Assembly (NCBI GenBank): GCA_020543525.1
Contig: JAHYIO010000008.1
Span: forward strand, 1,072,348 to 1,136,347
Direction: 5' to 3'
DNA length: 64,000 nt
DNA from: Coriolopsis trogii
Taxonomy: Eukaryota > Basidiomycota > Agaricomycetes > Polyporales > Polyporaceae
The notes below the pieces were generated by a model. That model saw only the letters and a list, made by a program, of their open reading frames with translations, had not been told where the DNA came from and did no database searches. A program made the position numbers and the translations under genes. This document shows positions 1-64,000 of this stretch, piece by piece (within the stretch, counting starts at the first letter, position 1; each line of letters opens with the position of its first letter).

Positions 1-469
1 GAATGTTGCGGGAGAGGAACGTGGCGTGTGCGCGAACGAGGCTTTCCGGGTAAAGGGAGCCTCCCATGTAATCGACATAGGTTTCGCCTTGACGATCTAG
101 CCTTGCAAACTCTTCACGACGGAGGACATCCAGAACCCAGGTAAGCTGATATTGCGGGTACTGTTTGAGGAAGGACTTGTAGGCTAGCGAGGCGTCTTCT
201 GCAATGATGTCGGAGGAGGTAGAGAGGGCATAAACCGGCGGAGGGTCAAAGCTTCGCTTCTCGTCACGTTCGCTGTAACGGTCACTGAACGAGCCATCTT
301 CCTTTGGATATTCGCGATAGCTAGGGATAGATGCAGCATATGGAGAAGATGCGCAGCCGAGGGTGAGAGTGGAGAAGCCCAATGAGCGCTTGAGCCGGAG
401 ACGGGGAGTGGCGGACGCGTGGTGTGAGTCCAGACCGGCAGGGGGAGTGCGCGAATGTGAGTTGCCCAT
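1..469 (-). CDS. Molybdenum-cofactor-sulfurase-like PLP enzyme, 5' part
   Basis: The minus strand is open from an ATG at 467-469 to the left edge of the window, so only about 156 N-terminal residues are seen and the gene is cut off. The last visible part reads YVDYMGGSLYPESLVRAH, which fits the early strand and helix of class V aminotransferase (MoCo sulfurase C-terminal-less) proteins, where a tyrosine/aspartate-rich strand precedes the first substrate loop. The family uses pyridoxal phosphate to move sulfur or amino groups, but the PLP lysine lies outside the window. The N terminus MGNSHS resembles an N-myristoylation signal. A basic, serine-rich leader of about 60 residues precedes the conserved part. 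No intron is visible. Family assignment is moderate and substrate is unknown. Confidence 0.6.
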   Translation of the reverse strand, partial: MGNSHSRTPPAGLDSHHASATPRLRLKRSLGFSTLTLGCASSPYAASIPSYREYPKEDGSFSDRYSERDEKRSFDPPPVYALSTSSDIIAEDASLAYKSFLKQYPQYQLTWVLDVLRREEFARLDRQGETYVDYMGGSLYPESLVRAHATFLSRNI

Positions 470-3451
470 GGAGTATAGCTGCCGAGGTGACGCCTAGGAG
501 TGGTAGCAAGACGATGAGTGAGTCCGAGTGCTCAGACATAGTCCCTCGAGAGGCCATGCTTTATAGGTTTTGGGCCAAGGTTCTAGAGTAAGCAGTTCCC
601 AGAGCGCAGTTAGCAGGAAAAAGAGATAAATTAGTGCCGGACCTCCAGAAAATAGGCCGTTGTTTGGGCTGTGCCAGGAGGAGGGCCAGTGGTGGCGGTT
701 AGCATCAGGGGGCAGGTTGGCGGCAAGAGCCGGGACGCGGGAATAGCACACGCTCGCCTAATCTGGCAGATTAATATGTTGGGCGTCTGGCCTTGTATCG
801 AATCGGAGTCCCTTGCTCACTGTCACAGAATCCTCGGATCGACGCTGTGCTCGGACTCGAGCCATCGCCCGCCCAGATCGCCTTGTTCGCTCGACAGCCT
901 GCTCGCTCGAGCAGTCCCACCGCTTCCCGCTAATCTCAATCGGTGAGCTCCCCAGATGCTGCACACGCCGGGATCGCATTCGACATACCAGCACACCAGC
1001 CGCGACCACACGCTGCTTCCCACCCTTCGAGCAGGCCAGCTGCACGGCCCAGGGCGTGACGAATCCAGCTCGTTTCTCACACGCCCCCCGGCCTTGAGGA
1101 GTGCGCGAAAAGGCAATCGTTCGGGAGAATCTGCTCAATCATAGGACTGCCGACCAGAATTGCGCAGGGCATCGACGACATTGATAAGAAGCGAAGGTGC
1201 GTCCGTACGTCAGCTGCGCGTCCCATTGGTGTCGTGGCACCCCTGCGAAAGGCTCCAGTGCGGAGGCTGAGTCTCTCAAGTGTCATGCGCCATAGTGTGC
1301 CAGGCAACCTCCGGGTGCAGAGCAGTAGCGAGCCGGCCCCTCGTCGGTCATTGGGCGGTGTTCGGAACCGCCCCATTGGTGACAGACGGGGCGAATGAGT
1401 TGCTAGTCATGACCGGTACGGCTCAAGGCGTCCCAGTCGTACGACGGGCGATGCACCCGCCAGTCAAGCGTTCAGTGTGCGTCTGCAACCGTGAAGAGCT
1501 CAGCACATACCATATTCGCTCCTTGGAACCGCCCGGCTTCCAACATGGATCGCCTTTCGGGTATGGCGACATTGGAGGTATTCTCGGTCAGCCTCGCCGA
1601 CGGCCGTGGGATATGCATGGGGTTGTCGTAAAGAGACCGGACATAGGACCGCGCCTTCGCACCTTCGCGCCGACCCCAAGACAAGCTTAGAACGGGGAGG
1701 TGCATCCCATACGCCCGCTCAACCGTGCATGAACGAGGTTAGATTCCCACACATCGATTGTAATCAAGCGATCGATGGGAACGCACCGCTCGCTACAGGC
1801 AGTCGGAAGCCGCGGACTGGAAGGTAGAACAGAAGCATGAATGGCGCAAGACGTGGAGCTCGCATAGCATGTCCTGTATGATTAAGTCTTAGTTGTCCAG
1901 TCCAAAGTGAAGGAAATGAAGAGCAGCAGACGTATGCCGAATACGGACAAGCCGAGTGCTATGTGAGTGGCGACGAGTGACGGGAGCCCCTCGGCACTAG
2001 GACGTAGTGCGAAGCACTGGCTTCACTAGTGCAGTCAAGGAACGGACCGATGACAGGAAGCGTCGACGGGAGCGCTTGGAGAGGTATTCGGTTTTGATGA
2101 AGTCGCGGCGCTGAATTTAAGCTATTTGTGGGCTGGGTGTTGAGAATTTGTTTCGGCGTGCGCTTACATAGTCATTGTAGCGGAATTCGGAACAAGAAGC
2201 ACCATCTGGACGTGGCCGGGGTCTGCGAATAGATATGTTAGCGAGCACGTGAGAGGTGTTTGACAAAGGGGGAAGCATTGGCATCCTACTGATTTCGTAT
2301 ACTACGATGGTAGTCAGGTACATGTGGCTACCTTGCGACTGGCGGACGTACGTATCCTATGGCATATCAGAAGACGGCATAATAAACGCACAAGTAAAAT
2401 ATCGATATCACTCACGAACAATAGTCCGGACATTCCGACCAGCCGCATGGCACCGCGATGATCGCGATGACAGCTCAAATGAATTATAGGCAGTGGCGAT
2501 GCGGATGCCCATCATACGTGAGGTTGAATCACCACTAGCGAGGTGTAGGGCGGATACTACACACCTAACGCCGGAGGTTACACAATCAGCGGGAACATTA
2601 CGCACAGCAGATTTGAAGCGTGAGCCAATTCTCACCTCTGGTCCATGTGCTTTCGGTTGCACAGAAGACTTCTGGCGGCTTCGAACCTGTCAAGAGAAGA
2701 TTTCCAAAGTAGACAGCGGGCAGTGCACCAGGTCATCATAGTTGAAGCGCCAGAGTAACTCTCGTGGCATAGCCTGCTCCGGAGGGACTGTATGGTGCAG
2801 GAATGCGAGGATACAACGACGCATTAGTACGACATTCGAAGGGATACACGTACGACAGCATTTATGGAGTCGAAGCGATGTACCGATGAGAACTGCTCTT
2901 GTATTCTAGCCGAGTTCGCATCTATCGACAAGGCATTGTGCAGTGTACGACAAGAAGGACGGGGTACCGACATATCAGAGAAACTTACGTTGGCAGACGA
3001 CGGACAGATGGCTAGATGCAAACGAGAGAAGTTCAGTGGCCAGCAACTATGGAACCTACTGGTCACCATGGCATCCGAGTGCAACATTGCTGTTAGTTGC
3101 CACATGGAGCTAGCCGGCAGATGATCCAAGGAACAAGGCACGGGGTCATGTTATGTGCATAGGATCACTGAACAGACAGTGAACGTAAGCTTCTCGAATT
3201 ATAGGAGAGGTATTCAGTTACCCGGAAAGGGATCCCTTGTCTGAACATTCACTATTACTCACTTGGCGCGGGAGTCATCAACGGCGTTATGAACAAGTCC
3301 ACGGATACTCATGTCACACGGACGGAGCGCTCCGTGGGACAAGGGTTCGCGGCTTTTGCGATAACATGAATACGGTTTCGCCACGCTCAGGATCACGACG
3401 TCCTTGTGTTTCGCCATCATGTCAATGATCGAATAAAATAGCGACGTGGTA
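470..3451. other. Gene-poor stretch, nothing assigned
   Basis: Several short open frames occur on both strands, for example around 758-1138 and 1280-1690. They overlap each other antisense, have no consistent splice structure and look like no family I know. I see no RNA gene or clear mobile-element end. Confidence 0.4.
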
Positions 3452-3835
3452 CTAATTTAGACGAACCTCTAAGTCTAAACGGGTGCAATACTCATTGCCG
3501 CAGTGACTGAGATGAGCCATCCTGGATCGACCAAGAGCTGCGCCATCCCGATCAGCAGCTACGCAAAGATGGTACCACAGAAATAAATAAAGGAAAGCAA
3601 TGCACTCACCAGAGTGAACCAATGTGCTCTTTGTCGTCCCTCTGGTTGTCTTTCGAAGTCGGTCAATGTCGGCGTAGTTGATGGCAATTCCCTGCAGGCC
3701 TTGCCGTGCGAGGCAGAGTGCGATGTCTTCAATTTGACTTCGCTGTATGCGCAGCCCGTGTGATATCATCATTAGCTCGAAGACACTTACTATTTCGGAA
3801 CTATGCAGCATTGTGCTTATTTCGAAGGCGCGCAT
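3452..3835 (-). CDS. Small hypothetical gene with two introns
   Basis: I do not recognise this protein. The minus strand has an ATG at 3835 followed by two plausible introns. The first has a GTAAGTG donor, a CTAAT branch-like site and a CATACAG acceptor; the second has a GTGAGTG donor and a TGCGTAG acceptor. Removing both keeps one frame through to a stop at 3452. The middle exon reads DIALCLARQGLQGIAIN, an amphipathic helical stretch. The predicted product is under 100 residues. It may be a fragment of a larger gene. The splice signals are the only support. Confidence 0.25.
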   Translation of the reverse strand: MRAFEISTMLHSSEIVSVFELMMISHGLRIQRSQIEDIALCLARQGLQGIAINYADIDRLRKTTRGTTKSTLVHSGECIAFLYLFLWYHLCVAADRDGAALGRSRMAHLSHCGNEYCTRLDLEVRLN

Positions 3836-4380
3836 GCCGTGCTGTCAATGGACTAGGCTAAGGATCCGGACTGTCGAGCGACCGCACTCTGGGAGAAGGT
3901 ACTGCGTATGCACACGCACGGATACTTCAATTGCTATGCACCTGGCCAGACGAAGCCTACTTTTCCGCCCGGGGTGTATAGCATATATGGACGTTTTGCG
4001 TATAGACTGCGCGTCAGGAGGTCACATGCGCCGTACCAGGTGCCGTGCCAAATTCTTGCATAACGAGTGAAATCGGCTAGAGATGAAAAGCAATGCTAAG
4101 ATGAGTCGCACTGTCCGTTCTGTGGAAGAGACATGGCGGTAGCTTTTAGCTATCAGAGGGGTGAGGGAGAGGAGGACAGGAGCGAATGACTCTGGTCGAA
4201 TGTCGGGCCGGGCTGGCTTGACTTACTTCCCACGATTCCGTGAGACTCTGCACGTGATGGCATCAGTTGGACTTCTGAATCTCTGTGGCACTGGCAGACA
4301 TTGCGACTGTCCTGCGACCTACATACCTATCCTGCCTTCGACCCGACTACGATCAGCATTCATTCGCCTTCGACCCTACA
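3836..4380. other. Intergenic region upstream of CWC15
   Basis: No coding signal. It must hold the promoter of the plus-strand gene that starts at 4381; no TATA box was recognised. Confidence 0.4.
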
Positions 4381-5405
4381 ATGTCTACAGCGCATAGGCC
4401 GACATGGGATCCTGCCCAGGCAAAGGATGTGAAGGGTGGCTCGCGGCAGTTCTCTGTGCGGGATATGGCTGCTCACACGAAGCTCAAGTTCCGGTACGTC
4501 TCGTAAGAGAGACCCATTTGGCCCTGTCCTGATCTGCACCACTTTACAGACAACCTGGCCAGACCTCTACAGCTGAAGTGGCGAAGCGAGACCTGCGCGC
4601 CGAGCTTTTGGCGGCCGAAGCAGAGGCGCGTGAACGGAAACGCAAGGCAGAGGGAAAGCCTGCGCTCGCCGTGGAGAACGGTTACCCCGCGGAGAAGGAG
4701 GGACACGACGAGGAGTCTAATAAGCGAAGAAAGCTGCTTCAGGACGCCTTGGAGTTGGACAAGGATGATGATGAGGACGAGGCAGGTGACGAGAACGAGG
4801 AAGACGAGTGCGTGCTGTGATGCTGGTCTCTATCACGCTTGCTGACCGTGTACACCCCTGCGTCGTACAGCGAGGATGATGACGATGACGAAGAAGACGA
4901 CACCGCTGAATTGCTCCGCGAGTTGGAAAAGATAAAGCGGGAGCGTGCAGAAGAGAAGGAGCGACAAGAAAGAGAGGAGTCCGAAGTCTCTCAAGCACAA
5001 CGAGAGGCTGAGATTGCGACTGCCAACCCCCTCTTGAATCTTGCGGCTGCTCTTGGGCAGACTCCAAATGGTGTGAACACCACCAAGCCGGGAACGTTTG
5101 CAGTGAAGAGGCGGTGGGACGACGGTGAGTGCATGCAGGACCGAACTACATGATATCACAACGTTTATCCCGCATGCTTGCAGATCTGATCTTCAAGAAC
5201 CAGGCCATGAGCACACGAGACAAGGGCAAAGAACCCCAATTCGTAAATGATTTGCTACGCACGGAGTTCCATAAGTATGTACAGCATCTCCTGCAAGGAA
5301 TGCCGCATGCTGACTCCCTTGCAGGAAGTTCATGGCCAAGTTTATCAAGGTGTGTGCATACGAGTGTTCGTCACATGTTCTCCGCTTACGTCTATCTCTC
5401 AGTAA
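4381..5405 (+). CDS. CWC15: Pre-mRNA splicing factor CWC15
   Basis: CWC15 is a component of the Prp19-associated complex (NTC) of the nuclear spliceosome. Exons are 4381-4493, 4550-4807, 4871-5124, 5184-5274, 5325-5349 and a terminal exon 5403-5405 made of the stop codon alone. All family hallmarks are present in order: the N-terminal MSTAHRPTWDPA block, a short S/T and HTKLKFR motif, a charged helical middle, a long acidic run, an ELLRELEKIKRERAEE helix, NPLLNL, the VKRRWDDDLIFKNQ block, and the C-terminal FVNDLLRTEFHKKFMAKFIK. Length, about 240 residues, is normal. The conserved C-terminal lysine is immediately followed by a GTGTGTG donor, which is why the stop codon sits alone after the last intron. 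Assignment is firm. Confidence 0.93.
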
Positions 5406-6161
5406 CGTGTGCCCTTTGCTGTATTGTTGCTGTGTGCGTGTTGTCTTGCCTGGGACCGTCTGACATGTCGGCTGCCGCTCTGTATTCCCGCTCCCAATCG
5501 CTGGTTACCTGGGTATATATGTGCCTTCCACAGGCATGCCATGTGCACGCTCTCATACGCCCTCAGGAGATGATGCTTGTTGGGTTGCCTTATTTTTGCT
5601 ATGTGCAGCCTAGTGTGGTGCCTGAAGGTACGGCATACGTGACTCGTATGAAATCGATCCAGCAAGGTTTGGGCAGATTTCAGTTCAAAGGCGCAGCAGC
5701 ATGACTTGATGACCGTTTTTACTTGGTCTCCCAAGGGATGCAATTTCCGCTGCTTGTGAGGTTACAGACCACCGCATGTCCCTGAATCCCCCGCCTACAT
5801 CACCCATCTAAGTTGTGGAAGAGGTGACACCTCTTAGCGTCCTCGTTGATGCCACAATGCGCCAGCGCGACTCACAAGACTGGTGTGAGGACCATGAACG
5901 ACAGAGTAGCGACTCCGAGCGGCTCGCTCGTCTCGGCGACTTCATCTTCACCCTAATCACCGACGACGCTAATCCCACACTCATCATGCCCAACTGTTCC
6001 GCTGCTATCCTGTTCAACGAATCACATCGTGATGATGTGCCGCTGTCGTGCACGATGACCACGAAGGCATCTAACTCGGTGGACTGATCCTTGCAAGCCA
6101 CATCCTGTCTCCTTTTCTCTTCCTCCGACCTCTCTTGTCACGGTCCAGCCAGCATCCTGGA
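5406..6161. other. Intergenic region
   Basis: Both strands are open over 5808-6101, which gives a 90-residue plus-strand frame (5815-6087) and an antisense partner. Neither resembles a known protein. The 3' part must contain the promoter of the first saccharopine-dehydrogenase-like gene. Confidence 0.35.
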
Positions 6162-7910
6162 ATGGTTGACATCTTGCTATTAGGCGCAACAGGTCAGTAA
6201 CCGTACCAAATCCCCAGCTTGAATTGATTGCCGACACACACAGGCTTCACTGGCCGTCTCATCGCGCGGTATCTGTCCGACCATTCGCAACGGTCTTCCT
6301 TCACCCTTGGCCTAGGAGTACGCTCGAAAGAAAAGGGCGAGGCACTCAAGACATCGCTGAACGTTGACGATACTGTGTCGCTGCTGCAGGTCGACGTGTT
6401 GGACTACGCCAGCGTAGAGGCAGCTGTCAAGCAGACGAGGGTGGTGATCAACGTAGTAGGACCGTACTATGTGTGGGGCAAGAACGTCGTCAAGTGAGTG
6501 TTCCATATATGCGCTCAGAATGGCTTCCTGACCGCATTCGCATCGAAGAGCGTGTGCGGCGCACGGGAAACGCTACGTCGATCTTGCGGGCGAGTTGCAC
6601 TTCATTCGCAAGATGATTTTCCGGTATGTTGAACCCTCCTATTCCCTGTCACCCTGAATCTGAAGGGATTCGCATTTGCTATGCGGCGCACGGGTATCAT
6701 TATCGCCTCGATTGAATCACGTTTGCAGCTACGATCACCTCGCCGCGCAGACGGGCGCAATAATAGTACCAGCATGTGGATATGACTGCATACCCGCCGA
6801 CCTACTAGTCTATCTCTCGAACAGAACTCTGAAGAATGCGTTCGGCGCAGACGCGCAACCTGGCCTTTCGCAGACGTTCTACGGCGTTGCGGGCGGTGTC
6901 TCAGGCGGTACTATTGCAACTCTCATGTCAGATATTGAGGAAGTGCCGCGTATACGATATGAAGAGGGGCAGACAGACTACGCGCTCAGTCCAGGTGAAG
7001 ACATCCGCATTTGTGCGCAGGTGAATGCCATACTAAACTGTCAACTTGTAGTCAAGGGACACCCCAGTCCTTCGCCTGGGTCCGCAGTTCGTATGCCCTT
7101 CTCTTCGCCAGCCCAGTACGGAGGGTACTGGTTCGAAGGAAGCACGAACCGTGGGGTAGTGCAGCGCGCATTCGGGCTGAATCAAATCGTCGCGTCGCAC
7201 ACGCGCACGCTGCTTGGTGCCGAGCATGCAGAGAAGGAGGCACAAGTCCGACTCCTGACGTACGGCCCGAAGTTCCGCTACGTGGAGTACATGCTGGTGG
7301 GCAGATCCTGGCTGGGTACTGCCATGTTCAGCGTTCTCTTCACGTTCTTCCTACGGACTCTTTTCCACAGTGCACTGGTAAGCTCTTGCGTGGTGATGTC
7401 CTGTGCGTCGGTTGTGCTGACGGGAAGCCTGCAGGTTCGCTGGATCATAAAGAAACTCGTTCCCAAGCCCGGCCAAGGCCCATCAGACGTGTATGCGTAT
7501 ATGTGGTCGTGTCCATGCGATCCGGTACTGACACGTTCTTGCAGGGAAATGGAGAAAGGGTGGACCGAAGTCACGAACTTCACCTCTTCCGCTACATCTC
7601 CCGACGTGTACGCAAAGTCCGTCTTCCACGGACGGGGTGATCCAGGGTACCTCCTGACAGCAGGTTCGTATTCGCGGGAAGTTCGGCACATTCCGCTTGC
7701 TCACGTCTTTGCCTAGCTATGATATCGGAGAGTGCTCTCGCGCTCGCTCTGGACGATACTTCACTTCCGGTGACTGCACGACTTGGTGGAGTACTGACAC
7801 CGGCCACTGCTCTTGGAGATGTTCTGATCAGACGCTTGGAGGCTACTGGACGTATGCGCTTTGAGAGTCAGATAGTTCAATCAAACGAGGAGAGTAGGAA
7901 AGATCGGTAA
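6162..7910 (+). CDS. Saccharopine-dehydrogenase-like oxidoreductase, copy A
   Basis: Predicted member of the saccharopine-dehydrogenase-like (SCCPDH / trans-acting enoyl reductase) family. These are NAD(P)-binding Rossmann proteins often associated with membranes or lipid droplets; the substrate is unknown here. Eight exons: 6162-6192, 6244-6493, 6549-6623, 6729-6994, 7052-7377, 7435-7490, 7545-7663, 7717-7910. The N terminus MVDILLLGATGFTGR is a Rossmann GxxGxxG-type nucleotide loop, split by intron 1. VVINVVGPY, GKRYVDLAGE and CGYDCIPADL are family blocks. A hydrophobic stretch around SWLGTAMFSVLFTFFLR in exon 5 suggests a membrane anchor. The C-terminal block SALALALDD to LGGVLTPATALGD is typical. 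It is first of three tandem paralogs on the same strand. The intron 2 acceptor (GAAG) and the exon 6 donor were chosen by alignment to copies B and C. Confidence 0.85.
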
Positions 7911-8379
7911 TATCATCTGCGATGGTCCCCACGTGAGTAGAGCTTCAGACCACAATAAACTCTAGCCCAGACGTGGCAGGCACTATCTGTTCGTTTCCTC
8001 CCCGACATTCTATATTTGACTCCAGGCCGAATGTTTCGCAACTATACTGGTGATGAGCGCATGCGACGTAGGTACAGTACGATCTGTATCGCTTGCATTT
8101 GCCTTTCTAATACTATCCGAGTGGCATGCAAATGCCGATAATCCCGGAAGTCACCGATCTGGCCGGAATACACAACTTTGAGTACGGCCAGGTTGCGTCG
8201 ATTACAAAGTTTTGATAGCCTCGCTTGACAAGTACCCGGGCTATTTGACGCACTCGTTCAAGAAAAAGTCTTACCAACATGGCTTGCATGGCTTCAACGG
8301 ACGAGGCGAAGGCGGGATTCCTGTGAAATCCTTTCTTCCGCAAACCGGCTGTCGGGGATTTCCGTCGCCCGTTTAGAGG

Positions 8380-8385
8380 TATAAA
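8380..8385 (+). promoter_or_regulatory. TATA box of copy B
   Basis: TATAAA lies 61 bp upstream of the start codon at 8441, in the 530-bp spacer between copies A and B. The distance allows a short leader and is typical for fungal core promoters. The rest of the spacer 7911-8440 shows no gene. Confidence 0.55.
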
Positions 8386-8440
8386 GCCCCTAACTGCCCT
8401 GACATTGCTCTTTACGCTTTGTTCTCTTCCCGTGCACACC

Positions 8441-10208
8441 ATGGTCGATATCTTAGTTCTAGGTGCAACTGGTAGGAAGCGTTCCTCGCACAGAACATTG
8501 ACGTATGTGAGCTGATCCGGACTACTTGAACTTACTTGCCCAGGTTTCACTGGGCGCTTGATCGTCCGTTATTTGTTCCACCACCCACAGCGTTCCTCAT
8601 TCACTTTTGCTATCGGGGCGCGCTCCGTGTCCAAGGGCGAGGAACTCAAGAAGTCTCTTGGAATTGATGAGAGCGTGCCGGTTGTCCAAGTCAGCCTCTC
8701 GAGATACGAAGACATCGATGCTGCTGTGCGCGACGCGAAAGTCGTCATCAACGCTGCTGGCCCCTATTGGTTGTTGGGAATGGATGTCGTCAAGTAAGCC
8801 GCAATTGACAATCGGATGGTCATTTGGGGACAACGCTGACTTCGGTCCTGACTTGGGTTGTAGGGCCTGTGCTGTGCACGGGAAGCGTTATGTCGACCTT
8901 ACGGGAGAGCCTCACTTTATCCGGAAGATCGTGGACTAGTAAGGGTCTCGAGTCCTGTACCAGACTCATAGCTGACTGCTGACCTCGAACGACCATCGCA
9001 GTTACGAACCTCTTGCATTCAAGACAGGGGCAACTATCGTTCCTGCGTCCGGGTTCGACTCCATCCCTGCAGATCTCACCGTCTTCCTCTCCAACCGGAC
9101 TTTGAAGAACGCTCTTGGGCCGGATGCACAACTGGGCCTCTCTCAGACGTTTTACGACGTCGACTTGGAGGCATCTGGCGGTTCGCTTGCAACGCTTGTC
9201 GCTGGCATCGAGCAGGTCCCTCGGCCGACGTGGCTGGAGGCGAAGTCCGACTACGCTCTCAGTCGAGGTACGCGCAGGACCACCTACAACCTGTAGTGAT
9301 GTCCACTGACATTGAGGCTCGGATACACACAGTGAAAGGACATCCGAGTCCTGAACCCAAGTGGGTGACGACGGTGCCTTTCACATCGCCTCCTCGGTAC
9401 GCTGGTTTCTGGGTAATGGCGAACGTGAACCGCTCCGTCGTCCAGCGCGCGTACGGGATCTACGAGTTTGCGGCGTCGTATGCGAGGGTGCTGTACGGCG
9501 GCGCTGTTGAACCAACGGCCGTCCAGCAGTGGAAGTACGGGCCACAATTCCGGTACGAGGAGTACAGGGTGCAAAAGACAAACTCGCGGTTTGGGGTTGC
9601 GCTCGGGACTGCTGTAGCGAACTTGTGGATGAGGTTGTTGCTCTTTAGACCCGTGCGTATATTCTGATTGGGACAAGAGACGGCGTATGTTGATCGCTCT
9701 GAACGGATGTTGCAGATCCTTTGGCTCTTCAAGCGCGTCATTCGCAAGCCTGGGCAGGGTCCATCGGAGGAGTGAGTAGCTTGAGCCTTATCCGGGCACG
9801 CCTCCTTGATGACATTGTTAAATTAGGCAAATGCGTAAGAGCCGGATGGAAGTCACCAACTATACCGAGTGCGCGACGGCGCCAGGTACATTCGCGAAGA
9901 CGGTCATGCGCGGAGACTGTGATGCCGGATATCTCTTGACCTCGTGTAAGTCCGCATCTGGTATTCCTCCTCTTTCACGTAGTGTCCGAACACTAAGGCG
10001 GTGCGCAGATTTCATCTCCGAGTGCGCGCTTGCATTCGTGCTCGACGAGGCTTCCCTGCCCACTACCTCTCGCCTTGGAGGGATCATCACCCCGTCCACC
10101 GCCTTCGGAGACGTTCTCGTCAGGCGTCTGGAGGCCACGGGTCATGTTACCTTCGAGAGTGAGATTGTGCAAGGTGGAGGTGGCAGTGGGAGTAAGAAGG
10201 ACCAATGA
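8441..10208 (+). CDS. Saccharopine-dehydrogenase-like oxidoreductase, copy B
   Basis: Second tandem paralog, same family and same predicted role as copy A. Exons 8441-8471, 8544-8793, 8864-8938, 9002-9267, 9333-9652, 9716-9771, 9827-9945, 10009-10208. Every intron sits at the same place and phase as in copies A and C. The first exon is 31 bp and exon 2 is 250 bp, as in the other copies. The Rossmann start MVDILVLGATGFTGR, the VVINAAGPY block and the SGFDSIPADL block are kept. Exon 3 ends in a variant sequence, KIVDYYEPLA. The C terminus is extended by a glycine/serine-rich tail. No frame break is seen, so all three copies look functional. Confidence 0.85.
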
Positions 10209-10636
10209 GACTACTGTATTCAGTTTCACTCCTTAGATTATGCTGAATGACATTGAAGCAGGGGTAATCCCTCCCTCGAAGCCCGAACTTTGCTATTCGC
10301 CGTCGAGAATCCAGTGGTCTGTACCCGCTCTTCCTGGTCTTGCTTCCCAACACCACATGTCAGTGTACGCGTAGTCCTCTGGAGTTGACAATGCCGAATA
10401 GCAGCCGGGCTGTAACAAAGACTACGTCATGACATCACGGGCGCTCAAGCACTGCTTCAGTACCTGAGTACGTAGGGCAGTAGCCAGCGTAATTCTCCTC
10501 TATACTTCAGTTTCTCTTCATCTATTCTCCTGCGAGCCTCTTTCTTGTTATTCGTCAGGCTTGGATTATCGTCTCAGTCTTCTCAGGTCTGCCGCTATCT
10601 CGCTCGACTACATAGTTTTGCCGAATTTCACGCGCC
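10209..10636. other. Spacer between copies B and C
   Basis: No open frame of note. It holds the 3' end of copy B and the promoter of copy C. The sequence just before the ATG at 10637 is pyrimidine-rich. No TATA box was recognised. Confidence 0.4.
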
Positions 10637-12421
10637 ATGGTCGATATCTTGGTCTTGGGAGCAACAGGTCAGTGAACTTCGATTGGGACCCTCGCGGGCT
10701 TGGACGGAGTCCCGAGACGCTAACGTGTCTTAAGGCTTCACTGGCCGTCTCGTCGTTCGCTACCTCTATACTCACTCACAACGGGCTTCTTTCACTTTCG
10801 CCATTGGTGCCCGATCCCAGTCCAAAGGAGAGGCACTCAAGAAGTCTCTGGGCGTTGACGACAGCGTCAAGCTCGTACTTCTCAACCTTGCAAACTATGA
10901 TGAAATAGAGGCGGCAGTGAAGGAGGCGAAGGTGGTGTTGAACTTGGTCGGCCCATACTGGACATGGGGCACGGACGTCGTCAGGTGAGAGACATTCTTG
11001 TGTGACTGGGCCGTCCAACTTGATGGAAATAATAACAGGGCCTGCGCCGTGCATGGCAAACGGTACGTCGACCTCGCGGGAGAGCCGCACTTCATCAGAA
11101 AGATCTGTGACCGGTGAGTACAAGCGCATTCTCCCCTTCCGTCCGCATGGCTGAGGCCAGCGGACGCATATTTGCAGCTACGACTACCTCGCCACGCAGA
11201 CCGGAGCCATCATTGTGCCTACGTGCGGCTTCGACTCCATCCCGGCCGACATCCTTGTGTTCCTGTCGAACAAGACACTGAAGGATGCCCTCGGCCCTAC
11301 TACTCAGCTCGGACTGTCGCAAACGTTCTACGCGGTGAAGGGCGGCGTCTCTGGCGGAACCTTGAACTCCCTTATCACGAACATTGAGGTCGTCCCCCGG
11401 GTTCGATTGCTCGAGGGAGAAAGAGATTATGCTCTCAGTCAAGGTACGTCACCGCTAAATAGGCAACGACCCGTACCTCATGGTCAATATGCTGAGCGCA
11501 TGTGGAATATCCACGTTGGTGTCACAGTTCGTGGACACCCCAGTCCTCCATTACAGCTCGCCACACCTATTCCGTTTTCGTCTCCGACGCAATATGGCGC
11601 CTTCTGGCCCATGGCCATCACTAACCGAGCCATCGTCCAGCGCACGTTCGGCCTGAATGAGCTGTTGTCAACGAAATCCCATATTCTACTCGGAGTCGAA
11701 GGTTCTTACGATAAGGAGGTTCAAATACGCCCACTGACCTATGGACCACAATTCCGCTATACGGAGTATTTCGTCGTCGGCCGCTCAAAACTCCTGGCAA
11801 CCGCAGTGAGTGTATTGTTGAAGCTGTGGTTTGCAGTCCTCTTTTCGTGCACCCCGGTCAGTCCGTTTTCCGTCTGATGCGCTGCTTATAGCTGAATGTA
11901 TTGCTTTGCTTGGGTAGGTTCGATGGCTGTTCAAAAAACTGGCCCCTAAACCTGGCGAAGGCCCGTCAGAGCAGTGCGTTCGCCCGGTATATGATACCAT
12001 CGATCGCTCACTCATGACTCTTGACGTCCCACAGAGCGATGGAGAATGGCTGGATGGAGGTCACCAATTACACCGAATGTGCAACCTCACCGGGCACATA
12101 TGCAAAGTCTGTTATGCGCGGCCAAGGCGACCCAGGCTATCTGTTGACCGCAGGTACGCCCTTCTGCCCTCTTGCCCTCGCGCATTCCATACTCACACAC
12201 TCGCGCACGCTGTCCGATGCATCACAGCTATGATTGCAGAGAGCGCGCTTGGCCTCGCGCTGGACGATGCGCAGCTCCCGCCCTCGGCAAATATAGGTGG
12301 AATCCTCACGCCTGCGACCGCCCTTGGTGGCGTCCTTGTCACTCTTCTGGAGGCCACGGGTCGCATGCATTTTGAGAGCGAGATCGTTCGGGCGGGCGAA
12401 GAGAGTAGGAAGAGTCGGTGA
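10637..12421 (+). CDS. Saccharopine-dehydrogenase-like oxidoreductase, copy C
   Basis: Third tandem paralog. Exons 10637-10667, 10735-10984, 11039-11113, 11178-11443, 11528-11856, 11918-11973, 12035-12153, 12228-12421. It matches copies A and B in intron position and phase throughout. Blocks seen: MVDILVLGATGFTGR nucleotide-binding loop, VVLNLVGPY, GKRYVDLAGEPHF, CGFDSIPADILVF, VVQRAFGLN-type segment (here IVQRTFGLNE), a hydrophobic segment ATAVSVLLKLWFAVLF, and the C-terminal SALGLALDD block. It appears intact. As with its neighbours, a lipid- or amino-acid-linked oxidoreductase role is an inference from family only. Confidence 0.85.
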
Positions 12422-12757
12422 ACGCGGATCACTGTTTTCCAGCGTGAGGTGCGAGGTGCGAGATAGTGGGTCATGCCAGACTGTCATGGTTCTTATCCTC
12501 TTGACGTCTAGTTCAAGTTGTTGTCCTTGGATGTTGCGTGGCACTGGTGTAGAACGGACTGACATATGACGACGCGGTTTCTCGTGATATGTCAGTGTGC
12601 GATTGTCGTAACATGAGGGAAGTCCGTAAGTCCGCGGAACGCTGACGTTGGGTCGCATGTGGTTTCTTGCGGAGGTCGTGGCAGCGGCAAGGTCGGACCG
12701 AATGGAGCCGGGACGGCCCGGTGTGAGGCAATGTTGTGCGTGAGCGTCCAGGCTCGG

Positions 12758-12990
12758 TATATAAGTTGAATAACTGCCCCACCGCAAAACTAACCTCTTC
12801 AATCATGGTGAGCTCATTACCCATCCTACATGAAACGTACGCGCACTATGTGCTCTGATGATGCTCGACTGTCAGGTCAAGGTGTGAGTTTTTCACTTGT
12901 TATATCCAGGACAATCGATTATGAAGAGACAGTGCGACGATCGTGGGCTGTGGCGGTCGCAATCGGCGCCGAGGAACTCAGGCTGCCCCT
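12758..12990 (+). pseudogene. Possible GAPDH 5'-end fragment with promoter
   Basis: A TATATAAG box (12758-12765) is followed by a pyrimidine-rich leader and an ATG at 12805 that is directly followed by a GTGAGC donor. The intron ends in GTCAG at 12875, and an 8-bp micro-exon (12876-12883) encodes V-K before another GTGAGT donor. An intron right after ATG plus a tiny exon giving M-V-K-V is the layout I know for agaricomycete glyceraldehyde-3-phosphate dehydrogenase genes. Downstream, GTGGGC..TGGC..GGTCGC..ATCGGC around 12943-12970 resembles the GINGFGRIG codons with gaps. After that all similarity stops. I read it as a decayed 5' fragment; another gene with the same micro-exon start is possible. 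Confidence 0.35.
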
Positions 12991-13329
12991 GCATGTCAGT
13001 GCATGATACATGACTTTAGGGTTTTCGCTGCAGCGGAACGCGGGAGCCCGCCAATTGCCGGAGCTTTATCCCCAAGCCAAGCCGCAGACTCTCCGTACGG
13101 CAGCACGGGCATGACGCAAACTAGTTATCCCGTGAGCATGTATGGGCATATGCGGCGATGCCGAACAAATCAACACATTCACCCGTGCATCTGATCGATG
13201 AATGGGCAGAATCTGGGGTTGGCAACACGACGAGGTATATATGTATAAGAGGGACTTGCGGAGAGAGGATTCTAATCCTCACTTTGGGTCCTCGGCCGTT
13301 GCTGCGCGCACGATCACAGAGCTTCTAAA
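12991..13329 (+). promoter_or_regulatory. Promoter region of the DUF1479 gene
   Basis: TATA-like elements TATATA (13236-13241) and TATAAG (13244-13249) lie about 85 bp before the ATG at 13330. An in-frame ATG exists at 13202, upstream of these elements, so I chose 13330 as the start. No gene is visible in the rest of the interval. Confidence 0.4.
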
Positions 13330-15233
13330 CATGTTCCACATAGCGCAGGGCAGGGTCCGTCGCGCTGTGGTCACTGCGGTAGCTCGCTCTACCGTTCGGC
13401 CGTTTGCCCAAGTCGCGAGCAAAGTCCTGGACGCCACGACGGTCACAGAGAAGGAAGAAGGGTCGATCACGGACATATTCCGCACGACTGCAAACGCACC
13501 TCTTCCTCCGCGCTTTGCGGATCTCAAGAAAGAGATGTGCTTGAACAAGGACGCGCTAGTGCAGAGTTGGCGTGAGGTACTAGAGGAATTGGAGGTGGTA
13601 ACGGAGAAGATCGCGCGACGTGGAAGCGAGGTGTGGTTTCCCCTTGCATGTCAGTTATCTGGTTGACACAACCCTCTCAGATGGTGATGCGTGTCTCCTT
13701 TGAGGAGATTCAGCGGGGGCTGTCTGAAGACCAGCTGAACACCTTGAAGGAGACGGGCGTCGTTATTGTCAAGGGTGGAGTGCCAAAAGAAGTAGCTACA
13801 AGCTGGATGCAGTCTCTGCGAGAATACGTGAGGGCGCATAAGGAGAAAGTTGTAGGTGTGTCAATGATTCTCTTCAGTGGGCGTTTGCATTTGCCTAGCT
13901 ATCCAGCTCTTCAGTTCCAAGCCCGGAATGGCTCAGTAACTGACGTTCTGAACAGGCGCGCCTCCAGAGAAGATTGTCTTTTACGAGATCTACAATTCCA
14001 AAGCGCAAATCGCGGCACGCACGCACCCAGCCCTCATCGAGACTCAGAGATACCTGCTCTCGCTCTGGCACGCGTCAGACCCCGGTAGTGCGTTCAGTGC
14101 GCGCACGCCTATCTCCTACTTTGACAGGTTCCGGATTAGGCCCCCTGGGCCCAGTGGCCTGACTCTGGGGCCGCACATTGACGGTGGCAGCATCGAGCGC
14201 TGGGAGGACCCTGGCTTCCGGTCTGTGTGGAGGCGCATCCTCGAGGGTGGAAGCGGGTGGCGGCAGCATGATCCGTTTGACGTCAGCCCTCGACTGAACG
14301 CCGTGACGGACTTGTACAATGCATCGTATGTGTCTGCTCGCTCGATGACGCCGAAGCTTTGACTGAGTTAGAACCCTTTGTTTGTGTAGCAACCAATGTT
14401 CTGTGTTCCGGCCGTGGCAAGGTTGGACAGCGTTGTCGTCTACCGCTCCCGGGGAGGGCACCTTGCGCGTACTGCCCATGCTGTCGCTCGCGACGGCGTA
14501 TATCATTCTGAGGCCTTTCTTCCGCCTGCGACACGAGCTTCCCGCAAACGAGGGCAGACCTTCAGACATCCCCCTCAACGCTGATGCATGGGTACTCGAC
14601 CTGGACGATCCGGACTTCCCTGGGAGCAGGCCGCGGAAGGTCCAGAACGTCACGCCGGAGACGCATCCACATCTGAGACTCGATCGCACGGTCGTCTCGA
14701 TTCCCCGCGTAGAACCAGGCGACCAGGTGTACTGTGAGTTATAAACTCGAGTTTCGAGAGATGGCTTGACGGGATTCGAACAATGCTCTACGTATCACAG
14801 GGCACACCGATCTCGTCCATGCGGTTGAAGCAGAGCATAATGGAACGGAAGACTCGTGCGTGCTTTACATACCCGCCACGCCGCTCACAGAAAGGAAGTG
14901 AGTGCCGCCCGCATAACCCTCTCGATAACCACATAGTTCTGACCTTCTCTAGTGCTGCCTATCTCCGTACTCAACGTGAAACATTCATGCGAGGGCTTCC
15001 TCCACCGTGTGTACGCTTCTCATCCTCCGACTACTTCTTCTGACGCTCGGTGTGGCAGGGACTACCCTCAAGGCCAAGGGGAAGCGTCTTTCGTCGGCCG
15101 TGCGACCCCGGAAGATATCACATGTTCCAATGGGCGACGCAGTCTTGGATTGGAACCTTTCAGTTACAGCTCGTTCGTCAGCGAAGGAGAGCGCAAAGTC
15201 ATAGAGGCGGCCAACAAGATCCTAGCTGTCTGA
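13330..15233 (+). CDS. DUF1479 (YbiU-like) putative Fe(II)/2-oxoglutarate dioxygenase
   Basis: Exons 13330-13630, 13681-13855, 13956-14325, 14390-14733, 14801-14897, 14953-15006, 15059-15233 give about 500 residues, normal for the family. The N terminus is rich in R, A, S and V with few acids, which could be a mitochondrial presequence. Family blocks follow in order: PLPPRFADLKKEM, VVIVKGGVPKEVATSW, KIVFYEIYNSKAQI, ISYFDRFRIRPPGPSG, then GPHIDGGSIERWED with a likely metal-binding H-x-D, DPFDVSPRLNAV, RPWQGWTALS, and WHTDLVHAVE with the likely distal histidine. The reaction is unknown; dioxygenase activity is inferred from the H-x-D..H pattern. It stands between the triplicated oxidoreductases and ELP1. 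Confidence 0.85.
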
Positions 15234-15375
15234 TGGACTGTTGCGGTACGGCTACATACAAATGTTCTGGCCCGCTACTCGTACAACAACGATGATTTCT
15301 GCTTTGATGTCACCCTAGAATGGATATATGTCCGAGGAGCTTCGCGCCCGGCCCATCTGCGCACGCGCGCATGTC

Positions 15376-18300
15376 CTATTTCTTGTTGTCGGGCAGACTC
15401 AACTTCCATACCTGCTGTCCGAGTTCTGGTTTCGGGACGTTGTCGACGGGGTTCACGTTCTTGCGCTTTTCATGCGCTTCCATTCGTGCCGCCCAGCTGT
15501 CTGCACCATGTCCGGAGGCTTCTTCACCTTCCTCGCGCTGCGGAGGCTTCTTCCAGATCTCTTCCACGGCTTCAGTCAGCTCAGTGACGAACTCGCCCAG
15601 CTCTTTCTGCAACGATGCTGCTTCGGCGCGGTGCTCATCGGTGAACTGAAGGAGATGCGGGAGAAGAGCGGTGATATCCCCTACAGGTGCGGACGCGCGA
15701 GGTTATATGTCAGCCCAACCAATCCCGAAGAGAGACGGATCGCGCCTGGGACCGTTACCTTGGGTCGCATTGAAGCGTCCTACAAGCTTCGCGACGGACT
15801 TGAGGAGGTATTCTTCCTCGTCGACTGTGCCCTTGCGGCCGGAGCCCACCTTCCGTTCAAGTTTCCTCTTCGAGCGGGAGCTACGCCTGCAGCAGCGCGC
15901 CCGTCAGTCATCGACACGTCACGCCTGATTATGATCCGGAGGGCCTGCTTACTTGGAAGATGTCTTGGACACAGCCGATGGCGCGACAGTGTACCGGGTG
16001 AACGCTGTGGGGGCCATCGAGATGTCTGTCATGACGTCAACGTTATGCAGGTCCGTGTCTTCCACGCCGTAGAACGCATCTGTCAAGAGCATGCGGACCC
16101 GACGTCGGTCAGGGTACACTTGGAGACATGCATGGAAGCGGCACATACCAGGTTCCTCGACCTTGCGAACACGCAACTCGCGGACCCGGTTCAGCTGCTT
16201 CCGTAGCTGGTCCCGCATCTCGCCTAGTTCCTCTCCTATGCGTGCGCGGCACTCGAGCGCTCCTGGATGCACTATTTCTTCTAGAAGCTCTGGACGGCGG
16301 TGTAAGACGAGCTAATCCCCGAGGGCGATCGTGCGGGTGTCAGCGCTGAGCCTGTGGCGCGGAGGCTATCCAGCAACTTACGACACGACGAGCCTCCGAG
16401 AAGTGGCTCCCTTCCACTAGCGCGATTACCGCCTCTCGCACGTCTTTGGCGTAGTCGAGGAGGACGAGTGATGCTTCCGAAGTTCTCTTCTTCGACGTCA
16501 AGTCCTCTGCGAGGCGCTGTCAAAGTGCCGCATGCGGCGACAGTGGGTAAGTGAGCTTACCTGCGATGCGATACGCCATATCCTTCAAGCCGTCGGCGGA
16601 GACCTCCTGCTGGACGGCAAGCTCGAAGAGCTCCTGCCATTCCAGTGCCTTTTCGTGCGCGATCATTGCCTTCTCAAGTCTGTTTGCCTGACGGAAGACT
16701 AATAACAATGGTGATTATGTGCATATGACGCATGCTTGGGGCTGTATCGTAAAGTAAACTCACCGAAAGCGGCCTCCCTGAATTCGCGCCTCTCGAAGAG
16801 CCAATCGCCGTATATGTCAAGTACGGACTGGCAGAGACGTCACTTAGGAACTGACGTGGCGCACGCAGAGTCCAACCCACCTCGTACTTGTCCGTGCCAT
16901 GCCATATTGAGAGGGCATGGTTGTAGAGGCGATGCTTCTCGACGTAAGCCATGGCTTCGTCGAAGCGCTCGGGGCCTACGTAGAGGGTAAGACATTGCTT
17001 GTATATAGGTTGGGATTGCGGTATGACGTGCCTGCCAGGCTAAGATTCGTCAACGCTTTCTCGTGCCGCTTCAAGTGATCATCTATGCGGAAACGTTGAT
17101 AGTAGTGATCCAGTGACCGCAATTCCCTCAGGAAGGGAAGGTACTCTCTAGGATCCTGATGAGCCCGTCAGCACAAAATCGAAAGTACAATAGTAATGAG
17201 GCGATATGACTGGGGTACCTTCTGTGCGTGTTGCGCAACCGTGAGCACCAGCGAAAAGTCATACATGCCGAGTGCAGTGTCGAACAACCTGTCGGCGTCC
17301 ACCAGGAAAATGATGTATTTGACCGCATCCTCGACGAGATCGGGCTCCGTCTCTGTTATATTAGATGTGCACCTCCAGTCAGGCTCTGTGGAAGGACCAG
17401 GGAACGAGGTACAGACCTCTCAAACGATGCAGGAGCGCGAGACCGGCTTCGTGATCGGGAGGTGTCTTCACAACATGCGCTGTCAGGATCGAGCTGACAT
17501 ACTTCTTCAGATCCTTCCGCTCGAGCTCAGCACGGATACCGTCGCATATCTGCGTGACGAGGTCCGACGGGAGAGTGCTTTGGCTGTGATCCCACTAGCG
17601 ATGAGAAAAGCGTTGCACAAGCACCTGTGGGCATGAACGTACCCAATACTCGTTAAGAACAGGTTTATGTAGTCGACATCGGGAATCTGGTCGACGAACG
17701 CCGGGATACCCTTAAGGAACGCTTCGCGATCGTGCTCAACGAACACGTTGAGGTCGACCCGGTGCTTCCTGCAAGCGGCGAACGCCTTCCCATAGTTCCC
17801 ACTGCGCGCGAACCGGTCAGTAGGTGATCAGATGTCCTATCCTACGACTGTGCGAAATTGACGAGCAACGCACTTGTCGATATCTTGGCGAACAATCTCC
17901 ATGACGAGCGGCCGCGGGTTAATGGTCTCGAGATTTCCGCGAGGCATCTGCAAGACGAGACTCATGTTGCTCGGCACGGCGGTGACGATCCTCGACCCTC
18001 TCTCCACCCTCCGTGTTTCGAATTCTGGCAGTAGCGCGCCCCCCGGTGCCTCAAGAAATTTCTCTAGCGTTTTGAGAGGTGCAAAGTGCGCCAGATGCGC
18101 AGTAGTGGTGTGTATGAGGAACCCCGGGGTAACAGTGAACGAATTGACGTTCGCGGCCAGTGTGCGCGCCGTCTGCCCGTTGGTGACGTGCAGCTTGTTC
18201 GCGTGCGAGAGTCCCATGTAGAGAGGTGTCGAGGTCGTGCCCGCATCGTCACCGTCCGGTGAGTCCATGGTCACAAACGCATGTGCGGTCCAGAGACAGA

Positions 18301-20842
18301 ACTCCGGGAACCGCGCGACTTCGACGGCATCCGTGTTGTCTGCGTCCACTGTGCGCCGTATCCGTTGCATTTGAGTGAAGATGTATGTAGGCAGATGCGT
18401 GCCATAAACATACCTTGACACACCGCCCCATCGGGCCCTTCCCAGAGGATGCCCTGTGCCGGTATCAACCTGCCGTTTTGTCCTGGGAGGATGACCTCAG
18501 TCTCCGTCTTCGTTGCCCCTCGTATCTCGACAACATGGACGACGTCGGCAGTTTGTGTACCCGTGCCCGATGCAAGCACCGCGAGGCGAATCTGGTCCTC
18601 CTGAGTGCTCGGATCGTGGTCGAACACCACCTGACGAAAACATTTTCCTGATGTCTCTGCGATACTCCCGGACCACAGAGACGCGGGGTCGACAATCTTC
18701 CCGCGCCCGGGGCCTAGTCTCGTTTTCAAGTCGAAGACCTCGAGGAGTCCTGGCTCCCACAGCGAGACAAGGAGGTCCCGATGCGCTCCGAACGCTATGT
18801 GAACCGGAGTGGAATTCCTCTTGACTTCGCCATGCGTCGGAACGGAGGGCGCTTCTAGCTCTAGAGTATGCGCAGACATCGGTGGAGGCACGTTTTGTGT
18901 TCGGAACGGAGTCAGTTGCAGATCCGCTGCAGAGCGAGAGGTTAGCAAGAGACATGACATACAAGATCGATGCGCGAACTTACTCCCATCGACTACGGCG
19001 ACTGTGCCGGAGTCCATTGGGGGCTTGCTAGGAGAAACGAATGTGTCCCAAGCATAGGTGTATTGTATGATGTCGGCTGTAGTTAACGATCCGGTCAATG
19101 GAGAAAAACAAACGACAGAATATAACGTACAAGAGGTCGTCAGAATCAAGCGAAGCGCGTCCTCAGGATGCCATTTGACCGTTGTGAAGCGACCACGCTT
19201 CCCATCGCCTGAAGGTGCAACGATCTCTTGCTTGAGATACCTGTCCCTACCTCAGCGTGTGATAGCGCACTATGCACGTATATGCATACCAGTGATAGTT
19301 TCCGGTTGTCCATAATTGTACTACAAGGCGCTGTAAAGATTGGGCTCATCAAGCAAGATGGGGAACGTACCAATATCGACGTCCTCCCTTTCGATCCATA
19401 CACTGAGGACGTTTGAGTCGGAGCTCCACCCTACCTCACGTACCCTATAACCCCATTTCCGCTGTTCGCTCTTCCCGGACTGTTGAGGATCCCATTCTCT
19501 GAGCGTAAACTCTCCGTGTCGGAGACCGTTCCGCTCGAAGAAGACAATGTCATGTCGGCCGTCACGACCTGGTCCCAAACCTGATCCACCTTCAGCTTTC
19601 TGGGCATTCTCGCCGGGAATGTTGCCAAATCTCTGTGTTCCTACGATCAGGTTGCCGGAGGGCCTCCAGGAGAGATTGTGTTCGAGCCCAGGAACCGGCT
19701 CAGCCGTGCTTTGTAGGGCAGCCTCGCGCGAGTACACACGGACTTTGCGATGTGGCCGCGTCTCTGTCTACAGGGGTCCAATAGCTCAGGCGGTTTTGGA
19801 CATGAAACCCCAGTTAGGCGAAGATGGAGCTCACCTCGTTGGCACCCTCGAGTACGCTCACTGTGAAGTATGCGCCGTCACCGCGCCAGCTAACGCGTAC
19901 ACTGCCGTCGTCATCGGGGGACGCTCCGACGGCGTCCAGTGGGACCGAAGATGTCGCGGCTGCTTTCCCAAGCGAGCCGTGAAATTGGGTGTGTTTTGCG
20001 CCCCAGCCGACGTTGATGGGGGCATCTGGTCACATGGATTAGGTTGGCGCACCCCTCTTGTGATTTAACGACCGTGCGTACGGACCTTCACCGAATGTCG
20101 TGGGATGCAATGGGCCCTCTGAAAGAACGTCGAACGTAGATGTCATGACGAGAAGCTTATCTTCACCTGCACATTCAAGTTAATAAAAGGACACCTGTTA
20201 AGCCCGGATATGCAAGATGTGATCCATGTTTACCTGTCACAAGTACCAGTAGAGTGTCGTCCGGGCTCCATGCCACGCCCAGAACGCCGCCCTCAATCGA
20301 GCCAACAACGTCCATCTAACAGAAGAGTGAGCCAATGGTTGTTGTGCGTAGGTAGTGAATCAAGATCACCGCAGGTGTATCGTCGTCCAGAGGGGCGGTC
20401 AAGATGTCGCCCGCTCTAGTTATTACGACAAGGGAGTGCGAGTCCGGGACAACGTGCAGCGACAGGACCTCTGGGTATTCTGCAAAAGCGTTCACACCCT
20501 TTCTAGAGCCAGCAGACCAGGGATTTGTGGCTTGCATGGTGGGTGTATGAAAACTAGTCATCAGGGAGGGCGACCCCTAGACTATGTTGTGAGTTTAAAC
20601 AGAGTTGCGCGAGGAGCATCGTTCACCTCAACTGCTAGGTTAGCTTCTTGAGAAATCTTCCATATCTCCACGCGAGCCTGTCCGTCGTCTGTTCTGTCCC
20701 GGTTCTCTGCAGCAAGCAGAATTGCATTTTGGTCGAGATCTAACGCGACGGCGGTGATACTGTTGAATGGCTCGCCAGAGGACGAAAATTCGGCCTCCGT
20801 TACCGAAGCGCGTATCTGCGAGTATAATGTCAGACTGCGCAT
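15376..20842 (-). CDS. ELP1: Elongator complex subunit ELP1 (IKI3)
   Basis: Scaffold subunit of Elongator, which modifies wobble uridines of tRNAs, mainly in the cytoplasm. The minus strand starts MRSLTLYSQIRASVTEAEF at 20842 and ends with a stop at 15376, giving the usual length of roughly 1,300-1,400 residues over many short exons. Diagnostic blocks: GGVLGVAWSPDDTLLVLVTG and MTSTFDVLSEGPLHPTTFGE in the N-terminal beta-propeller; VSWRGDGAYFTVST; EPVPGLEHNLSWRPSGNLI; DIVFFERNGLRHGEFTL; VQLWTTGNYHWYLKQE, which is characteristic of ELP1; a second propeller; and C-terminal helical repeats containing ANRLEKAMIAHEKALEWQEL. The C-terminal exon ends in an acidic, tryptophan-containing tail. I see no frame damage. 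Individual exon borders were not all resolved. Confidence 0.93.
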
Positions 20843-21212
20843 GATGTGAAGATATAATCGTAGATCATGGAGGTTCGGGACAAGAGTAATAGATTGACTC
20901 CTTTGAGGAGAATTACTTTGGGCGAGGGCGGTTATCTAGATCGACTGGTCACGTGGGCATCCGGTCCGCCTCACCGTCAGCGCTTCCTAGGCGTCGATTT
21001 CCTGACATCGACCGACCGACTCCTTGGTCCGTGTCTTCGCACCGCCCTCAAGGAAAGGAGTACGTCTCGTAGAGGGGTCGAGTTCACTGCTTTTGACGAT
21101 ATACTCAGCTAGTCACAACACTTCTACACAGGAGATACGTGGGCAAGAACTGGCGCCCGAGATTCGTTAATCGTGACGACTACAAACTCGGAACTCAGTA
21201 GACCTATACAAG
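20843..21212. other. Upstream region of ELP1
   Basis: Must contain the minus-strand ELP1 promoter. No other feature was recognised. Confidence 0.4.
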
Positions 21213-22611
21213 TTGTGCGGCCGATATGTGGCTCCGGTAACTCGGTATGTAGTCTGTTTGTTTGGACCTGCGAAGACAGGTTTGGGCTGCTTATCACCTT
21301 CTCGGTTTTTTTCTGACTCCCTTCATTGTCTGAAGCCTATGAAACAGCAAGGGAATAGTGCCCAGAACGATGACTCGGTTCACGATGACGGGACTGCTCC
21401 CCGGGGCCAAAAGAATCTCAACGCATGGACTGGCGCTGGACTGCCAGCCAGCGTCCGCGCGGCCTTACCAGGTTCCGTTATATCACCAATGTATAGAGCG
21501 AGTGGCTCCGTCTCTACGCTACCCTCCACCCGAGGCTCATTTGACGGCATTCCGAGCTTGCCGGCCACTGCTGGACATAACAGCCCAGCACGTCCGACTG
21601 TGGTTGGTTCAGCCGCATCATTGGTGGGTCCGACTATTTGTCTACCGCAGCTGCTCGAAGGCTGATACATGAACGAAGCTGCGTATTCTGAACGGCTCGC
21701 AGGACGCAGCTCCTGTTGAGCATGCGAGATCAGCTGAGACTCAAAGCAGGCCGGAGAGCATGACTCCCAGCATTCTCTGGGGTTATGCCACTCCTTGGAC
21801 CTCCGTCAAAAATAACCAGAGCGCTGCCTCATTGCCTGCCAGGCTATGGCAGTCATCGCCTGAGCACGCGCAAGACACTGGCAAAAAGCGCTCGGGCTTT
21901 GTTCAAGCTGGCACTACCTCAAGGTCAATGAGCGGTGTTGATGCATGGCTAACGGCAGACCAGCACCACATTCCATCTCCCATACCCTACACTGCCCCGG
22001 ACAGCAGTGTAGTCTCCTTGCCAAGCGCGTGGCCTGCACTTCCATCTGCGGAGAAGCCGTTGGCACCGCGTGAAGCTCCGGACTCTATGGTTCCTGTAGG
22101 CAAGGGTAGGACGCAAGACAACGCCCGCAAACTGACTGACGAGACAGGCGCATCAGGCCATGCTGTTCCAGATGATCGATCTAGGAAGCTTAGCAAGCTG
22201 CGCAAGCCCTCGCCGAAGCCCTCGCCGCAGCCTGAGACGACCCCACGCGCCCGTATGCGCTGGTTCACCTCACGAGCAGTGCGTACGAGAGACCTCGCAG
22301 TGGCTTTACTCGTTGCGGCAGACGTCTTATTGACTATCTCATAGGAATCGGCTAACCCGGCGAACTTCTCTCCGAAGCAGTTCGCTACGACACTCGTCAA
22401 CTCGGCCATGAGGACTTCTCATCTCAACGTCCAAGAGGAACATGCCGTCCCCGCCAGGGCCACCTACAACTTCCCACACCCTGACTGGGCAAGGAGACGA
22501 GTCTACGGTACACACAGCCGACATGGAATTCGCTGCGCCCCGTGGTCGATGTACCAACCCGTTTACCTAGTAGTACGCACACCCGTACAAAGTTCTGAGT
22601 TTACACCATAA
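21213..22611 (+). pseudogene. Unknown S/P-rich reading frame, interrupted
   Basis: Not recognised. One frame runs 21213-21665. Directly after its stop a second frame is open from 21673 to a TAG at 22342-22344. The same frame continues past that stop to 22611. The joined product would be about 450 residues, rich in serine, proline and alanine in the first two thirds. A hydrophobic segment DLAVALLVAADVLLTI lies just before the internal stop, followed by NPANFSPKQFATTLVNSAM. A one-base shift plus one stop suggests a decayed gene, but an unrecognised intron could explain the frame change. The antisense strand is also open for 140 codons (21987-22409), so strand choice is uncertain. Confidence 0.25.
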
Positions 22612-24482
22612 ACACTCCGACTACCTACAGCAAGCATTACATGCACCACCACTCCATATTTCACACAAAGCGCTGCTTCCCTTTGGCCCGTGCAAGCCAG
22701 GATACCCAGAACTAGCTCGCAGATTGCATCTCTTCGTGCAGTATGAATGCAGGCCATCTTCGTTCATGTGAGTACCCTGGCATACCGTTGCTCTTCGTCT
22801 GTGTCCTCCTACTTTTTCGCTTTGCGGCGAGGCCTACGTGCCTCCAGCACGGCATGGATTGGCTTCATTCGGCTGCTCTATCGACAATGACCCCTGGTAT
22901 GATGTTCGTCAAGTGTATCGTTCAGCGTACATTGCCATTCTACTAGAACTCGGCAATCACCACGTACGTTGATGGCTGCCTGGGTGGGCGTGCGACTCGG
23001 CGAAGTTGTATTCGGGGGTGTCAGGTTGTGGAAGGAGGTCAAGACGGGGGAAAACGACAAAACGAATGGGTCCGCCGCCCTTGGTACTTGGTAGTACTCG
23101 AGATATCGATAGGGCCTAGTAGCACGGAGGCTGTAATGCGCTCGCGCGCATGCGTTTTCGAAGCCATCGTGGGACTGCCGGCGTACTGCAAGGTAAAGCA
23201 TACCCAGCGACGGTTAGCACTACTCAGTCTGGTACCATAGGCGTTACGCCCGCAAGCGCTCAACCGTCGGACAAATAGATCAAAACATGCAGTGGTGGTT
23301 GTGAATCAATTGGGTAACATGAGAGCGGTGGCGTTCCTCCACATACACAAGGGGCATTTCCCAATGTTTGCAGGATAAACATTGTGGGAACATACCTGGA
23401 AATGAAATTATATTGACGGCGTGTTCTGATCGCAAACATACTAAGAATGTGTATATATAGCGCAAACTACTTGCACAATGTTCATACGATGTTCATCTAG
23501 GGTATATACCAGGAATATGTAGGATAATTGCACAATATCAACGTGGAAGACATAGATTACGACCATGGTGTTAATTTGTTGAAATTCCTCGGTATGTTTG
23601 CAGTCCAAACAGGGTGTAAACATGGTTTGAGTATTGGCGGTAAATTGTGCAGAAATGTGCCTAGTATGGTACCGTGTTCTGACCATATTCCCACATGGAC
23701 TAATTGGTAGACATATTACATATTCGCGCCATACTCCTGCCCTTATTATTGTAAGTAAGCATGCAGCAAACAGGCCCTATAATCAAAGAATACTTGCAAT
23801 GTGAGCATTCAAAGAATATCGGCATAATATCCCTCATTTTTGCCGTTCTTTTCTCAGCATACTCAGGAGTAGAGAATGCAGGTGAAACGGTAGAATCATT
23901 GGTTGAATATGCTTCATGTTCACAGCGTTAACATCTTGCATATAATTCCCGACTGTGACACGGCATTCACGGTACGTTTCGGCATGCATGTCGTGTGCCG
24001 ATTCGTGGCAAGAGTCTCGATGCGAAAGTCGTACCGAAAGCAATGTCGTGCATCGTCCATACTGCGTCACAAATATCGCCAAATCTGTATATACTGAACA
24101 CAACACGAAGTCTCATATCCACCGCGATGAGTAGTCGATGTACGCGAGGTAAATGCATGAGGTGCGGGCTCTTAGTCCAACAATGGCAGGCCGATTCCAT
24201 TCCTTGATGTCAGCCAAGAAAGATGGAGAAACCGAACGCGGTCATAAGCATGCCAGTAATAAGGGGGAACAAATCCGGACCTGAGACGAATGTCACGCTC
24301 AGTCAACGCAGACGACACAATCGAGGCCCGGGCGAGTAGATAATGCGCATTGAGGTACAGGACGATTGGCGACCGCTGGCGCGTTCGTCCAGGCCCTCTA
24401 AGAGCGCATCGATGCGACATTCCTGGATGCGGAGGCCATCTGAGACAGATGCTATGAGATACTGATAGCATGTATGGCAGTC
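22612..24482. other. AT-richer gene-free stretch
   Basis: No credible gene. From about 23280 to 24130 the sequence is clearly richer in A+T than the rest of the window and has only short open frames. It contains the imperfect hairpin listed at 23358-23390. It could be an old repeat eroded by C-to-T mutation; no transposon ends are visible. Confidence 0.35.
23358..23390. repeat. Imperfect inverted repeat (hairpin)
   Basis: TTCCCAATGTTT is followed after a 7-bp loop by AAACATTGTGGGAA, a 12-bp stem interrupted by one extra base pair position. It lies inside the AT-richer tract. It could be a protein-binding palindrome or a chance hairpin. Confidence 0.4.
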
Positions 24483-26316
24483 CTACGCGCCTTGTCCCAT
24501 GCAGAGGCCGACGATGGCGTAGACGCTCGCCGCCACGATCACCAGCCAGATCGCCCACCCGACGACAGCAATCACTTGCGCTCCCGCGTTGCCCGCACTC
24601 GTCATAGACGACGGCGACGAGCGCGGCTCTATAGCTTTTTTCACACTCATGACCTTTTTGGAGGACACGAGGAGGAGCAGGGGGAAGACGATGAACGGGA
24701 GCACGATTGAGAGGATGACCTGGGAAGCGACAAGGAGCGTATCGATCCCCGCACGGCCCACGGCCGCAGCGACCACGAGAGCGGGGACCAATCTAAGGCA
24801 GCGCGTGAATAGGCGACGCATGACAGGCTACACGGGAGCAGATTGCAGAGTGAGAACGTGCCGGACGGGGATAGGGAAGGGGTGGGACTTAAGGAGAGCA
24901 TACAGTGGAGGAAGCCTTCCGCGACTATCTGGCCCGCCAGCGTGGCAATGATGGAAGAGCTTTGGCCGGCGAGCTTTGACCGGCCGCTAGCAATGCCAAC
25001 GCGAACAGGATAGCAGCGGCTGGACAAGGGGCGTATTAGTCGACTTTATGTGGCAGGGTGCCCGAAGGGCAAAGGGTGGACGTACGTTTGCCAATGGTGT
25101 TCTTCAGCAGGTCATACGCATCAAACAAGCTGGCTGGGGTCTCCGACCCGGAGGCGCCGTGGAAGAATACCACACCAGACAATATCATGATTCTGCGAAA
25201 GGGGTGTTCAGCCAATGAGATTAGAGGTCTTTCTGGCGTGCCAAGCACTCACAATGAATTGATCACGACAGCGAGCCCGAGCAGGCTGACGACCATGTCG
25301 ACGATGCCATGGTACAGATGCGCGCGCACAAACTCCAGCGGCCTGTCTTCCCGCTCGGCATGCGACTTCCGCTCGTTCGGCTCAGGAGTGACTGGGAGGA
25401 TGCGGAAGTGTCTCCGGAAGGAGGCGGCGACGGATACCAGGAAGGTACGTGTACCACGCTTTGCCGGCGTCGTCTATTGTCAGGTTAAAGTCTGTGGACA
25501 CCGTCAAGTCTACCATTGACGACGTCTCAGAGATTGACTTCGTCGCCGGCCCGGCTCTGTATTGATTGGCCAGCGCGGAGCAGAGGAACAAGCTGTGAGG
25601 CATCACGGTGGCCCCGATGATACCGATCGCTGATGGCCTGGCGTAAGAGACGGCAGTCACAGCATGAAGATAAATTTCGACCCACATGTGTAGAGTGCAT
25701 TGCAAAGGACGCGTCTCCCCATTGTACTTCTGCTTTGGAAATGATAATCGCCATGTAGATGAGCACTATAAATACCTGTATGCGCAAGGCTTCGTCAGTG
25801 ACCCCGTACGTCCAGCTCAGAGAATCAGGCATCGGTGGTCGGGTAGACAAAAACAGACACGTACAAGAATAGCGATGAACACTTCGAACACTCTGACCGG
25901 TTGGCCCTGAACCGGGTCCCGCAATGCGAGCAGCACGAGGACATCGGATGCGGTCAGAAGCACCTCCGCCCAGAGGGGCAGACTGGGGAACAACATGTAC
26001 AGAGCAATGGCGGACCCCAGGAGCTCGGCGAGGTCGGTGCTGATGATGGCGATCTCGGCGAGCACATAGTGGGGGTAGAGAACAAGCCAGCGCCAGACGG
26101 TAGTGCCACATACATGAACTAGTGACGCAACCGAGCCGGGATGCTTGTGTCTGTATGACTTGCATGATGTGGGAGACGATCCTGGCGGACACACTCCGGA
26201 CAACGACGCACCTGTACGACGATCGCAAACAGGCCAGCGAGGAGAACGACGAAGAGCAGCTTGTAGCCAAAGGCCTGCAGGTCGACACCCCAGTTGCCCC
26301 TGCGATACGCCTCCAC
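24483..26316 (-). pseudogene. Broken NRAMP-family Mn/Fe transporter gene
   Basis: NRAMP proteins import Mn2+ or Fe2+ with protons across membranes. Recognisable minus-strand blocks: GNWGVDLQA then FGYKLLFVVLLAGLFAIV, SRLGCVT, LVLYPHYVLAEIAIISTDLA, ELLGSAIALYMLFP, IGIIGATVMPHSLFL, FVRAHLYHGIVDMVVSLLGL, MILSGVVFFHGASG, SSSIIATLAGQIVAEGFL, and the end RRLFTRCLRLVPALVVAAAV to GLCMGQGA. Damage: the first membrane segment and the DP of DPGNW are missing, the exon after GCVT lacks the expected GLDLA/HCRLLL segment and shifts frame, and a 14-bp tandem duplication at 24957-24984 shifts frame in AGQSSS. An exon-phase mismatch follows GFL. I conclude a pseudogene; sequence error at several sites is the alternative. 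Confidence 0.75.
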
Positions 26317-27384
26317 TTAGCGCCCCGAAGGGTCTGAGCCTGCTGCGGGGAATTCGGTGGGGAGACTTGCGGGAGGCGGGCGGTGAGGTGCTTGGGTTCG
26401 AACCCAACCTGCATGTTTGCGGATGCCGGGGTGGGACGTGGCCGGGGGAGGTGGGGAGAGGCTGAAGATGCATAAGCTGTCTGGAGAGAGATAGGCCCCA
26501 TGGAGGGCGAAATTAACGGAGCGGATGGACCTGTCTCTAGCACTGGCAGGGAACGGCCAAGTGGTACTCCGTGTTTTGGCCATGGTAACTTCATGTTCCA
26601 CGCGCGCGTGACCGATCCATTCCGAAAGGCAGCCCTCGCCATTTACGAGCCCTTGTCCGCCCGCAGAGTCCCCAGTGCAGGTCGTCGCGAGCGTGCGTAT
26701 CGGGAGCAGAGGAGTAGGAAAGATGATGGAGGGAAGAAGGACGAGTATACACTCGCCGCTCGCTGGTTTGGGCACGATGCGCGACGCCCGGTCTTACCGG
26801 CACTCTGGAAGCGCCCATTCTACTCGAAACTTCTCGTCCTACAGCCCACCGCTGATCCTACCAAAGTCATGTACACTCTATACTCCTGTACTGCCCGCAC
26901 ACGTACTAGATGAAAATAACTGCTACGTTCATCTCTTTAGAGCACACATCTAGCGTAAACGCGGCACATCCAGACATAGTTGAAAATCGCATGAGGAGCA
27001 CTTACCTGAGTTGGCCCCTTCAAATCAGCAGGATGCCAGTCCATCGGTCCTCTACGCCTGGGCTTAGATGATGACCCTCGATGGCGAGTCGCCGCGTTCC
27101 GTGATGCGCAGCTCAACGCCCTAACCAGATATTCGACGAACCGAGAGCTAGAAGAGACACATGCCAGGCGGGAAACAGTCGATCCGTGCGATGGGGCATC
27201 TTGGGTAACATGCGGCGAAGTGTGCGGAACGATACGAGCCGTGCACGATTTCGCCGAAGAGTCATGGAACGTCGACAACAATATTGGATCCATATCACCG
27301 GGAGGTACACCGAGAGCAGCTCCAGCGACGCAGAAAGCTGATCTTCCTGACGACGTATAGAGATGTTCTGCGGATATGTCGCCA
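26317..27384. other. No gene recognised
   Basis: Long frames here (for example a minus-strand frame covering 26317-26775) are uninterrupted by chance in GC-rich sequence. They do not supply the missing N terminus of the NRAMP gene. Nothing else seen. Confidence 0.35.
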
Positions 27385-27751
27385 CTATTTCGCGCCAAAG
27401 TCGTCCTTTGCTCGTGAGGGGTGAACATGCGCGATGGCTGGGATGACTTTCAACGGGAGCTCCTTTCTCGACTTCTTCGTAGACGGCTCCTGAAGACCCA
27501 GACCGACGGTGCCCGTACTGCCCGGGACGCCTACCCCGCCCATGACTGCCCGAAGATTGGCATTGCTTTCTGCGGGTCTGATGAACGGCTCAGTCAGCCA
27601 GCGCCGTCGGCCGCCGTCGTTCCCCCGGTACCACATCTGGCACGCAAGCCACTGTCGTTCACATGCATGGCAGATATACCCTTCTTCCAGTTGGGTCAGA
27701 CAGCAGCGGTCGCAAGACGACACAGAAGGAACCGGAGAGAGGGAGCCGACA
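27385..27751 (-). CDS. Cysteine-rich exon of an unknown gene
   Basis: A minus-strand exon starts after an intron with a perfect ACTAAC branch site and a TTCTAG acceptor ending at 27752; the matching GTATGT donor is near 27808. The exon reads SCDRCCLTQLEEGYICHACE followed by RQWLACQMWYRGNDG. The C-x2-C..C-x2-C spacing resembles a small zinc-binding motif. It ends in a basic tail with a stop at 27385. The upstream exon probably ends PRSLITLAN, but its start is not found. I cannot name the family; it may be a remnant. Confidence 0.35.
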
Positions 27752-27809
27752 CTAGAAGATGTTAGTATCGTGCCCTGTCCGGTGGTCGTCGCCTGAACAT
27801 ACTTCGCGA

Positions 27810-29866
27810 GCGTGATAAGTGAACGAGGCTGATATATCGGCGACTACCAAATGCAAGTGGGCAAGGTGAGGACGATTGACGGTGTCGCTGCTGAGCGACG
27901 ACGAGTGTGGTGTGGTTCAGAACCACCGCTTGACGTGATATGAACCAGTGGTGCAGGATCCAGGGTCTTGCGAAGCACGCGATCCTGTGGCGTCGAGCAA
28001 ACCTTCATATTTCTAAGGACAGTTCTGTATCATGTGAAAGGTGCAGACAAGGTACAGACGACTCACCTGACAGGAACTCCTCAACTCGACGCCCGAATCC
28101 TCGCCAATGGTCAGAAGGGATGAGCCGGGACTCGGTTCATTGACACCAGAGGACAGGGAGGCAACGGAGTGGTATTGAGGAATTGAGGAAACGTCAATTT
28201 TGACCGAGCATAGCTGCCGCGCACTCCAACTCTCAGCGCAAGTCAGATATGCCGCACGGCATCTTACCTGCCCAAAGTCTTCGGGCTCGCCCTCTGTATC
28301 CTCTCCCTGTGGGATCTACTCGACACTTCAGCAATGTTGAAGGGGTGGGATAACCTGGTACACGCCAAGAGAAACGGGAGTCAGTGTCGCGTTGCCAAAG
28401 TAACGCAAGACCCCTCTCATCGATGTTTGGGTGAGTAAAGTTGGGCTATTGAATAGAGCGATGTGTGTATACCGCGTTCGGCATGACAAGGACGCACTGG
28501 CATATGCGCCTTCCATCCCGAGTCCTCTGTAACACAGCGTTCACAAGCTGCTTATCGAGCCGCCTTCCCACTATGACTGAGCTGCAAGCCGCAGTGCATA
28601 CGAAATATCTTCCATATAGCCTGATAGGAGGTGATGTCCCATTAGTTTAGGAGATAAATCTTAACTTGGCCCTCGTTTTCACGACGTGGGGAGATACCCT
28701 GCCTGTTTCGAGACCCTTGCACGGCCTTGCGAGGCGTGTTCGTCCACAAGTAACCCGATACTAGTATGGAAAGGAGCAGAGCGCCGACGTACCTTGCTCC
28801 TACGCAATAACTTCGGAGGTCTGGGAAGAAGTGCAAGCTGCGCTTGTGTCACTGTCTCACCGTCCTGAAGCGTGTCCGCGAGGACAGATCCTTGGTCCTG
28901 GCAATAAACATACCACGCACCTTTGGACACACACCAGTCTCGGCAACTGTTAGTTGTTCAACGGAGGATCGACTTCTCCTGTGGAGGTATCTCGGGATAG
29001 CTCGCGACTTGCAGCGCGCTCGAGTTTTCTACGTGTAGGACCCCACACCTGATGATGGACGGCGAGGGAACTCACCGGACGTCTGTTAGTATAGGTGAGC
29101 CACGGATGGTAAGAGAGCAATTTACCGTAGTGACGCCTGAGCAAGGTAGCACAAGAACTCCACTAAAAGGGATGGCCAGCGCCCAAAAGGAAATGTGTGA
29201 AGGTTTCGACGAGGTGAGCAGAGATACGCGGGAGTGGCGACGGCCTCACGATTGTTGGGTGTATTCGTCGGCTTCGGCGTCTAACCCGAATGGGGTGTCC
29301 TAGGGTAATCGAATGGCACGTCAAGAGGCGCAAGTAAGATCGGACAGGTTAGATATGTTTTTGGACATGGTGCGAGGAGATAAGTAGAACTCAGCTTGGA
29401 AAATATGCCGACGAATCGTCAGTAGACGACGGGGACCGCATCAAACGAGCACTTAACGCAGTGAACAGACACATGCATGAGCGACGACGTTGGAGTCGGT
29501 TCATTGTCCCTCTCAAAGTGAAAAGCACGGGTGCCTGGAAGGAGCGAGAATGTTTCCAAAAGCTTCGGAAGCGTATGAGATATGATGTGACCGTGTCCGC
29601 GGGCGATGCAAGGAGAATGCGGTAGTCGATGACTGAACAATGGGAGCGGAGAATGGTACAGGTGACAAAGAGCGAGAAGAAACCATGGAGCCAAAAGCCC
29701 AGAAGCGTGGGTCACGACGATGGGCAGAATCGCGCCCTGTCGCGCATGCGCCGCGGAACGCCCTTGGTACGTCCTACCCGCAATGAATGCTCGAGGTGGT
29801 ATGCCCGATACATTCTACGTGGTGCTGAATGCTGTAAAATGGCGCAAAGAATAGACGTTAATGGGC
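27810..29866. other. Gene-free stretch
   Basis: Only short overlapping frames on both strands without splice structure. No RNA gene, repeat array or element end was recognised. Confidence 0.35.
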
Positions 29867-31251
29867 TTAATATAACGGCCCCGACGAAATCCTCATGTAC
29901 TGAAAGAGGAGCCCGACGCCGTTGCGCTTGACGAACAAATCTGCGATGTTAGAGTCACAGGTCAAGAGAACAACCAGCTTCAAGACAGATATCAGCTCGT
30001 CCTTCGGTAGCGTCGGCACCGCTGGGAGACGCATATAGAACTCGAACAACGAGTTACGTGCCTCGGCATACCGCGACCTTGAGCAATTGCCTCGCGAACG
30101 ATCAGGTCCTTCTCTCTTGGCAGTGTGGAGAGTCGCCGATGACAAGCAGCGACTCAATGACGAGGAGCTGGGCCGGAAGCCAGTCTGGGATTGTGGGGTG
30201 ATCGTCCCCATCAGGGTTGGAAAGGAGGAGAGATAGGAGCACGTTCATCAGGTCTTCGGCCTCTTCGTCTTGCATTTGCGCTGCTTGCAACCTAGGTTCG
30301 CCTAACATGAGAGCTAGAAGATGGCAACGAACAGCAGGCGGCTGCTCCTGCACATCATATGCAGCTGGCGAGAACGCCTGGATGTCGTCGATGTGTGCCT
30401 TGACCGCTTGAGTGCGATACTCGCTGGTCGGGCCGACGAAGACCTCCTGCATGTCGAAGACTAAAGTAGGATCATGATGTTCGTCGACCAGCCCAAGCTC
30501 GGCGACCGATGCCGTCCTCCAGCGGTTCTCGAGCCGTCTTCAACTCTTTCACCCATTCGTCGGCACTCTTGCCGGGAGTAGAAGGAGGTTCCTTGACAAT
30601 AGGCGCAACTGTCCGATGCAGCTGGAACCTCCGCCGGCGGTTGGGCAGCATCGCCAAGGCTTGACCTTCAGCTTGGCCCTCAACTTGGCCTTCAGCGGGA
30701 GCAGGAGCAGTTGCCACGCCCTCAGCAGGAGCAGGCTGCGCCTCAGGTGCAGACTCCGGATCGGGCGGGAAGGAATTCGGCGGAGCGAGGAGCAGCTCCG
30801 TCGATGCGTTGACGTAAATAGGAGTACGGACGAGTGTACGCTTAGCAGCCGATTGAGGGAAGCCCACGTCCATGAGCTGCCGGATGCGGTTCTCGTCGGT
30901 GCCGGCGAGCTGAGACATGCGCGGGATGCCAGATGCGCCGCCACCGAGCATCGACGCTGACGACTGCACGTCCTTGATATCCTCGTTCTCAGTGTTCAAC
31001 GGCTCCATGACGATATGCACGACGGACGTGACGCCGATGGGTGCGGATGGGAGCCAGGAGGTTTCCCAGATGGAATGAATGAGAGGAAGCGCAGCTCGAC
31101 GCATCCGTACCAAGAAGTTGTGCGGCTCGAAGTAGTCGGGCTCCGTGTCCTTTTTGTCTGTAGTGATGGCAAGCGGCGTCTGTGATGACTCGAAGAGGGG
31201 ACGGGAAGAGACACTACTCGCGGGAAAGGCTAAAGAACGCGTCAAGACCAC
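29867..31251 (-). pseudogene. Internal fragment of HUWE1/TOM1-type ubiquitin ligase
   Basis: HUWE1/TOM1 proteins are HECT-type E3 ligases of more than 3,000 residues. Here only about 450 residues' worth of an internal segment is present on the minus strand. It begins around KKDTEPDYFEPHNFLVRMRR, passes a UBA domain (ENRIRQLMDVGFPQSAAKRT to VNASTELLLA), a low-complexity Ala/Pro/Glu stretch, then FVGPTSEYRTQAVKAHID, IPDWLPAQLLVIESLLVIGD, and after a frame break LPKDELISVLKLVVLLTCD to LFVKRNGVGLLFQ. The HECT domain, the long N-terminal solenoid and all flanking exons are absent, and at least two frame changes occur. It is a captured or left-over gene fragment, not a working gene. Confidence 0.75.
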
Positions 31252-32526
31252 CTACGCCCAACAGAAGACACGGTCGACGGGAGGAGGCCTTGGAAGATTG
31301 AACACCAATGATGACAAGACAAGAGCAAGAGGTGACGGACTCACGAGACTATAATTACTGTAGATAGCACGAAGTGAGTGACACTGGTGGACAATGGCCG
31401 CCCGGTCTTGAACGATAGCACGATTGTCTGTTGGCACAGTGAAGAACCCATAGTGCGCGACAAAACTACACACCGTTGTACCAGATGTGATGGTCAGTCT
31501 CTCCGAGCCATCTGCGCTAAGATGCTAATTGGGAACTCAATGCTCACCGATATGTTACTGATTCCGAGTCCTTCGATGCCAGCAGATGCCAATGCGAATT
31601 TCATTCAGAAACTCATAACGGCAACGAAGTCTATCCTAGTCCAGCTATGCCGAAGCGGGCATGTTTCTTATTGACTAGCGTATCTTCAACGCTGAGGCGA
31701 AAGGGCAATGCGAGGGTACCACGAGGATTGTCGGAGTGGAATTCGCGAGAAAAGTTGCGCATATGCGAGTGAAGGTCTTGCGCGGCAGCAACGGCCTTCC
31801 CCATCATGCCAGATGTCGTGTGGACTGTGTCAGTTCGTGCGCGTGAAGGTGTAGACTGTCCAAAGACGCACTCTGCGGTACCCCAGGATTGTTGTGTACC
31901 AGAGCTAGTGTGCGTGAGGTCTCTCTGCAAGTTGGCAACGCGCTGAGTGAGAGTAGTACCGAGGGAGTACACGCAAATGGAATCAGTGGACAATGAGTAT
32001 ACTCCTTGCGTCAAAACCGGGAAACACTCAACTCTGGACCTTACAAGTATTCAGTATTCCTCCTGTCCGCCTCTCGGCCTCGGTGGATATGTCGTCCGAG
32101 TGGCGGCTACAGAGAAAGAATAGACAGTGTATCGGGGGTGAGCAGCGCGCCGCGACAGTCGAATGGGAGGAGCAAGATGATAGAGAACTCGAACCATAGT
32201 CGTGGAGGAAGGGCACCGCCGCGCGCCACACCGAGATCGCACCGTAAGATATGCATCGTTCCCGATGAATTGACTTCGAGGACGAATAGACCGGCATCTA
32301 TAGATTGTGGTGGTGCGCGCGCATTCGTGACTTATCACACAACGTGTTCAGAAATGGTAATCGCGATATTCCGGATCCCCCGGCGCTTGGTACATGGACT
32401 AGTAGTGCGCATCCTCCCCGCCCGCCCCATTGCCTCAAACTACTCCAGACCAATATGACTTGTGTTCAAGATGCTCTAGTAAAAATATGAAGCTCGTTCC
32501 GCATGTCCTAGTGAATGTCACTCACC
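31252..32526. other. Gene-free stretch
   Basis: A 127-codon minus-strand frame (31631-32014) might be a downstream exon of the repeat protein at 32527-33198, but I see no splice sites linking them. Nothing else supported. Confidence 0.3.
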
Positions 32527-33198
32527 TCAGTCTTCAGTCATCGCATGCTCGTACTCCCACTCCATGTAATCGTCTTCGCTTTCTGGTTCCTCCCCCATAT
32601 CGACATCCTCGTCTCCGGCTCTCCCAGATTCCTCTTCTGGGTCGTCGACGGCCATCTCATTCTCCACAACCCACATTGGGTCATCGTCGTTCGTCCCCGA
32701 ATGGGCGACGTTCGCCCCGCCCGCTGTGTTTGCCCCGCCCGCTGTGTTTGCCCCGCCCGCTGTGTGTGCCCCGCCCGCTGTGTTTGCCCCGCCCGCTGTG
32801 TGTGCCCCGCCTGCTGTGTTTGCCCCGCCCGCTGTGTGTGCCCCGCCTGCTGTGTTTGCCCCGCCCGCTGTGTGTGCCCCGCCCGCTGTACTCGCCCCAC
32901 CCGCTGAGTTCGCCCCTGCGGGGTTCGGGCCGAGTAGAGCCATGATGTGATTGGTCGCGGTAATCGTAGGCGGGGCTTGCATGATGTCTAGTCGTCGCGC
33001 TGATTGGCTTGCCGACGTTGTCGCGGAGTGGGTAGGTAGCAGTGCAAGTAAGGACGGCTGGTGGTGAGGGATGAGCGACGCGTGAATGTCCAGCTGCAGG
33101 CGCGCGTTCACTTCTGCAGCTGCTACCGCAGTGTACTTACCCACCGTCCGGGCCCTTGCTTCGCACTGACTTCGCACTGACTTCCCGACCTTACTCAA
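32527..33198 (-). CDS. Hexapeptide-repeat protein, unknown function
   Basis: Uninterrupted minus-strand frame of 223 residues, start ATG at 33198. The first 90 residues are basic to neutral (MSKVGKSVRSQCEARARTVG onward). Residues about 95-165 are perfect alternating hexapeptides AHTAGG and ANTAGG coded by the minisatellite on the same DNA. The last 55 residues are strongly acidic (DDPEEESGRAGDEDVDMGEE). I do not recognise the family. A coding role is supported by the frame staying open through and around the repeat, and by 18 bp being a multiple of three. It could still be an exon of a larger gene. Confidence 0.4.
   Translation of the reverse strand: MSKVGKSVRSQCEARARTVGKYTAVAAAEVNARLQLDIHASLIPHHQPSLLALLPTHSATTSASQSARRLDIMQAPPTITATNHIMALLGPNPAGANSAGGASTAGGAHTAGGANTAGGAHTAGGANTAGGAHTAGGANTAGGAHTAGGANTAGGANTAGGANVAHSGTNDDDPMWVVENEMAVDDPEEESGRAGDEDVDMGEEPESEDDYMEWEYEHAMTED
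32711..32914. repeat. 18-bp minisatellite, about 11 copies
   Basis: Tandem 18-bp units, TGTGTTTGCCCCGCCCGC alternating with TGTGTGTGCCCCGCCCGC, so the higher-order period is 36 bp. Edges are degenerate. It lies inside the open frame of the hexapeptide protein on the minus strand. Confidence 0.9.
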
Positions 33199-33409
33199 TC
33201 CTTCCTCCTCGTGATTGATCCTATAGACTGGAATCTGGTAAATTAGACTTTGCGGGGGTGGCTGTGTTGATCGCGCGAGGAGTATCCGATCTGCTAGCGA
33301 CTATTAGCGCCCTTTACTGTCAGTCACGAATACTATACGTACGCGTATTAGCTACAAAGGGGCACTGGCAATTGGGGGAGGTGATAGGAGTGATATGCGA
33401 CATACCATT

Positions 33410-33760
33410 CCATACACAGTATACTGGTGCTACCATATACCATATATGGATGCACAGATTGCACATCCTGCCCATGTTGCCCACCGCGAAAACGGGACTT
33501 TGCCCGTCGTGATAGTATCACGGCGGACAAAGGTTGGGGTGCAGGAATGAGGAATTACCTGGTCTTCCATATATGGAATGTACTGGTGCTACTACATACC
33601 ATATATGGACGGACAGGATATCATTTCGCCCCCCACGCAAACGCGACTTTGCCCGTCGTGTAACGGTGGGCCTCGGTTGGAGGGAAGGAATGGGAGGGAA
33701 ACGTTACCTAGCTTTCCATATATGTTTTGTGGTGCTATAACTTGCCGTATATGGACAGAC
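33410..33760. repeat. Three tandem ~150-bp units with CC(A/T)6GG palindromes
   Basis: Units begin near 33410, 33567 and 33716 (spacing 157 and 149 bp). Each has two boxes about 30 bp apart flanking a TGGTGCTA core: 33410-33419 (degenerate) and 33440-33449; 33567-33576 and 33599-33608; 33716-33725 and 33747-33756. Three boxes are the exact palindrome CCATATATGG. Units 1 and 2 also share ACTTTGCCCGTCGTG. CCATATATGG fits the CArG consensus bound by SRF-type MADS proteins. Confidence 0.75.
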
Positions 33761-36220
33761 ACTCATGCAGTGACGAGCCTTCGCGGGGGTGGGATGCAAG
33801 CCAGGGGGCGAACTAGAACATACCAGTCTATGGCACTCTGCTATGCGGAGCGCGTCAGACAGGGACAACGTGAGATGCTGCACTCGCGCTACAGATATCA
33901 TATCACACTCACCTAACACATCTACAGTGTTGTTCGACTCCAGGTGTTGGTATTGGCGAGGTGACCCCCCGTCAGCGATTGGGCGGGGCAGGGCCACAAT
34001 GTCGGCGTGAATATGGCATGAATGGGCTTAACGGCCCATGGCTACCACAGAAGCAAAAGGCACCAGGGTAGATGTACTGGCTGTCAAGCATAGGATTGTG
34101 ATCCCGTACGCCTTCGGGGTCAATAACAACAGCGGCCGGAGCCCGGCCATGTATTGAACAGACTCCAAGAGATGACCTGACGTTGTTGGTGAACAAATTT
34201 TCATGCCAGGGCGAGGTTGAGCCAGTTGTTGGCCCTTATACAAGCCAAGAGGGTGTTCCGATCGCAGGCGGATAGGATAAGGACGAGAACGTCGTAGTCC
34301 AGTAGTCGCAGCGACATAGCAGTGCCAGACGATCCAGCCGTCTGATAACATTAGCATACACCAGCTACCAAAGCCCTAGTACTCACAGTCGTTGCACAGT
34401 GATACATCTAGATGTGGCAAGATGTAGCCTGGTGATGGACGGTGAACATGTAGGAATGAAGGATGCGGTCGAGTCCTGTACGGATACTCGGCAGCGACTG
34501 TGTCTGCTGCCAGGCTTCAGCCGTTCACTTGCACAGGTTACGTCTTCCGTCGCGAAGTCCGCAAGCCCAAGCGTGAGATCGTCAATACTATATGGCAGAT
34601 TTCCGTGAGCATCTGTAAGATGGAGTAACTTTGACACATACTAGTTGCAGTCATCACCACCGATGGCATAGGAACCGTTATCCCTGAGCGTGCGTCTGCA
34701 CTGTGCAGTTTGCTGGGCTATTATAAAGGTGAGCAGTTTTCTCCCCTGGCCTCCGCGTAACACGACACGTCACGAAAACACCCCTCATCAGATCTCAATT
34801 CCAAGTTCAAATCTGCGTCAAGGCCGATAGGAGATCTTCAGAGCAGATCCATACTTTGCTAAAACGGATACGGAGAGAGGTCTTACCGGAAGACTCACAA
34901 TCCTCAGCTGCGACCATCTGCCACCGCTGCCATTGCCGCCAACACCTCGCCGTTGTGGTTGTGGCGCTGGCACCTGAAATTGTTGAGGCGCTCATAGTGC
35001 AGCGTGTGGAAGGAAGCAAGGGGAACAAGTAGTTTGCTTATATATCGCAATGAATATCGACAACCAGACCAAACTCTAGTACTACAAAACAGTATCTGGG
35101 TGCATTGAGTAAGCATTGTGCGTCGAAGTGCAGTCTCGACATGACAAGAAAGAGACTCACATCAATCATACTCGTCGATGAGCGGTTCCCATTCTTGCAC
35201 AAAATGTGCCAAGGAACGGTGCATGGAAAGCGATCTTGGCCTCGTGCGATTTGATGTACTGTTAGATCGGGATTCTCGGAGATGACAGTGCGCCGTCGTC
35301 GCTATCGCACTGCCACGCACATTGAAACCCTGCTGCCGCCGCAGCACATTGAAACCCTGCTGCCGCCGCAAGGATTCGTATGGAAGGGCACAGGAGTAAA
35401 TGTCACAGACTGGGGAAAGCAGCGAGGGGCGCACATCTCCGAACCTCTGAGCGATCCGAAGTTGTGCTTTCAAGTTCCTGTCGAGGACCTTCGGAGGGTA
35501 AGCAGCCCCGATACGATACGAATGAGTTTCCAGCTGACTTTGACCTCGTCGCGTCTTTGGACCAAAACTGCAGGTGAAATGGCGACATGTGGCTGTACGA
35601 CTGTTTTTGTTGTGCTAGTCGTCGCCGGTATCGATGCCTGCTGCCGCCGAGAATCCAGAGCCAAGTCGGCCGACGCAGCATATGTTAGGTGAATCGTAAA
35701 TCTGGAATGATAGATCCCGAATGTGAGAGACCGAAAAGAGGGGGCAAGGCTTCGAGCTCTGGCTATCCGGGATTGTGCTGTCGAAGTCTTGTGGCTCGCC
35801 GAACAGCAATCCCACGTAAGCTCTTGCGTTCAAAGGATTTGCTACCACGGGGGCCTGAATGAGGATGCAGTGCGAGGACTCACCGTGTGTGATGCCATTC
35901 GCGTAGTCACCGTGCACGAAACTATCCTCGGATTGAATGTCATGTGGGGTCAGCTTGCACAATCAGCCTGGGGTCACATACCGTCTATTGACAACGCAAG
36001 ATATTCTCGATGCATACCATACGGAGTCGATGGTAGTAAGATGTGAAGGGCAGCGGAGTCGTGCAAACTCGCAATCCCAGCATCACCGTGTGACACTGCC
36101 ACGCAATCCGCCTGTCACGTGATCCCCAAATCGCACCCATCTCAACAAGCGCGGTATAAAATCGCACAACCCACGATATCACATTTCCTACTGCCAAAAC
36201 ACCTCGTCGCATCAATCTAG
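33761..36220. other. Gene-free stretch with a small tandem repeat
   Basis: No gene recognised on either strand. A 27-bp direct tandem duplication (unit contains ATTGAAACCCTGCTGCCGCC) occupies 35317-35370. Confidence 0.35.
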
Positions 36221-37323
36221 CTACTCTAGCAGTCCCGCAGCATCCAACTTCTCGGCGATGGCCTCGCGTCTAGCTCCAATCGCCAAGCCATACTCCTCCA
36301 AGACGTCAACATTCAATCCTATCAACGCGTGCGCAAGGTCTACGTCTTCATGAGCACCCCGAAAGCGGTCACCTTCAGCCCAGGGTGCGCTCATGTACTC
36401 CCACAAGATGTCCCTCAAGGTCTCCATCCTCACCATGAGAAGCTTAAGCGAACATATGCCCTGCGACAGCTGCGCGAGTGCCGCGCAGAGGTCAACAACC
36501 TTGACTCTCTGGCACTGGAGCTCCTTGTCCGAGTCGGAGGCGAGCCTCTCGAAGAGGTTGAGGAGTTCCATGGCGGTCGCTATAACGCGTTCCATCTCCG
36601 CACTGATGAAGCGCGAGGAGTCTTGAGTGGACGCCGAAGACATGGCCACGACGGGCTCGAAGGACAAGACGACCCGTCCGATCACAGGTGGAACGTGCGT
36701 GGCGAAGGAGGTTCCCACCATAACAGTACGGTATATAGCTGTGAGCCTATATATATGTACACATCAGCTATCGACCCGTACGCACGATACAGAACATACC
36801 TCGTCGCGGTAAGCTCGATGTGAGTGAGAAGGCGGTACAGTTCCAACGACATGGAGCGGGACTTCTGGCTTATCGCCATCAGGAGTGCCACCTCTCCATA
36901 ACCGTGCTTTTTGGGGGCGCTGTCTTCGGCGAGAAGGATGTATGCGTCGGCAGCCAGAGCAACGTCGGCGGCATCTGCAACCGCTAGGAAGAACATGGAC
37001 GGTTCCATGGACCGCGAGAGGTCGGAAAGCTGTGCGATGTAGTAGCCTTGATGGGTGATGAGATTGAGGAGGGTGCTATTGACTGGGTGGGACGGGGCGC
37101 AGACAAAAGAGATGGTGGAAAGTGGCCAGGAAAGACAGACGGTTGCGAGGATCGCCTCCTCGATACTTCCAATTGAGGCCTGCACATGGGCGTCGGACAT
37201 GTCGAGATGTAGATTGTTGACAGAGGACAGGAATGCCGGATACGGCGAGACGGCGTACAACAAAGGCAGAACAATGGTGTGGCATAGCACGACGAGGATG
37301 ACTTCAGGCACGTATCGTTGCAT
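36221..37323 (-). CDS. Hypothetical two-exon protein
   Basis: Exon 1 is 36800-37323 and exon 2 is 36221-36746, joined in phase by an intron with a GTATGT donor and an ATATAG acceptor. The product is about 350 residues. The first 30 residues (MQRYVPEVILVVLCHTIVLP) are hydrophobic and could be a signal anchor. The rest is predicted helical and leucine/alanine-rich, for example MERVIATAMELLNLFERLAS. An in-frame stop precedes the ATG, and a GTAAGG..CCCCAG intron ends exactly before it, so there is probably an intron in the 5' leader. I do not recognise the family. Confidence 0.55.
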
Positions 37324-39246
37324 CTGGGGACACTAATGAGAACGTTGATACAGGGATATGCTGCCGCCTTACCTTGAGAGTGTGATTCTAGAAGAGGGTG
37401 CAGGAGAGAGCAGGACGAAAGGATGAGAGTGCAGACACGCCGTCCAGTGGCACATAAATATCGGCGGCTATCGTGTAGATGTCTTCGGAGGCCTCATGTT
37501 CGATCGAGATCTAATGGTGTCGCGGCCTGGGCAAGGCAAGGCTGAGCGATAATAAGCATTGAGGGAGATGATTATCGAGGCTATATAGACGAAGGATCAA
37601 GAGAGAATTGAAGAGAAGAGAGTTACTTTGCCGGCCGTGGGCGCGGATTCAACGTCGAATGGCGGCTATGGTGAGGTAGACATACAAACTCAGCATTCAA
37701 TATTCCGAATTTGAATCAAGAAGCCATACACTGCGCCACAAGTTAGTGGATTCATGACTAGCAGGACGACGAATGGGGAGCGAGGAAACGTACGCGCCTG
37801 TCGTCGGCTCTCTTGGAGATGTAAATCGACCCCCTATAGATGAAGTAAATATGAACTCAGCGGCGCTTTGAGCAGGCGACGCGAAAGTGTCCCCCGATAA
37901 CCTGCATACGTATCCGACAACAATGCGCTCACCATATACTGGCCCCTGCCGACCGAATTCTCCCGTATCCACGCAGATGCCCACAGGGTAGTGGCTCTTC
38001 CAGGCTCAGGTCCGGTTACGGCTCTGGGAAGTTCCCTGCTATCCTTTGTTGAGCGGCAGGGGGCACCTTCGCTGAGGGGCACTAGCGGATGGCCATAGCC
38101 AGCAAAAAGCAAGGACTGGGTCTGAGTCGTCTGACGGATACCACCACCGCCGCTCAGCGCTCAGCGCTCAGCGTCGAGCGCCCACAAATGAGCCGATTGC
38201 CAATATGGGAGATCGCCCCCGCGTGCAGTCTGCCCCGTCATCCATCAAGTCCTACGACGCCAACCCTCCTGACGCATACAACATTCGCTAGGTACACCAA
38301 TTAAGACTGTATTCGGGGACTTGCCGACGCCTAGTGTTCTCATCCAAGCACTGATGCATCACTCCCCGCTTTGGGGGAACGTCCAAGCTCTGAAAAAGAT
38401 GCTAATTGAGGTGGAGAAGAATCTGAAAGTCCTTCAGGATGCTCATTCCTACATTTAGAAGGAGGTGACATAACTCGAAGTTCGATGCATCCTGACGGGC
38501 GAATACCATCGGCTTATGGAGCGGAGCCCCACTATCAAGGCGGCACCGGCATGCTCGAGGCCGGCAACGTACACGGTCCAAGGGATCAAGTGAAACCACG
38601 TCGCTTCAAGAGTATGCTGACTGTTTGCTATCTGTATGCTCTCTTCGCCCGTTGTTTGCGCGGAGGTCAGAGCCGAATACCGCCGCCGCTACGCGACTAT
38701 CCAGAGCTATGTCCCATGCGGCCGTGCATTCTCTCTAAATACCTTTCGATAATCCTGCGGGAGCAGACATACAGGATTGAATATCCTACCCATGCGAGCT
38801 ATTCAAAAGCCAATGCATTCGTGCTTGACAAGCGGTAAGAATAGTGAGAGCGAGGAAGGAAAATAATTGGACCCGAAGGAGTGTGGCTGTAGGCTACCGT
38901 GATCAACACGTGGCTTAAGGAGTGTACGGACAGAGAGCGCCGGGAGTATAAACGTACAGGGGGAACGATACTACGGTACACATAAATGGCAGGAGACAGG
39001 GGGGAAGGCGAGTGGGCTGAATGGAGCCCGTAGAACATGTCATATCAATGACATAACGGCATACAGCAGCCGATCGAGAAGATGCATAGGGGGGACGGAC
39101 AAGGAATGAGAACATATGAAGGAGAGACATATTGGGATAGAGGAGGTTGCAAGCGGAGTGCATGAGCGAAAACTAGACATAGCTGGAAGGAGATGCTTCG
39201 GTAAGAGAGGACGGGAGGGCAAACGTTCGTTCGTGCGCACGCATGT
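37324..39246. other. Gene-free stretch
   Basis: Contains the leader intron of the preceding gene (about 37325-37372) and a short GCTCAGC triplication near 38153-38175. No other coding or element signal. Confidence 0.35.
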
Positions 39247-42175
39247 TCAAGCCGCCGGTTGAGATCTAGAAGCAATCGTGAGCAAGGTTGCAAGCCTGAG
39301 GGAGGTGGACGTACGTGTAGTTCTGGATTTCCGCCGAATGGTTGAAGTCGTAGGTGTCGTCCATCCTGGCGCGGAGAATGTCCCGGTGGTAAGGTGTCAA
39401 CGAGTTCAACCACTGCTTGTCGTAAGCGTTCCAAGGGAGACCGCGAACAGGAGGACGATGCATCGACACAACTGAGGACGGAGACCGAGCGTGAGGTTGC
39501 GCGCCGCTCATGCTGCCGAGGCGGGCGATACCGTACACCCTGTCGAACAAACGTAACCAGGGAGCCAGAATCGGGTTCCTCCACGGCTTCCGCAAGATGC
39601 GGTAATGCAAAGTACCGTTGGGTTCGTGATCGGACTCGTCTGAGCTCATACCGTGGGGACCGAGAGATTGTAAAATGGGGATATGAACTGTCAGTTCCGG
39701 GAACAAGGCAGCCGCTGCGAGACGTCGATGCCAAAGCTGGAACAGGGTCAGCCGGGTCGAGTAGAAGGGGACCAAGTAGACGTACGTTGCGCTGGCGTTC
39801 GGACCGGTTTGCAGACTTCCTACGTCGCTCCACAGCTGCCGCACCTTCCGTAGATTGCTGGTAATCACGGCACAGGTACCTCAGGTGACTCTGGAAGACC
39901 TTCCGGAGCTGCTCCTCATCCACAGTAGGGTGGAGGGTCAAGTAGTGAGTGACAAACAGTTCAACGACCGCAGCATTCCAGGGGGAAGAAACACTGCCGG
40001 ACAGGTCAACGCGGAAGTCCTCGATCGTGCATGGGGGTCCCGTCAATGGGTCGTAGTCCTCTACATCAGCGTCGGCCGCGATGGCTGCATCGGGAATGGG
40101 ATCCTTGGACGACTTCCGCCCCATGAGATCCCTCAGAGCCTTCCTGACCTCCGCCTATCATACGACGTACAACTCGTCAGCCAGATTGACTATGAAGAAA
40201 CAGTTGTAGAACTTACAAGGAAGGCATTCAGAACTGGGTCGCGAGAGGCAGGGAGCGCCGTCGGCTCGGGATCGCGAGCATGCCTCCGCCGAAGCCTGGC
40301 CGTGGTGGCAGCATCGGGCGTTCCCGGACTAGCATTGCCTTTCTGAGGCGTGGAATAAGCCTCCGGCGTCTCATTCGCTTTGGCTGCAGCGAAACCGCGC
40401 GCCTGCATGGTTGAGAAGAACTGGGTCTGCTCGCCCACCAGAGAGACAAGCCTGCCCATGCTGTTGTTCAATTGATGGAGGGAGAGCTGAATGTCTGCTA
40501 GTTCCGCTTGAGTCACAAACGACTAGAGGGCGTCATCTTAGTAATGAGAGCCCAACAGCGTGCAAGAATAGCTCACCGATGGAGTGGGTGTAGTAACACG
40601 ACCTGCATGCTTGTTTCGCGGGAGTGGTGGGTGCCGGCTGCCGGCGGGGGGAGTAGACTCGTCATCCATCTCCGATACGCCGGGAGTCTCCTCGCGGCGA
40701 GGAGCCGCTGGCGTCTCCCGTTCTTTACCCTTTCTGGAGCTCTGCGGTTCAATATCCTCCATCTGGTCATCCGAGCTTGGTTCATCGTTACGACGTTGGG
40801 GCTTCTTAAGTGGATGTACACCCTTACGAGGAGCGCGAGGGTTTGATCCGTTACCTTGGCCGCTCGTCAGCGCAGCGGTCGCGTAGGCCCGACCCCTCGC
40901 ATCCGCGTCGGGACCCACAGCCCGCTGAGAAGCCTCGTCCTCCTCCTCTTCGATCTCGTCCATGAGCTGCCGGCGTAAATCGCGTCCTGCAGAGCGAGAA
41001 GTCGACGGACGTTTTCCCAACGTACTGGTTACTCCAACGCTTCCTTGACCTGCGGTTGTTCGTCAGTCAGCGGTCGCCGAGATGGACTCATCAAGACACG
41101 CACCGGGGGGCGCTGAGATAGCCCTTTGATTGACAATGCCGTTGGTGACGGGACCAACAGACGACAAACCACTGAGGGTCAACGTATTGCTAGTGCGTCT
41201 GTTGAACAGGGAAAAATCGGGGTACATGGCAGCGAAACCAGGCTGGTCAGGACCTTCTGGCCCAAGAGGCGGATCATCGCGAGCATTTCTCTTGCGCTTA
41301 AATTGAGTCGGGATGTCCTTGCCCTGCATGTCATGGTCGGCGTCTTCGCCGTCCGTCTCCGGCTGGGCCCTCTTCGTACGGGTAAAGAAACTATGTGACT
41401 AGATCGGTACTGTGCTCATGCACCGAAGAGAAATGCGCGCATACCTTCCGGACATAGAGTACCTTGCTGCGAGGCCCTCGAAGTACTCACGCATGGCTAC
41501 CAATATGCAAGAAAATCAATATCATGTCGAAGGGGAACGCTGATTCTACGCACATCGATCGTCTGGACCAAAGGTGATAGTGGGTCCGGATGGACCGGCG
41601 CTGATGGTGAGTGTGCCAGTACCGTGGAGTCCGCCTGATCCAGCGGTGACAGTCCCTGCGCCGTCGGAGAAACCGCTTTCACCGTTGACGGGACCGCCAG
41701 ACCCAGGACCGACGCCGACGGTGTTTGCGCCCTGTGAGGGACCGCCTGCACCATCGACGGGACCGCCAGATCCAGCGCCGACGCCGACGGTGTTTGCGCC
41801 CTGTGAGGGGCCGCCTGCACCATCGACGGAACCGCCAGATCCAGCGCCGACGCCGACGGTGTTTGCGCCCTGTGAGGGACCGCCTGCACCATCGACGGAA
41901 CCGCTAGACCCTGCGCCGTTGAAGCGTCTGTCCGGGTTTGCGAGGCTGCCTGTGCCTGCGCGACTAATCAGCATCGTCAGGAGTGCACAAGTGAAAAATC
42001 ACCACTGACCAGGACTACCGGGAGGTGTTGTGGAAGCTCCCGTTACCACATTCATCAGGCGACGGGTAAGCCTATCTAAGGATGGATCATTCAAGCTGTG
42101 CTCGTCCCTCAATACTTGATACTCACTATTGAGTATCGCGTGCGCGTTCTGCGTTGCGTTATTGCCGTCGGTCAT
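39247..42175 (-). CDS. Basidiomycete-specific low-complexity protein, unknown function
   Basis: Multi-exon minus-strand gene starting MTDGNNATQNAHAILNSEYQ at 42175. A second exon encodes 23-residue repeats (unit LAVPSMVQAVPHRAQTPSAS plus ALD) from the 69-bp tandem repeat. Further exons give an acidic/charged, intrinsically disordered middle (LMDEIEEEEDEASQ, SSDDQMEDIEPQSS), a helix ELADIQLSLHQLNNSMGRLV, then a conserved C-terminal region: WNAAVVELFVTHYLTLHP, QSHLRYLCRDYQQ, RNLFH-like splice to HRRLAAAALFPEL, GPHGMSSDESDHE, RKPWRNPILAPWLRLFD, GLPWNAYDKQWLNSL. I associate this C-terminal layout with a multicopy basidiomycete family whose role is unknown. The last exon is uncertain: a strong GTACGT donor gives a stop at 39247; reading through ends at 39266. 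Confidence 0.55.
41640..41915. repeat. 69-bp tandem repeat, three good copies plus one degenerate
   Basis: Copies begin at 41709, 41778 and 41847, each starting CCGACGCCGACGGTGTTTGC, with a degenerate copy to the left. It is read as a 23-residue repeat by the minus-strand gene that spans it. Confidence 0.85.
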
Positions 42176-42768
42176 GACTGCGCGAGAAAGGTTGAGTGAG
42201 GAGGTGTTGTGGTGTGGAGGCTCGTAGGAGTTTTGGTGTTGAGCTTTCGGCAGCAACTACTCAGGCTTTATGGTCCTAGAGCAGACAACGGCAGAGTATT
42301 TTCCACGCCTCTCAGTCCTCGAGTCGCTCCCCATGCTCGATTATGAACAAAGGAGTAGGAGGGACAGACTAATCGAGGCCGACATCGGAGCAGTACAAAG
42401 CTGCCTGAACAGAGAAGTCGTGCGGCACAGGCACAATGCAGGATTCAGGTGAATGGTATCGAGGTGGTGAAGGGACATTGACGGGTTGCGAAGTGAAGGG
42501 AGGTGCGTCGTTCATGACTTTGGGGGCAGGCGACCACGATGCATCCGATAGATGGGCGCCAGTGGTCGCAGCGCCAATTTCGAATTTGGGCCCGCCATGG
42601 TGATGGGCGCCACACGGGTGTCCGGGAGCGAATGTATCTCAACCCAGAGGAGGCAGCTACGCGACGACAAGAATACATTGCAAGAAACGGACGGTACACG
42701 CTGGTCTACGATATGTTCAGAGAAGAAGTCCTGCCCATATGTTGGCCTCCAGAAACCCTCTCCCAGTA

Positions 42769-44155
42769 TCATGCTGGGGCTAGCAAAAGGCCGGTCTCAG
42801 CGATGAAACGTTCAGCAGTCTCGATGATTGGCCCCGACGCCTTGCAGCGCAACGTCAACCAACATGTCGTTGTGGTGAGTTGTGTCAACGCTCACCTCAA
42901 TGATGACATGGCTAAGCTTCGTCAGCGCTTCGTATTCTGCGAAGGCCACGTACATCGAGTCGAGCGAAATTTCCTCGTGGTTGGCACCGGCTTGACAAAC
43001 GCAAATGGCGCTCGGAGTCCCAAGCGCGTATTCGAGCAAGGCCTAGAGTAATCATAAAGATGAGTCGAGGTTGTCAAGAAGACCTCTGATGTGTCCTACC
43101 CTCATCAAGCCCAACGCATTGTCATGGTCAGCCTGTTGGGCTTCGATGAGCCGGAGAGCAGAATCGAGTTGCGCTGCCGCGGCTTCGCAATCTTCCACCC
43201 GCACGCGCTGATCTGGGGAGGCAAACCAGCTTGTCGCAAGGTTGTCGCCAGATGCGAGGGCCTCGTCGACGAGGGTGACGCGTTCTTCAGAGTGTCGCCG
43301 AAGACGTTCAACGACAGGAGCGATTTGACGCTCAAAATTCTGCGCAGGAATGCGTCGATCGCGGATCAAACGCAAGCACTTCTTCAGGTCCTCCTTTGCA
43401 ACGATGTCAGTGGAGGCTGCTGTTGAGCATCAAAGAGTCTCACCTCATCCGCCAGGATGTAGAAGCATTTTTTGTACTGACTGAACCCCTCCCTGATCCT
43501 GTTGACGTCATTCAACAGCTTGTCCTTGACACGTCCAAGCTCAGGCTTGTGCTCGCGGAGGAAGATGACATCCGGAATCGTTAGGGCATTGCTCATGATA
43601 AGCCTAGCCTCCATGTCGCAGAACTAGGGAATGGTGAGTGCTAACAGCGAGTACAAGGCAGGACTCTAGGCGTACTTGATCATATAGGGTTTGGACCTTG
43701 TTAACGTTCTTCACAGCCCGAACGATGAGGGAGAGCAGCAAGCCGGTGGCACAACGCGAAGCAACTCCGGGAGGCTGTATCTTTCCGCCGGGGCCACTAC
43801 TATCTTCTGCATGCCCCGCGCCTCCCGGACGGCCATAGAACATTCGTAAGTCGTGCGAAAACAGGCGCAGCTTCGAACGCAGCTCATCGACGTGGGCATG
43901 GTTGTGGCCAGCGAGTCGGGCTGCGAGGATGGACGACCACATCTCCATGTCTTCTGGGAGGTTAAACGTCTCACGAAGCCTACATGGAGACAGGTTGTCA
44001 TTGCCAGTTGCGTTACTCAGGACATGCGGGTAACGACCAAGCGGATCTCGAACTTACGCTGTAATCGTCGCCTCAACATTCTCGGCCGTGGCACGAAGGG
44101 CGTCTTCTTTGGCCATGATGCGGTCCATCGCCTCTTCCGGGGTGAGATAGGACAT
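42769..44155 (-). CDS. CC-L: helical coiled-coil-type protein, left module
   Basis: Exons (5' to 3') 44058-44155, 43676-43979, 43444-43623, 43100-43393, 42896-43042, 42769-42840; 364 residues. The sequence is almost wholly charged helix, for example DALRATAENVEATITALRET, HVDELRSKLRLFSHDLRMF and VVERLRRHSEERVTLVDEAL. It is a paralog of CC-R at 57816-59279. Exon 1 is 98 bp, the exon ending ILADE is 180 bp and the next 294 bp in both. Aligned blocks include LRETFNLPEDMEMW with LREEYTLKTDVLSW, and HEEISLDSMYVAF with GEELTLDRMEQAY. CC-R has one extra intron. No known domain recognised. It lies 342 bp downstream of TM-L on the same strand. Confidence 0.75.
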
Positions 44156-44497
44156 GGCAGTGGGGTGAACTTGATGAAAAGAAGGAAAAGGATGAGCAGG
44201 AGGGTAAATTCGGTCGTTCAGCTACGTTAGGATGGTACTAGAAAGGAGGCAAGACGAGGCGTCAAGCCGCTTGCCAATGATATAGGAATGTGCCACTTGC
44301 CGGACCCTTCTCGACCGTGACACTTGCCACGAGGCCCCTAGAGAGTCCTCCCTGCAATCAACATCTAGATATAGCTCGACATCCGCAAAGATGTATCATG
44401 TATCAATCGGTAAGAATGCGCTTCGAGGCCTGCTATCCCATTGTCTCACCGGGCCCGAAGGGTGATTTATCATTATAAACATCGACAAAACTGTAGA

Positions 44498-45448
44498 CTA
44501 CTCGATGCAATGTACAAGGATAGCATGAAAGTCAACAAATGTCAGACAGAACCATATGAGGATTATCGCGAGGACCATGAAGGCAAGAAATACGAGGGCC
44601 GCCGCGATGTGATGACAAGCGTTCACGAAGTAGTCACCCGCGTGAAACATGAAGGCATCGAAGTCGTTCACATCCGCAAGCTCTGAATTATAGCCGAGTA
44701 GTCCGTCGGCGAGGGCTAGGACACTCTGCAATGAGAGCGCGGGAGAGGGAATAGGAGCGGCCTGTGGTATGAGTGATAGTGAGTTGAGGGAGCCGCAATG
44801 GAGGTAATCCCCATGCCCTACCTGCTCATTGAGGCCACCAACGAAGACGACGAAGCACTGTGGGTTCTCCAAGCATTCGCGTTCAATGTACCCTGACCGA
44901 AGCGTCCATACATCAGATGGTGACACATCAATATGAGAACATTGGCTCACACGCAAGGGCCTTCATGTAAAGGGCACGCAAAACTTTAGCACTGACGACA
45001 ATCTCGCCAGACTCCGGTCGACGGCGGTCATCCTGCGGGAGTGTGGGTCAGCATAGCGAGACCGTGATAGTGGGCCCACGTACCAATGCGAGAGAAACCT
45101 GAAGCCCTAGCACTCGCACCACATATGATGCGGTTGTGGTGACGTGGATACGTGAAGTGGAATCCAAACGCGGGCCATCAATCTGAGGGTAGCCATTGAC
45201 ACCAGTAGAGCGCGCAACGTAGCTTTCCTTCTGCGAGCATGGTGAGCTTGAAGCCATGGTAGAAAGAGGGTAGTGAAAGAAAGACTTACCGCCGACATGA
45301 GCGCAATATCTGGACGGTCAGAACCAGTAGAGGATGAGCCAAGCCCAGTCGAGACGATCGCCTCGTCTTGAACGTCTTCTCCTGCGGATACGACTTTCGG
45401 AGTGTTGTGCATACTGTCAGAATGATTCGAGGGCGACATGTCAGCCAT
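44498..45448 (-). CDS. TM-L: single-pass membrane protein, left module
   Basis: Exons 45290-45448, 45084-45230, 44951-45032, 44822-44892, 44498-44761 give 240 residues. The first 28 residues (MADMSPSNHSDSMHNTPKVV onward) are encoded inside the left inverted-repeat arm and are identical to TM-R; after VQD the two proteins diverge. Exon 2 is 147 bp and exon 4 is 71 bp in both genes, with identical phases. A tryptophan codon is split by intron 3 in both (ALAW-YIEREC versus AVAW-YLKKRG). One membrane segment, AALVFLAFMVLAIILIWF, lies near residues 205-228 with a short tail after it. There is no obvious signal peptide, so tail-anchoring is possible. Family unknown. An upstream in-frame ATG exists at 45598, but I take 45448. 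Confidence 0.75.
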
Positions 45449-46670
45449 GGTATGATACAGGAGGCCTAGGAAAGAGAGAGTGTTGTGTGATGTGAGTAGT
45501 TTTCTGTCGGTCGCGCACGCGAGGAATGGGCGGGAACGGGGAAGACGGTCTACGGAAAAGGGTTCACACAGCACACGCAGCGAGTCAACGAGTGGCACAT
45601 CCCCAATCGGCGGGAGATCTCATAGGAGAACACGCGTACGGTGCGTCTTTTGCCCCCGAGTGGCACATCCCCCCGATTGACATGCATACTCAGCACGACA
45701 TCAACTTCGAAGCCGCACCATGCCTAGATCATGCGGAAACGTTTGCGGACTCGCGCAGTATAGCAACGCCTGAGGTCTAGTGAGGACTCATTCGTACATG
45801 CACGATTGCGCTGTCGGCTGGTTGTTGGCCTCAAAATCGAAGTCAGGAAAGTCTGGCATTCAGCCTTGAAACGAACTGAACGGTCGGTGAGTTGTGATGG
45901 TCATGAACGCGGCGTGTGGGAACAAAGGAGACAATATTTGGACAAATCTAGGTGCAAGGCTATGGGATGGCCGCCTCGCGGCGCCGCTGCTATCACTGAC
46001 TGTCCGGATGACGCTCCGCCCTCCACCGGCGGCGTAATACACGGTCCATGTGCTAGTCCTAGTATGTCCTATGACGACCAGAAAGTTGGGAGGGGACTTA
46101 CTGGGAGCATAGCGTGTCGCCAGACGTGAAGCCTCCGGCGCGCGCATACGTGCGCAACTAGTGTGGCCACTCCATGGACAGTAGACGGACAGATAGAATG
46201 ATCTCTAGGTCTAGCCAGCCTAAGATTCCAGCGCAGACTGCAAGGTGACACGAATAGAGGCTGATTAGAGGAGCTCTAACAGAGGCTGGCGGCAAGCACC
46301 AGAGACATGCCCGTCGCAATCGACGTGGTGTTTCCGTCGCAATCAACGTGGTGTTTCCTAATTTGTGTGGCGAGGACGTCTGTCCTATCACGTGACCCGT
46401 AAGCTAGCCTCCCTGACCTTAACCCCGAGCTCAATGTCTCTCGTCCATCGACACGCTCCTCCTCTCTCAATACCACAATCCCTCCTCTTCTTTGTTACTC
46501 TCTGAAGATCGCATGGAGTCTACCTAGCACGCGGCGTCTCGGACGCAGTGATAACAATGCGCGATCCCTGACTTCCCTCCCCCTACGCCTGCCCATCGTC
46601 GTTCCGTCTCGTCCCCTCCTGTACGCGTACTGCGACTTGTCTCTGTCCTGCTCCCCCCGCCATTATGCCT
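45363..46670. repeat. Left arm of 1.3-kb inverted repeat (divergent promoter)
   Basis: Reverse-complement match to 55202-56508. I noticed about six differences: three single-base indels (a C run near 45669, an A near 45842, a C near 46287) and three substitutions (near 45482, 45797, 46631). That is roughly 99.5% identity. The arm starts within codon 29 of TM-L, covers the whole 1.2-kb divergent intergenic region and ends two codons into S-L. It carries a CACGTG box near 46387. A 105-codon frame in the right arm is broken by an indel here, so the arm itself is not coding in its middle. Confidence 0.93.
46310..46357. repeat. 23-bp tandem direct repeat in the divergent promoter
   Basis: Two adjacent copies of GTCGCAATCRACGTGGTGTT plus TCC, differing at one position. 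Present in the other arm too (around 55515-55562). A 16-bp direct repeat, CGAGTGGCACATCCCC, also occurs twice about 66 bp apart near 45588 and 45655. Both are candidate regulator-binding sites. Confidence 0.6.
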
Positions 46671-47535
46671 CCCCAGACTCTTCCTCGTGTCCAGGAGATT
46701 CTCAGTGACCTTGTCAGGCAGGGTCAATCCTCAATGACATACACTATCCTGATCACGAAAGGTGCGTCAAGCCTTCTTTGTCGACTATCGCGTCTCATTC
46801 GAGGTTTAGTTCGCGCCAGAAGACTGCGCAGTACCGAGTTTGCCTACTCCCGCTTTCGCCGGGACCTGCGTGATTCGGTTTTGACTCTGGTGTGGGGATG
46901 TCCCTGGCGTGTTACCGCCTCCTACTTACAATTGTGTAGCTGCAGGCTGAGTATATCACCCTCGATGGCTCGCAAGTGCCGTCGGTTTTGTCTCTGACTC
47001 CAGCTGGCAAGGCTTTGTGCGTACATCTCAAGGCCCTTTTTCTCCTATCATGCTGACTGGCATGCAGCTTTGCAACGCTGGCCGTCCCTCAATGTCACCG
47101 AACGAGACGCACCCGCGAGTCCTCCCCTACACCGTCGCCGAAGTCCCGGGTGAGTGGGCTATTTTTCTTTCTTTCTTCACTTCTTACGTGTGCATTTCAG
47201 GCTCTCGAGGAGTACGAATTTCTCGCCTCCATCTTGCTCTCCATCCGGGACACCGTCATGACATATAGGAAGAACCCCTCGATCATTCCTGTTGACTCGC
47301 TCCCTCACGAAGTACGATTTTCTGTGTCTGAACAAAGTCATGCGATGCGATACCCCACCCCCCATAGATTTCTCAATGTGTTGATGAAGCAGACGACATG
47401 ATTACTGAGGCACGTCTTGTACTTCTCTTTAGCGATGTTAGATTTTAACCCTTAGCCGTGTCTCTCACACAGAATTTCACTCTGACGGGTCGCCTGAACG
47501 ACCTGAACTTCGAGTTGGACAATTTGGTGGCCTAG
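46665..47535 (+). CDS. S-L: small helical protein, left module
   Basis: Exons 46665-46889, 46946-47016, 47068-47149, 47201-47311, 47368-47409, 47473-47535; 197 residues. The start MPPQTLPRVQEILSDLVRQG lies at the inner edge of the left inverted-repeat arm. It is a paralog of S-R: the second exon here (71 bp) and the fifth (42 bp) have exact counterparts there, phases agree, and blocks such as SVLSLTPAGKAF align with SAIRLTDAGMKF. Intron 5 has a GC donor (GAG|GCACGT) with a normal CAG acceptor; choosing a nearby GT donor would change the last 20 residues. A further intron within the first exon is possible because S-R is split there. No known domain. Confidence 0.6.
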
Positions 47536-47656
47536 ACTTACAGCCTTGACGTAGACGACTAATTTTTTCTGGTTCCGTTTTGGTTCGATAATCGATTTGA
47601 TGGCTTTCCGCATACTTCGGAGTGCAGCGCTTCCCAGAGCTGGGCACGATGGTCAT

Positions 47657-49745
47657 ATGGCGCTGGAAGGAGAACGCCGTCCCATTAGTGACGTAGACCG
47701 TTCTAGATCGAAGCGCGCCCGGAGCCGCGTGTTTGGCAATGTGCCACTCGTAGCCCGCCTGACAGTCGCTTGAGCGGCAAAGACTTCCTTCCCCGCGACT
47801 TTGTCCCTACTTTGAACTCCATAATGACTGGCTCTCACTATTCTGCGTACATCCAGGTCGAACAGCTCATGAACGGTCACAGCGACACCATTAACTCCTT
47901 ATCGTTCTCCCCGGGAGGTACACATCTGGCGAGTGGAGGCGACGACTTCGCGATGTGCATCTGGAGCGTCGTGAAAGGGAAGTTATTGTACAGACTGCTG
48001 TTCGACGAAGCTGTCGACTGCGTCCTTTGGCATCCTGTGCATGCAGAGACAGTCATATTCGGCTTATCGAATGGGTATTTGGGCCAAGTGTATGGGTTCT
48101 CATTGGTATGCTTTGCTCTCAAAGGAAACCTCGCGTCACGATCAAGCCTCTCTTTTGCAGCATAGCAATCGTCGGCATGATATACATCTCGGAGCAAGAA
48201 GTACCGTCTACTGTCTGGACTACGATGTGAATACATCATGTCTAGCCATAGGGATGGGTGAGGAAGTACATGTGACGCGAGAAGTTGCACCGAGTTGAGT
48301 CTGATATGGGGGATCGAGAGTCGTAATTGCACCACTAACGTCGTCCTTGCCAGATTCCTACGATGGCGATGTAGTACTCTATGGAGTACCCGAGCCGGAG
48401 GCTACTAACAGTCTCAGGGATTCTCGCCTTCGCGCGGTGTCTGTCAAGTTCATTAAGAAGGGCACGAATTTGGTAGTGTCATATGTGGGCCATGGCATCA
48501 TGTACCTTTTTCACGAGCTCTACATAGTCGCCAATGCTAACTCACTGGCTCAGATGTTGGGATACGTCTACCCGCGACAAGCTTTGGCATATCCAGATGC
48601 CATCCCAAACTCCCAATATGTTGAGTATCTGCTGGTGTCAAATATCGCGGTCGGAGCGCGCGCTGATATCTGTGCTCAGCGGCGGTGCAGCTATTAGCCC
48701 GTATCAGCGGCTTATCGCCGTATACAATGTCGTTGACGGACTAGACCTCTACGTAACAGGACGGAGGCAGCGACCGCGTCAAAAGTTCGCATTCCCCCAG
48801 CGTCCACAGTCCTCCCACCATCTACAGGTCGAATTCATCCATAACGGTCACGCTGTGTTCTGTGGTGCTACCAATGGTAGAGTTATGCTGTGGGAGGTTG
48901 GTACAGGAGATGCTCTCCAGGAGCTGTCTCATAACGGTGCGTCTTCGACGTGCTGACTGCAATATAAGGATGCCAATACTGTTGTCAGATGACATCATTC
49001 AGGCTGTGAGCGTAAGTGGCTACATGATACAATACCTATCGCTACTTGATATACGCCCAAATGCAGGCGATCACGCGTGCGAAATACTCTTACATTGCTA
49101 CTGGATCAGCTGGTAAAGGGCAAGCGACATACATCAAGATCTGGCGAGCGAAGATTGGTGTGTCACTTCGGAAGAGCTCTATAGTTCATTTTGTCTGACG
49201 TTCATGTGAAGCTAACGAGCAGGGAGGCCCAGAGGTCCCCGATGCTGTAGCAGGCCTTGTGCGAGCGGTCACAGTGAGTGCAATTGTAACCCCTCGCGGC
49301 AGACGTACTGACAGTGGCTATCCTCGCTGACACAGGGCGGACGGGACTTCACGTCGCAAAGTATATCTCAAGCAGTTAAGGACGTCATCATCGTCTTCGT
49401 ATTGTGCGCTTTGGTCATTTGGGCTTATCGAGGAGTTCCGTGGAAAGACGTCTGGCATGTATGCCTCACGATTGGCTTGGTCTCGGTGAGTCTGCAGATA
49501 CTTGTCATGCTAGCGTGCTTGTTGATGCAAGGTCATAGATGGAGTGCCTGGCCGAAGCCGTGCACACGACCGTTCGCGTTACTGCAGAGAGCTGGGCGAT
49601 CACTACCGAGTACACAATGACCCAGGGAGCGGCTCTGGCAGCCAAGGTCTCATTCGCTTTGCGACGAGCTCTACTTGCATTCCTCTTCCCGGACGGCGCA
49701 GGAGGCGTGGCTGACGTTCCGCAGCCGATGAACAGGGAGTTTTGA
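47657..49745 (+). CDS. WD40-repeat protein with C-terminal membrane segment
   Basis: The N terminus starts MALEGERRPISDVDRSRSKR at 47657. After VPLVAR the frame must shift by one base near 47758 to continue as SGKDFLPRDFVPTLNSIM; I see no intron there. Then come WD40-type repeats: NGHSDTINSLSFSPGGTHLA with SGGDDFAMCIW, a second block with VYCLDYDVNTSCLAIGMGEE, and HNGHAVFCGATNGRVMLWEV. A C-terminal exon encodes DVIIVFVLCALVIWAYRGVP, one likely membrane helix, and the last exon ends VADVPQPMNREF. WD40 propellers bind other proteins; the partner is unknown. It follows S-L on the same strand and lies inside the possibly invertible interval. The single frame break leaves it unclear whether it is active. 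Confidence 0.6.
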
Positions 49746-51672
49746 TCATGGTAGCCATGTCCAATGCGCCTTGTATGTAGTTTGGAGAGATTCGCAGTAT
49801 GCAGCCTCCACGCACCGCAATGAAGCCGAATGGACTTGCTTCCTGATGCACCTCTACTTAGCCCGTCTGCGGTGGACAGTCCGGATTTTTGCGGAGGCAG
49901 GCACTATTGTGGTTGTTGTACTTAACGCCATGGATAGTCAAACAGCAGGAAAGACGTGCGAAGCCTGATCTCCGAATGAATCCGAGAGCGCACGACAGAG
50001 AGGCAATTCTACATCCTCACGGAACGCCCTTCCCTCTCGACCGCTCACTGCACCACGAGAATTGGATTGTCTCCCGTAGGCAGACCTTACGGACGTTGTT
50101 GACGGGCGGGTTGATGGTCCAGTAAGAGAATGTACCTGTATGCGACCCTACCCCTTGTACTGAGGCTAGAAAGCGCCCGTTGACCATGCCGCGGGACTTT
50201 TGATCGCACACCTCACTTTTTGTCCGCCTGCCCCGACTGTTGTAGGATGCTGAGGCACTCAGCCAGTTTTCCTACCATCGCATTGTGTTGAGTGGATTGA
50301 TTAGGGACTGTCTTAAGTACTGAGAGAGCGCTGCGATGGCATAGGTGACGGACAACACCGGAGCGGGATGATTCCTGATATGGAATGATACGGGCGAGTA
50401 TGACTTCTCGGCGCTCGCACGTCGCGATTGCCTTTTATAGTGCACCATAGCCAACCAATGCTTATTTCAGTCTCTCCTGACCTATATGACATGCTCTCTC
50501 AAATCATGGGTGGTATAAGAACGAGGCGAAAGATACATCCACAGACTGCAGGACTTGAGGTACTATATATGTAGTGAGGCCACCAGGACACGCCAGCCTG
50601 CGAACAAGAAGCAACGTCGCGCCCAAACTCGTACGGACCCAAGATCACATTGCTGCCTCCGTCATCGAGGGCTATGAACAGCGTCAACGGTCAGACTGCT
50701 AGAGAGTACTCACATTCGAAGCTCAGAAAGGCCACATTGTCTCGCTGATACACCCTCACTAAAGTGCAGGGTCGGGGATCTGGGACGAGTTGAGGGCGCT
50801 CTGAACATCATTGCAATTGGAGAGCTGCTGCAGCCATTCTTCGGCATCCTCTGCGCCGTCTCGGCGTCTGTGCCGGTGCCCTCGATGGAGGATGGATGAG
50901 ATGGCCGGATTTGTGTTGAGTCGCCAAGGTAGATAAACAGAACATGTCGCGCTACAAAGGCATGATTGTCCACATTATACATGCAGACGAGGTCGCTCAA
51001 TTCTTGCTGCACGACACGACACGGAGGGCGCTTCACAAGTCGAGTTCAGACTCAGCAGCACAGCCACAATGTGCGGGTGCTGCGCTCGCGTCGCGTCGAC
51101 CCGCCCGCTCAACTGCACTGTGTCCATTCCTCTTTCCCAGTACTGAGACCGTGATCGACAATTTGGCATGCCGCGCCATCTCTCCATCAGGTATACGTGC
51201 GCAGATGGCGAAGCAGCCAGTGTAGCGGAGTCTCTCCTCACGCGCACCAGACTCATCTCTTGTGGGAAACCCTTCCTCAGTCCTCACCGAGGGATCTGCC
51301 CTGTTAGCACGAGCAAAGCTGTCTCAATACACTTCGGGAGCTCTACGAGCAGAGATTAGAGGCGACACACGACATTTGTGAAGTCGAGGTAACAAATAGC
51401 TCGTCCACGCACTCTCCCGCTCGGCTGTGCCATAGCTCTGCCACATCACGACCCACACGGTTGGGGACTTGTTGACTATCTGCTCAGTGACTCGAGCTCG
51501 CGCAGGTATACACGAGTAAGTCCATACGTGTCAACTCTAATCACATATGTGCCCATTGTTTGACTCAATTCTTTGCGCTTCCCAGTGTCGACTCCATACC
51601 GACAGTGAGCCATTGTTCGACTCATTCGCCAACAACTGACACCCAGCATTGTTACGTGTGCTGTGCAGAGAC
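49746..51672. other. Gene-free centre of the palindromic locus
   Basis: Short frames only. A minus-strand stretch around 50770-51000 (for example ELSDLVCMYNVDNHAFVAR) looks exon-like but has no start or splice partners I can support. Confidence 0.3.
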
Positions 51673-52281
51673 ATGCCCCCCGCCGGGGGCTTCAACCTGC
51701 CGCTCCGCGGACCGAGTGGCCTTGTTATTCTCGGCGGTGTGACGGCGGTCTGCGCCTATGGCTTCTATCGGGTTGGAAAAGGGAATCTTGGGAAGAGGTA
51801 CGTGGAAGTTTGTCGTCGTTTGGATGGACGGGTAGAGGTCAGGCGGCCGTTAAACGGGGGGAGTTGAGGGCCCGCCCAACGGGGAACGTGGCCTTCTGTT
51901 GGATCCAACTGCGCGAACCGGTCCCTTATAAGTGACAAATCTGGCCCGAATGTTGCGCTGGCTTCGTAAAGAGCGTCGAGCTGATGCGACATTGCTTCGT
52001 AGGGAACTTCAGAGGGAGGAGGGAGAAGGTCTGGTCGCGCATTCACTTGGTCCCTCTCCTTCTCGCGGAGGGCGACCGTGAGGCGTATCGACGTCAGCAA
52101 GCTGCGCTCGCTCGCGAGAAGGCGATCACGCAGGATGTGCCGGGCTGGTGTTCTCGAATGGGGTGGAAATCACTCGCAGTATTCTCACTTGTTGTGGCCT
52201 ATAGAAGGAACAAATCCGAGAGGAGGAACGACGACAGGGACAGGAGTAGCAGAGGCGCCAGGCGGCAGCGTGATGCGATAG
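51673..52281 (+). pseudogene. GRIM-19/NDUFA13-like gene, probably damaged
   Basis: GRIM-19 is a small accessory subunit of mitochondrial complex I. The first exon (51673-51797) reads MPPAGGFNLPLRGPSGLVIL then GGVTAVCAYGFYRVGKGN, a clear match including its single membrane helix, but the 7 codons usually found between GGF and NLP (a basic, tyrosine-containing segment) are missing. Downstream, EKVWSRIHLVPLLLAEGDRE to AREKAITQDVPGW is well kept. The junction contains RELQRE directly after a TAG acceptor, then an extra GAGG-type repeat that shifts frame; using the CAG acceptor at 52012 instead restores frame but loses RELQ. The C terminus after VPGW is not the expected one. A real but altered gene is possible. 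Confidence 0.6.
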
Positions 52282-52719
52282 ACGCGCTCCCGATCCCGCG
52301 CTTCCATATCAGGAAATCCCCCGCCTTTCCGTTGTGCTTCGTCCAACGGGCGAAAGCCCGCATACTCGCACTCCGGCACCGCAAAAAGACAGCGACACGA
52401 TCTTCCTCTGGTATCACGGCCCCTACAGCGTTGATGAAGTGTTCAAGCCATCCACCTTCCGCCGCGGCGGCGTCCGCTCCCTTGCACCCCCCCTGACGCG
52501 GTGCAGACGTTCCCACAGACCCTAGTCCGCTCTGTGCGCACCTCTACCCATTGAACCAACCGCCAGACATCCAAGATTCAGGTCTACGTCGCGGGGGGCT
52601 TTTTCGGGATGTCGTAGGTGTTACAGGGGAGGGGAAGAAGCAAATATGATTGCGTCAACAATTGATGTTTTCTACGTAGGTACACATGCATGTTAGGCAC
52701 AGTGGTGCACGACTGTCAC
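52282..52719. other. Short unassigned interval
   Basis: A plus-strand frame with DTIFLWYHGPYSVDEVFKPS (around 52394-52455) looks exon-like but is not linked to a gene. Otherwise nothing. Confidence 0.3.
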
Positions 52720-53966
52720 CTATCTACCAGTGGGAATGGATGACGCATGCAACTTGCCAGCCTCGCGCACCTTCTTCTCCATCCGGCCCTTGTAGGTGCG
52801 AACGGTATCCTTCGTGACCCATGACGGTTCCCCGTTCTTGAGAAAATTCAGGACATATCCGCGAAGGTGCGGGTGAGGGTGCAGGAGCTCCACTGAAAGC
52901 CAAGTTGACGCAGCAGTGAACAACCAAGCTTGTTTCACACCTTGGCCGCTAGTGTGCACATAGAGGTCGCCTGCTTTTGCAAGGGACAACGTCGGGGGGA
53001 CATCAAGGAGCTGGTTCGCATTTGAAGCGAACCAGAACGTCTTCTCACCACGAGTCTTCTCACCGCGACTCCGCAAGGAGCGCCAGGCGTAGGTGATGTC
53101 CAAAGGACCACTAGCATGAGCGTCATGAGCACAGGATTCGAGCAGGAGGCGTGCACTACTCACATGGAGGTCTGAACAGTCTGACACAGGTCGTGAACAG
53201 ACTCGTCAAGGCCGCGATGCAGCTGACTACTTGAGCTCCGTCAGCTCATGATTCTTGAGCGAAAGAGATTCGGTACATACGGTCCTGATGAGGCATCTGG
53301 TGCTCCACTAGGCTTCACTGCACTCACATGAGCAGGCGGTGATAGGTTTGATGTTTGAGGCGCAGGAGCAGGTACCTGACCTGCTAGCCGTGCTTCCGAT
53401 ACAGGAGTCGATGACGGAGCTACGTCTGCAGAATCGCTTGTTGTCGTGGGTGCAGTTGGTAACGCCGAAGGCTGCGATGAGTTAGATGCCTGGCCAGAAC
53501 GACTGAGCATAGAACTAGGGACGGCAGCGGCAACGCTCGACACTCACAGTTGCCGTAGTAGAGACGACCACACCGCGTGTGGCCCTTGCACCAGGACCCT
53601 CCCCAGGAACAATGCCACTATCAGGGTATCACAATTACTGCCTGCATCAACTGCATCATAGAAATAGTACGAACCTCTGTATGATCTTCTGCTGCTGTCG
53701 AAGATGCCGGTGACGCAAGATCACGGATGTCGGCTCCAGGCGCACACCCTCGTCACTGGGTAGGAGAAGAGCGGGGAAGAAGGAGAACTTGACGTTGAAC
53801 GTCACCGGCTTCTCGGGTTCGTACATGTTGAGCTAGATGCGTATTGCGACAGTAGTTATGTAGTTCACGAGGAGGAAAGCAGGGTTGGAGTGATACTGAC
53901 GTTGAGGTGTTCCTTAAATACTGCGTACGGGCAGGCAGACTTCACATCAGAGAGCAGAGGAGCCAT
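52720..53966 (-). CDS. Hypothetical multi-exon protein between the repeat arms
   Basis: Starts MAPLLSDVKSACPYAVFKEH at 53966. Exon 1 is 53901-53966; exon 2 begins at 53832 with LNMYEPEKPVTFNVKFSFFP and continues through a charged region (ILRHRHLRQQQKIIQ). A serine/proline/alanine-rich exon (ASNSSQPSALPTAPTTTSDS onward) follows. The last exons encode KTFWFASNANQLLDVPPTLS, DLYVHTSGQGVKQAWLFTAA and end at 52720. Splice signals look normal. I do not recognise the family. It points away from S-R's promoter but lies downstream of S-R on the same strand. Confidence 0.5.
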
Positions 53967-54286
53967 GTCCAGAATGCACAATAAGCAAAGAGAGTGCGGA
54001 AAAGCAGGACATAGACAGTGGACAAGGGAGTAATGGGCTGGTTTGTTGTGATACAACGCGAGGGGGGAAATATCACGAAGGGTGGTGAAAAGGCTGAACG
54101 CTGCGCGCCGGCAGGCCGATGGGGTCGGGCGTCTATATATGCATACCCATCACTTTCCTTCACAACGGACGCTGAAGCTTGCATCGCGATGGCGAACCAA
54201 GTGAGGTGCGGTTGACCACGAGAGAGAAGATGTAGAGTCCACTCTTTCATGAACAACACGATGATACAGTGGTACATTACACGTAT

Positions 54287-55207
54287 TTAATTCAGGCGTG
54301 ACTGGCGGCGCAATCGCCGCTTACGTTCCTCCTCCATGTAAACCTCAAGCTGCAAAGTTGTATTCTGCCACTGATAGTCAGAGAGATACCAAGACGCCAT
54401 AGTCCAGAATACGCACGACGTTCGTCAGCTCTTCCAAATGTTCGAATGCCTTGGTGACCTATGAAAGTATCTAAGTATTCTCCCAGAATCAGAGTAGGGA
54501 GCCTCACAATGACGGGAAGATCGGCAATGTCTTGAGCATATGTGTTGTCAAAAGAGCGACGACGAAGATGTTCTTGGATGTTGCATAGGATGCGCCTGAA
54601 TGCCTGACAATGTCCCTCGATCTAGCACTATAAGTAGGACTTTCTGAGACGTAACATTTCGACAAGCTCATACCTGGGCAATAGTCATACGCGACAGCCG
54701 AGCATCACCTGGGGTGTACAGGGGGCGCTGGCCGAATTCACGATAGCTAACGAGACGAGGTCGGCACATAGTAATAAGAGACATGAGTACCCATGACACA
54801 TACAACTTCATGCCAGCGTCGGTTAAACGAATGGCAGATGAGGGAATGTCAACGCGGAGACGATGCGCAGAGCTCTGGACAAAGTGAGATGAGAATGGGT
54901 GGGATCGCGTGAAGAGAGGGAACGCACTTCGCGACGGAGAGCAGCGAGGACGCGGTCGTGATAGCGCGGACCGCATCTCAAACCCTCTCGCTCAATGTCC
55001 AGCTTAACTACGAGGTCCAATTGTAAGAAAGGATCGGGTAGCGGGCAGCGCACGAACCAAGCAAGGCAACTTGCTGTAGGGATGTGGAGTCTTTGTGTTC
55101 TTTGGCGAGAGCAGAAAGGGCGTGTTAAACACCTGTAGATGGATCTAAACAAAGCGCACAGAAGATGAATGAGTTGACATACGCGTGAAGTACGTCGGGG
55201 TAGGCAT
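54287..55207 (-). CDS. S-R: small helical protein, right module
   Basis: Exons (5' to 3') 55183-55207, 54928-55073, 54804-54874, 54674-54746, 54508-54615, 54417-54458, 54287-54370; 182 residues. The start MPTPTYFT lies at the inner edge of the right inverted-repeat arm; only the ATGCCT is shared with S-L. The 71-bp and 42-bp exons have exactly the sizes and phases of their S-L counterparts. The body is helical and basic at the end (VYMEEERKRRLRRQSRLN). Blocks RLRVDIPSSAIRLTDAG and FRRILCNIQEHL align with S-L. No known domain; function unknown. Confidence 0.6.
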
Positions 55208-56508
55208 AATGGCGGGGGGAGCAGGACAGAGACAAGTCGCGGTACGCGTACAGGAGGGGACGAGACGGAACGACGATGGGCAGGCGTAGGGGGAGGGAAG
55301 TCAGGGATCGCGCATTGTTATCACTGCGTCCGAGACGCCGCGTGCTAGGTAGACTCCATGCGATCTTCAGAGAGTAACAAAGAAGAGGAGGGATTGTGGT
55401 ATTGAGAGAGGAGGAGCGTGTCGATGGACGAGAGACATTGAGCTCGGGGTTAAGGTCAGGGAGGCTAGCTTACGGGTCACGTGATAGGACAGACGTCCTC
55501 GCCACACAAATTAGGAAACACCACGTTGATTGCGACGGAAACACCACGTCGATTGCGACGGGCATGTCTCTGGTGCTTGCCGCAGCCTCTGTTAGAGCTC
55601 CTCTAATCAGCCTCTATTCGTGTCACCTTGCAGTCTGCGCTGGAATCTTAGGCTGGCTAGACCTAGAGATCATTCTATCTGTCCGTCTACTGTCCATGGA
55701 GTGGCCACACTAGTTGCGCACGTATGCGCGCGCCGGAGGCTTCACGTCTGGCGACACGCTATGCTCCCAGTAAGTCCCCTCCCAACTTTCTGGTCGTCAT
55801 AGGACATACTAGGACTAGCACATGGACCGTGTATTACGCCGCCGGTGGAGGGCGGAGCGTCATCCGGACAGTCAGTGATAGCAGCGGCGCCGCGAGGCGG
55901 CCATCCCATAGCCTTGCACCTAGATTTGTCCAAATATTGTCTCCTTTGTTCCCACACGCCGCGTTCATGACCATCACAACTCACCGACCGTTCAGTTCGT
56001 TTCAAGGCTGAATGCCAGACTTTCCTGACTTTCGATTTTGAGGCCAACAACCAGCCGACAGCGCAATCGTGCATATACGAATGAGTCCTCACTAGACCTC
56101 AGGCGTTGCTATACTGCGCGAGTCCGCAAACGTTTCCGCATGATCTAGGCATGGTGCGGCTTCGAAGTTGATGTCGTGCTGAGTATGCATGTCAATCGGG
56201 GGATGTGCCACTCGGGGGCAAAAGACGCACCGTACGCGTGTTCTCCTATGAGATCTCCCGCCGATTGGGGATGTGCCACTCGTTGACTCGCTGCGTGTGC
56301 TGTGTGAACCCTTTTCCGTAGACCGTCTTCCCCGTTCCCGCCCATTCCTCGCGTGCGCGACCGACAGAAAACTACTCACATCACACAACGCTCTCTCTTT
56401 CCTAGGCCTCCTGTATCATACCATGGCTGACATGTCGCCCTCGAATCATTCTGACAGTATGCACAACACTCCGAAAGTCGTATCCGCAGGAGAAGACGTT
56501 CAAGACGA
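55202..56508. repeat. Right arm of 1.3-kb inverted repeat (divergent promoter)
   Basis: Inverted copy of 45363-46670; 1307 versus 1308 bp. It begins just inside S-R's second codon, covers the divergent intergenic region and ends in codon 29 of TM-R. Homology stops abruptly at both edges. The 8.5 kb between the arms is unrelated left to right except for the S paralogs. Confidence 0.93.
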
Positions 56509-57498
56509 CGTGCATGACTACCCTCTCGCTCCCGACTCCTCCGGGTTACCCATTGCCCGCCCACCTACTTATCCGTCCAAGCCTATTGTCACACTGAGCT
56601 CTGCCGCACGGCTCACGTCGACGGTTAGCTTCCCACCGACTCGTTACCCATCGTTATTCTCCATTCTCATCTTCTACGTGCAGGTCACATACAGCGACCT
56701 CTCCGGCGGATACGATGCAGTCACCCGTGAGGCAGCGACGAGGCCCATCTCGTGTTCGGACAAATTCATCTATGTCCCTGCGGGCACGGTTCACTTACAA
56801 GACGACCCTGAAAGCATTGCTGCTCTCGTAGTAAATACGTCTCCCTTTCTTCTCACTACTGTCCTCACCCTTATGATAGGTGTCATCGGCTTCTGGAGGC
56901 GAGTCTACATTGACTCCTAAGCTTATCATTAGCCACCGCAAGCTCAGATATCTTTTCCGGGACGCGGTAGCTTGTGCGTACCATGAAACTGCCATCGCTG
57001 TTCCTAATCTGATATACCATAGGGTATCTCAAGAAACGTGGACTCGACGTCAGTGCCGTTGACTTGGCTGTACACGTCGACATCCTGGACGAGGTGAGTC
57101 CTGTGAAAGCGACTGCATGTAGTCTTGCTAATTGCACCTGCCAGGCTACTCTCCTCAGCAACCTCCCAGACGGTCTGATTGAGTTCGACGTATTTGCTGA
57201 TGGTCAGCCTTTTGCTGCACCTATTCCCAAGCCTGGTTCCGCGACCGCTGCAATCATTATGGCTTCAAGATGGGTCGCCGCTCTCGTTGCGGTCGTCCTA
57301 GTTGGGTATGCACTCTTAGGATTGATTACGCACGCTCTCAGCGTGTCTAACAATGTCAATATGGGCACATGCGACCTCCTTTCGAGACTGGTCTCAATGG
57401 CAGAGATCTTGTCGGCGCTGTCTGCTGTTCGGTGTTGGAGGAGGTCATTCCGGGCCTCTTGGGCGCCGGGCGCCGGCTTCAGGCTGCACGCGACGTAG
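56423..57498 (+). CDS. TM-R: single-pass membrane protein, right module
   Basis: Exons 56423-56623, 56684-56830, 56880-56973, 57023-57093, 57145-57498; 288 residues. Residues 1-28 equal those of TM-L and come from the repeat arm; then a proline-rich segment (LAPDSSGLPIARPPTYPSKP) replaces the left version. Exons 2 (147 bp) and 4 (71 bp) have the same lengths and phases as in TM-L. Exon 4 reads YLKKRGLDVSAVDLAVHVDI. A single membrane helix, WVAALVAVVLVGYALLGLI, spans about residues 214-233. A longer C-terminal tail of about 55 residues follows, unlike the short tail of TM-L. The intron 3 donor GTGCGT was chosen because it preserves the split tryptophan codon seen in TM-L. No known family. Confidence 0.75.
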
Positions 57499-57815
57499 TA
57501 GAGTTGTAAATGGTGGCTAACATCTAGTCTACGACCGTCCACAATGACAACACATTCTATGACAGTCGTTGAGATGGGTGCCTCAATCCATCATTCCTGC
57601 GCATATCCCACCGTATGACACTACAGTCTTCCTGAGTACCAAGACGTCGCGTGTTCGTTGCTTTCTTTCCGCGTGGCATCTATCCAAGTCGCACAAAGGG
57701 CAAGTCAGTGGCTACCTCGCTCGCGACTCTTTCACAACCACATAGCACAACTATCCGCCCTGCTGTCCCGCTAGGTTCTCACTCCCAGTCTACCGCTCTC
57801 ATCCAGCTTGAATAC

Positions 57816-59279
57816 ATGGAGCGCGTTCGCACTGATTTCGCTATCGCTCAAATTCGTAGGCGAGAGAAGGAGGTGCAAAAAGCCTGTCTGGGCGCCGATG
57901 AGTTAATGTTGAAGTGAGTCTGTAGAAATTTACCTCTTGTACGTACAATTGATGCGTGCAGGTTGCGAGAAGAATACACCTTGAAGACCGACGTTTTGTC
58001 GTGGCGGTTTGATATTGCCTCTCAATGCGAGCTTGTGCACAAACACCGTCGCAAATCTCTTCGCCAAGATCTTCGTGCTCTCCAAGACAAACTGTACAAC
58101 ATCTATTCCCCCCATGAGACACACATGTTCTCTAACGTGGAAACGAAGGCGGACGCATCCATCACCGCCCTCATCGTTCACAGTAAGCTCTCCGATGCCC
58201 TGCATAGGACCTCATCTTGACCTGTCGCAGATGGTCAGCAGAATGCGCGTCCTATAGGTTCTCCGTCCAATGGAACGAATCTGGAGGAACCCTCTGGCGG
58301 TCGCTCTCGTAAGACGACGGACCTAGTGGACAATGCCAAGAACGCCCTCATGTCTGTGTCTGACTTGTGTGCTGATCTTGAGGACCTGTCGCATAAGGTG
58401 AGTACCCGAGTCTCCAACCCACTCCGACAGCGCCTTACTGTGTTGCCTCACAGATAGATATGAGGTACCAGGCGCGTGTTGGTGAAGGTCCTCTGTCAGT
58501 CAACGATCGTGTTCTTCATCACCGCGTGCTGCCTAGGTTCAAGAAGGATCTGGACAAGGTTCTTGAGTATCGACGTCTTCTGCAGGAGATCATGTTCAAC
58601 TGGGAACACTACTTCGCTGCCCTAGCATCGAAGGTAAGCCCCGGCCCGTATGCGGTTGCTTATCGTGCTAAACACCTCCCAGGACGGCATGGCTCAAGTT
58701 CTGGAAGAAATCGCGAAGCAAAAGATCCCGAAGAGCGTGTTCATTGGCATGGCCGAGCCTCTTGCTGAACGTCTGGCGCAGCTGTCCAAGAATTGCAACT
58801 CTATCATTCTGAGGGCGACTCAGCTTACCTTCGGTCAAGAGGCTAATCTGCGTGCGACGTACCCGGAGCAAGTTCCCAGGAACGCACTTATTCGGGAGTT
58901 AAACAAGTATGAGGCGCTTATCACTGAGGCCCGCGAGCAGCACGACGAAGTGTCCTTCCTAAAGCATCAATTCGAGGTTTGGTACCTAGCATTCGATATT
59001 TGAGAATGTCGGCTGACCAAGACGACCACAGGTGCTCTCCATGAACGCGAAGTTGCCGGCTGTAATTATCGGACCCGGGGGAGAAGAATTGACCCTGGAT
59101 CGCATGGAACAGGCGTACTACGAGTTTCGGGGCTTGTTTTGCGTGCTGGATGGGACGTTCAAGGTGCGTGGTTACACATATCCGCTGCTCCATCCCATCC
59201 CGAGCTTAAGATGGGGACGAAGCTGGCCAAGCGCCTCAAGACGCAGATGCGGGAGACACTTGCTTCCCTTGCCCAGTGA
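57816..59279 (+). CDS. CC-R: helical coiled-coil-type protein, right module
   Basis: Exons 57816-57913, 57962-58182, 58231-58397, 58454-58633, 58683-58976, 59032-59163, 59211-59279; 386 residues, nearly all charged helix (RRREKEVQKACLGADELMLK; HKHRRKSLRQDLRALQDKLY; AERLAQLSKNCNSIILRATQ). Paralog of CC-L with the same 98-, 180- and 294-bp exons and matching phases, and one extra intron in the second coding segment. A glycine/serine-rich linker (GSPSNGTNLEEPSGGRSRK) sits in the middle. The C-terminal block PGGEELTLDRMEQAYYEFRG is the best-conserved part. It lies 317 bp downstream of TM-R on the same strand, mirroring the left side. No enzymatic motif seen. Confidence 0.75.
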
Positions 59280-59639
59280 GAGTGATTAGAGTGGCGTAGC
59301 ATTAGCGGAATGTGGTGTAAGCATAGAGAATCGAGGGCAGTTCGAGGTTCTGTGTGTACTGTCCGGACCCGTCGCACGAGAATGTGCAGCTTGTGCATTA
59401 TAATTTATATAATGAAGCGCTCGAGCGTCGGCATCCGCCCCGCCTTGCCGCGTAGTCGATCCGAGTGTGCCACCACTTACCCAGCGCGCTCGCTCGCGGA
59501 AATACTTGCCGCATTCACCATTTGTGTAGGCTATCGAGTGTCTGCAAACTCGAACCTCTCCTCCTCCTGCTGTGTTCGGACGAACTCGCGGCAGACAGTC
59601 TCGTTCCTAGCCTTGAGTGCCACAGGCGAGGCCTCACGC
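59280..59639. other. Spacer between module and transposase remnant
   Basis: No gene seen; no obvious terminal inverted repeat of the neighbouring element could be identified here. Confidence 0.35.
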
Positions 59640-62600
59640 TTGTTTTGAGACGCCAGTCAATATGTCCTCTTCGGTCAGTCCAATCTTGAACAGCTCCTCA
59701 TGCTCGTCAGTTGACGATTGCTGCCTCGCGACTATCCTAGAGGAGTACCCAAATGCAACTGTTTGGCGTCGTAAGCGGTGGGCGAAACTCAACGAGGCCG
59801 CAATCGCCGCCTCATCGCCCGATTCAGTCGCCGAACTTGAACAATCCTTGACACGTCTTTCGCTCGCCCCCGGAGCCACCGATATTTCATTCACTGAGTG
59901 TGCAGTCCCTATCGATAAAGTACCCCCCCGACCGCTTGCTCGCAATGCACCAGCCGCGACTACATCACACGAACCTCCGTGTTCAGAGGAACGCTGCGAA
60001 GCTCAACGCATCAATATCCCTGACGAAGCTTCGACTATCATCTCCCAACATGAAGATGTGGTGCATATTCAACTGGCATTCATACGAGCGATGATTGTCT
60101 TCACCACTTCCGGTCAATCGTTGCGCTTCGCTCAAGATCCTATCCCTGATCTGAGTTACCAACGATGGGATGTAGACTCTGGCTCAGCCTGCAATCACGG
60201 CAGATACGCCCTGTTGGCGCGCGATCATCACAACCGCTCATTCCTCGACTACCAAGAGTGGCTGGAAGAGTCACTGTACGTGCTCAAGTCTTTGACGCCG
60301 TCCGCCGAGTCAGACGTCGAGGCAGTTCGGACCAATCTGATCGTCCAGATTCGAGAAGAGCTCGAGCGTCTTGAGGATCTCAAGGAGATAGAGTGGGAGC
60401 AACAGCAATCGCTGGTCTTGATGGAGGGTACGCAAGGATCTCGAGCGATAGACACGAGTGAGTACTGTTCAGAAGTCGCGTGTAAATACAGATTGAGGCT
60501 CACTATCTAAACGAAGGTCGCCATTTTGAATCTCAGGCAATCACCTGGAACACAACGGTCGCGCCAGTGAACGCATTCTCCCTTGTTTCCGTCGCCGCCA
60601 ACCTAGTCCTTGGTTTGTCGCGCAAGGCTACCGCTGTGGTCATGGGCGGCTTGCGAAGTGCTATAGAATTAAGTCTCTTATATGCGCATGCCTCAGGTCC
60701 TCTGCTTCCACAGGATCACCACCTTCTTCGCCAGCTCGCGCGCGATCCTCGGACTATTCTGGGCAAGTTTGACCTTGACCCTTGTGTCACCGTCTACAAC
60801 TGCTGTACCAAATGCTTTGCAATATACGAGATCACGTCCAACCCACCAGACTGTTGCACACATCGCCCGACACCTGAAAGTCAACCATGTGGAGCGGAGC
60901 TTTGGCGGAAGAGAACCATACGCGGACGCATAATCACGTTCCCTGTTCGAAAATATCTCCATCAATCAATGAAGCACTGGCTCGGGCGTATGCTATCGCG
61001 GCACGATATCGAGACCTGGCTTCAGCTCCCACGTCATGGTCCAGCTCCCAAAGTCATGACGGATATCTTCGACGTGTTTTGCCCTTCGAGCCTTCCTTGG
61101 CCCCGACGGTCCTTCCCTTTCTCAAGGCACCTGATGACGAATTGCGCCTGATTTTTCAGTCTGTCTGCTGATGGCTTCAATCCTTTTTCACATGAAGGAG
61201 GCAAAACAGAGCGTCACAAGTACTGCGATTTACATGGTTGCATGAATCTCCCGCCCCACCTTCGTTATCTCACAGAGAACATGTATCTCGTCGTTGTTAT
61301 ACCTGGCCCCACGAAACCGTCGAAGGACCAGATCATCACGCACTCTCCCCCTCGTCGACGATTGCTAGAATTCTGGGCCCGGGTGTGTACTATATGCGCA
61401 CGGCGCTTTTCCGCCACGGTCGCCGCGCTCGAGCCGCTATGGTGCCACTCGTCGCAGATCTCTCGCAGTTTCGGCAAATCTCAGGCTTCGCGCAACATGG
61501 TCACAAGAAGGTTCTGTGTACTGTTTGCAACGTCTCTCTCACGATGACATAGAAACCACCCATTTCGCGAAGTTTACACCACGGGACGTCGACGAGCACC
61601 GCAGGACAGCTGCCGAATGAAGGACGCACAAACGGGTCGAAGAACGTGTGGCGATCACAAACGCTACTGGGATTCGCTACTCCGAGTTATTGCGGTTGGA
61701 GTATTGGGATCCTATCCTATACCTCGTTGTTGATACCATGCACAACCTCTAACCTCGGCCTCTCCAGCCCATATCAGAACATACTGGGGTATTAGCACTT
61801 CGACTAGCGACGGGACGCCTCTGCTAGGGAGCAACGCCGCCCCCTCCGCGGCCTTCTGATGCGAAGATGCTGAAGGCGAGCATCGTTTACGATACTCGAC
61901 GTATGCAGGTCTCGCGAGGACGTCAAGAAGGTTTTGTATCATATTGCTTGGATCCGATCTTCGTCATGCGGGAACGAAGCGCCAGCTTGCGTGGAATCTC
62001 GAGGAATGGGTAAGTGCTTAATCGATGGTATGGACCCCCAATCTGATTAAGTTTCTCGTAGAGAAAGCAGGAAGGACTACCACTGCCCCGACCCCCTTCA
62101 CGCCCATTATGTGAGTAATGTTGAGTATAGGTATGATGAACATGTCAGGCTCTAATGCGATAACCTTGCAATTGTGTCCAGTGTTTCCAATGCCTGATTA
62201 TGGTGACCAATTGACGGAGCAGATCAGTCAAGCAGAGCGATCTCTGCAAAAGGAAACAAGAGCACCACGATTCAACGACTCCTGAAGACACGTTGGCCGC
62301 CATGTGTCGGGTCCGAGGTCTGGATGCTAGTGGTACCAAAAGCGCGCTCGCGGATCGCCTGGTGCTTTGGGTGAGGGCCTCGACCTAGGCATTCTACATG
62401 TGACTAACGGCGCAAACAGCGGGATAACAACTCCATGATCGCCAGCGATACAGACGTTGGCACTGATACTCACACTGACTCAGTAGCGAGGCCGGAGGTG
62501 CCAAGTGAGGTGCGTGGGCTCGGTATCTGTGACTTCGAGCTCACTTGCTCATTTCGCCTTCAGATAGCTGACGTGGACGGAAAGATCAAGAAGGACAACA

Positions 62601-64000
62601 GAACCAATAGAACTAAGAACAACGTCACCGACTCGGACGAGGAGGAAACGAGGATGACGACGACGACGAGGATGACGACGACGACGACTACGAACGACGA
62701 CGAGAACGACGAGGAAGACGAGGAAGACAAAACAACGCGGAAATCAGGAGGAGGACCGCGCCACGCGTATGAGGCAATCGGCAAGAACACTCTGGGTGCT
62801 TACCTCGAGGATCGTCAACGGATGGAACTTCCGACTGGGTCAACCCACCACCGTTTCTTTTGGTACGAAGCAACACGGAAAACTCAGCGCAGACCAGTGG
62901 AGAACTCTCTGTACGATAAATCTACCTATTACTCTGATTCGTACTTGGGGATATCAAGAAGAGCGGCGCGTGAAGATGTTGGCGAACTTCCTCGATCTTG
63001 TCAAGGCAGTTGAGATCATTGGACTCCTGGAGATTGACGAGGAACGCATAGTTCGCGCCGAAGAATTATTGGTCGCGTACTTGGACGCGGTCAAGGAACT
63101 TTACAAAGGTGCCAAGGTATTCCCCAACCATCATCTTGCGCTACATATTGGCCTATTCCTCCGGCTCTTTGGCCCCGTGCACTCTTGGAGATCATTCGTT
63201 TTCGAACGCTTCAACCTCTTCCTGCAATCGCTGAACACGAACATGGCTTTTGGTATGTCCAGCTTGCAGTAGGCTCCTATTCTCGTCTCTGATCAGAGCC
63301 TCTACCTTGACAGGGGATATCGAGGTTACCTTCATGATGCAAAGCTGTCGAGAGGCCAACTTGCGCCCCTTGTTACGTACACCTATCGTCGAGATACATG
63401 GCGTCCTTCGTGGAGTCTTTGCGCGCTATGGAAAAGGACGACCGCCGCGGGATGCGTCTAGACGCTGTCCTCCGTGGGCCAGGGGTCGAATCGCTTCCTG
63501 GAGAACCTATCCTTGCCTCAACGCACAGGAGATACCTACTGGACGGTCCCATTCATTCCGCGTTGGTGCAACGACTGAACACTGGTCAGTCAGATTTCCT
63601 ATATCGAAGATCAGTTCCGTGCATTGTACCCCGAACGCGTCCACCTCTCCGCGGTTGCTATACCGTGCGACGTAATTCCCCATCTCGGGCGTCGAGTACA
63701 AGTCTCGAACGCGTTCCCAAGGCGATAGTAACATCATCTTCCGCCATCCCCGATTAGAGGGCAAGCACCCCCGGTCGTATTGAGTGTTGTTCATTCACAA
63801 ACGGGAAGAGCTCAGTGGTCCAGTCGAGGAGACGTTCATCGTTGTCAAGCAGCTGCAGAGCTCGACGAGGAAGATGCTACCTTGGGATCCTTACCGCGCT
63901 CGCAGTCAGTTGGGGGCATCCTGTTCTATGATACTTACCTTCCAGACGTGCTGGTATTGCGCCTCTCCGATGTCCGTGAGCCACTTTGCGAAGACACAGA
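59640..64000 (+). mobile_element. CACTA-type (Tnp2-like) DNA transposase remnant
   Basis: Blocks typical of fungal Tnp2-family (Transposase_21) transposases occur in order but in changing frames: TVYNCCTKCFAIYEI with a cysteine-rich CTHRPTPESQPC, LWRKRTIRGR, YLHQSMKHWLGRMLSRHDIE, DDELRL, FFSLSADGFNPF, NLPPHLRYLTENMYLVVVIP, GPTKPSKDQI, PGVYYMRTALFRHGRRARAA with MVPLVADLSQFRQISGFA, a SAP-like DNA-binding motif (MCRVRGLDASGTKSALADRL near 62295-62365), then HGKLSADQWRTLCTINLPIT, PNHHLALHIGLFLRLFGPVH and SWRSFVFERFNLFLQSLNTN. At least four frameshifts (near 61075-61160, 61390, 62830, 63260) make it inactive unless some are unrecognised introns. It runs past the right edge; ends and target-site duplication were not found. 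Confidence 0.8.
62635..62735. repeat. GAC/GAG-rich trinucleotide tract
   Basis: Imperfect (GACGAC/GAG)n run inside the transposase remnant, coding an acidic or threonine-rich stretch depending on frame. Confidence 0.7.

Follow-up and report, generated by a model that had tools for sequence, protein, structure and literature searches.

How do two gene sets whose proteins have strongly diverged come to share promoters that are almost identical? This question is raised by a locus of Coriolopsis trogii on contig C8, which we analyzed in a stretch of 64,000 nucleotides (the window). The genes S, TM, and CC are present in two copies and in mirror image, with about 8.5 kb separating the arms of an inverted repeat, and on each side the divergent S and TM genes have one promoter arm between them. 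The explanation that we favor, to which we assign as a whole a probability of roughly 80%, is that of an EnSpm/CACTA transposon with mirrored accessory gene sets, whose promoter arms would have been homogenized by conversion.

Layout of the mirrored gene sets

The mirror-image arrangement of S, TM, and CC proposed in a preliminary description was confirmed, with the two arms of the repeat at the positions listed in Table 1. The range of 42769 to 59279 then assigned to the locus agrees with the CC_R stop codon on the right, whereas CC_L already stops at 43052 and the mirror reaches farther, namely to a fourth mirrored pair, X, which was found outside S, TM, and CC and beyond that range. Both sets of the proposed six-gene layout were located, but S of the right arm is broken on C8 by a stop at codon 11. 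X_L has a hydrophobic N-terminus, and its reading frame is open in both copies of the element described below.

Table 1. Features of the locus and of the surrounding element (positions in the window, except for X_R, which is given for contig C5; L, left; R, right)
Feature	Position	Strand	Remarks
C8 copy of the giant EnSpm-type element	23346..64000	+	Left end CACAAGGGGCATTTCCC to contig end
Left terminal inverted-repeat region	23346..29881	+	Broken by ~4.6-kb insertion
X_L	36221..37323	-	Outer mirrored gene; 2 exons (37323-36800, 36746-36221)
Gene Y	39045..40154	-	Open frames
CC_L	43052..44155	-	4 exons, 307 aa
TM_L	44498..45448	-	5 exons, 240 aa; single hydrophobic segment close to C-terminus
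Left promoter arm of inverted repeat	45363..46678	.	TM start to S start
S_L	46665..47535	+	7 exons, 186 aa
WD40 gene	47707..49745	+	Center of mirror; ends approximate, by eye; relatives on C1
GRIM-19/NDUFA13 gene copy	51676..52170	+	Ends approximate, by eye
Gene Z	52720..53205	-	PSWVTK motif
S_R	54287..55207	-	8 exons; codon 11 is a stop on C8; C5 copy without start codon
Right promoter arm of inverted repeat	55194..56508	.
TM_R	56423..57498	+	5 exons
CC_R	57816..59279	+	7 exons, 386 aa; open on C8
Tnp2-type transposase region	59617..64000	+	Disrupted on C8
X_R	C5:852344-853441	+	Partner of X_L

A giant transposon at two genomic sites

The S/TM/CC/X locus sits within a DNA transposon that is inserted at two unrelated sites of the genome. 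The copies on C8 and C5 are collinear and 98.7-100% alike from about position 23345 of the window to the contig end, interrupted on C5 by two inserts (~0.5 and ~6.5 kb), and the sequence outside the element differs between the two sites on both sides. The size of the element is ~52 kb; the C5 copy measures 58.5 kb with its nested 6.5-kb insertion, and the C8 copy is truncated where the contig ends. Its last ~8 kb probably lie on contig C39, past an assembly gap of ~2.4-3 kb, an assignment made because of the sequence and a matching ATA. With C39 taken as the right end of the C8 copy, both copies end in CACAAGG...CCTTGTG and show 3-bp target duplications (TCA/TCA on C5; ATA on C8 and ATA on C39), a match with a chance of 1 in 64 per site. 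Duplications of 3 bp were also seen in all three short relatives that were fetched (TGC, AAC, and AGA). The insertion in the left terminal repeat of the C8 copy (about 24471-29084) is related to C1:3225-3230 kb. The Rfam search gave no match anywhere in the window.

On C5 the Tnp2 gene has long open frames (C5:845935-849599) with a clear PF02992 match (E value of 4.5e-17; 62.4 bits, cut-off 28.6), and the disrupted C8 gene scored just below the cut-off; a search for further long copies of the transposase DNA region found none. EnSpm/CACTA elements are defined by the termini 5'-CAC..GTG-3' in section 3.1.5 of PMC12730594. Judged by its sequence, the element is of the EnSpm/CACTA type, with Tnp2, CAC..GTG ends, and 3-bp target duplications all present. 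Plavaka elements (PlavakaA/B), which have the termini TGT..ACA or CATCA..TGATG, were ruled out by the CACAAGG..CCTTGTG ends and a Plavaka profile score of 16.5 bits versus a cut-off of 26.3.

Paralogy of the left and right proteins

The left and right proteins of S, TM, and CC share 20-24% identity. In gene models built by hand on GT-AG introns, all six S_L introns and all four TM introns have counterparts in order and phase, and CC_L and CC_R have the first intron in common (amino acid 32, phase 2); as the second side was modeled with the first in view, the intron match is not fully independent. BLASTP aligned CC_L with CC_R at 20% identity (E = 3e-6, composition correction off) and the TM proteins without their shared N-terminus at 23% (E = 2e-4). 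Between S_L and S_R, BLASTP yielded no significant match (E = 1.1); the paralogy of S is based on the introns and a 22% alignment, to which a short alignment of the C-termini added nothing. Since introns are common to both sides, the two sets are, as far as gene structure can tell, true paralogs, and the earlier view of paralogous yet strongly diverged proteins is upheld.

Homogenization of the promoter arms

The arms span TM codon 28-29 to S codon 2-3 and therefore contain the whole intergenic region and both start codons. On C8, 3 substitutions and three 1-nt indels distinguish them in a core of 1309 columns, which bears out the previously described inverted repeat of ~1,308 bp and ~99.5% identity that includes both start codons. 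When the complete genome was searched at the DNA level, the promoter repeat was present at four sites that form two mirror pairs, so that it is not the one-off assembly error that had been considered before.

Comparison of the promoter cores of the C8 and C5 copies revealed 11 copy-specific differences (10 substitutions and a 23-nt indel, each common to both arms), 0 arm-specific ones, and 9 that are private to a single arm. The latter are 6 substitutions, of which C8 and C5 carry 3 each, and 3 indels, all of them on C8. The terminal repeats served as a control, and their three blocks showed the opposite distribution with 25 arm-specific and 0 copy-specific sites and 13 further sites in neither class; the four ends have almost the same outer 444-bp block (99.5-100% with gaps disregarded), in inverted orientation at one of them, and this block was excluded from the test. 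The site classes of promoter and terminal repeats differ with a Fisher p of 1.7e-9, a value to be read with the nonindependence of sites within a tract in mind. Concerted evolution is recognized by variants that are common within a copy and distinguish it from the other copy, and this is what the promoter arms exhibit: they, and not the terminal repeats, are homogenized in a copy-specific manner. From the copy-specific variants in the promoter and the arm-specific variants in the terminal repeats we infer gene conversion within copies as the molecular process. A single long conversion per lineage could also give the copy-specific pattern; of the repeated gene conversion suggested earlier, the conversion between arms is supported by the copy-specific sites, but its repetition is unproved within this genome.

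Two counterparts from Polyporus arcularius, K466DRAFT_605607 and K466DRAFT_605393, bear on this point. An R-type TM protein of this species matches TM_R with 48% over 161 aa and an L-type protein matches TM_L with 39% over 196 aa, and the two are identical in 26/26 residues before their diverged parts. These shared residues are unlike the shared N-terminus of C. trogii in sequence. The same state with another sequence, observed in the proteins alone, indicates at least one independent event in P. arcularius. AlphaFold models of both proteins had a mean pLDDT of 38 and were unusable.

Gene condition and function searches

The genes of the left set have open frames on C8 as well as on C5. In the right set, S_R is broken at both sites, and TM_R and CC_R are damaged in at least one copy. 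Exon 5 of TM_R has a 1-nt indel between the copies and the C5 gene is also devoid of the acceptor AG of intron 2. In CC_R of C5, codon 202 is an in-frame TGA and the last exon has a 1-nt indel. The left set is presumably the working one. Pooled dN/dS values between the copies (left, 0.50; right, 0.47, from partial right models and few changes) are about equal and therefore not evidence that the left set alone is used.

Pfam searches gave no match for S_L, S_R, TM_L, TM_R, and CC_L, and all four matches of CC_R were below the cut-off (E = 0.03-0.15). Among solved structures, the best hits of the S profile (E = 0.14) and the TM profile (E = 0.92) were taken as chance, and a protein search with CC scored 7997 candidates, 0 of them at E <= 1. 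The C. trogii genome itself, searched with TM_R, returned both sides of the C5 and C8 copies and, in addition, one match on C36 (E = 0.09). Searched with CC_R, it returned right-hand copies only; as even CC_L was missed, the absence of remote relatives is not demonstrable in this way. The N-terminus of S (LTPAGKAFF / LTDAGMKFY) may have a winged-helix look, which no tool supported.

Linkage to mating type was also considered and rejected on the basis of two profiles: the 18 STE3 matches (PF02076) among those listed are all on C4, and the one PF05920 match is on C20. The idea that the locus is chromosomal and acts in recognition, in incompatibility, or as a toxin-antidote system gained no support, as the locus belongs to a transposon and lies on contigs other than those of STE3 (C4) and the one homeobox gene found (C20).

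Further accessory genes and a probable related element

The C5 counterparts of genes Y and Z have 36-40% identity to C1:3412990-3414197 and 31% identity to C1:3424075-3425046, respectively. Inverted terminal arrays on C1 enclose genes related to Tnp2, X, WD40, Y, and Z, in what appears to be another large element. None of 380 matches in the C1 interior represented inverted repeats besides the terminal arrays. In a profile scan of C1 with reversed sequences as a control, S (best E = 0.98 versus 0.6 in the control) and TM (one match, E = 0.81 versus 2.3) were not convincingly found. For CC, two adjacent frames in the correct order (E = 0.44 and 0.83 versus 2.1 in the control) and a tblastn match (E = 0.007) are only suggestive of a relative. 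The clustering expected elsewhere for the mirrored genes accordingly holds on C1 for X, together with WD40, Y, Z, and the transposase, and weakly for CC, but not convincingly for S and TM. A second GRIM-19 gene on C34 covers more of the profile than the copy in the window.

Proposed explanation and alternatives

In our explanation, an EnSpm/CACTA-type transposon would carry Tnp2 plus accessory genes, among them two old and diverged copies each of S, TM, CC, and X in mirror order. On each side, a bidirectional promoter would be common to S and TM and probably drive their co-expression. Because the arms are only 8.5 kb apart and in inverted orientation, they could pair, and repair would copy one onto the other without crossover, i.e., by gene conversion. 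The conversion tracts would end a few codons into S and about 28 codons into TM, at a putative heterology barrier, because the coding sequence beyond is too different for pairing. A crossover would instead flip the center and bring S together with the TM/CC set of the opposite side, which the shared promoter would tolerate. S, TM, CC, and X are most likely accessory genes of the element, and their products possibly form a membrane-associated complex. A wider reading, which we offer tentatively, is that of a hitherto unrecognized giant EnSpm-type lineage in polypores with its own conserved membrane, helical, and WD40 genes, one branch of which would have two deeply diverged types predating the split from P. 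arcularius, one promoter, and recurrent conversion; the two types may then act as a matched pair that spreads or keeps the element when mycelia mate or fuse.

Inverted arms that are nearly identical are well known to mislead assemblers, but the duplication of one arm by the assembler is extremely improbable for a layout that was assembled twice, in unrelated surroundings and with private differences in each arm pair. A dikaryon in which C5 and C8 represent the two nuclear haplotypes, with the locus as an ordinary chromosomal cluster, would likewise give copies that differ by ~1% and redundant contigs like C38/C39 (99.84%). We consider this quite improbable in view of the unrelated sequence on both sides of the block: 3.3 kb of C8 beside the element matches itself alone, and 4.9 kb of C5 matches itself and 19 short repeats (70-99 nt) among the matches listed. 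Moreover, the same terminal sequence is found at both copies, each with its own 3-bp duplication, and the block encloses a transposase.

Purifying selection on the promoter could keep the arms alike without any conversion, all the more as a bidirectional promoter for matched expression is plausible and the arms end close to both start codons. The 10 substitutions and the 23-nt indel between the copies were, however, changed together on both arms, and constraint cannot account for a likeness of arms that change in step, which makes this alternative very improbable. One recent copying of the promoter between the sets, with nothing recurrent, is unlikely rather than absurd: one full-length conversion after the split of the copies, in one or both lineages, fits the site pattern, but P. 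arcularius is in the same state with another sequence and requires at least one independent event. Equally doubtful is the idea that S-TM-CC(-X) serves the selfish survival of the element, by toxin-antidote action, nuclear killing, or incompatibility, or that it acts in recognition. Fast-evolving membrane and helical proteins on a mobile element, retained in two diverged versions since before the P. arcularius split, would suit it; the proteins are without a Pfam match above the cut-off, and the broken S_R of both copies and the damage to CC_R and TM_R in at least one speak against it.

Comparison with known systems

The literature on giant gene-carrying fungal transposons, as far as represented by our sources, mainly concerns the Starships of Pezizomycotina, and a basidiomycete element of the EnSpm type, 52-58 kb long and with a multigene set of its own, would widen this picture. 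Related elements could be sought in other genomes by three marks, i.e., the CACAAGG ends, the Tnp2 gene, and the X/WD40 neighbors. The mirrored promoter, with nonhomogenized terminal repeats as an internal control, offers an exceptionally clear natural experiment on the limits that distance and flanking divergence set to gene conversion.

With EnSpm/CACTA elements (CMCT clade; Kojima 2025, PMC12730594) the present element shares Tnp2 (PF02992), CAC..GTG ends, and 3-bp duplications; it differs from them in its size of ~52-58 kb, its long terminal inverted repeats, and at least eight additional gene types (S, TM, CC, X, Y, Z, WD40, and GRIM-19), four of which are mirrored. Enlarged EnSpm families with extra genes (16-20 kb, 4-5 ORFs) are described for the red alga Chondrus crispus in PMC6431247, but the C. 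trogii element is about three times longer, fungal, and equipped with mirrored paralogous sets and a homogenized promoter. Starships are likewise giant fungal elements with accessory genes, described from Pezizomycotina and based on a tyrosine recombinase, whereas the present element has a Tnp2-type transposase and a Polyporus relative as host. The gene pairs of the silkmoth chorion (PMC4639761) also combine divergent genes, a conserved common promoter, and gene conversion; in contrast to this host multigene family with many pairs, C. trogii has two inverted sets that are carried by a transposon and whose coding parts can hardly be recognized as related.

Two insertions of a giant EnSpm-type element

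The mirrored locus sits inside a transposon with two insertions in the genome, one on contig C5 and one on C8, the contig of the window, the latter with its remainder presumably on C39. From window position 23345 to the end of C8, both copies align at 98.7 to 100%, save for inserts of ~0.5 and ~6.5 kb in C5; C39 and C38 begin ~2.4 to 3 kb further along the C5 frame and then track C5 to C5:860426. Beyond the element borders, the C8 and C5 sequences are unlike each other, and a long second copy of the two flanking stretches checked was absent from the genome. All four outer ends start with CACAAGGGGCATTTCCC (one base changed in the C5 left end), and 3-bp target duplications flank both copies: TCA at both sides of the C5 copy, and ATA left of C8 and right of C39. 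Marks of EnSpm elements in fungi are described as CAC..GTG ends and 3-bp duplications (PMC12730594). The element encodes a Tnp2 transposase (PF02992, E 4.5e-17 in the C5 copy), whose gene is disrupted in the C8 copy, and two short relatives of its ends on C6 and a third on C28 have CACAAGG termini and 3-bp duplications (TGC, AAC, and AGA). By subtraction, the C8/C39 copy measures ~52 kb and the C5 copy 58.5 kb, including a 6.5-kb insert. The beginning of C39 recurs in contig C38 at 99.84%, and some contigs of the assembly are therefore redundant.

Within the element, tandem repeats of 18 bp (window 32710-32916) and 69 bp (window 41672-41918), both multiples of three, occur in open frames. The open frame at window 30472-31251 (-), with a UBA-like match under the cut-off (E 1.6e-4), is perhaps a captured ubiquitin-ligase fragment. 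Outside the element, the window holds a Gig2-like match (13576-14088 [+]; PF07350, E 4.7e-9), an ELP1 beta-propeller match (18271-19251 [-]; PF23797, E 7.8e-7), and three open frames that by eye look related to one another (6664-7716, 8972-9667, and 11155-11877), for which no Pfam match at E <= 0.01 was obtained. The mating-type loci of the genome are probably the STE3 receptor cluster at C4:842-889 kb and the homeobox gene at C20:1964 kb.

Coordinates of features of the element and its relatives
Feature	Location	Strand	Remark
Left promoter arm	window 45363-46678		inverted-repeat comparison
Right promoter arm	window 55194-56508		inverted-repeat comparison
X_L	window 36221-37323	minus	
X_R	C5:852344-853441	plus	
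444-bp block	window 23422-23865; C39:7517-7960; C5:859907-860339		next to element ends
Nested 6.5-kb insert	C5:811582-818083		similar sequence at C1:3454-3458 kb
Short relatives (~570-610 bp)	C6:699.0 kb; C6:1036.2 kb; C28:776.8 kb		CACAAGG ends
Inverted arrays of 67-bp tandem repeats	C1: at least 3408001-3412444; 3451629-3453475		flank Tnp2/X/WD40/Y/Z relatives
Further X relative	C2:428560-429087		

Diverged genes behind near-identical promoter arms

The mirror-image layout of the preliminary description holds: the two inverted arms lie ~8.5 kb apart, and in the window their 1,309-column core contains three substitutions and three indels of one base each. Each arm runs from TM codon 28-29 through the entire intergenic region to S codon 2-3, and past both edges the DNA of the left and right sides is scarcely alignable. 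Across the entire genome (39 contigs, 38.8 Mb in total), a search found this repeat four times, as the mirror pair of C8 and another such pair on C5.

The left (_L) and right (_R) genes are nonetheless paralogs. In gene models built by hand with GT-AG introns, the second side being modelled with the first in view, all six S_L introns are matched in S_R by order and phase (S_R has one extra in front), TM_L and TM_R have all four introns in common, and the first CC intron is common to both sides (aa 32, phase 2). Protein identity between sides is 22% for S, 23% for TM (shared N terminus excluded), and 20 to 24% for CC; S is the only one of these three pairs not significant by BLASTP. A fourth mirrored pair, X, lies outward of the three, with two stretches 47% and 38% identical.

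The homogenization of the arms was assessed by comparing two element copies and two arms, with the terminal inverted repeats as internal control. The promoter core has 10 substitutions and one 23-nt indel that are copy-specific and common to both arms, no difference that is arm-specific (same arm in both copies), and six substitutions and three indels that each occur in a single one of the four arms. The opposite applies to three blocks of the terminal repeats, which are far apart from each other within one copy: 25 sites are arm-specific, none is copy-specific, and 13 are others (gap columns excluded), i.e., these blocks lack homogenization within copies. For the informative sites, Fisher's exact test gave p = 1.7e-9, a value that overstates the certainty because neighboring sites of a tract are not independent of one another. 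Homogenization of the promoter arms within copies has thus taken place since the copies parted, and the earlier claim of old coding divergence combined with a young promoter is borne out. A fourth terminal-repeat block of 444 bp, near-identical at each of the four ends if gaps are disregarded (11 bases at the C5 right end), was excluded from this count; its orientation at one end is opposite to that at the other.

A similar process seems to have acted in Polyporus arcularius HHB13444. With a profile of TM_L plus TM_R, one of 7,996 scored candidates reached E <= 1, namely K466DRAFT_605607 (right-hand type; 48% to TM_R across 161 aa); once this protein was added to the profile, a second one emerged among 7,997, the partial protein K466DRAFT_605393 (left-hand type; 39% to TM_L across 196 aa). 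Because the lists of candidates are capped, further species may have such proteins as well. Immediately before their diverged parts, these two proteins have 26 of 26 residues in common, at about the position of the C. trogii arm ends and with a sequence differing from that of C. trogii. Since both types occur with their own common 5' part, the comparison, which covers the two proteins, is most simply read as indicating that the types predate the species split and that the 5' ends were homogenized independently in each lineage.

State and possible roles of the genes

The left S, TM, CC, and X genes are open in both copies, CC_L with a 6-base in-frame indel between them. On the right side, codon 11 of S_R is a stop in C8, and the ATG of this gene is missing in C5; an acceptor AG of TM_R is gone from C5, and exon 5 differs between copies by a 1-nt indel; the CC_R frame is open in C8 and interrupted in C5 by a TGA (codon 202) and a 1-nt indel; and X_R is open in C5, open from residue 17 onward in C39, and frameshifted in the redundant C38. 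Sequencing errors may explain part of these 1-nt indels. Pooled dN/dS between copies was 0.50 for left S, TM, and CC (18 changes) and 0.47 for the right set (20 changes, partial models); the decay of the right side therefore looks recent, and these values give no sign of diversifying selection.

Gene conversion between the closely spaced inverted arms, with tracts presumably halted by the divergent coding sequence, most likely accounts for the homogenization; S and TM would be expressed jointly, and a crossover would yield a flipped center. Pfam domains above the cut-off were absent from S, TM, CC, and X; a simple hydropathy scan found one hydrophobic segment in TM_L and two in X_R. Most likely, these proteins have accessory functions for the element, and a possible role in survival or recognition is unsupported.

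Related elements and known systems

A second giant element apparently lies at C1:3408001-3453475. The region C1:3408-3458 kb contains relatives of Tnp2 (32 to 49% in three stretches), X (31 to 34%), WD40 (two genes, 29 to 35%), Y (36 to 40%), and Z (31%), and because these recur together, several of the genes seem to belong to the element itself instead of being chance cargo. A CC relative is suggested by a tblastn E of 0.007 and profile E values of 0.44 and 0.83 versus a control best of 2.1. Sequence and profile scans of this region gave no convincing S or TM relative, and nothing resembling the inverted promoter arms was found in the interior on C1, all 380 of 380 inverted matches falling within the terminal arrays. 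X relatives adjoin Tnp2 relatives at equal spacing on C1 and at C5:1898251-1902855, the latter site being near the contig end. The GRIM-19 gene in the element center looks captured, because another copy is present on C34.

In full-text literature searches, with subscription journals mostly outside them, no comparable giant CACTA/EnSpm cargo element and no comparable giant element in basidiomycetes came to light among the titles and abstract openings listed. The nearest described systems include the EnSpm elements of Chondrus, which also carry extra genes but span 16 to 20 kb (PMC6431247) versus ~52 to 58.5 kb here, and fungal DNA transposons with a TET/JBP gene (PMC12730594). A parallel to the promoter arms of C. 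trogii is known from the silkmoth chorion genes, which form divergent pairs, each with a common promoter that is conserved, and which undergo conversion (PMC4639761).
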